Positions 1 through 39,781 of a DNA stretch of 39,781 nt are shown here, piece by piece (the stretch's first letter is position 1; every line of letters begins with the position of its first letter). The notes under the pieces were generated by a model. It did not search any database. It was not told the DNA's origin and saw only the letters and a list, made by a program, of their open reading frames with translations. The stretch is from Jimgerdemannia flammicorona (taxonomy: Eukaryota > Mucoromycota > Endogonomycetes > Endogonales > Endogonaceae), in contig RBNI01000152.1 in the NCBI GenBank assembly GCA_003990745.1, positions 1 through 39,781 of the forward strand. The letters are read 5' to 3'. Both the position numbers and the translations under genes were made by a program.

Positions 1-895
1 AGAGATCTAGGAGTAGCAGTAAACTTATTATTATTTAAATAAGTTTTAATTGCAAGTTGAATGTTTTTGTTTTTAAAAAGACTTTTTCTTTTAGCATGTT
101 TTCCTTGTTGAGAAGTAGGAAGTTTTTTCTTTTTAATCTAGTTCTGTGTCCATCTTCTTAATTGCTTTGCATAATAAGAACCTTTATCAATACTTTCTGC
201 AACTAGAAGACTGGCTTCAGAAGAGCTTCTATTATTGTTTCTAAACATCATATATTGTGATATATGATGATATTATATTATAGAATTTAGAGATAAATTC
301 TCTAATTCTATCATATAATTTTTTAGTATAATAATATGAGTTTTCCAATCTCTATTATTAGTTTTCTCATCTTTCTCTTCTTTATCTTCTTCATCTTCTT
401 CATCTTCTTCATCTTCTTCATCTTTTTCATCTTCTTCATCTTCTTCAACTTTTTTATCTTCTTTATCTTCATCTTCTTCATCTTCTTCATCTTCATCTTC
501 TTCATCTTCTTCATCTTCTTCATCTTCATCTTCTTCATCTTCTTCATCTTCTTTATCTTCTTTATCTTCTTCATCTTTATTCTCATCTTCATTCTCATTC
601 TCATTCTCATTCTCATTCTCATCCTCATCTTCATTCTCATTATCTTCTTCTTCATCTTTATCTTTATTCTCATCTTCATCCATATTTTTATCTTTATCTT
701 CTCCTTTATCTAAATTCTCGTCTATATTATTATTCTAAATATAATTATTAATATTTATATTAATATTAATATTTATATATAATAATAGTTACCTGTATTT
801 TTTCTAAGTTTAATTATTGTATCAAGAAGTTTCTGTCTTTTCTGATATCTTCATATAACTTTCAGATGTTGTCTTTGTTTAGCTAATTTTGTCAT
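1..895 (-). pseudogene. Decayed transposase-like gene with one intron (runs off the left edge)
   Basis: On the minus strand a frame starts at an ATG (893-895), runs 34 codons to a GT donor at 792, and can be joined in phase to an exon starting at 721 through a 71-nt GT-AG intron (722-792). Exon 2 stays in one frame to the window edge. It holds a long Asp/Glu-rich tract encoded by a microsatellite, then a basic region containing GSYYAKQLRRWTQ, LPTSQQGKHAKR and KFTATP. This arrangement (a YYAxxLRxW block, a PTxxxGKH block, then a short helical region) resembles N-terminal regions of large fungal DDE-transposase proteins; that assignment is from memory of the pattern only. Breaks are a TGA in exon 1, a TAA at 273-275 and a TAG near 138-140. 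The catalytic part would lie beyond the window. The intron is an inference from splice sites and phase. It could instead be another fungal repeat protein. Confidence 0.45.
367..683. repeat. TCTTCA-type microsatellite inside a coding frame
   Basis: About 300 bases of TCTTCA, TCTTCT and TTCTCA repeats on the plus strand. Read on the minus strand in the frame of the flanking decayed gene it gives an uninterrupted Glu/Asp/Lys/Asn tract. The plus-strand frame (Phe/Ile-rich) and the other minus frame (Lys/Met-rich) are also open simply because the repeat contains no stops; they are not genes. Confidence 0.9.
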
Positions 896-1067
896 TTTAA
901 AAGATGAGATGGTTGAGTGGTTGTCTTGCTGGATGTAGTTATCTTATTTCACTTCCTATTCCCAGTTTTGAGATCTATGTGGGACTGCTATTGATGGTCT
1001 ATTGTTCAAATGATATTTCCTAATTCCTGGTTTTATCAGCATGGTTTTCCAAATCGGGAATGGATGT

Positions 1068-2215
1068 TGGAAAAGAGCATCGGAGTGAGCTGAGACTTCA
1101 GAACGGGTGACGAGGCAAGGCTCCCCCCTCTATAGAGTGCTAACAAGAAATTCCAAACCTAGAGCAAGGGCCCAAGACAAGGTGTTGGCAGAACATTGGC
1201 AGCGAGGTGGTTGGAGGTGATGTTAGAGGCGAGGCACACTAATATGGACAGGTGTTGGAAAAGAGCATCGGAGTGAGCTGAGGCTTCAGAATGGGTGACA
1301 AGGTGAGGCTCCCCCCTCCATAGGGCGAAGCTCCCCTCTCTATAGAGCGCTAACAAAAAGAAATTCCAAACCTAGAGCAAAGGCCCAAGACAAGGTGTTG
1401 GCAGCAAGGTGACGTTGGTGGCGAGGCAACGTTGGAGGCGATGTTGGAGGCGAGGTACACTAAAATGAACAGGTGTTGGAAAAGAGCATCGGAGTGAGCT
1501 GAGGCTTCAGAATGGGTGACAAGGTGAGGCTCCCTCCATATGGCGAGGCTCCCCCCTCCATAGAGCACCAACAAAAAGAAATTCCAAACCTAGAGCAAAG
1601 GCCCAAGATAAGGCATTGGCGGCGAGGTGACGTTGGCGGCAAGGCGACATTAGAGGCAATGAGAGGCGAGGTACACTAAAATGGACAGGTGTTGGAAAAG
1701 AGCATCGGAGTGAGTTGAGGCTTCAGAACGGGTGATGAGGCGAGGCTCTCAAGCGCCAACAAAAAGACATTCCAAACCTAGAGCAAGGGCACAAGACAAG
1801 GCGTTGGCGGCAAGGCGACGTTGGCGGCGAGGCGACATTGGAAGCAATGTTGGAGGCAAGGTACACTAAAATGGACAGGTGTTGGAAAAGAGCATCGGAG
1901 TGAGCTGAGGCTTCAGAACGGGTGACGAGGTGAGGCTCCCCCCATAGAGCGCCAACAAGAAATTCCAAACCTAGAGTAAGGCCCAAGACAAGGCGTTGGT
2001 AGTGAGGCAACGTTGGCGGCGAGGCGACGTTGGAGACGATGTTGGAGGCGAGGTACACTAATATAGACAGGTGTTAGAAAAGAGCATCGGAGTGAGCTGA
2101 GGCTTCAGAACGGGTGACGAGGCGAGGCTCCAGAGCACCAACAAAAAGAAATTCCAAACCTAGGTAATGTTGACCATTGGAGGTAGTTGGAGGTGAGGCT
2201 GTCATCGGGTGTTGG
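1068..2215 (-). repeat. Satellite block S1 (subfamily A), minus orientation
   Basis: About six long units, each marked by GGTGTTGGAAAAGAGCATCG at roughly 1068, 1250, 1470, 1688, 1879 and 2070, so unit length varies from about 180 to 220 bases. Each unit carries the same order of modules: a clamp-like GTGTTGGAAAAGAGCATCGG, AGCTGAGGCTTCAGAA, a C-run with TATAGAGCGC, AAATTCCAAACCTAGAGC, then two to four copies of a 17-bp unit of the type GGCGAGGCGACGTTGGA, and a GTACACTAAAATGGACAG linker. CG dinucleotides are frequent. Open frames of 60-110 codons cross the block only because the repeat lacks stops. It is non-coding as far as I can see. Confidence 0.9.
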
Positions 2216-2241
2216 AAAAATATCGGAGTTTGGTTTTTTGT

Positions 2242-2321
2242 CCAGTAATTGAACCCAGCATTTGTAAACAAAGTTCTCACGGTTGCACAAATTCTGGTGC
2301 CTTAACCATTGCACCCATTTA
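2242..2321 (-). ncRNA. tRNA-like sequence, probable SINE head or tRNA pseudogene
   Basis: Read on the minus strand this stretch has AATGGTTAAGGC (A-box region at about 2300-2313, very like the D-arm of tRNA-Leu/Ser genes) and, about 44 bases on, GGGTTCAATTAC (B-box-like, 2245-2256). The acceptor stem does not pair convincingly and the B box departs from GGTTCGAATCC, so I do not call a working tRNA. The pair of internal RNA polymerase III-type boxes at normal spacing suggests a tRNA-derived SINE head. Immediately downstream (minus sense) lies CTCCGATATTTTTCCAACAC, closely matching the satellite module CTCCGATGCTCTTTTCCAAC. Confidence 0.45.
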
Positions 2322-2424
2322 GTTATTTTCGTTCCAATCCTGAATAAATTGGTAAAAAAACACATGACTAGGTGGCACATACCCACAAATATAAAAACAT
2401 GCGTCTTGTATCAAAATATGTAAA

Positions 2425-3363
2425 AACTCTTGCTCTCCAACATCCAACACCTCCAATGTCGCCTCGCCTCCAACATCGCCTCACCTCCGATGTCACCTCG
2501 CCTCCAACGTCACCTCGCCGCCAACGCCTTGTCTTGGGCCCTTGCTCTAGGTTTGGAATTTCTTTTTGTTAGTGCTCTATGGAGGGGGGAGCCTCACCTT
2601 ATCACTCGTTCTGAAGCCTCAGCTCACTCCGATACTCTTTTCCAACACCTGTCCACTTTAGTGTACCTCCAACATCACCTCGCCGCAACGCCTTATCTTG
2701 GGCCCTTGCTTTAGATTTGGAATTTCTTTTTGTTGGTGTTCTATGGAGGGGGGAGCCTCGCCTCGTCACCCGTTCTGAAGCCTCAGCTCACTCTGATGCT
2801 TTTTTCCAACACCTGTCCATTTTAGTATACCTCACCTCCAACATCGCCTCACCGTCAATGTCGCCTCGCCACCAACGCCTTGTCTTGGGCCTTTGCTCTA
2901 GGTTTGGTATTTCTTTTTGTTGGCGCTCTATAGAGGGGGGAGCCTCACCTCGTCACTCGTTCTGAAGCCTCAGCTCACTTCGATGCTCTTTTCCAACACC
3001 TGTCTACTTTAGTGTACCTTTCAATGTCGCCTCACCGCCAATGTCGCCTCGCCGCCAATGTCTTGTCTTGGGCCCTTGCTCTAGGTTTGGAATTTCTTTT
3101 TGTTAGTGCTCTATGGAGGGGGGAACCTTGCCTCGTCACCTGTTCTGAAGCCTCAGCTCACTCCGATGCTCTTTTCCAACACCTGTCCATTTTAGTGTAC
3201 CTCGCCTCCAACATCGCCTCCAATGTCGTCTTGCCTCTCACCTCCAACGTCGCCTCACCGCCAACGTCGCCTCGCCGCCAATGCGCTTACTGTAGGTTTG
3301 GAATTTCTTTTTGTTGACGCTCTATGGAGGGGGGAGCCTCGCTTCGTCACCCATTCTGAAGCC
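2425..3363 (+). repeat. Satellite block S2 (subfamily A), plus orientation
   Basis: About five long units of the same satellite as S1 but in the opposite orientation, recognised by GGTTTGGAATTTCTTTTTGT followed by the GCTCTATGGAGGGGGGAG, CTGAAGCCTCAGCTCACT and TTTTCCAACACCTGTCCA modules and 17-bp units such as CTCCAACGTCGCCTCGC. The block stops inside the GAAGCC module at 3363. Together with S1 it makes an inverted repeat with arms of roughly 0.95-1.1 kb and a ~210-base centre that contains the tRNA-like sequence. CG dinucleotides are well preserved. Confidence 0.9.
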
Positions 3364-3561
3364 ATACATATTCTTATAATAGTCATTGGAATTATAATCC
3401 TTTAAAAAAACCTCTATTTTTACAACAGAATTTGCAAATTATTATATTATATTAAGAGAATGGTGTATGCAGTGTGAATGTATTAAAGATAATTTCTTAT
3501 TTTCCTAATTATTCTTTTATGTTTGAAAAATGTCCTATAAGAATATAATTAATAGAATTTA
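3364..3561. other. AT-rich spacer between satellite blocks
   Basis: Unique AT-rich sequence with no frame longer than a few codons and no repeat that I recognise. Confidence 0.6.
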
Positions 3562-3660
3562 GTGTTGGAAAGGAGAATTGGTCTAAGACAAGGCATTGGC
3601 AGTGAGGCGATGTTGGAGACGAGGCAACGTTGGAGACGAGGCAACATTGGAGGCGATGAG
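3562..3660 (-). repeat. Short satellite block S3a, minus orientation
   Basis: A single partial unit: GTGTTGGAAAG, AGACAAGGCATTGGCAG and four 17-bp-type units (for example GAGACGAGGCAACGTTGG). It ends in CAGCTTGAGCGGCTTGAAG, a sequence that recurs in similar form at about 3773-3789, where the oppositely oriented S3b begins. This is therefore a second, smaller inverted pair with a ~125-base centre. Confidence 0.8.
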
Positions 3661-3783
3661 CAGCTTGAGCGGCTTGAAGTGCTGTTAAAAAATATCATTC
3701 ACATCATCGTGTCTCTCAAAAAATTGTAACTTAACCAAGATTTGAAGATTTCAACCAGCAGTTGAGAAGCGGCTTGAGCAGCT

Positions 3784-4215
3784 TGAAGCCTCAGCTCATT
3801 CCGATGCTCTTTTCCAACACCCGTCCATTTCCTCTGACGTCTCGCCTTCAATGTCACCATGCCTCCAATGTTGCCTCACCTCCAACGTTACCTCGCCTCC
3901 AACGTCGCCTCGCCTCCAACGTCACCTCGCCTCCAACGTCACCTCGCCTCCAACGTCGCCTTGTCTTGGGCCCTTGCTCTAGGTTTGGAATTTCTTTTTA
4001 TTGGTACTCTTCTATTTTTTTTTTTTTTTTTGGAGAGGGGAGCCTCATTACCCATTCTGAAGCCTTAGCTTATTTCAATGCTCTTTTCTAATATCTGCCC
4101 ATTTTCCTCTAATGTCTTGCCTTCAACATCATCTCATCTCCAATATTGTCTTACCTCCAACATTACCTCACCTCCAATGTCACCTTGCCTCCAACATCAC
4201 CTTGCCCTCATCTCC
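3784..4215 (+). repeat. Satellite block S3b (subfamily B), plus orientation
   Basis: Begins in the GAAGCCTCAGCTCATTCC module. It then shows a very regular run of 17-bp units (3856-3962; CTCCAACGTCGCCTCGC with single changes), one GGTTTGGAATTTCTTTTTAT module with an 18-T tract (4016-4033), and a second run in which CG is mostly converted to TG or CA. It lacks the GTACACTAAAATGGACAG linker of S1/S2 and instead has CCATTTTCCTCTAATGTC, which defines subfamily B. Confidence 0.85.
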
Positions 4216-4240
4216 AACTCTTACCTAAGCTACAGGTTAT

Positions 4241-4286
4241 GTGACTGTGAAAAGGCAGTGCATGCATAATGCCTTTTCACAGTCAC
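4241..4286. repeat. Perfect 17-bp inverted repeat (hairpin)
   Basis: Arm GTGACTGTGAAAAGGCA (4241-4257), 12-base loop GTGCATGCATAA, and the exact complement at 4270-4286. A degenerate third copy (GTGACTACAAAAAGGGCAC) follows at 4298-4315. Because the surroundings are strongly decayed, a perfect palindrome suggests either a recent insertion or two terminal inverted repeats brought together. It could be a remnant of a DNA transposon or MITE; no target duplication is clear. Confidence 0.7.
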
Positions 4287-4377
4287 TTAGAAAAAATGTG
4301 ACTACAAAAAGGGCACTACCTTATTTTTTATGTCATTTTTTAAACAACATATCAGATGTCATTGAAACAAGTCCACA

Positions 4378-4929
4378 ATGAATACTGCTATTGAATTAAA
4401 GATAACCAAGTGCCGATGAGGTTCAAAATTTCTTCAAGATGCTATCACTAAGACTTCTCAATTAAAGCCAGATGATGTTGACTAGAGGTTCAAAGACAAT
4501 AAGACTTTGAATAGTGAGAAGATTAATCTGAAGAATGCTGTTTTGTAAGTTTTGCATACAGAAATAGATGAAATTGTTCATACAAATCATGTAATTTTGA
4601 AGTATCGAAATCTAGGAAAAATATTGAACAATCAAGAATATCAGCTTAAAGGAGAATCAAAGAAAGCAAGAACAAACATATTAAGTACATAAATTCATTT
4701 TGTCAGCAACTCAACAGCTGAACAAACAAGGTACTTATTTTGTAAGGTAAGGCTGGCATATTCAGTATTTCATCTGATTTCAGATAAAATAATTATAGAT
4801 ATGGATGGATTTTACATGATAGCTTTGGTTCATGAATGGAGTATTAATGAAGTTGAACAGTGGGATGAAAATTTAGATAATGAGGAATTAAATAAGATAT
4901 ACAAAATTCCTTATTGGAGAAGAAGTTAA
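4378..4929 (+). pseudogene. Decayed reading frame of unknown function (183 codons)
   Basis: From the ATG at 4378 a single plus-strand frame runs to a TAA at 4927-4929 with only four internal stops (one TGA, one TAG, two TAA) and no frameshift. In AT-rich random sequence many more stops would be expected. The conceptual protein is Lys/Asn/Asp-rich, with an acidic C-terminal part (EWSINEVEQWDENLDNEELN) ending in Pro-Tyr-Trp-Arg-Arg. I recognise no family or catalytic motif. It sits between satellite blocks S3b and S4. It could be a fragment of a transposon protein or a captured host exon. A TGA lies shortly upstream in the same frame, so the ATG is the natural limit. Confidence 0.4.
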
Positions 4930-5080
4930 CTGTTGTAAATATTGATTTTGCATAGTTATTCAGTTTTTCATGATTATTCAATTATATCAATATATATTAT
5001 GTATGTTTTTTTTCTCGAAATCTTTTTATTAAATGAGAAATTTATTGATCATCAAGTTTCCCTCTGCCAAGTTCCCCTCA
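4930..5080. other. AT-rich spacer
   Basis: Short AT-rich stretch between the decayed frame and block S4; nothing recognised. Confidence 0.5.
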
Positions 5081-6430
5081 CATTGGAGGCAAGGTGATGG
5101 TTGGAGGTGAGGTGAAGTTGGAGGCAAGGTGATATTAGAGGCAAGACAATGTTGGAGGTAAGATGTTGGAGGAAAATGGGTGAGTGTTGGAAGAAAAGAG
5201 CATCAGAGTGAGCTGAGGCTTCAGAATAGATGATAAGGCAAGGCTACCCCCTCTAAAAAAAAATAGAAGAGCATTAACAAAAAGAAATTCCAAACCTAGA
5301 GCAAGGGCCCAAGACAAGGCATTGGAGGTGAGGTGATATTGAAGGTGAGATGTTGGAGGAAAATGGGTGGATGTTGAAAGAAAAGAGAATCAGAGTGAGC
5401 TGAGGCTTCAGAATGGGTGATGAGATGAGGCTCCCTTCTTTGAAAAAATAACATAAAATAAAATAAATAGAAGAGTACCAACAAAAATAAATTCCAAACC
5501 TAGAGCAAGGGCCCAAGACAAGATATTGGAGACAAGGCGACATTAGAGGTGAGAGAGAAAAATGGGCAAGTGTTGAAAGAAAAGAGCATTGGAGTAAGCT
5601 GAGGCTTCAGAATAGGTGATGAGACAAGGCTCTCTCCTTCAAAAAAAAAAAAAATAAAAAATAAAAGAGCACCAACAAAAAGAAATTCCAAACCTAGAGC
5701 AAGGGCCCAAGACAAGGTATTAAAGGTGAGGCAATATTGAAGACAAGGCAACATTGGAGGTGAGGTGACATTGGAGGTAAGGTGATATTGGAGTTGGAGG
5801 CAAGGTGACATTAGAGGCAAGGCAATGTTGGAGGCAAGATAATGTTAGAGGTAAGGCAATATTGGAGGTGAGGCGATATTGGAGGTGAGATGTTAGAGGA
5901 AAATGGGTAGGTGTTGGAAGAAAAGAGCATCAAAGTGAGCTGAGGCTTCAGAATGGGTGATGAGGCAAGGCTCTCCCCTCTAAAAAAAAAATAAAAAAAA
6001 AATAGAAGAGCACTAACAAAAAGAAATTCCAAACCTAGAGCAAGGGCCCAAGATAAGGCATTGGAGGTAATATTGAAGGTGAGGTGATGTTGGAGGTGAG
6101 GTGACATTAGAGGTGAGGCAACATTGGAGATGAGGTGATGTTAGAGGTGAGGCAACATTGGAGGTAAGGCAACATTGGAAGTAAGGCAACATAGGAGGTG
6201 AGGTGACATTAGAGGCAATGTTGGAGGCAAGGTGACATTGGAGGGGAGGCAACATTAGAGGTAAGGTGACATTGGAGGTAAGATGTTAGAGGCAAGATAA
6301 CATTGGAGGTAAGGCAACATTGGAGGCAAGACATTGGAGGAAAATAGGTGGGTATTGGAAGAAAAGAGCATCAGAGCAAGATATTGGATATTTGTGGCAT
6401 TGGATATTTGTAGCATTGGAGGTGAGGCAG
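5081..6430 (-). repeat. Satellite block S4 (subfamily B), CG-depleted, minus orientation
   Basis: The longest block. Long units are marked by AAATTCCAAACCTAGAGCAA at about 5286, 5491, 5686 and 6026, each preceded by an A-rich tract (5259-5269, 5641-5655, 5982-6001) that corresponds to the T tract of S3b. 17-bp units fill 5700-5890 and 6060-6330. They read GGTGAGGTGACATTGGA or GGCAAGGCAACATTGGA, exactly the TG and CA derivatives of the CG-rich S1/S2 unit. Only a handful of CG dinucleotides remain in 1.3 kb. The 60-100-codon open frames here are by-products of the repeat. Confidence 0.9.
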
Positions 6431-6711
6431 TCAGTATAAAACTAGCTTATAATTCATTACTTTTTAAAGCCAAATTTTGATTTTTTGAAGGCCAAAATTG
6501 TGACTGATCTTAACACAAATATAAAAAATGATGATAATTGATATAAAAAACTATTTTACTATAATATTATAAACAATAATAAAAAAAAACTCTCTATTTG
6601 ATTAAACTTGATGGGATTTTATATCAATTTATGATTTTTTAATAAATTTTATTAAGTAAAATATAAAGTTATAAGCAAAAGGTTGAGTATAAGTACTGTG
6701 CACTATATATC
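6431..6711. other. AT-rich spacer
   Basis: AT-rich sequence with short A and T runs; no coding frame or repeat recognised. Confidence 0.5.
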
Positions 6712-7663
6712 AATTAGCAGAATGACATCATCGCAGTAATATCATCATGTTTAATAGTAGCAGGAAGGAGATTAGGAGCTCTCCAATCTATGATATTTTT
6801 CTCTACAAAGTAGGAGACAAAGGTGGGATCTTTAGGGAGTCTGACCTGAATACTGGGGCTTTGGAATACTGAAATTAATTCTTATAGGAATTGATCTAGA
6901 TTGTTCTTGAGGATGGGATTCCAGAACTCTTCTATCTCATCACTTTTGAAAGTGATAATAGATTGGACTTCTGTAATCACTATGGCTTCTAGTGTATCTG
7001 TGTAGTAGGCTGAAACTTCCTCAAAGGTATACTCTAAGTTGGAGATTGACCAAGATACATATCTAAAGACTTGATGGATCTTTTTGGCTACTCTCAATTT
7101 GCATATATCCATAGAGGTGATATCTTGTATCTCTTGGAGACTAGCCTGAGGGAATTTCCAGTAGAGGAGGTTTCCTATTTTGTATTCCTATCATATTAAA
7201 AGGCATTCAGTAGTGGTAGTGATCCTTGTCTCTATTTTACAGCAGTAGAGAATAAAGTGGTAAGAGTTACTAGTACCCTGATTGAGACTAGGAATCCTTT
7301 TGGTATAGGTCCTTATGGCTCTCCTAATATCTTAGAATATCTTTTCTTAGACTGAGAAGCCTTGGTAGTTCTTGGACCTTGTGGTTTAGTGAGCAGTAGA
7401 TATTTTATTTATAGTGAGTCTTTTGAACTATTTCAGATTTTTATAAGTCTTGTTGAAGTTGCTGCTACTGTAGTTTCCTGGTCCTTCTTTTATATTTCTT
7501 GAGATATCTATCTTATGGTCATCATGACTCATGATTGGTCATCATTGCTTATTTTATAATCTGGGTGAGTCATACTGTATAATCTTCTTATGCTCCAATC
7601 TGGTAACTTATAAGGAAAGACTGTCTCCTGTGATGATGTCACCATTCTGAGATCACTGTTACA
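6712..7663 (-). mobile_element. Old, truncated LTR of the element 1/2 family
   Basis: The right edge reads GATCACTGTTACA (7651-7663), the complement of the TGTAACAGTGA start of the family LTR. Going left it matches the LTRs of elements 1 and 2 through the TATA-containing segment (CTTCTTTTATATTTCTTGAG near 7481) and the LTR reading frame. It then stops near the end of that frame (AGCAGAATG at 6718-6726, followed by an internal deletion). It is clearly more diverged than the other copies. The downstream LTR portion (second TATA box, poly(A) signal) is missing, so it is a fragment and not a full solo LTR. Inside, 6882-7112 still translates to AKKIHQVFRYVSWSISNLEY, homologous to the LTR protein; the rest of the frame is broken. 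Confidence 0.85.
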
Positions 7664-8041
7664 ATATTTAAAGGACATAATAGTATATAATTCGGATGAC
7701 AATAAGCTAATGACAGTTTTGAAACATAGCAATCTTTATATGATCAATGGTATGCTAAATAGTATAATAGTCTCTATATATATAATGTGACATATGGTAT
7801 GAAATAGAAACAGGAAATAGACATTTGATTATAGTATCTGAATCTGATTTCCAATTTAGTATAGTGTAGAAAATTACCTTTACTGCAGATACTGTATCTA
7901 AAATATTATCAGTGAAACTCTTATTACTTTCATGAATTTCAGATAGAATTTCACATGAGATTCTATCTGAGAATTTCATATAAAAAGACTTAATACTTAG
8001 CTGTATATTTAGTAGCAGGATTAGTGCACAAATCTGTATAA
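7664..8041. other. AT-rich spacer between LTR fragments
   Basis: AT-rich, with a small inverted repeat (TTTCAGATAGAATTTCACAT / GAGATTCTATCTGAGAATTT near 7937-7975). The minus-strand frame across this interval (7755-8240) runs into the element 1 LTR and shows no recognisable protein features. I see no gene. Confidence 0.5.
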
Positions 8042-8826
8042 TGTAATGGTGACCCCAGAATAATGACATCAGTACAGGAGACAGCCTTTCTTTGCAAGCC
8101 ACCAGATTAGAGTACAAGAAGATCATATGGTATAAAAGATGAGCAATGATGACCAACTGTAAGTCATTGTGACCACAGTATGGGTATCTTGAGGAAGATA
8201 AAAGAAGGATCAAGAAACTGCAGTAGTAGTAACTCAACAAGACCCACCAATCCCAAAATAGCTCAAAGACTTACCACAAATGAAATACCTATTGCCCACC
8301 AAATCTCAAGATTAAGGAACCACTAAGGTACCTCAGTCGAAAAAAGGATGTTCCAAGATATCAGAAGAGCCATAAGGACCTGCTCAAGAAGGACTCCTAG
8401 TGTCAACCTGGGTGCTGGTGACCCTTATCATTATATTCTCTACCACTATGAAATGGAAACAAAGATCATTGCAACCAAATGCCTCCAAATATGGCAGGAG
8501 TATGAAATAGGAAACCTCCTCTGCTGGGAGTTCTCACAGGCCAGCCCTCAAGAGTTACAAGATGTCACTCTCATAGATATATGTGAGATAAGGACAGCTA
8601 AGAAGATTCATCAGATCTTCAGGCATGTACTATGGTCAATTCCCAACTTGGAGTATGTTAGAGTCTCAGATTTCAGAGATCTGTCAGTCTGCTATATCAA
8701 TGTACTAGAAGTCAGAGTGACTATAGAAGCCCAGTCTACTATCACCCTCAACAGTGATGAAGTAGAAGACTTCTGGCATCCTATCCTCCAGGATAACCCA
8801 GACCAATTCCTGTAAGGCTTGATCTC
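8042..8826 (+). mobile_element. Truncated 5' LTR of element 1
   Basis: Begins TGTAATGGTGACCCC, with a TATA-like segment (GGTATAAAAGATGAGC near 8129-8144) and GATAAAAGAAGG at 8198-8209 where other copies read TATAAAAG. It ends inside the LTR reading frame where the sequence jumps to RT. The second promoter and poly(A) signal found in complete family LTRs are missing. Confidence 0.85.
8285..8815 (+). pseudogene. LTR protein copy in element 1 5' LTR, fused in frame to RT
   Basis: Homologous to the 287-codon frame at 15187-16050. The start codon has become ATA (8285-8287) and a TAA interrupts before the internal ATG at 8348, from which 155 codons are open. Conserved blocks include MFQDIRRAIRT, AKKIHQIFRHVLWSIPNLEY and DEVEDFW. 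The TAA at 8813-8815 stands where the other copy has CAA (Gln). Past this stop the frame continues in phase into the RT sequence GLISFVYVDDVIIFSN, so the deletion once created an in-frame LTR-protein/RT fusion. Function unknown. Confidence 0.75.
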
Positions 8827-10819
8827 CTTTGTCTATGTTGATGATGTGATCATCTTCAGCAATACTGCATGAGAATATATCAACCACATATAGCTAGCTC
8901 TCAAGAAGCTCAAGGAGTATGGCCTCTACATCAAGCCCAAGAAGTGTAAGTTTGTAGCTTAGAAAATAGCCTACCTAGGACATCTCATCCACCAGACTAG
9001 AATCCACACAGACCCTATGAAGATTGAGGCTGTTGCAGCCAACCTGAGACTCAGAACAACCACAGAAGTCCATGCCTTCCTTGGATTGGCCAGCTATTAC
9101 AGAAGATTCATCGAAGGATACTCTAACATTACAGCACTCATCTATGAGCTACTCAAGAAGGAGACCAAATTCAAATAGACCAAGGAATGCCAAGAAACCT
9201 TCAATGAACTCAAGATCAGATTGACCCAAGCACCTATCCTCAGAAGACTATATTGGAACCTAGAGTTCATCCTGCAGACAGATGCAAGCACTATAGAACT
9301 TGAAGCAGTTCTAGCTTAGAAGAAAAATGTATATGAATATGTCATCTCCTATACAAGCTGAGGTATCCATAGAGCAGAACAGAACTACAAGTCATACAAG
9401 CTTGAATGCTTAGCAGTTGTTTGGGCAGTAGACAAGTTCCACTACTACCTAGCTGGGAAATACTTCACCATTCAAACAGACCATTCTGCTCTTGTCTGGC
9501 TATTCCACACTCTGAACCCCAAAAAAATATATACTAGATGGATCTATAGGCAGCAAGAGTATGACTGTACTGTTAGGCACCACTCAGGAAAAATTAATAC
9601 CAATACTGATGTACTCTCAAGAATACCCCTATCAAGACTATTTAACATAAATAAGGAGTTATACTATGGATTAATCAGCTACCTTGGGCAGCAGAAGATG
9701 CCCAACCACCTCAAATCCTGGACAATTACCATCATCAACCAGACTTAGAAACAGTTTGAATTAGACAATACCATACTCAGAAAAGGAGGAAAGCTTATAA
9801 TACCTGAACACAAAAAGTATCAAGTAATGAAGGAAGTATACAAACAAGGATACCTAGGAGGAATCAACATATATGACAAGGCAAGAAGAACCATATGGTG
9901 GCCCAAAATGGAAGAAGACCTGCACCAATTTGTCAAAGAGTGTGACAAGTGCCAAAAACAGAAATAAGATCAGCAAGACCAAGCACCTGAGTCATCAAGA
10001 ATTGAGCCTATCCCCTTCCACCACATTGCAATAGATATCATTGGGCCACTACCAGTAACACTATCAGGAAACTGTTACATTATAGTTATTGTAGATCTCT
10101 TTACCAAATGGATAGAAGTAGGAGCATTACAAGAAGCCAATGCCCTCTCTATAGCTGACTTCCTGTACTGAGAAATCATCTGCCACTATAAGACACCAAG
10201 GCAAATCACCACAGACTATGGCACAGAATTTGTCAATGGATTTTATAAGATAATGTATCAGAAATACAAGATTCAGCACATCAAAACCACTATATACCAC
10301 TCTCAAGGAAATGGACAGACAGAGAGAACCAACAAGACCCTCAAGAACATCCTGGTGAAGATCTCAGAGACATATGAAAATTGGGATAACTACCTCCCAA
10401 CTGCTCTCTCTATCCTACAGTCACAGAGTATACACTTTATCCCAAGATTCTGATGGAACCTTAGCCACAAATCTAGATCTAACTTAGAGATAAATCGATG
10501 TGGAAATCTGGAGGCATACCAAATCAGGAAGAAGGCTGAAGATTACATCATCAAGTCACAAGTACTGACAAGGAAGAATGCAGAAAAGAATCACAAGATC
10601 CTAAAACCCATCCAAATTGAAGAAAAGGTCCTATTGTATTGAAATATGATAGAAGCCTCATGGTCGTGAAAACTGGAGCCCAAATGGGAAGGACTCTTCT
10701 ATATGCAAGATATCAAAGAAACTACCTTCTGGCTTAGAAAAATCTCAGAGACCATACTGCCTATCATGGTATATAGGAACAGACTCAAGAAGTATTATGA
10801 ACCTATACAAGAGAAGTAA
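8823..10819 (+). pseudogene. pol: Partial pol (RT palm, RNase H, integrase) of element 1
   Basis: Copies RNA to DNA and inserts it into the chromosome in intact relatives. The RT catalytic YVDD lies at 8831-8842. RNase H follows with TDAS near 9280, an ECLAVVWAVDKF helix and TDHSALVW. Integrase shows a zinc-binding CDKC, catalytic Asp residues in IAIDIIGPLP and QITTDYGTEF, and Glu in GNGQTERTNKTL (10253-10453 is an open piece). A GPY/F-like KWEGLFYM follows. The second His of the zinc motif appears as Tyr (GYLGG). At least a dozen stops occur, mostly TAG or TAA at Gln or Trp positions of element 2. No chromodomain is visible after the integrase. Ends at TAA 10817-10819. Confidence 0.88.
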
Positions 10820-11164
10820 AATGTGATGACTGCCCATAAGGTTTTAGTCCATGAATTGTAACAGTATGTCCTGTGACCAGTAGGCTATCTGTCTGGACCA
10901 TTCTCTAAGGGATATAGCACCAGCAACTACTCATCCATGAGACTTTCAAAGCTAGAGGAGTTCGAACCATCAACTGATTGGTCAAGATCAGAATCAGGCC
11001 CTTGCTCTATATGAAGGGAGTGACCCTTCACCATTATGCCAAAATATATAGAGAAGACATCAGCCCATAAACACCACTTTTTAACCCCTTGCCAGAGGTT
11101 ATGGGATCAGCAATTTTTTCAGGACTGGACCAATGAATAAGGATGCTCAAGAAGATTCTTATTC
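10820..11164 (+). other. 3' untranslated region of element 1
   Basis: Non-coding segment between pol and the polypurine tract, conserved with 16304-16650 of element 2 (shared AGAGGAGTTCGAACC and AGAGCAAGGGCC-type blocks), so it belongs to the element. Confidence 0.7.
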
Positions 11165-11174
11165 AGGAGGAAGA
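11165..11174 (+). promoter_or_regulatory. Polypurine tract of element 1
   Basis: AGGAGGAAGA directly abutting the LTR start TGTAACAG at 11175; the counterpart in element 2 is AGGAGGAGGA. This is the plus-strand primer site for reverse transcription. Confidence 0.85.
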
Positions 11175-11420
11175 TGTAACAGTGATCCCAGAATAATTCT
11201 ATCAGTATAGGAGATAGCTTTTCTTTGCAAGCTATCATATCAGAGCACAAGAAGATCATATAGTATAAAAGATGAGCAATGATGACCAACTGTAAGTCAT
11301 TGTGACCACAGTATGGGTATCTTGAGGAATATAAAAGAAGAATCAAGGAACCACAGTAGTAGCAACTCAATAAGATCCACTAATCCTAAAATAGCTCAAA
11401 GACTTACCACAAATGAAATG

Positions 11421-12251
11421 CCTGCTGCCTGTCAAACCTCAAGATCAAGGAATTACCAAGGCATCTCAGTTAAAGAAAAGATATTCCAAGACATCAGAAG
11501 AGCCATAAGGACCCACTCAAGAAGAACTCCTAGTGTTAACCTGGGTACTGATGACCCTTATCATTATATCCTCTACCACTGTGAAATGGAAACAAGGATC
11601 ACTATTGCTACCAAATGCCTCCAAATATTGCAGGAGTATGAAATAGGAAACCTCCTCTGCCAAGAGTTCCCCTAGGCCAGCCCTCAAGAGTTACAAGATA
11701 CCACTCCCATGAATATATATGAGACAAGAACAGCTAAGAAGATTCATCAGATCTTCAGGTATGCACTATGATCAATCCCCAACTTGAAGTATGTTAGAGT
11801 CTCAGATTTTAGAGATCTGTTAGCCTGCCATATCAATACACTAGAAGCCAGAGTAGCTACAGAAGCCCAGTCTACTATCACTTTCAATAGTGATGAAGTA
11901 GAAAACTTCTGGCATTCCATCCTCTAGGATAACCCAGACCAATTCCTGCAAGAATTGATCTCAGTATTCCAAGGCCCAAGCATCCAGGTTAGATCTCCCC
12001 AAGACCCCACATTTGTCTCCTATTTTGTGGAAGAGAATCTCATAGACTAGAGAGCTCCAGACCTCCTTCCTGCTACCACTGAATGTGATGATGTCATTGG
12101 TGATGATGTCATCCTGTGCAATATATGCGAAATATATGACCTACATAATGATGACAAGATAGATGAGATATTTGTGGACTTCATCTCTTTCAAAGACATC
12201 CTGATCTCTGATGAGGATAAAGCCTCTATAGTCTTGAACATTCTGCTCTAA
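11421..12251 (+). pseudogene. LTR protein copy in element 1 right LTR
   Basis: Near full-length homologue of the 287-codon LTR protein, starting at the matching ATG (NEMPAACQTSRSRNYQGIS) and ending at the matching TAA after VLNILL. It is interrupted by several stops (for example in place of Gln before ASPQELQD and of Trp before RAPDLLP). An upstream ATG at 11313 extends the open frame by 36 codons but lies at the TATA region, so the conserved ATG at 11421 is the better start. Confidence 0.8.
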
Positions 12252-12506
12252 GTCTCTTGGTTATACTGTATAATACCAGTACTCTTTTCCTATATAACAG
12301 CTATTCCACTACTGGCATTCTAATGTGACTCAGAATTATTCCAGCACTATTTTCCTATATCATCAAAATTATACCAACATCTTGAACCTGTACAACCATC
12401 AGTACCGACACTGGAACTTAGTAGTTTTCCCTGTTCTGGAATTTTATTTTAGTTATTGGAATTTATATTTAGCTTTATATCTTAGCAACCATTGAATTAT
12501 ATTTTG

Positions 12507-12539
12507 TATAAATACCTCTCTTATTTTCTTTAAAATAAA
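12507..12539 (+). promoter_or_regulatory. LTR core promoter (TATAAATA) with nearby poly(A) signal
   Basis: TATAAATACCTC at 12507-12518 followed 20 bases later by AATAAA (12534-12539). The same pair occurs in element 2 LTRs (14923-14916 with 14897-14890; 22231-22224). This probably sets the U3/R border and places the LTR reading frame within U3. Confidence 0.6.
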
Positions 12540-12897
12540 GCCAGTTTTGGTTCACTTACACACAATTCCTTACAAGCAATCTAAGAGATAATAAGACAGT
12601 TTTAAGATAAGAAGTTTGAGGACTATAAGATCTTGGGAAAGCACTCCAATAAGAACTTATTTATAACAAACTTGAGTTAGTCTAAGAGATATATCTTGAA
12701 GAGAATCTGACATATTTGAGGGACTCAGCAACCACTTTGTGACAATAAATAACTCAGTATTTTAGAGTGAATAAACCTCAGTTATATTAAGTCAGTTCAA
12801 TTTCAAAAAACAAGTCTTCTTTACATACTCTTTCCCCCTTCCTCTCTATTTCAAAATCCTACTAACTCACTAAGTTCTATGTCTACTATATTACAAC

Positions 12898-12960
12898 TTG
12901 GTATCCATGGCTGGTGATTCAAGATGAATTCTCACTTTTAAGCTAAAAAACAAACAACTA
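12898..12960 (+). promoter_or_regulatory. Primer-binding site and gag 5' stub of a non-autonomous element
   Basis: TGGTATCCATGG at 12899-12910 is followed by GCTGGTGATTCAAGATGAAT, matching the LTR-proximal internal start of element 2 (21984 leftward). The ATG at 12906-12908 is the ancestral gag start; six codons later a TGA stands where CGA is the likely original. Similarity to element 2 stops after about 55 bases, where unrelated repeats begin. The tRNA used as primer is not certain. Confidence 0.6.
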
Positions 12961-13020
12961 CCAGACTGTCAGACTACCAGACCACTGGACCGCCATACAG
13001 ACTATTATGTTGTACATAGT

Positions 13021-14671
13021 GTTTGTCTGTACCATCTGCTGTTAATTGGTTGTTCTGGTTGTTAGCCTCATTTCTGTGAACCATCAGTATTGAACAATAG
13101 ATGCTCTGCAAAGGACTGTATCATTGAGTTAATAGCCAGATTACTCCTTAGTTCAAGGAATAATGTTATAAGAATTAATCACTAAAAAACACTGAATGAA
13201 CTACAATGCCAAACAAGACTACTGTACTAACTGAAGCCATCCCATGACATATAATTTACTGACCTGACTTTTGAAGATACAACCCATCCCATGATATACA
13301 ATTTATGAACCTCCTGAATTAGAAGACATTGTTTATCTCTGTGCCATCTGCTGTTAATTACTTATTCTGGTTGTTAGTCTCATTTCTGTGAACCATCAAT
13401 ATTGAACAATAGATACTCTGTAAAGGATCACATCATTGAGTTAATAGCTGAGTCAATCCTTAGTTTGAGGGACAACATTATAAGAATTAATTACTGAAAA
13501 ATTCTGAATGAACCACCATGCCAAACAAGACTGCTGTATGGACCAAAGTCATCTCATGACATATGATTTGCCAACCTGACTTTTGAAGATATGATCTGTC
13601 TCATGATATATGATTTATAAACCTCTCAAATTAGAAGACATTGTTCATCTCTACACCATCTGCTATTAATTGGTTGTTCTGGTTGTTAGCCTCATTTCTG
13701 TGAACCATCAGTATTGAATAATAGACACTCTGCAAAGGATTGTATCATTGAGTTAATAGCCAAATTGCTCCTTAGTTCGAGAGACAATATTATAAGAATT
13801 AATTACCAAAATATCAAACAAACTACCATGCAAAGGACCACTATGGAGAATTAAAAGACATCATATATGAACCTCCCAAGACAACATACAAATAGAATGA
13901 ACTACTCTGGAGAACTGAAGATGTCATCACTCCCACTTTTGAAGATGTCATCATCTACCTGACTTTTGAATATACAAATGCTGTCTGTCATATATTGTGT
14001 TTATCTCTGTGCCATCTGCTATTAATTGGTTGTTAGTCTTATTTCTGTGAACCATCATCAGTATTGAATAATAGATGCTCTGCAAAGGACCACATTGTTG
14101 AGTTAATAGCTGGATCACTCCTTAGTTCAAGAGACAATATTATAAGAATTAATTACCAAAATGCCAAACAAACTACTATGCAAAGGACTGCTACAGAGAA
14201 TTAAATGATGTCACCTGAGTTAATTATTTAAAGAACACTGCTCATCATATAACTACTACTCTATTAAAGACATTATATATAAACCACCTGAGAGAAGATA
14301 CTATCATCTGACTTTTGATGATATATGAATGTCACCCATCATAAACAAACCACCCGCCCAACATATAAATAGACTGCCCTGAAGAATTGAAGATACTAAC
14401 TGTCATTGCCTATTAAAGATAATATATAAAAATGCAACCACCTGCCCATCATATGAATGCTGCCCATCATAAATGAACTGCCTGAGTGAAGAATACCACT
14501 TGACTTTTGAAGATGCCATCACTCGCGCAACTTTTGAAGATACTGTCATCTGCTCAACTTTTGAAGATACTTTTGACAAACATATGAATGAATGAACTGA
14601 CCTGGAGAATTAAAAGATGTCATATACAAACTGCCCAAGTGAAGAATGCCATCATCTGACTTTTGATGGTA
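13021..14671 (+). repeat. ~310-bp tandem repeats, internal region of a non-autonomous LTR element
   Basis: Four long copies begin with GTTTATCTCTGTGCCATCTG-type sequence at 13021, 13331, 13643 and 13999 (periods 310, 312 and 356). Each contains CATTTCTGTGAACCATCA, a GAGTTAATAGCC block with TCCTTAGTTC, and a GACTTTTGAAGAT block. From about 14220 the array degrades into short variants of GACTTTTGAAGAT and GAACTGCCTGAGTGAAGAAT. No coding frame is visible. Its position directly after LTR, primer site and gag stub suggests the body of a LARD/TRIM-like derivative. Element 2 cuts it at 14671. Confidence 0.75.
14666..14671 (+). repeat. Target-site duplication, left side of element 2
   Basis: ATGGTA, repeated directly at 23590-23595 on the other side of element 2. 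Confidence 0.6.
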
Positions 14672-14889
14672 TTGTCACATATAGGTTGCTGAGTCCTTCA
14701 AATATGCCAGATTCTCTTCAAGGTGTATCTCTTAGACTAACTCAAGTTTGTTATAAGCAAGTTCTTATTGGAGTGCCTTCTCAAGGTCTTATAGTCCTCA
14801 AACTTCTTATCTTTAAACTATCTTATTATCTCTTAGATTGCTTGCAAGGAAGTGTATATATTGTACTGAGTAGAACTAGAATAGACTGA

Positions 14890-14923
14890 CTTTATTTCAG
14901 AGGAAATAAGAGAGGTATTTATA
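14890..14923 (-). promoter_or_regulatory. LTR core promoter and poly(A) signal, element 2 3' LTR
   Basis: On the minus strand TATAAATA (14923-14916) then AAATAAAG (14897-14890), the same spacing as in element 1. The AATAAA probably directs 3' end formation of the genomic transcript. Confidence 0.6.
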
Positions 14924-15186
14924 CAAAATATAATTCAATGGTTGCTAAGATATAAAGCTAAATATAAATTTCAATAACTAAAAAAAAAAATGCCAGGACA
15001 GGAAAAACTGCTAAGTTCCAGGGTCAGTACTGATGGTTGTACAGATTCAGGATGCTGGTATAATTTCAGTAGTACAGGAAAATGGTGCTGGAATAATTCA
15101 GTGTTACCTCAGAATGCCAGTACTGGTATTATTTAGTATTACATCAGAATGCCAGTGCTGGCATTATTTGGTGTCACCAAAGAACT

Positions 15187-16050
15187 TTAGAGCAGAATGT
15201 TCAAGACCATAGAGGCTTCATCCTCATCAGAGGTCAGGATATCTTTGAAGGAGATGAGGTCCATGAATATCTCATCTGTCTCATCATCATCATTGCATAG
15301 GTCATATGTTTCACATACTTCATGCATATTATGTATCTCATGTATGTCACATATGATGATGTCATCACCGATGATGTCATCACATTCAGCAGTAGCAGAA
15401 AGGAGGTCTGGGGCTCTCCAGTCTATGAGGTTCTCTTTCACAAAATAGGGAACAAATGTGGAGTCTTGGAGAGGTCTAACCTGGATGCTTGGGCCTTGGA
15501 ATACTGAGATCAATCCTTGCAGGAATTGGTCTGGGTTGTCCTGGAGAATAGGGTACCAGAAGTCCTCTACTTCATCACTATTGAGGATGATAGTGGACTG
15601 GGCTTCTGTAGCCACCCTGGCTTCTAGTGCATCAATATGGTGGGCTGACAGGTCTATGAAATCTGAGACTCTAACATACTCCAAGTTGGAGATCGACCAT
15701 GGTGTATGCCTGAAGATCTGATGGATCTTCTTAGCTATTCTTGTTTCATGTATATCCATGAGAGTGGTATCTTGTAGCTCTTGAGTGCTGGCCTGTGGGA
15801 ACTCCCAGTAGAGGAGGTTTCCTATTTTGTACTCCTGCCACATTTGGAGGCATTCAGTAGCAATGGTGATCCTTGTTTCCATTTTATAGCAGTAGAGAAT
15901 ATAGTGATAAAGGTCACTAGTACTCAGGTTGACACTAGGAGTCCTTCTTGAGTGAGTCCTCATGGCTCTTCTGATGTCTTGGAACATCCTTTCTTCAACT
16001 GAAATACCTTGATAGTTCCTTGACCTTGAGGTTTGGCAAGCGGCAGGCAT
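15187..16050 (-). CDS. LTR-encoded protein of unknown function (287 aa, intact)
   Basis: An uninterrupted frame lying wholly inside the 3' LTR, ATG at 16050-16048, stop at 15189-15187. The start is supported because the same Met is kept in three of the four other copies that reach it, and TATAAAAG lies about 80 bases upstream. The N-terminal 40 residues are basic (DIRRAMRTHSRRTPS), the middle contains AKKIHQIFRHTPWSISNLEY and EVEDFWYPILQDNPDQFLQG, and the last ~50 residues are acidic with hydrophobics (NDDDETDEIFMDLIS). No signal peptide, membrane segment or known catalytic motif is seen. It is homologous to no gag or pol part here. I infer a regulatory or accessory protein of the retrotransposon; a basic N-terminus with an acidic tail would suit a nucleic-acid-binding activator, but that is a guess. 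It may alternatively be a captured gene. Confidence 0.7.
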   Translation of the reverse strand: MPAACQTSRSRNYQGISVEERMFQDIRRAMRTHSRRTPSVNLSTSDLYHYILYCYKMETRITIATECLQMWQEYKIGNLLYWEFPQASTQELQDTTLMDIHETRIAKKIHQIFRHTPWSISNLEYVRVSDFIDLSAHHIDALEARVATEAQSTIILNSDEVEDFWYPILQDNPDQFLQGLISVFQGPSIQVRPLQDSTFVPYFVKENLIDWRAPDLLSATAECDDIIGDDIIICDIHEIHNMHEVCETYDLCNDDDETDEIFMDLISFKDILTSDEDEASMVLNILL

Positions 16051-16129
16051 TTCATTTGTAGTAAGTCTTTGAGCTATTTTGGGATTAGTGGGTCTTGTTG
16101 GTTGTTGCTACTGTGGTTCTTTGATCCTC

Positions 16130-16137
16130 CTTTTATA
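16130..16137 (-). promoter_or_regulatory. Candidate TATA box for the LTR reading frame
   Basis: TATAAAAG on the minus strand, inside ATATAAAAGGAGGATCAAAG, about 80 bases before the ATG at 16050. The motif is kept at the same place in the right LTR of element 1 (about 11326), the 5' LTR of element 2 (about 23430) and, weakened, the old LTR fragment. Confidence 0.5.
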
Positions 16138-16292
16138 TTCCTCAAGATATCTGAACTGTGGTCACAATGACTCATAGTTGATCATCATCGCTCATCTCAT
16201 ATGCCATATAATCTTCTTGTGCTCTGATCTGGTGACTTGTAAGGAAAGACTGTCTCCTGTACTGATGTCATCATTCTGGGGTCACTGTTACA

Positions 16293-16303
16293 TCCTCCTC
16301 CTG
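16293..16303 (-). promoter_or_regulatory. Polypurine tract of element 2
   Basis: AGGAGGAGGA on the minus strand immediately before the LTR start TGTAACAG. Confidence 0.88.
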
Positions 16304-16654
16304 AATAAGGATCTTCTTGAGCATCCTTATTCATTGGTCCAGTCCTGAAAAATTTGCTGATCCCATAACCTCTGGCAAGGGGTCAAAAAGTGGTGTTTAT
16401 GGGCTGGTATCTTCCCTATGTATTTTGGTATGATGGTGAAGAGTTGCTCCCTTCATATAGAGCAAGGGCCAGATTCTGATCTTGACCAATCAGTTGATGG
16501 TTCGAACTCCTCTAGCTTCAAAAGTCTCATGGATGAGTAGTTGCTAGTACTATATCTCTTAGAGAATGGTCCAGACAGATAGCCTGCTAGTTATGGGACA
16601 TGCTGTTATGATTTGCAGACTAGAACCTCATGGGCAGTCATCACATTTTGCTTC

Positions 16655-19425
16655 TTTTATATAGGTTTATGGTACTTCTTGAGTCTGTTCCTATGTACCA
16701 TGGTAGGCAGTATGGTCTCTAAGATTTTTCTAAGCCAGAAAGTAGTTCTCTTGATATCTTGTATATAGAAGAGTCCTTCTCATTTGGGCTCCAGTTTTTA
16801 TGACTATGAGGCTTCTACCATATTTTGATACAGTAGAACCTTTTCTCTGATTTGGATGGATTTTAGGGTCTTGTAATTCTTTTCTGCATTTTTCCTTATC
16901 AGTGCTTGTGACTTGATGATATAATCTTCAGCCTTCTTCCTGATTTGATATAGTCTCTAGATTTCTGCATCAACCCATCTCCAAGTTAGGTCTAGATTGT
17001 GGCTGAGGTTCCATTAGAATCTTCTTCTCTGAAGAGCAATTCCCTTGGGGTAAAGTGTGTACTCTGTGACCATATGTCTCATAAGACAGAGAGGGCAGTT
17101 GGGAGATAATTATCTCAATTCTCATATATCTCTGAGATCTTCACCAAGATGTTCTTGAAGGTCTTGTTGGTTCTCTCTGTCTGTCCATTTCCTTGAGAGT
17201 GGTATACAGTGGTCTTGATGTGCTGGATCTTATATTTCTGATACATTATCTCATAGAATCTATTGACAAATTCTGTACTGTGGTCTATTGTGATTTGCTT
17301 TGGTGTCTTGTAGTAGTAGATGATTTCTCAGTTCAGGAAGTCAACTATAGAGAGGACATTGGCTTCTTATAATGCTCCTGCTTCTATCTATTTGGTGAAG
17401 AGGTCTATAATAACTATAATATAGTGGTTTCCTGATAGTATTACTGGTAGTGGCCCAATGATATCTATTGTGATGTGGTGGAAGGGGATAGGCTCAATTC
17501 TTGATGACCCAGATGCCTGGTCTTGCTGATCTTGTTTCTATTTTTGGCACTTATTACACCCTTTGATAAATTGGTATAGGTCTTCTTCTATCTTGGGCCA
17601 CCATATGGTTCTTCTTGCCTTGTTGTATGTGTTGATTCCTCCTAGGTATCCTTGGTCATATACTTCCTTCATTACTTGATACTTCTTGTGTTCAGGTATT
17701 ACTAGCTTTCCTCCTTTTCTGAGTATAGTGTTGTCTAGTTCAAACTGTTTCTAAGTCTGGTTGATGATGGTGATTGTCCAGGGTTCGAGGTGGTTGGGCA
17801 TCTTCTACTGCCCAAGATAGCTGATTAATCTATAGTATAGCTCCTTATTTATGTTGAATAGACTTGATAGGGGTGTTTCGAGGTGTCCTTGAGAGTGCAT
17901 CAGCATTGGTATTAGTTCTTCCTGAGTGGTGCTTGACAGTACAGTCATACTCTTGCAGCCTGTAGATCCATCTGGCATATATTCCTTTGGAGTTCAGAGT
18001 GTGGAATAGCCAGGTAAGAGCAGAATGGTCTGTTTGAATGATGAAGTATTTTCTGGCTAGGTAGTAGTGGAACTTGTCTACTGTCCAAACTACTGCTAAG
18101 CATTTGAGCTTGCATGACTCATAGTTCTGTTCTGCTCCATGGGTACCTTGGCTTGCATAGGAGATGACATATTCATGTCCATCTTTCTTCTGAGCTAGGA
18201 CTGCTCCAAGTTCTATAGCACTTGCATCTGTCTACAGGATGAATTCTAGGTTCCAATCTGGTCTTCTGAGGATAGGTGCTTGGGTCAACCTGGTCTTGAG
18301 TTCATTGAAGGTTTCTTGGCACTCCTTGATCCATTCAAATTTGGTTTTCTTCTTCAGCAGCTTGTAGATAGATGCTGCAATATTGGAATATTCTTTGATG
18401 AATCTTCTGTAGTAGCTGGCCAGTCTAAGGCAGGCATGGACTTCTGTAGTTATTCTGGATCTTGGGTAGGCTGCAACAGCCTCAATCTTTATGAAGTCTG
18501 TGTGGATTCTAGTCTGGTTGATGAGGTGTCCTAGATAGGTAATTTCTTGAGCTGAAAACTTGCATTTCTTGGGCTTGATGTAAAGGCCATGCTCTTTGAG
18601 CCTCTTGAGGGCAAGCTGTATGTGATTGATATATTCCCATGCAGTGTTGCTGAAGATGATCATATCATCAACATAGACAAAGAGCCATTTTCCAATCTTG
18701 TTGCTGAAGACTCTGTTCATCATTCACTGAAAACTTGCTGGGGCATTGCACATTCCAAATGGCATTTGCAGGTAGATATAGGTGGCATCAGGTGTGATGA
18801 AGGCTGATTTCTCACTAGCATCTTGAGTGAGACCAATCTGATGGAAGCCTGAGAACAGATCCAAGGTGGTGTAGTATTTGGCTTTGCTTCCAAGGGTAGT
18901 GAGGATTTCTTGAATGTTTGGCAAGGGCTGCCTATCCTTCTTGGTGTTGGCATTGAGCTTTCTGTAGTCAATGAAGAGTCTTGGTGCAAACTCTCCAGGC
19001 TTGCTTCCTTTCTTTGAGGTGAGGACAATGGGTGAAGCCCAGGGACTGATAGCTTGCTTGATGATTCTGGCTTCTTCCATTTCCTTGAGTTCTGCTTGCA
19101 GCCATTCTCTGTAGGCAGGTGGTATGGGTCTGGCTTTCTGGTAGATGGACTTGGTATCACTAGTGTCAACTTCATGGCAATACTTGGGTTCTTGATTGTG
19201 GATATCTCTGAAGTCTATAGCAAGTACTCCTTCATTCTGGTGCAGGATCTTGAGAAGTTGTTCCTCTAGGGGAAAGTTTTCTCCAATGAATATATGTATG
19301 CTTGTTCTGGTCCTTGTCTTTCTTGTATTCAAGTTTGGTAATCTTAGTAGTGACATAGGCTCCTCTTCCAGTAGATCCAAAGCCTTGTTCTCTTCTCTTG
19401 GTCTTGATGAGTTCAATGGCTTCAA
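16655..19425 (-). pseudogene. pol: pol of element 2 (RT, RNase H, integrase)
   Basis: RT begins in the frame opening at 19425. It has YCHEVDT...KARPIPPAYREWLQ, the fingers SPWASPIVLTSKKG, RLFIDYRKLNA, the palm TLDLFSGFHQIGLT and MPFGMCNAPASFQ, then after one TGA (18723-18721) FVYVDDMIIFSN with the catalytic Asp pair. Residues up to 18232 are open. RNase H follows (TDAS, AVVWTVDKFHYYL, TDHSALTWLF) and ends with a NADALSR motif. Integrase (about 17800-16660) has many stops, its conserved blocks corresponding to those of element 1. The N-terminal pol frame is offset by +1 from the gag-protease-dUTPase frame and overlaps it by ~190 bases. The RT active site is intact, but integrase is not. Confidence 0.9.
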
Positions 19426-19957
19426 TGATCTTGGGTTTCTTGATTTCGTAGATCAGCATCTGGCCAATCCTGTCATACTTCTTAACTTCAAATAGGGTGG
19501 TGGGGTTGTGATTTCTCACTATGAGGAAGATCTTGCCAGTGTAATCAGGGTCAATTACTCTTCCTTTAACTGAGATTTCACTTTTGGCCAGACTGCTTCT
19601 GGTCTTGATAATTCCAGCATAGTTCTCTGGCAGCTTGACTCCAATTCCAGTACCAAGTAGGGTGGTGGTCTGTGGTTCAAGGGTAGCATCTTGAATACTG
19701 GTAAGGTCCATTCCTATGGCTCCTTCAGTCTTGTATTCTGGGATCTTGGCTTCAGGGTGGAACTTCTTGACCTTGAGGATGATATCTGGTTCTTGTTCCT
19801 CCTCATCATCACTGTCAGCTTGAAGCTCTAGGGGCTGGTCATCTTCTTCAGCATTCCTTTTTGCTTTGGCAGCTTCTTGCTCATGTTTCTGTTGGTGGAT
19901 TTTCCTGACTTCACTGATATAGGACCAGTAGTCATTCAGGTGTTCAGAGCAGTACAT
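19232..19957 (-). CDS. dut: dUTPase domain of element 2 polyprotein (between protease and RT)
   Basis: dUTPase hydrolyses dUTP to dUMP and so limits uracil in the DNA copy. All five family motifs are present in order in this open stretch: EGAIGMDL (residues 79-85), KTRSSLAKS (about 118-126), GRVIDPDYTG with the catalytic Asp (132-141), YDRIGQML (161-168) and RREQGFGSTGR (188-198). Residues 1-60 are a charged linker (ADSDDEEEQE). The frame is continuous with gag-protease upstream across a single TAG (CAG in origin) and overlaps the RT frame downstream, so it belongs to the element polyprotein; the ATG at 19957 is only the first Met after the stop. The domain length is typical. It is the best-preserved enzyme in the element together with RT. 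Confidence 0.9.
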   Translation of the reverse strand: MYCSEHLNDYWSYISEVRKIHQQKHEQEAAKAKRNAEEDDQPLELQADSDDEEEQEPDIILKVKKFHPEAKIPEYKTEGAIGMDLTSIQDATLEPQTTTLLGTGIGVKLPENYAGIIKTRSSLAKSEISVKGRVIDPDYTGKIFLIVRNHNPTTLFEVKKYDRIGQMLIYEIKKPKIIEAIELIKTKRREQGFGSTGRGAYVTTKITKLEYKKDKDQNKHTYIHWRKLSPRGTTSQDPAPE

Positions 19958-20014
19958 TCTAGTACCATGGGGGCATCTTCCTTGAGGGGCATAGCCATCA
20001 ATAATCTTGTTGTA

Positions 20015-21976
20015 CTACTGCTCATCTGTGAGCTTGGGTGTCTTGTTCTTATTCACCAAGTGCATGAAGACCTCTGTGTCCTCTTCATCTCCTTTCTCTA
20101 TGTCTGATAGGACTCCTTTGTGGACATTGATAGAGACTTGTACCTTTCTTCCTCTATAGTTGATCTGCATCTTCTGGGCATTGAGGTCAATGATGGCCTT
20201 GGCCTTGTGAAGCCATTGGTTGCCAATGAGGATGTTATAGTTAGTGGTACTTGTAACAATCATGTCTACTGGAATAGTAGCTCCTCCTATCTTGATAGAG
20301 ACTTCTCAGATTTTGCCAAGGGGGGTAGCTTGTGTACTATCTGCTGTAACATAGACCATCTTGGTGGACTCTTCAATGTCCCAACCTAAACAGTCAATTG
20401 CCTTCTTGCTCATGAGGCATCCTCTAGCACTGGTATCAATAATAGCATCAAAGATACAGTCTTCAATCTGACATGGGGTATAGGCTGATGTCTTGCACTG
20501 GTCTTTAGATTCTTCACCTGAGTTTTCAGATTCTTTCTGTGCATTGTGAGCTTCCACAATCTTGTACTCTTGATTCTTGACAGCAGTTGCAAGCTCTACT
20601 CTCAACTGCTGTCTGAAGGCAGGGACTTTGGCTAGCTGTCCAAAAGTAGCATTGACCTTCAGTTTCTTGAGATCCTTGTAGATATCATACTGGTGGATCT
20701 TGGTCTTGTACAACTTCTGTTCCTTCTTGCTTTCACTTTCTCCTGAGACTGGAGTAGTGCCTTCAATGATTTGGTGGGCAGCTTCATCTAACTCTATGTC
20801 TTGATCAATCTCTTTGGGTTGAGTCTTGCTTTGAATAGTGACAGCTGAGGTCTTCTTTGGTCTTCCAACTGGCTTGCTGTTGCTCTTTTTGTCATAGGGC
20901 TTGGACTGGGTTCTGGTACCTTCAGTAGTGGGGTAGAATTCAAGCTCCTCATAGTATTCTTCATCATCAGTATCACCAATCTCCTTGATGACTACTGTAT
21001 TGGTTTGTTCTCTAGTTCTGCTAGCATTGCTTGGTTGGGCTTTGCATCTTGTTTCAGTCATATAATTATTTACATAGTGGCCTTCTTCTCTATATCTGAA
21101 GCATATGATATTATGTTCTTCTGTAGCAGCTGTAAATCTTTGCACTGGTCTCCTGTTGGCACTTCAGACTTCTCTAACAACATCACCAAGGTGTGCAGTC
21201 ATCTTGGCAAACTCCTTGGCAAGTTCCTCCACTGGGTCAGCTTTGACTGTTTTGGGGGTAGGTGAGGTTGGTTGTCTGTTTACAACTGTAGCAGATATGA
21301 TACTAGTTGGCTTTGATGGCTCTATCTTGATACCAGTTATTTTCTCCATTGAGTATTTGGCAGGATGTCTGGCAGTCCAATATCTCTGTGCAAAGACCAC
21401 TTTCTGATCAAGGGTCAGTGCAGTTGGGGTAGACCAGATTGCTAGAGCAATTTCAGAGTGAACTCCTTTGAGGAAGGTTGAATCTGCTATTTGTTCCTTG
21501 AGGCAGTCATCATAGCCAGCCAAGACAATCTGGTGGCAGATTCAGGTATAGAATGAGTTGGGATCTTCACTAAGTCTCTGGCAGATAGTATTAAGTTGAT
21601 CCTTGAGAGCTTGCTTGATCTCTTCAGTATAGTATGTTGTTCTGAGGAAGGCCTTCATATTGGTAAGTTTGGCTGTACCATTATTGGCAATGGTGGCTGC
21701 ATTGAACTTATCTCTGGCAGGTCCTCTGAGGCTGACTGGTAGAAGGGCCAATTGTGCATCCACACCAAGGGCTTGTATGGCAGCGAATTGTTCAAAGTCT
21801 TCAATGAAGGTCAGGATTGACTCTTCAGTAGTATATCCATAGAATGTGGGGGGACACATTTCCATCTTGTCTTAAATTCTTGCAGAGGTAACTCTTGTAG
21901 TCAGGGTAGTTATTGTGGAAGTTGTTCGTTTTTCAGCTTGAAAGTGAGGGATTCATCTTGAATCACTAGCCAATGG
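20015..21976 (-). pseudogene. gag: gag, zinc knuckle and aspartic protease of element 2
   Basis: Forms the particle and matures it in intact relatives. The ancestral start is next to the primer site: element 1's stub reads ATGGCTGG there while this copy reads ATTGGCTAG (21974 leftward), so the start is lost. The main open part begins at 21865 with capsid-like sequence (TFYGYTTEESILTFIEDFEQ, SLRGPARDKFNAA). A TGA at 21541-21539 and another near 21146 replace probable Arg codons. The zinc knuckle is damaged: CFRYREEGHYVNNYM has Tyr at two Cys positions. The protease motif reads IDTSARG instead of DTGA. A TGA splits it near 20305 and a TAG at 20014 precedes dUTPase. All these changes are transitions. 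Everything stays in one frame. Confidence 0.88.
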
Positions 21977-21984
21977 ATACCAAG
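21957..21984 (-). promoter_or_regulatory. Primer-binding region of element 2
   Basis: Directly inside the 5' LTR end (TATGACA): ACTTGGTATCCATTGGCTAG on the minus strand. TGGTATCC would pair with a tRNA ending GGATACCA; I cannot name the tRNA. The same block stands at 12896 after the element 1 right LTR. The primer site overlaps the ancestral gag start. Confidence 0.55.
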
Positions 21985-23589
21985 TTGTCATATAGTAGTT
22001 GCTGAGTCCTTCAAATACACCAGATTCTCTTCAAGATATATCTCTTAGACTAACTCAAGTTTGTTATAAGCAAGTTCTTATTGGAGTGCCTTTCCAAGGT
22101 CTTATAGTCCTCAAACTTCTTATCTTTAACTGTCTTGTTATCTCTTAGATTGCTTGTAAGGGATTGTATGTAAGTGAACCAGAACTGAATTGACTGACTT
22201 TATTTCAGAGGAAATAAGAGGGGTATTTATACAAAATATAGTTCAATAGTTGCTAAGATATAAAGCTAAATATAAATTCCAATAACTAAAATAAAATGCC
22301 AGGACAGGAAAAACTGCTAAGTTTCAGAGTTAGCACTGATAGTTATATAGGTTCAGGATGCTAGTATAATTTGGTATCACATCAGAATGCCGGTGCTGAT
22401 ATTATTTAGTGTTACATCAAAATATCAGTACTGGAACAATTCTGCATCACCTCAGAATGCTGGTGCTGGCATTATCCAGTATAACAAGGGACTTAGAGCA
22501 GAATGTTCAGAATCATGGGGGCTTTATCCTCATCATCAGAGATCAGAATGTCTTCAAAGGAGATGAGGTCTATGAATTCATCATCATTGTCATATAGGTC
22601 ATGAATTTCACATACTTTGCATGCTTCATCATGTGTCTTGCATATATCATGCAGGATGATATCATTGCTGATGACATCATTATATTCAGTAGTGGGGAAA
22701 TCAGGAACAAGGAGATCTGGAGCTCTCCAGTCTATGAGGTTCTCTTCTACAAAATAGAGAATAAATGTGGGGTCTTGGAGAGGTCTAACCTGGATACTTG
22801 GGCCTTGGAATACTGAGATCAATCCTTGTAAGAATTGGTCTGGGTTGTCCTGAAGAATGGGATGCCAGAAGTCTTCTACTTCATCACTATTGAGAGTAAT
22901 AGTAGACTAGGCTTCTATAGCCACCCATATTGATATGGCAGGATGACAGGTCTCTGAAATCTGAGACTCTAATATACTCTAAGTTGGGGATTGACCATGG
23001 TGTATGCCTGAAGATCTGATGGATCTTTTTAGCTGTCCTTACCTTGTATATATCCATGGAAGTAGCATCTTGTAGCTCTTGAGGGCTGGTCTGTGAGAAC
23101 TCTTGGCAGAGGAGGTTTCTATTTCATACTCCTGCCATATTTGGAGGCATTCAGTAGCAATGGTGATCCTTGTTTCCATTTTACAGCAGTAGAGGATAAA
23201 GTGATAAGAGTCTGCAGTACCCAGGTTGACACTAGGAGTTCTTCTTATATGGGTCCTCATGGCTCTTCTGATGTCTTGGAATATCCTTTCTTCGACTGAG
23301 ATACCTTGGTGGTTCCTTGACCTTGAGGTTTGGTAGGCAGCAGGCATTTTATTTGTGGTAAGTCTTTGAGCTATTTTGGGATTGATGGGGCTTATTGATT
23401 GCTGCTACTGTAGTTCCTTAATCCTTCTTTTATATTCCTCAAGATATCCATACTATGGTCACAATGACTCACAGTTGATTATTATTGCTCATCTCATATG
23501 CCATATGATCTTCTTGTGCTCTGATCTGGTGACTTGTAAGGAAAGGCTGTCTTCTGTGCTGATGTCATCATTTTGGGGTCACTGTTACA
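21985..23589 (-). mobile_element. 5' LTR of element 2
   Basis: Right edge GGTCACTGTTACA at 23589, left edge TTGTCATATAG at 21985. It contains TATAAATA (22231-22224), a TATAAAAG-type motif near 23430 and a broken copy of the LTR reading frame. It is similar in length to the 3' LTR but carries many substitutions and small indels. Confidence 0.9.
22493..23347 (-). pseudogene. LTR protein copy in element 2 5' LTR (frameshifted)
   Basis: Two open pieces correspond to the two ends of the 287-codon LTR protein: 23347-23039 (MPAAYQTSRSRNHQGISVEE) and 22822-22493 (VFQGPSIQVRPLQDPTF to VLNILL). Between them the frame is lost through small deletions (for example near 23120 and 22930) and a TAG. The acidic end DNDDEFIDLISF is retained. 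Compared with the intact 3' LTR copy, both substitutions and indels have accumulated since insertion. Confidence 0.8.
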
Positions 23590-23595
23590 ATGGTA
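23590..23595 (+). repeat. Target-site duplication, right side of element 2
   Basis: ATGGTA, identical to 14666-14671. Confidence 0.6.
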
Positions 23596-24551
23596 ATCCA
23601 TCAAGACAACATTGTGATGGCACAATTATTGTTTAATTATGAAGCAAAAATAGATACTATTTTACAATTGATAAATGGTTTACAAAGGAATTGTATTTTA
23701 ATATTATCATGTATGACTAATATATATAGATGATATCATTGTTGAGAAATGGTGTGTGTAATGAAATTCAAATCTGCAGACTCAAATTTCATAATACACT
23801 TTATTCCCTGATATGATGACATATATTAAATTTTATTTACATATAATATAATGATCACAAGTTCACTAATACAAACTTAATAATTATGAGAAAAATATTA
23901 CACATAACTATATCATATATCAGTATTTATTATATTGGTAGTTTCAGGTTTATAGTGCAAGGCTATTTTCAATATCAAATTAAATCTCTTTTTTCCAATA
24001 TTTCAAAATACTTCCATGAAGTATGGATTATAGTGATATAATACTATGACAAGAATTGGGTCTACAGTCTCAATTCATTGTTGTTAGTGATTTTTTATGA
24101 TACTATTTTTGAACTTATGATCATTATATCATATATAAATCTAATATACCCTATTCCCTGATGTGATAATACCATATAGTAGTTGACACTAGTGGCTCAC
24201 AGTGTACTCATCTACACAAAATGTGATGCTCTTTCTAGTGTGACAGGCAAAAATACAATTCTTTGATATAAAGTATTTACCCATTGACAGAATTTTGAAT
24301 TTTATATAATTTGTTATTAGAGAAATAAAAGCCTTATATATTGATACTCAAAAATTCGATATACTACTAATTTTGCTATTGAAATTCTGTACTATGTTAC
24401 TTATAAATATAATTACCTATGCATATTAAACAATTTTGCCATTTGTAATTTCAAAATATAGTATACTGTAGTATGATTCTAAATTAACAAATTGCTATAG
24501 ATAATGAGAATAAAGATAGCTGAGAGCTGATCTATTGAATAAATTATCACA
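23596..24551. other. AT-rich spacer with a degenerate inverted repeat
   Basis: No supported gene; a 45-codon frame from 23590 has no recognisable features. At 23821-23873 and 24103-24148 lie imperfect inverted copies (TATAATATAATGATCACAAG against the complement of CTTATGATCATTATATCATA), separated by ~230 bases. The boundary sequence ATTCCCTGAT occurs in direct orientation at both ends. Confidence 0.45.
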
Positions 24552-24800
24552 ATGGTCTCTGAGTACATTCCAAGATATTGTCAGTGTTCTGAAGAACAGA
24601 TAGATTCAATCTATATTGTCTGTTTGTACTATTATGAGATCACCTGGCTATATTGTAGACAGTGTGAGATGTATAATCAATGTGTCAACTATGCTTGGTA
24701 TACAAAATATAAGGGGTATGCCAGTAATATCTTAATGATACCTAAATCACTTTGCACTTATTATAAAAGAGGTTTGGGCAAATATAAATATAAAAAATAA
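24552..24800 (+). CDS. Possible small Cys/Tyr-rich protein (82 aa), hypothetical
   Basis: ATG to TAA open frame in an otherwise stop-rich AT region. The product is rich in Tyr and Cys with a patterned core (YCQCSEEQ, YCRQCEMYNQCVNY) and a Lys-rich C-terminus (YYKRGLGKYKYKK). The spaced Cys pairs (CxC, CxxC) could bind metal, but I recognise no family. No signal peptide is evident. It could be an exon or a remnant of a larger gene; no flanking homologous frame was found. Chance is a real alternative at this length. Confidence 0.25.
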   Translation: MVSEYIPRYCQCSEEQIDSIYIVCLYYYEITWLYCRQCEMYNQCVNYAWYTKYKGYASNILMIPKSLCTYYKRGLGKYKYKK

Positions 24801-25340
24801 TATAACTGAACAAGGGTGTATCTTTTATTATAGAGAATAGACAATATTTTATTCAACTATAATATATTATTTATTGAATATAGTATTATGCTTTGATTAA
24901 ATTTATATATAAATAATAATGTATAATCTGTCTAGCTGTAATTTTGATACTGTATCATCCTGTAGCAAAATTCAGTATCCTAGCTCAATAGAAAATGATT
25001 TTACCAGTAGGCTATACATTACATATATCAAAAGTATGTAAAAGTGCAGATATCATTTTATTATGCCATTGGGTACAATGTCACATCAGAATTCTACTAG
25101 AAATCACTAGACAAGAATTTTATCTTAAAGACAAATGGGTATAAATTTCAATTTGTTATTGGAGACAATCAAAATTTAGATTTTGATAAACATATCAATA
25201 GTAAAATTATATATATTTGGACATACTTCATTTTCTTTGTTATTGGAAAATAATATTTCTTCATCATATATATATAACTGATATAGTCCTCTTATTGATG
25301 ACACTATCTGAGTTTGCCTATCTTACTAACTCCCCAACTG
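24801..25340. other. AT-rich spacer
   Basis: No frame, repeat or RNA gene recognised. Confidence 0.5.
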
Positions 25341-25575
25341 TCCTGGCTTTATGATATTAAACTGATCTATCATCCTATACAGGAAGTTTTAATTTGTTCT
25401 GGCTTTATAATATTAAACTGATCTGCTGTCCTATATAGGAAGTTTTAATTTGTTCTGGCTTCATAACATTAAACTGATCTGCTGTTCTATATAAGATGTT
25501 TTTTTGTCCTGATCTCATGACATTAAACTGATCTGCCATCCTGTACAAGATGTTTTAATTTATCCTGATATTCCC
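25341..25575 (+). repeat. ~56-bp minisatellite, four copies
   Basis: Units start TCCTGGCTTTATGATATTAA at 25341, about 25397, 25453 and 25507, with a partial fifth near 25563; each contains AAACTGATCT, CCTATA and AGTTTTAATTTGT. Period is 54-57 bases. Copies differ by transitions. Confidence 0.8.
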
Positions 25576-27279
25576 CTGTCCCAACCCTGCTTATGCTATA
25601 TTTTAATTTTATTTGTTCTTTTTCTTATACTATTCATTCCTTTACTCACTTCCATTGACTCTATAACTCTTGGTTAAAATTTATTTTAGGTTTTTTATTT
25701 CAACTATTAGTTTCAATCAAGTGGTGCTTAATCTGGCATTATTGTCCACCTATGAAGAGTTGTACAGGTAAGGTTTAACATAACAAACTATGACCTTTGA
25801 TTGAAAGTTATTCATTATTTGCAATTTTGATCAAAATGTGATATCTCATTATTTCTACAGGAATTTTATCTAGTTTGGAATACTTGAACCAGTATTTCCA
25901 TTCCAAGGATTCTGCTGAGTTCCACCTATGAAGATGTTTGCAAGCAAAGGCTATCCTGACTATTGATCTCTTATTTTCTCTTTATTATCACAGAAACTCT
26001 CCTCCTCTCTCATTGTTATTATCTCATGAGGATGAATCTTTACTATATTCCTCCTACTGAGTCTCACCCATAAAGGTGTAGTATAAGCATAGAGTCAAGT
26101 GGACAGTATCACCTCCATCCATCATAATATCCTCTGGACTAGATAAGTTCAAGAGAATGAGTGAAAAATGCTACAGTGAGAGCCTCTCAGAATACTATTC
26201 TATAAAGGATGATTATATTAGTACAGTAAGGAAAAGAGAAGGGAAGTCTCAAGATAGTGGTAAATTCAAGGAGGGGCACTATAAGGTATATAAAAGCCAA
26301 CACAATCTCACCTCCTTGTGGTGACTTCTGGGTAATGCCAAGAGGGTTGTATTTTATTTTTTATATTATATAAATTAGATACCAACAATTATTGTATGGC
26401 AATATTACTATGTTTTATATATACACCTTTTTTTTATCATAATCATATATATAACAAATGGTTTACAATCTTAATTCATGATGAGTGGCACTAACAAGAT
26501 AATTTTCGAAAATTCAGTATCAATAAAAATTGAAATAGAAAGTCTAATTGGTTTTTATTTCTTAATAAAACAATAATGTAAATAGCAAAATTAAGTTCAA
26601 TATAGTAACTGAATCTATATGACCTTTGTGGACTTACCTTCTATCTTTGTATTTAAATTTAATTATATTAGAATGTACATATATTTGAATGTATATTTGA
26701 GCTATGCTATATAATTTAGAGTTTATTGAAAATAATATTCCCCAATTATTTCAGTTTAATGTTTATTATACTTATGTTCATCCTTTTGTATTTTATTTTA
26801 TTTTATTTATATTTCAAATTAAAGATATGTAATAAATAAATCTCCTTATAATATATCATTATACTATAAAACTCTCACTGATGTTGTTTTTCACCATACT
26901 ATAATAAATACTGATATATGATATAGTCATGTAAAAAGAGTATTCTCATCATGATTAAGTATATCATTATTAAAAATACAGTATCTATTAATCATCAAAA
27001 GTAACTTCAGTACTTGGCAAAATACTATTGCTTTGACATATATAGATCTATATATAGATATTTACAAAGCTTATATCACTAGGCTATTTCTGTCTATAAT
27101 AGTAGTATTTGTCATATGATTTTATATTCAACTATGTCATCTAGTATTTGATATTATCAATTATTGTATAGCTATCTTTTTCCTTGCATTCTGATGTAAA
27201 CAAATATTAAATAAGACATAATTCAGACAATACAAGACATGTAATAATAAATTAATCATCTTATAATATATTCTTATAC
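25576..27279. other. Long AT-rich spacer
   Basis: No supported gene. A short motif (CCACCTATGAAG or CCCATAAAGGTG) recurs at about 25749, 25922 and 26067, hinting at an old ~150-170-base tandem duplication. GGTATATAAAAGCC at 26285-26298 looks like a TATA box but no frame follows. The remaining kilobase up to 27279 is AT-rich without visible structure. Confidence 0.5.
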
Positions 27280-27363
27280 TCATTCCTCTTTCCAGTACCA
27301 TTCGGGTTACACAACCTTTGGAGAGCACTTACAACATCGTTTCGGCAAAAAGAGACTAATAAC

Positions 27364-29394
27364 ATGGCGAATGACAAGCAACCTGAGGTGCGTACTGGGC
27401 AGGGTGGCCCAAGCGCTTTCAACTGGCAGCAGGTGGAGCAAGGTCCAGGCCTGGGGGGGGGTATGAGGGGGCTGCTGGCCGGTGGACATGGAAGGAGTGG
27501 AGGAGGTAGTGGAGGCTTTGGATCTGGGAGGGCGAGCTTCGCGGAGATGGTGAAGGGGAGACAACAGGCATCAGGACTGGAGGGCTGGCTGAGGAAGGGA
27601 AGGGAGACCGAGAAGGAGAAGGCACCAGTGCAGGGGAGAGCAGCCCTTGGAAGAGGGAGCGGTAGAGCTGGGGGAGTAGTGGCTGGGGGGAGTGTGACTG
27701 CTGATGGCGGTGGGACTGTCGATCTGGAAAAAAATCCAGATGTGACAGCTGATGGCGAGGCTAAGCGGCTAAGGCTTAGACGACAAGAAGACTTGGCCGA
27801 TAGTGTAATGGGTCTGGCGGTGGTCCCGTTGCTCAAAAAATCGATCTCAGCATTCACGGTTACACTGTGCTTCCGGGGCCTAGCGGTGATGGCGAAAATG
27901 GTGTTGGGGCTCATCGCTATGCAGGTGGCAGGGGCTGCATCTGTGAAGTTCTTGAAGGGCCTGGAGGGAGTGGAGGTTGGTTTTGAGGAGGTGGCGCCAT
28001 TGGAGGAGGCATTGAAGGTTGGATTGGTGGTTGGAGAGGTGTGTGTTCCAATGGCACGCTGTCTGAAGTGGGATCCTAGGGTGGTCCAACTGTTGGTAAA
28101 GGGAGTGCTGATGGTGACAGCAATGGAGACGAGAAAGAGGGTGGAGGACTTCATGGTGGAATATGGAGAGGTGGTTGATGTCGGATTTCGGGTCTGGGAA
28201 GGGACTACACTCAGGACTGAGGACATGGATGTGAGGATTAGGCTGGCTGGGAAGGAAGCTACTGGGAAGGCGAGGGACTGGCCTTCGGCAATGGTCTGGG
28301 GAGCGATTTTGTATAAGGTGACGAGGGTGAAGGGAAGTGAGGAAGAGGAGGAGGATTTGTTGGAAGCACTCGAAGAGTTGGAGGGTACTGTGGAGAAGCG
28401 GACGAAGGCCTGAGCAGCCTTCGTGGAGGCGACGTACTTGGAGGTGGTGGATGGCAAGTGGATTCGAGTGAACAAGAAGCAGTGGGAAAGGGATCAGGGG
28501 CGTAAGAGGCAGAAAGAGTTGCTAGTCAAGATGGGCAATAGGCCACTGGGGAATGCAAGCGAGGGGAAGGGCACTGGGGGTGCTGGTGTGAGTATCTGGG
28601 CTGGCGAGGGGGAGGGGAAGGATAAGAAAGCAGATGGAGAGGACAGGGAGAAGACTAGCAAGGATCTATTTGCTGATGGCATGCTGGAGGTTTGGGAGGA
28701 GGATTGGGAGAGCTTCCCTACCCCTACCCCCCTTATTAGGTGTGGCCCGGCTTCCCGAAACAAGGTGGTAGAGGATGTGCAGATGCAAGGGGCCCAGAGG
28801 GTGCAATTCGGGGTTCCGGAGGTGGTGTATAGTGGACAGGTGGAGGCTACTGGTGAGGAGGAACTGGTGAATGTCCCAGAGGTGTGGGATGAGTCTGCGA
28901 GTGTCAGAGCTGACACCACTATGTTGGATGGTGGGAGGCTGGTGACTCCAGGGGGGAAGGAGGTGGGGAACTTGATTTGGATGCGTCGGATGATGAATGA
29001 CCTAGCAGCAGAAGAGTTGGGGGAGGTGGACTTGCGGGTGATGAGTGATGAGCACTGGGCTGGAATTCTGCAGGGGGATGGAGTGACAAAGGCATTGAAG
29101 GCAGAAATTCTTGTGGTATACCTAGCTGAGGAAGGGTATGAGGTGGATAAGGAGAGGGAGGTGGAGATGGCAGTTGTTGCGGGGGAGAGGGCTGAGTACT
29201 GCTGGAATGAGCATCATGGACTGCAGCTCTGGCAGGAGGTATGCATCGAATATCGGGAGGAGTTCGAGGAGAAGGCTGATGATGAGATGAATGAACTGCT
29301 GGCTGGATTGGAGGCTCAGAGGAGGGAAGAGGAGGAGGTGGCTGCAGAACACAATCTGGACATAGTACAGGAGGAGATGAGCATGGAGCAGTAG
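27364..29394 (+). pseudogene. LINE 1 ORF1 (one in-frame TGA)
   Basis: ORF1 proteins of LINEs bind the RNA and act as chaperones. From the ATG at 27364 the frame runs 349 codons to a TGA (28411-28413) and continues in the same frame to TAG at 29392. The N-terminus is Gly-rich (GPGLGGGMRGLLAGGHGRSG) with a SFAEMVKG motif. Residues ~240-320 (LMVTAMETRKRVEDFMVEYG onward) may form an RRM-like fold, which is a weak inference. The C-terminal half is acidic and coiled-coil-prone (EAQRREEEEVAAEH). No CCHC knuckle is seen in ORF1. The TGA sits between Ala codons, probably a former CGA. Confidence 0.8.
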
Positions 29395-29424
29395 AGATTG
29401 ATCGACAACATAACATATATCATT

Positions 29425-32400
29425 ATGAACAGTACAACCAACATTTTTTCTTTGAATGTAAATGGGCTACGGGGGGCTACTCGACATAGAAATATTTTCT
29501 CTTGGATGAAGGGATTGGAGGCCGATCTCTTCCTACTGCAGGATGTTAGGTGTGAGAATGATTTAGATAAGATGGAGTGGACGAAGGAATGGGGAGGTGC
29601 TGCAATTTGGAAAGGCAAGGTTGGAATTTTGGTTCGGAAAGGTAGAGGGGAGATACAAGATGTGAGATGCTGGGGGGAGAGACTAGTCTGGGGAGAATGG
29701 ATTCGTGCAGATTGGAAGCCAGTTACTGTTGGCTCCTGCTACTGTCCTGCGGTACGGAGTGAGCAGGTAGATTGGATGACAGGTTTACTAGAGAGCGGGA
29801 ACTTTGTAGAGGCTGGGGTAGATATGCTTGGAGGTGACTTTAATATGGTTCAGGATGCACTATTGGATAGAACAGATGGAGGACGAGGTGCTGAGAGCAG
29901 GAGCAGAGGACTAGCAGCTTGGGAGGAGGTCGAGAGACTAAGTGCGCTGGTAGATGCTGGGAGGGAGTGCTGGGGGAATAGAAGGGTTTATACACATTGG
30001 GCAGGGGGTCTGGGGACAAGAATCGACTGGGTACTGACAGCCAGCTGCTGGGGTCTAGATGTTTGGAAGTCATTGGAGGTTGAATGGTGTCCATGGTCAG
30101 ACCACTGGGGGCTTTTGGGACAGGGGCACTTTGGGGGAAGTGGGGATGGGCCTGGACATTGGCGCCTTAATTCCTCTTTGTTAGATGATAAGACCCAGTG
30201 GGATGGGTGGGCTATGGACATTCAGCAGAGGGTGGAGAATTGGAAGCAGGAAGGTGTCTCAGTGGGAGTTTGGTGGATGAGGTTGAAGGAGATGGCCAAG
30301 ATGTATTGGAGTGAGGCTGGCAAGGAGGCTGGGAAGCAGAGGAGACATAGAGTGCGTTGGGCTTCTACAAGATTAACTAGGCTACTGGAGGAGTGGGCGA
30401 GGTTAAAAATGCTGGAGGGAGAAGATGATTGGAGGTTAATGAGGGCGAAAATGGAGGTCAAGGAGCTACAACAGGTGCTGCGGGAAGAAGAGGAAGCAAG
30501 GGTGCAGGGTTTGGCAGCACATCTCCACTGGTAGGATTTGGAGGAAGGGGAGAGGCCTTCCAAGTTTCTTATGAGGGCTCTTAGGGTGAGACGGGTACAG
30601 CAATGGTGGGAAGGGGTGCTGGATTCCGAGGGTGTACTGGTGCATGGAGTACAGGACATTCTTGGATCGCTGAAGGAGAGATGGAGTGGATTGTGGAGTG
30701 AGGAGGAGGGTGGGGCAGATGCCGTGACTATTGACCAAGCATTGGAGGATTGGCACCCACCATAAGTCGAAGGGCTAGATGACCTGGTGATGCCAGTACA
30801 GGAAGATGAGATCCACCAGGTTCTTGCCGCGACAATGCCAGGTATGGCACCTGGGGAGGATGGTCTGCCCTGGGACTTTTGGAAGCGAATGGTTGGAGTC
30901 CCAGGGGTGATGGGAGAGATGACGGCATTGTGCGACTCCATTCTACAGACTAGGAGGTGGGTGGGGGAGCAAGACCTTGGGCTGGTGATGCTACTTTATA
31001 AAAACAAAGGAAGGCGGGAGGACTGGAGGAACTGGCGGCCGATAATGTTGCTTGATATGGACAGGAAGTTAGTGACCAAAGTGGTGGTGGTGAGATTACA
31101 GAAGGTGGCCCAGTAAGTTGTAGGCATGGAACAGAGGGGATTTGTGGGCGGTCGGCTCATCAGAGATGGTACTGCCTGGGTACATGGCGTTATTGAAGGG
31201 GCAAGAGCCTGTGGACTGGATGGGCGGCTAGTCTTCTTGGACCAGGAGAAGGCCTATGACCAGGTGCGAAGTGTCTGGCTGGGGAAAGTTTTGGATAGGA
31301 TGAGGGTTCTGTCCCAATTCCAGTCAGCGATGGTCAACCTACTGGAAGGGAGTAGGGCTGCGCTCATGTGTAATGGTCATTGAGGGGTTGCATTCCCCTT
31401 GGGCAGGGGGGTGCCCCAGGGGGACCCACTGTCCCCCATTTTGTACGTTCTTTCTCTAGAACCCCTTATGGATAGAATTAGGCAGAAGATAGAAGGACTT
31501 TCTGTTTTTGGCATAGGATGGAAAGTTGGGGCCTTTGCAGATGACATGGTGGTTGGTTTGGGTTCGATTGCTGATGTCGAAGAACTCAAGAAGACTGTGG
31601 AGTGATATGAGGAGCACTCAGGAGCGAAGCTGAATTGGCACAAGTGTGAAATGATGGTGCTCGGAAATGGTCTGGTGGGAGGGGAAGTTATAGGAACAAT
31701 CATCCCCACTGGTGAAGCAGTGCGGTACTTGGGCATATATCTGTCAGTCTATGGGTCAGTGCTGCCCAGGTTATGGTGGGAGCAGAGGATTGGAATCTGA
31801 GAGGAGGCCCTGCGGAGTTGGGGGGGTAGGCATTTTTCTCTGGCAGGAAGGGTCTTGATTTTGAATGTCTACTGGCTGCCGAAGTTGTGGTACCTGGTAT
31901 ATCATCTGGACTTTCCAGCTTGGGTGGTGAAGAGATTGGTGAAGTCCATGAAGGGATGGATTTGGGCTGGAAGGCAGAGTCAGATTGATTGGGAGACCTT
32001 GTCCCTACCAGTGGTGAGAGGTGGTCTGGGGCTGGTTGACTTCCCAAAACGTTTACGCTACTTGCGGGCATGGTGGCTAAAGAGGGCAGTAGAATTGGGT
32101 GGAGGTGGCTGGGTTCCCCTGCTACAGAAAATCTGGGAGAGGCGGACATCACTAAGGAGCACAACTGGGGATCTCCTCGCATTAGTTGGACTTCAGGATA
32201 CTAAGTGACTGTGATATAGGGGATTTTGGTGGGGGATAGCAGAGGGGGCGCACCATATTGGGATTCGTTGGCAGGGGAATAAAGGAGAGGAGGATTGGGG
32301 CCCGGTGATGTGGAGATGGGATCAAGTACTGCTGGGTGGTGTCCCTCTCGTTGAGTTCGATATTGGTGATGGAATTGAATGCCAAAGGGGACCGGGCCAG

Positions 32401-33081
32401 GATCTGTGGCCTAGCAGTTGGCAAGGAGTCAGAATCGGTGAAGAGTGGAACTGGTATGATGTCTGGACTTGGAGTGCTGTGGTGAGAAAGTGGATGCCGC
32501 CTAAGTACTAGGTGGTCTGGTGGCACATGCTGCAGAGGAATGTGATGCTCAACTTTCGCTCAGGGCACCTCATCGTAGGGGAGTGCTTTGACTGTGAAGA
32601 GTGCCATAATGTAGGGCAGGAGAGGGGTTGGGTACAGACACCTGAACATTGGCTAGGAGAGTGTGAGGTGTTGGGAGAATTTTGGTGCACGATTGGGAAA
32701 CACTTGGGGGTACAGCGTAGGGGAGATGAGGTACGAGAGAGGTGGGAGGGCTTGCAGGAACAATTGGTAGGGGGGATAGGGAAGGAGTGGATTACTTTGG
32801 GCTGGGCATTGGCTATTTGGGTAGGACTGGCTAGTCACTGGCTATTTGTCTTTGAGGGTGGGAGCAGGCAGGGCTTGGGGGACCGGTTGGTGTGGTGGTG
32901 CTGGCTGATAGAAGACACCTTAACAGGTTGGTGGCTTGGTTGGGGGTTGCAAGGTGGTCGGAGACACCGCTTAGTGGAGAATATTTGTGGCCAGAGTAGG
33001 GGGAGAGTAGGTATGGTGGGTGATAGGGTGGTCTTCATTCAGGAGGAGGTGGGGAGGAGTCCCCCGATGGGGATTGGGTAG
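29425..33081 (+). pseudogene. LINE 1 ORF2: endonuclease and reverse transcriptase
   Basis: Nicks target DNA and primes reverse transcription there. The first ATG is 29425, ten codons after the ORF1 stop and in the same frame. Endonuclease: SLNVNGLRG, LLQDVRC (Asp where Glu is usual), GGDFNMVQD, RIDWVLT, WSDHWGLL. RT: WRNWRPIMLLDMDRK, EQRGFVGGRLIRDG, LVFLDQEKAYDQV, RGVPQGDPLSPILY and the catalytic AFADDMVV near 31534. A C-terminal CEECHNVGQ...EHWLGEC motif lies near 32596-32670. Stops in frame: 30532, 30763, 31114, 31381, 31603, 31798, 32206, 32212 and 32509. All are explicable as single transitions and none disturbs the frame. Catalytic residues other than the endonuclease Asp look intact. 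Confidence 0.92.
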
Positions 33082-33121
33082 TGGGTGGTGATGTTGTATA
33101 CATACTTATTCATAGACTGGT

Positions 33122-33167
33122 AATAAAGGTGGAGTCCAAGTGACTTTAAAAAAAAAAAAAAAAAAAA
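33122..33167 (+). terminator. LINE 1 poly(A) signal and tail
   Basis: AATAAA at 33122-33127, then 20 A residues at 33148-33167, the 3' end copied from the polyadenylated LINE RNA. Confidence 0.9.
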
Positions 33168-34620
33168 GAGAAAACTCTAGTGGTAACTGTATCTTCTTTA
33201 TAAGCTTGCCTGATTTGTTCTAGGAATTCTGATGCTAAGGTGACTTGCATAATTGTGGTGAGATCTGGGCATCTTGATAAGATATCTGGTATTACAAGTG
33301 TCTTGCCAGACTTGTAGATGATCATCAGGTTAATGGTTTGAAGCTTGAGGCTCCACTTGGCTTGTAGATATGACAGAGTAGATTGGGTGTTAATATACTT
33401 GAGGGATTGATGATCAGTGATGACATCAAACTCAACATCTTCTTGATAGCATTACTAGTGATCTAGCATATATATTATTACTAGTAGTTCCTTCTTATGA
33501 GTGGCTAGCTTTTGTTCAGCTGGAGCCAACTTACAAGACTCAAAAGCAATAAGACAATGTCCTTTACCATCATCTTTTGACAAGACTGCTCTAATGGTAA
33601 AATTCAATACATCAGTAGTGACTATGAATTTTAGATCTTAATCTGCATTATGTAGGGCTGGAGTATGGATTAGACAGTTCTTGAGTTCTTGAAAGACTTA
33701 TTGACAGAAAAGGTCCCAGGTATAGGGTACATAGTGGTCTGAGTGTGAGGTCTTCTTCATGAGATTAGTCAGTAGCTTAGCAATGCCAGAGAAGTTTCTG
33801 ATAAAGCAGTAGTAGTAGCCAGCTAGACCAAGAAAGGATCAGAGTTCTGTGAAGTTTGACAGAATGGACCATTCTTCAATTGCTTCTATCTTGTGTGGGT
33901 CTACTTGAATTCCTTATGTAGAGATAATGTGGCCAAGGTATTTGACTTGTTTCTTGAAGAATTCACACTTCTTGAGCTTGGTGTAGAGCTTGTGTTTTCA
34001 CAGGATCTCCAGAACTATTCAAATGTATTCAAGGTATTCTTCTTTAGTTGCACTAAAGATCAGGATATTATCAAGGTATACCAATAAGAAAATAAATAGT
34101 TGGTCCTTGAATATCTTTGTTCATTAGGGTCTAGAATGTGGTGGGTACATTGGTGAGACTAAATGCTAAGACCAGGAATTTGTAGAGTCCAAAGAGAGTC
34201 ATGAATACAGTCTTGGGAATGTCTTCTGGCTTGATTTGAATCTGGTGGTATCCTGACATGAGGTCTAACTTGGTGAAGTGCTTGGTATTCTTGAGAGTAT
34301 CAAATATTTAATCAATCAAGGGTAGTAGATAGCAGTTCTTGACAGTGAGTTTGTTGAGTATATGATAGTCTATATATATTTACAGAGTATCATCCTTCTT
34401 CTTGACAAATAAGACTAGTGAGCCATAAAGAGATTTGCTTGGCTGAATGACTCCTCATGCAAGTAGTTCTTCTAGTTCTTTCTTGACTGCTTCAATTTCA
34501 AGTAGTGACATACAGTACATATGTTTCTTGGGTGATATAGCTTCTGGGGTTAGTTTGATTTCATAATTAACTTCTCATATAGGTGGTAGACCAGGTAGCT
34601 TGTCTAAAAATACATCCTTG
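33168..34620 (-). pseudogene. pol: RT and RNase H of element 3
   Basis: RT fingers and palm read GVIQPSKSLYGSLVLFVKKK, YIDYHILNKLT and KLDLMSGYHQIQIKPED. A frameshift near 34085 separates these from VYLDNILIFSA, where the catalytic YVDD-type motif has become YLDN. Next come KLKKCEFFKKQVKYLGHI and SFLGLAGYYY. RNase H shows TTDVLN, KELLVII and ITDHQSLKYI, with a PDILSR motif at its end. The last readable codons (EQIRQAYKED) lead towards integrase, but LINE 1's poly(A) begins there. Stops are frequent. Not functional. Confidence 0.88.
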
Positions 34621-34865
34621 AATTCTTCTAGTAGTAATTTGATGCTTTTATTGACTGATAGTTTCTTGTCTTGTTTCTTAAAATAGATCATTACAATAAA
34701 GATATGCATTGCCTTCTTAAGTGCTCTCTTATACTATATAGCTGATAGTATTATAATCTGAGTCTTGCTTGTAGTCTTGTCTGTCTTAATAGTGATATTG
34801 GCTCCATCTTAAAGTAGAGTGACTTCATTTTTACACCAATTGATGTCTGGATTGTGTTTCATAAG

Positions 34866-35144
34866 CTAGAGATTTCCTAAGATCAGGTTATGATCTCCTA
34901 GTAGTATAACCTCAAAGTCTACTTGTTTCCAATATTTCTGAATCTTGATGGGTAGTTTGGTAGCAATTGACTTGATGGAGTACAGAGTACTGTCTGCAGT
35001 GACTATACTATTGTTCTTGGATACAGGCTTGGTAAGGATCTTGAGGCTTTTGATGAGATTCTGATTGATGAAGTTCTCTGTAGCTCTACTATCTATAAGT
35101 ACTTGAACTTCTTTTCCTTTAACTAGGCCTTTGAAGATGAGCAT
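34866..35144 (-). pseudogene. pro: Aspartic protease of element 3
   Basis: Open 92-codon piece in the same frame as gag. The active-site motif reads VLIDSRATENFI (DSGAT expected, Gly changed to Arg by a transition), followed by NSIVTADSTLYSI and the flap/C-terminal DHNLILGN. It lies between the dUTPase upstream and RT downstream. The family's substrate is the Gag-Pol polyprotein. Probably inactive. Confidence 0.8.
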
Positions 35145-35199
35145 AGCTTGAGCTTGATTTTCACTAAGACTTGCTGCTTGATCAGTACTGCTAAAACCT

Positions 35200-35570
35200 T
35201 TTTGATCTCATTTGGTTTCAGGGAGTTCTTGGACTTCTGTAATCTTGAGTTGACTGGTTTTTTCTAGGATCATTTGCATGACTCAGTCTCCTTTCTTGAC
35301 TGTATAGTCTTGATCCTTCTGGTTGATAAGTAGAACTTGAATTTATCCTTGAAAGTCTGGATCAATGACACTAGCACCTATATCTAAATGATATTTGATA
35401 CTGAGTCCTGATAATAGTATAATTCTGGCATAATATCCTTTAGAACATTGAACTGCAATTCCAGTAGGCACCAGAGTTCAGCTCTTGGCTGGAATGATGA
35501 CTTGTTTGATAGAGTATAAGTCAAGACCAATGGCTCCTTCTGTTTGATATTGTAGAACCTGGGTCTTCAG
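35200..35570 (-). pseudogene. dut: dUTPase of element 3 (between zinc knuckle and protease)
   Basis: Translating the gag frame through its stops gives all dUTPase landmarks: EGAIGLDLYS (motif 1, about 35550-35520), VPTGIAVQCSKGYYARI, LLSGLSIKY (motif 2, originally RSGLS-like), IGASVIDPDFQG (motif 3, with the catalytic Asp), then a TAA, KKGD followed by a stop and MQMIL (motif 4), and QKGFSSTD (motif 5, Gly changed to Ser). Its stops include a TGA (35480-35478) and a TAA near 35343. It precedes the protease, the opposite order from element 2. Confidence 0.85.
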
Positions 35571-36611
35571 ATGAAGCTTCTTGACCTTGAGCTCAGGTTG
35601 ACTAGTGGAGGGATTAACAGATGTATTCTTGGACAATACAGTGACTGGTCTTAAGGGTTTGTTATTCTTCTTAAGACATTTGGTTGCAATATGTTCTATT
35701 TGGCAACAGAAGAAACAGACTTCAGATTTCTTCAGATGGTCCTTTTCTTCAGGGGTAAGCTTGGTGTTCTTTTTATTTATAGTGTCTAAGTCCATTGGTG
35801 CTGGGCCAACTGTCCTTGGTTAATTCTTGTGGTGGTTTTTGAAGTGGTTCTTCTTGCAGTATTCTGGTTCAAAGCAGTTGCCAAAAATGATAACATCAAA
35901 CCTATTAGCAATTCTCATGGCTTCATTAAGGTTTTTGGGCTCTTTTAACTCAATCTTGACTTATGTGTTTCCCTTCAGGTCTCAGACATAGCAGTCTATC
36001 TTTTTGTCCTCAGATATCGCTAGTAGCTTGAGTAGGATTAACAAGAATTATATATTGTAACTTTGCACAGACTTGAGTTACTTGATATTTGCTAGCTTGT
36101 CTCTGGCTAGTTTAATAGCATTAGCAGGCTTGAACTGCTTATAAAGGGCTCTCTTGAAGGCTTTCCAGTCTCTGATTTATACATATGAGTGTACAGAGAT
36201 AACTATGATATAATTATACTACCAGATAGCTGCATTTCCTCAGAGAAGTATGGCAGCAAATTGGACTTATATATTATCTTCCATTCTTGTGAGCTCAAAG
36301 TATTGGTCCAACTGAAAGATTCATATATCTGTAGATAGTCCTCCTCAATGGCTATCAAAGATATCTGGCTTGAGTGGCTTGAAACTGACTGATGCTATAG
36401 CAGAATGTGATGTACTCACAGTTTGTATTTTCTGCTATTCTAGTTGTACTTGAAGTTCTTGGATTTGGTGGGCCATAGCATTGATCATATCCTCTATGCT
36501 AAGTTGCTATCCTTTTGCTTCTTCTGTAGTAGAGGGGTCTAGCTGGTAGACTAACTCTTTGTGGCTTATTTCAGGTTCATGTAACTATTTGTGACTGGTT
36601 TCCAAATTCAT
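35571..36611 (-). pseudogene. gag: gag and zinc knuckle of element 3
   Basis: ATG at 36611-36609, about 50 bases after the LTR. Through roughly ten stops the frame gives a typical retrotransposon gag: SFKPLKPDIFDSH, FQLDQYFELTRMED, FAAILL, WKAFKRALYKQF and KLARDKLANIK. It ends with PAPMDLDTINKK and the CCHC knuckle CFFCCQIEHIATKC (35716-35675), in which the usual Gly before His is Glu. 35795-35478 is open. Stops correspond mainly to expected Arg, Trp or Gln. It is in frame with dUTPase, protease and the first part of RT. Confidence 0.85.
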
Positions 36612-36646
36612 GTGAGATTTCTTAATAAGGTAAGGTATAACAATAC

Positions 36647-36658
36647 CACTGCTATCAA
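36647..36658 (-). promoter_or_regulatory. Primer-binding site of element 3 (initiator tRNA-Met-like)
   Basis: TGATAGCAGTGG on the minus strand just inside the LTR. Allowing one G-to-A change (TGGTAGCAGTGG) it is close to the complement of an initiator tRNA-Met 3' end. Tentative. Confidence 0.45.
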
Positions 36659-36659
36659 G

Positions 36660-37123
36660 TATAACAGTTCTAGTTTCTTTAAGAGGAAGCAGTTAAATCT
36701 GGAAGTTCTAGTTGGCCTAAAGTAGCTCAAAGAGATACTTAAAGATTCAAGTATTCTTGAAGGATTTCTGGAAGAAAATATTCTGAGTTTTATTCAAGCA
36801 GAGAACAAAGATATTTATACATGATCTGAAAGAAAGATCCAGAAGGATCTTGAAAAGAAAGAGAAATACCAAGAAATAGATTCTTGACAAAGCTGACTAA
36901 TACTATTCTACAATGTTCTGAGAGGTTCCATAACTAGCTAAGATAAGATACTTGGTGTCAAAGAAAGACAAAAATGTTCTAGTGATATCTGGGTGCCAAG
37001 AGAAGGTTTCTAAGTAAGTAGAAGATGGCAGAACATAGTAGAATGTTCAAGAAATGATAAGAAAAGACTAATTAAAAGACATGAAAATATACTAAGACTA
37101 AATATGACTGTGAAATTGTTACA
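36660..37123 (-). mobile_element. 5' LTR of element 3
   Basis: About 465 bases on the minus strand, starting TGTAACAATTTCACAG at 37123 and ending near TGTTATA at 36660. A promoter-like TATAAATATC lies at about 36808-36817 and GAATAAAAC (poly(A) signal) at about 36787-36795. Unlike the LTRs of elements 1 and 2 it is short and has no reading frame. Confidence 0.75.
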
Positions 37124-39755
37124 CACTCCTAGTCTCTGCCTAATCCCCTTTTAGAAAATCTCTAAGCTCTCACACTCCTCCAGCCAATGTTCTGGGGTCT
37201 GTACTACTCTGCTCTCCTGCTTAACATCATAGCATTTCTCACAATCAAAGAAACCCCCTTCTACCAAGTACTCTAACTAGAAGTTCAGTATTATATTCTA
37301 TCTCAGAAACCTCCACCACACTACCCAGAATTTGGGTGGGAGCTATCTTGCCACTTTCTTATTCTATGCCCAGACACTAGTCCAGTTCCATCTCTCATCA
37401 ATACTGACCCCCTGCCAGACCTCCAGCCAGAGATCCCTCCTCTATCCTCCAAGGTACTCTATTTTATCCTCAAGACTAAAGTCCTCCACCTGACTATTCC
37501 CTAACAGAAAATGGTCCTACCTCTATATCTGAGACCCCCATTCCTCTTCTCTCTCCTTACCTCTTTAATAGATACTAATGCAATGAGCTCTATCTACTAT
37601 ACCCCATCAAAAGCCCTTATAGCACATCTTTTGACTTCCCTTCAGTACCACTAGAGAGAGTAAGTCACCAGAGCCTTCTCTGGATGATACCTACATCTCT
37701 CAAATATATTACATTAGAGGTATCCATTCTCCTCCCCTCAGCTCACTAGTTTGTTTCAATCACTAAGCCCTCAAGCAGTATAGACATTTGGCAAAGTCTA
37801 CCAGGCCAAGTCCTCTATAGCCTATAGAAACTATCAGTACCTTTTATCTGATTTGACTACTCCTCCCAACCCAGAGCTATGAGTGAGCCATCTTTATAAG
37901 CCTTCTAACCACTTATTTCAGAAAGTCAAGATGGTATCCTAGGTATTATAGCTTCAGTATCTAGTAAATATTCAGTACTATCACCCAATCTACTAGTGAA
38001 ATGTGTCTACCATCTCATCCTACTAATACCTTGCCCCATTCAACCAGCTTATACTCCTACCACTCCTTGGGTAGTAAGGAGCTATATATCAAGAAGTAGA
38101 TTCCTAGATATCAGACCACCTCTCCAGCAGGGACAATTGTTCCAATAATATCTCCCCCTACCACTCCTTCACTAAGTACTATTGTCTCACACTTGTGCTA
38201 GTTGAGCCTTGCCCCAGTATATCTCTCATACCATTCTATTGCCCCTTTCAGTTTGGTCACATCCTCTACTGATCCCAATCTAACCACCATATCATCTATA
38301 AAGGCCTCTATCTTCTAATTCACCCTAAGAATATCCAACTCTCCTACTCTATACCTGATCCTATCCAGTAATAGTTTCAAAGCAAATGCATAAAGAATAG
38401 AAGAGAGTGGATCTCTCTATGGCACCCCTCTTTCTAGTGAAAAGGAGGGTCCCCTATAGCTATTCACCAAAATAGCTGTCTGGCTCTCCTTCAGCAGACT
38501 GATAATAGAGCATTGAATACTCTGGGGAACATCAATATACCACAGTACCCTACCAAGTCAAACTCTCCAAATCCTATCATAGGCCTTCTCCTGATCCAAG
38601 AACACTAGGTGACCATCCACTCCTGTGACCCTTATCTCTTCAATAATACTATGAATCTATGCAGTACTATTCCTAATAAGGCACCTCCCTATAAAGTCTC
38701 TCTGCTCTTTCTCTAATATGTATCTGTTGAGCCACTCTCTGTAGCCTGGCCATCAGTACCTTTATCACTATCTTACAGTCTATATCAAGAAGCATAATTG
38801 GCCTCCAGTTTTTCCAATTCTCTCTCTTCTCCTTATCTTTATACAATAAAGTCACCAGTCTCAACTACTGTCTCTGGATCCATGCCCCAGAACTAATAAT
38901 GATATTACACATCTGTGTCATCTCCTCCAGTACCTAATCAATTCCTACTATCTTTTTTCCAAAAATCCCATAGCAGTCCATCCTCTCTGGGAGCAGTGCC
39001 CAGGCTCATTGAAGCCAGAACCTGGATGATTTCCTTCTGCTATATAGATACTCCAAGTTCTCCCAGACCCATAGCTAGAGCAGAGTACCACTCTTCCAGA
39101 TATCACTCAATATCCAGCACATTCTCCCCTCTCTCCTCCTCACTCTAAAGTCTACCCCAATGGCTACTCAGCTGTTCCAGTATACCCTGCACCCTGACTA
39201 CTATTTCACCATCCTTATCCAATACTCTATCTCACCTGTGCCATACACCCCTCACTCTAAGGAGTCTCAACAGGAACTTGGTAGATTACTCTTCTTTCTT
39301 CAGTCTCTGCCATCTCAGCCTAGTTGCCAATACTCTCATCTGTATATTCTCCTCTCTTCTCAGTAAGTTCTAAAGCTCAGCCACCTCTAGCTTAGTCTGC
39401 TGAACTCTCCAGTTCATCACTCCTTCTCTCTTCAATAGCTCTGCCCATCTCATCAGTAATATTTTCAGCTACTGAGGCATCCATTAGACACTCCTCCACC
39501 TCTGAGCACCCTGCACTTTCCCTGCCTCCTCCTAAAAACACTGAGCCTCAGACTTCAGTCTATACCACCAGTCTCCAATATTCAGGCCTGCCTCCTTTCA
39601 CATTACAATCTGGGACTTAATTCTTCATTTTACAGTGCAGCATCATCCAATAGAGAGAAGTTTAGATACTAATATCCAGACTCCTCTCCACTTCTTCCAA
39701 ATCTCTCTCTTTCCTTAACGCCTCAATGATCTGATCAGAGATACCATTCCACCTC
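37124..39755 (-). pseudogene. LINE 2: ORF2 fragment (RT to C-terminal Cys/His motif)
   Basis: Reading leftward from 39755 the sequence is homologous to LINE 1 ORF2 from just after the endonuclease onward: EDGLLWDFWKK, LVTLLYKDKEKRENWKNWRP with IMLLDIDCKIVIKVLMARLQ (38864-38673 open), VFLDQEKAYDR, ERGVP followed by a stop and DPLSS, and FIDDMVV in place of FADDMVV. The last readable part is FDCEKCYDV...TPEHWLEECE at about 37250-37150. It stops where the LTR of element 3 begins; the 3' UTR and poly(A) are missing. It is far more decayed and CG-poor than LINE 1, so it is an older relative. Confidence 0.88.
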
Positions 39756-39781
39756 TTTTTTTTTTTTTTTTTTTTTTTTTT
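39756..39781 (-). repeat. Poly(T) run at the window edge (poly(A) of a nested element)
   Basis: At least 26 T residues on the plus strand. On the minus strand this is a poly(A) placed directly before mid-ORF2 sequence of LINE 2, so it most likely ends another retroelement inserted in LINE 2 beyond the window. Confidence 0.6.

Follow-up and report, generated by a model that had tools for sequence, protein, structure and literature searches.

A 287-codon frame within the long terminal repeat of a fungal retrotransposon, with signs of protein-level selection and a possible role in trans

A sense frame inside the LTR

Long terminal repeats (LTRs) of retrotransposons are treated as regulatory DNA, and solo LTRs are usually dismissed as dead. 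In a stretch of 39,781 nucleotides from the fungus Jimgerdemannia flammicorona (contig RBNI01000152.1 of assembly GCA_003990745.1, hereafter the window), a long frame is open inside an LTR, which raises the question of whether this frame is kept as a protein-coding gene and, if so, what its product might do for the element. The fungal transcription-factor domain PF04082 (Fungal_trans) has 22 matches in the assembly and none in 14 control genomes, in agreement with a fungal host; the velvet family, which matched neither the assembly nor the controls, speaks neither way.

The ORF listing of the window places the frame on the minus strand, with an ATG start and a product of 287 amino acids, exactly where the initial annotation had put a sense frame of 287 codons. 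We call it sense because the protease-like, dUTPase and reverse transcriptase (RT) frames and the gag pieces share its strand. When the LTR was shuffled 2,000 times under a first-order Markov model, no ORF reached 287 amino acids, the longest being 203 amino acids. The features of the element and of its relatives in the window are as follows.

15187–16050, minus strand: 287-codon frame in the 3′ LTR (from the ORF listing, copies in the genome and selection tests)
14673–16292, minus strand: 3′ LTR, TGTAAC...TGACA, about 1,620 bp (LTR alignment)
21986–23589, minus strand: 5′ LTR, its copy of the frame broken (LTR alignment)
16131–16137, minus strand: first TATA box (TATAAAA), 87 bp upstream of the ATG, exact in 82 of 83 ungapped rows
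14916–14923, minus strand: second TATA box (TATAAATA), presumed start of the genomic RNA, exact in 80 of 82 ungapped rows
14891–14896, minus strand: AATAAA poly(A) signal, exact in 80 of 82 ungapped rows
15088–15169, minus strand: CCAGYRCTGG palindromes in a tandem array (period 35 bp, 2.3 copies) lying between the stop codon of the frame and the second TATA box
16293–16301, minus strand: polypurine tract adjoining the 3′ LTR (sequence)
21966–21982, minus strand: presumed primer-binding site, starting with TGG 3 bp past the 5′ LTR (sequence)
21164–21865, minus strand: gag pieces, assigned by position; the piece tested has no Pfam match
20306–21145, minus strand: knuckle-like motif (by eye) and the beginning of an aspartic protease (below-cut-off matches to PF13650 and PF13975)
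19232–19957, minus strand: dUTPase domain between protease and RT (PF00692, E = 1e-26)
18724–19425, minus strand: part of the RT (PF00078, E = 3.9e-12)
8041–12747, plus strand: second element of the same family, internally deleted and in opposite orientation, its frames decayed (sequence comparison)
6722–7663, minus strand: relic LTR, about 74% identical, from a diverged subfamily, with a decayed form of the LTR frame (sequence comparison)

The host element has two direct LTRs with TG..CA ends, a primer-binding site and a polypurine tract, as in a Ty3/Gypsy LTR retrotransposon, and Pfam matches RT and dUTPase in its Ty3/Gypsy-like internal region, the match to protease being weak and below the cut-off; the dUTPase places it among dUTPase-bearing Ty3/Gypsy elements. 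Its two LTRs differ by 14.6%, against 9.7–13.4% in nine other LTR pairs, and it may therefore be a recombinant. The flanks of the element (14673–23589) share TACCAT, which is longer than the 4-bp duplications suggested by a few solo LTRs.

The frame is flanked by TATAAAAG on one side and by the TATAAATA/AATAAA pair on the other. In LTR coordinates, TATAAAA begins at 156, the ATG at 243, and the stop codon ends at 1106; the palindrome array comes next, then TATAAATA at 1370 and AATAAA at 1397. Both placements made from the sequence at the outset, a TATA box ahead of the ATG and a TATAAATA/AATAAA pair 3′ of the frame, agree with these positions, the members of the pair beginning 264 and 291 bp past the stop codon. 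Judged by these motifs, the frame appears to lie in U3. The ATG is kept in 69 of 85 aligned rows. The further suggestion of potential expression from both LTRs fails for the element in the window, because the copy of the frame in its 5′ LTR is frameshifted and open only as pieces of 102 and 109 amino acids.

Among 31 A/T-only heptamers in the LTR flanks, exact conservation ranges from 0.01 to 0.99 of rows, and those of the TATA boxes and AATAAA rank at the top; conservation of the TATA boxes is thus partly explained by their being motifs without C and G. Palindrome-like sites (at most one mismatch) are concentrated in one interval: across 82 copies, 115 lie between the frame and the second TATA box and one elsewhere (5.72 versus 0.007 per kb), and 17 of the 82 copies have no such site. 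A non-coding block 5′ of the second TATA box, LTR 1323–1342 (window 14951–14970), is conserved almost like the TATA boxes and is possibly a regulatory site.

Probable selection on the frame

A search of the 134.8-Mb assembly with the LTR frame gave 4,485 first-look candidate places, of which the best 136 were scored; the window itself apart, these are 75–87% identical to the window's frame. The initial annotation had staked its case on intact frames in other copies and on a codon-position bias among them, and both were found. Counted by eye, 13 of the 136 best-scored places, the window's own included, lack an internal stop, as do 55 of the 142 best-scored places when a relative, P0001, served as the query.

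The codon-position bias is seen in eight copies picked by place and not chosen by similarity, four of them in the window and four beside fetched copies; the 3′ LTR of the second element belongs both to these eight and to the 136 scored places. Differences among these copies were 0.184, 0.129 and 0.265 at codon positions 1, 2 and 3, with 0.164 upstream of the frame. Omega was 0.65 (0.54–0.80) over the 28 pairs, 0.66 (0.51–0.87) within the family, 0.64 (0.52–0.80) between the diverged type and the family and 0.53 (0.41–0.66) between the diverged subfamily and the window's frame. Omega values from the place-picked copies include post-insertion decay, which pulls them towards 1, and come from pairs that are not independent.

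A larger sample consisted of 80 copies from the 134 scored places outside the window (rows 1–60 and 81–100 of the list), all 80 of which match the LTR across the frame, each as a single alignment of 1,009 bp or more. These copies were chosen because their proteins best matched that of the window's frame, which introduces a sampling bias: a neutral simulation of choosing by protein similarity gave an apparent ratio of nonsynonymous to synonymous changes (non/syn) of 0.76 and, again relative to synonymous changes, a stop ratio of 0.72. The bias overstates constraint in the pairwise, tree, omega and nonsense, non/syn contrast and gag comparisons made with this sample, and it also touches the comparisons between LTR partners, between random pairs and of the relic with the copies; the comparison of the relic with the window's frame is exempt.

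Subject to this bias, the mean pairwise difference in the larger sample was 0.159, 0.095 and 0.189 at codon positions 1, 2 and 3. On a tree of 84 rows, from which the second element's truncated LTR was dropped and in which the diverged relic served only as outgroup, internal changes per non-CpG site numbered 0.80, 0.43 and 1.45 at the three codon positions, with 1.41 in the upstream and 1.34 in the downstream LTR flank, LTR 901–1030 being counted apart in this tally. For the core of the frame (codons 1–219), with omega and nonsense expectations built from flank mutation rates, internal branches gave an omega of 0.63 and 21 nonsense changes against 73.7 expected (0.28), and terminal branches an omega of 0.77 and 158 nonsense changes against 198.2 expected (0.80). 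In a base-stratified contrast that left out CpG-prone and poorly covered sites, non/syn at non-CpG transition sites was 0.43 in the frame versus 0.78–1.10 in six flank frames, the same stretch read in its five other frames giving 0.56–3.33, and none of 2,000 base-stratified shuffles matched the contrast between frame and flanks. The terminal omega of 0.77, the terminal stops at 0.80 and part of the rest are as expected, because the copies were chosen by protein similarity, whereas the internal stops (0.28) and the internal non/syn (0.43) are lower than the biased choice alone gives (0.72 and 0.76). On these substitution patterns, the LTR frame is very probably under protein-level selection.

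Two decayed, diverged relics compared with each other gave an omega of 0.98 (0.69–1.39), and LTR partners gave 0.77 (0.62–1.00) in ten pairs and 0.86 in seven. A deficit of stops was seen neither between LTR partners (observed/expected 1.17 in the ten pairs and 1.35 in the seven) nor between random copy pairs (1.06) nor between the diverged relic and the copies (1.29). Because random pairs and the relic also lack a deficit, pairwise stop counts do not tell selection apart from decay, a distinction that comes from the internal branches alone.

The tail (codons 220–286) is near-neutral overall (omega 0.93). Distinct indels, with those in multiples of three in brackets, number 6 (2) in codons 1–210, 28 (20) in codons 211–219, 174 (83) in the tail, 55 (12) upstream and 161 (38) downstream, so that the excess of in-frame indels is located at the border of the tail. 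The core pattern is not independent evidence of selection, since full-length protein matching predicts the same scarcity in codons 1–210.

Constraint on gag, the intended positive control, was not found in 33 copies and the window's own: internal non/syn was 1.00, and 0.94 for a second piece, with 1.67 and 1.27 in gag's other two frames, against 0.59 for the LTR frame in the same copies, an unequal comparison in that gag was not chosen by similarity. The same 33 copies thus show gag (21164–21865) unconstrained and the LTR frame (15187–16050) constrained, a difference that sampling bias may explain in part; at face value, it would suggest that the need for the LTR product is more direct than that for Gag.

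The protein product and its possible role

The product had been described as matching no known family, a description upheld by Pfam, the PDB and a search of 5.8 billion proteins. Pfam gave no family at E ≤ 1 for the window's frame, and for 20 members only weak matches to ATG5_HBR (best E 0.088) and DUF2095 (0.25); PDB matches to the window's frame began at E 0.5, and a profile gave none. The 5.8-billion-protein search returned five relatives with a single sequence, and a profile search six; the contigs that carry them come from ENA or JGI and are 778 to 1,625 bases long. IMG/VR gave no relatives. No sequence match was found to the superantigen family of MMTV (Pfam, frame and 20 members) or to a known transactivator family (Pfam and PDB), and the product bears no similarity to six gag, protease, dUTPase and RT pieces of its own element (best blastp E 5.7), so that an origin of the frame from these pieces is not supported. 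AlphaFold gave no usable model of the full length (20 rows, mean pLDDT 40.7) or of the first 218 residues (30 rows, mean pLDDT 41.3), and no DNA-binding fold was recognised in the product.

The distribution of charge is uneven along the protein. The N-terminal residues 1–56 are basic, with a net charge of +3 to +8 in the nine members where this part is complete; the core, at −4 to −15, is acidic. Of 20 members, 19 have a tail with a net charge of −9 to −22, and the remaining one lacks tail residues. The tail is acidic and variable, yet it has the conserved hydrophobic motifs L-I-S-F and LNxLL, with L265, I266, F268, L283, N284, L286 and L287 nearly invariant among 20 members. Acidic tails with hydrophobic motifs resemble activation domains in composition.

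We tentatively favour a reading in which the LTR is a compact gene encoding a selected, element-specific protein that acts in trans on the LTR, all steps of the role being inferred. U3 would comprise a TATA box, a short leader, the 287-codon frame and then a shared poly(A) signal, and the protein would have been retained by selection while the family spread. A short mRNA would start past the first TATA box and end past AATAAA, and the genomic RNA would start past the second TATA box. The product might then work in trans on LTRs, its basic N-terminal part and core making contact with DNA itself or with a partner bound to it; the 35-bp palindromic array 5′ of the main TATA box is a plausible site for this, although the palindromes could serve a host factor instead. 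The tail, acidic and bearing the L-I-S-F and LNxLL motifs, may recruit the transcription machinery or, in a genome that has lost much of its CpG, work against silencing. Our best guess, by inference, is an LTR-encoded activator or anti-silencer. With CpG in the window down to 0.18 of expectation, we consider de-silencing and plain activation equally plausible. Solo LTRs could also supply the protein, because the gene sits in the LTR. In its widest form, which we hold to be possible but doubtful, every LTR, solo ones included, would be a self-contained gene, and a new kind of protein would bind the array and activate or de-silence all copies in trans, joining them in one self-regulating network.

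The same arrangement can be read differently. The main RNA might start at the first TATA box, giving an R of about 1.1 kb and making the frame the first ORF of the genomic RNA, with a structural or replication accessory protein (an RNA chaperone, or a particle or integration cofactor) as its product. The exactness of the first TATA box in all but one of the 83 ungapped rows, the basic N-terminus and the element's other genes coming next on the same strand all fit such a long R. The poly(A) signal would then fall in the 5′ leader, however, and the second TATA box and AATAAA are about equally conserved and begin only 27 bp apart, as fits a short start/stop pair; we regard the long R as unlikely, though the strongest of the alternatives. 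Less likely again, by our analysis, is that the product inhibits new transposition of its own family and is supplied by many LTR copies. Ty1's truncated Gag limits the transposition of its own family, and a gene in every LTR would have a dose that grows with copy number, in keeping with the 4,485 first-look places; the lack of similarity to the six gag and pol pieces speaks against an inhibitor of this kind, and selection on a spreading lineage favours benefit to the element.

LTR retrotransposons capture genes, and the frame might be a captured host gene or fragment, a passenger of the LTR with little or no present role. No relative is known outside the LTR-frame family from the 5.8-billion-protein and profile searches, and gag and the decayed relic pair demonstrate that the selection test can return no constraint. 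Frame-specific constraint in the place-picked copies and the depletion of nonsense changes on internal branches nevertheless argue against a passenger and leave it improbable. A non-coding artefact, in which base composition and strong CpG decay left a frame open by chance, is very improbable: CpG observed/expected is indeed low (window 0.18, frame 0.07), but shuffling failed to reach 287 codons in all 2,000 trials, and the signal survives both at non-CpG, base-stratified sites and in the place-picked copies.

If the favoured reading holds and the LTR is a compact gene for a trans-acting protein, a selected gene wholly within the LTR of a fungal retrotransposon would mean that solo LTRs may still express protein, that each LTR end may act as its own gene, and that an element needs no gag-pol of its own to spread copies of a trans-acting factor. 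Such a gene would also allow the persistence of elements in a CpG-destroying genome to be tested directly.

Comparable elements and neighbouring sequences

In position, the frame resembles MMTV sag, a complete sense frame in U3, present in both LTRs and separate from gag-pol. The likeness ends there: MMTV is a mouse retrovirus and its product a membrane superantigen, no sequence relation between the two was found with Pfam, and the host here is a fungus without T cells. The transactivators Tas/Bel-1 of foamy viruses are comparable in the proposed role only, that of an element-encoded activator with an acidic tail acting on its own LTR; they are not known to be encoded wholly within U3, and the LTR frame has no Pfam match. 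VANC anti-silencing proteins of plant VANDAL transposons oppose the silencing of their own family and, set beside the LTR-frame product by description, are likewise alike in proposed role only, differing in that VANC is a gene of a DNA transposon and not in an LTR.

Among fungal elements, PosPlaTy3-5 shares with the element in the window a dUTPase between protease and RT, and dUTPase-bearing elements are reported for Phanerochaete and Tuber (PMC2864245). The relevant portions of that article differ from our case in naming no LTR frame for PosPlaTy3-5 or the others; a figure legend mentions an additional ORF, its function not known there (PMC2864245). The relevant phrases of PMC12037069, PMC4016481 and PMC13195028 concern polyprotein ORFs, non-LTR ORFs or protein domains and not an LTR frame. 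Across excerpts of the open-licence literature, no fungal element with a gene wholly in its LTR was found; a precedent in print is possible.

Other repeats share the window with the element. The interval 13014–14213, between the two oppositely oriented elements, holds about four units of about 312 bp, and satellite-like repeats of about 190 bp, some of them inverted, occupy 1125–3202 and 5160–6068. At 304–735, a repeat with a nine-base period has overlapping frames on both strands. The interval 27364–33081, GC-rich (0.51–0.53) as far as about 33 kb, is probably a LINE-like element: it contains frames that encode 349, 323 and 378 amino acids, the last with an endonuclease/exonuclease/phosphatase domain (PF03372, E = 7e-10).
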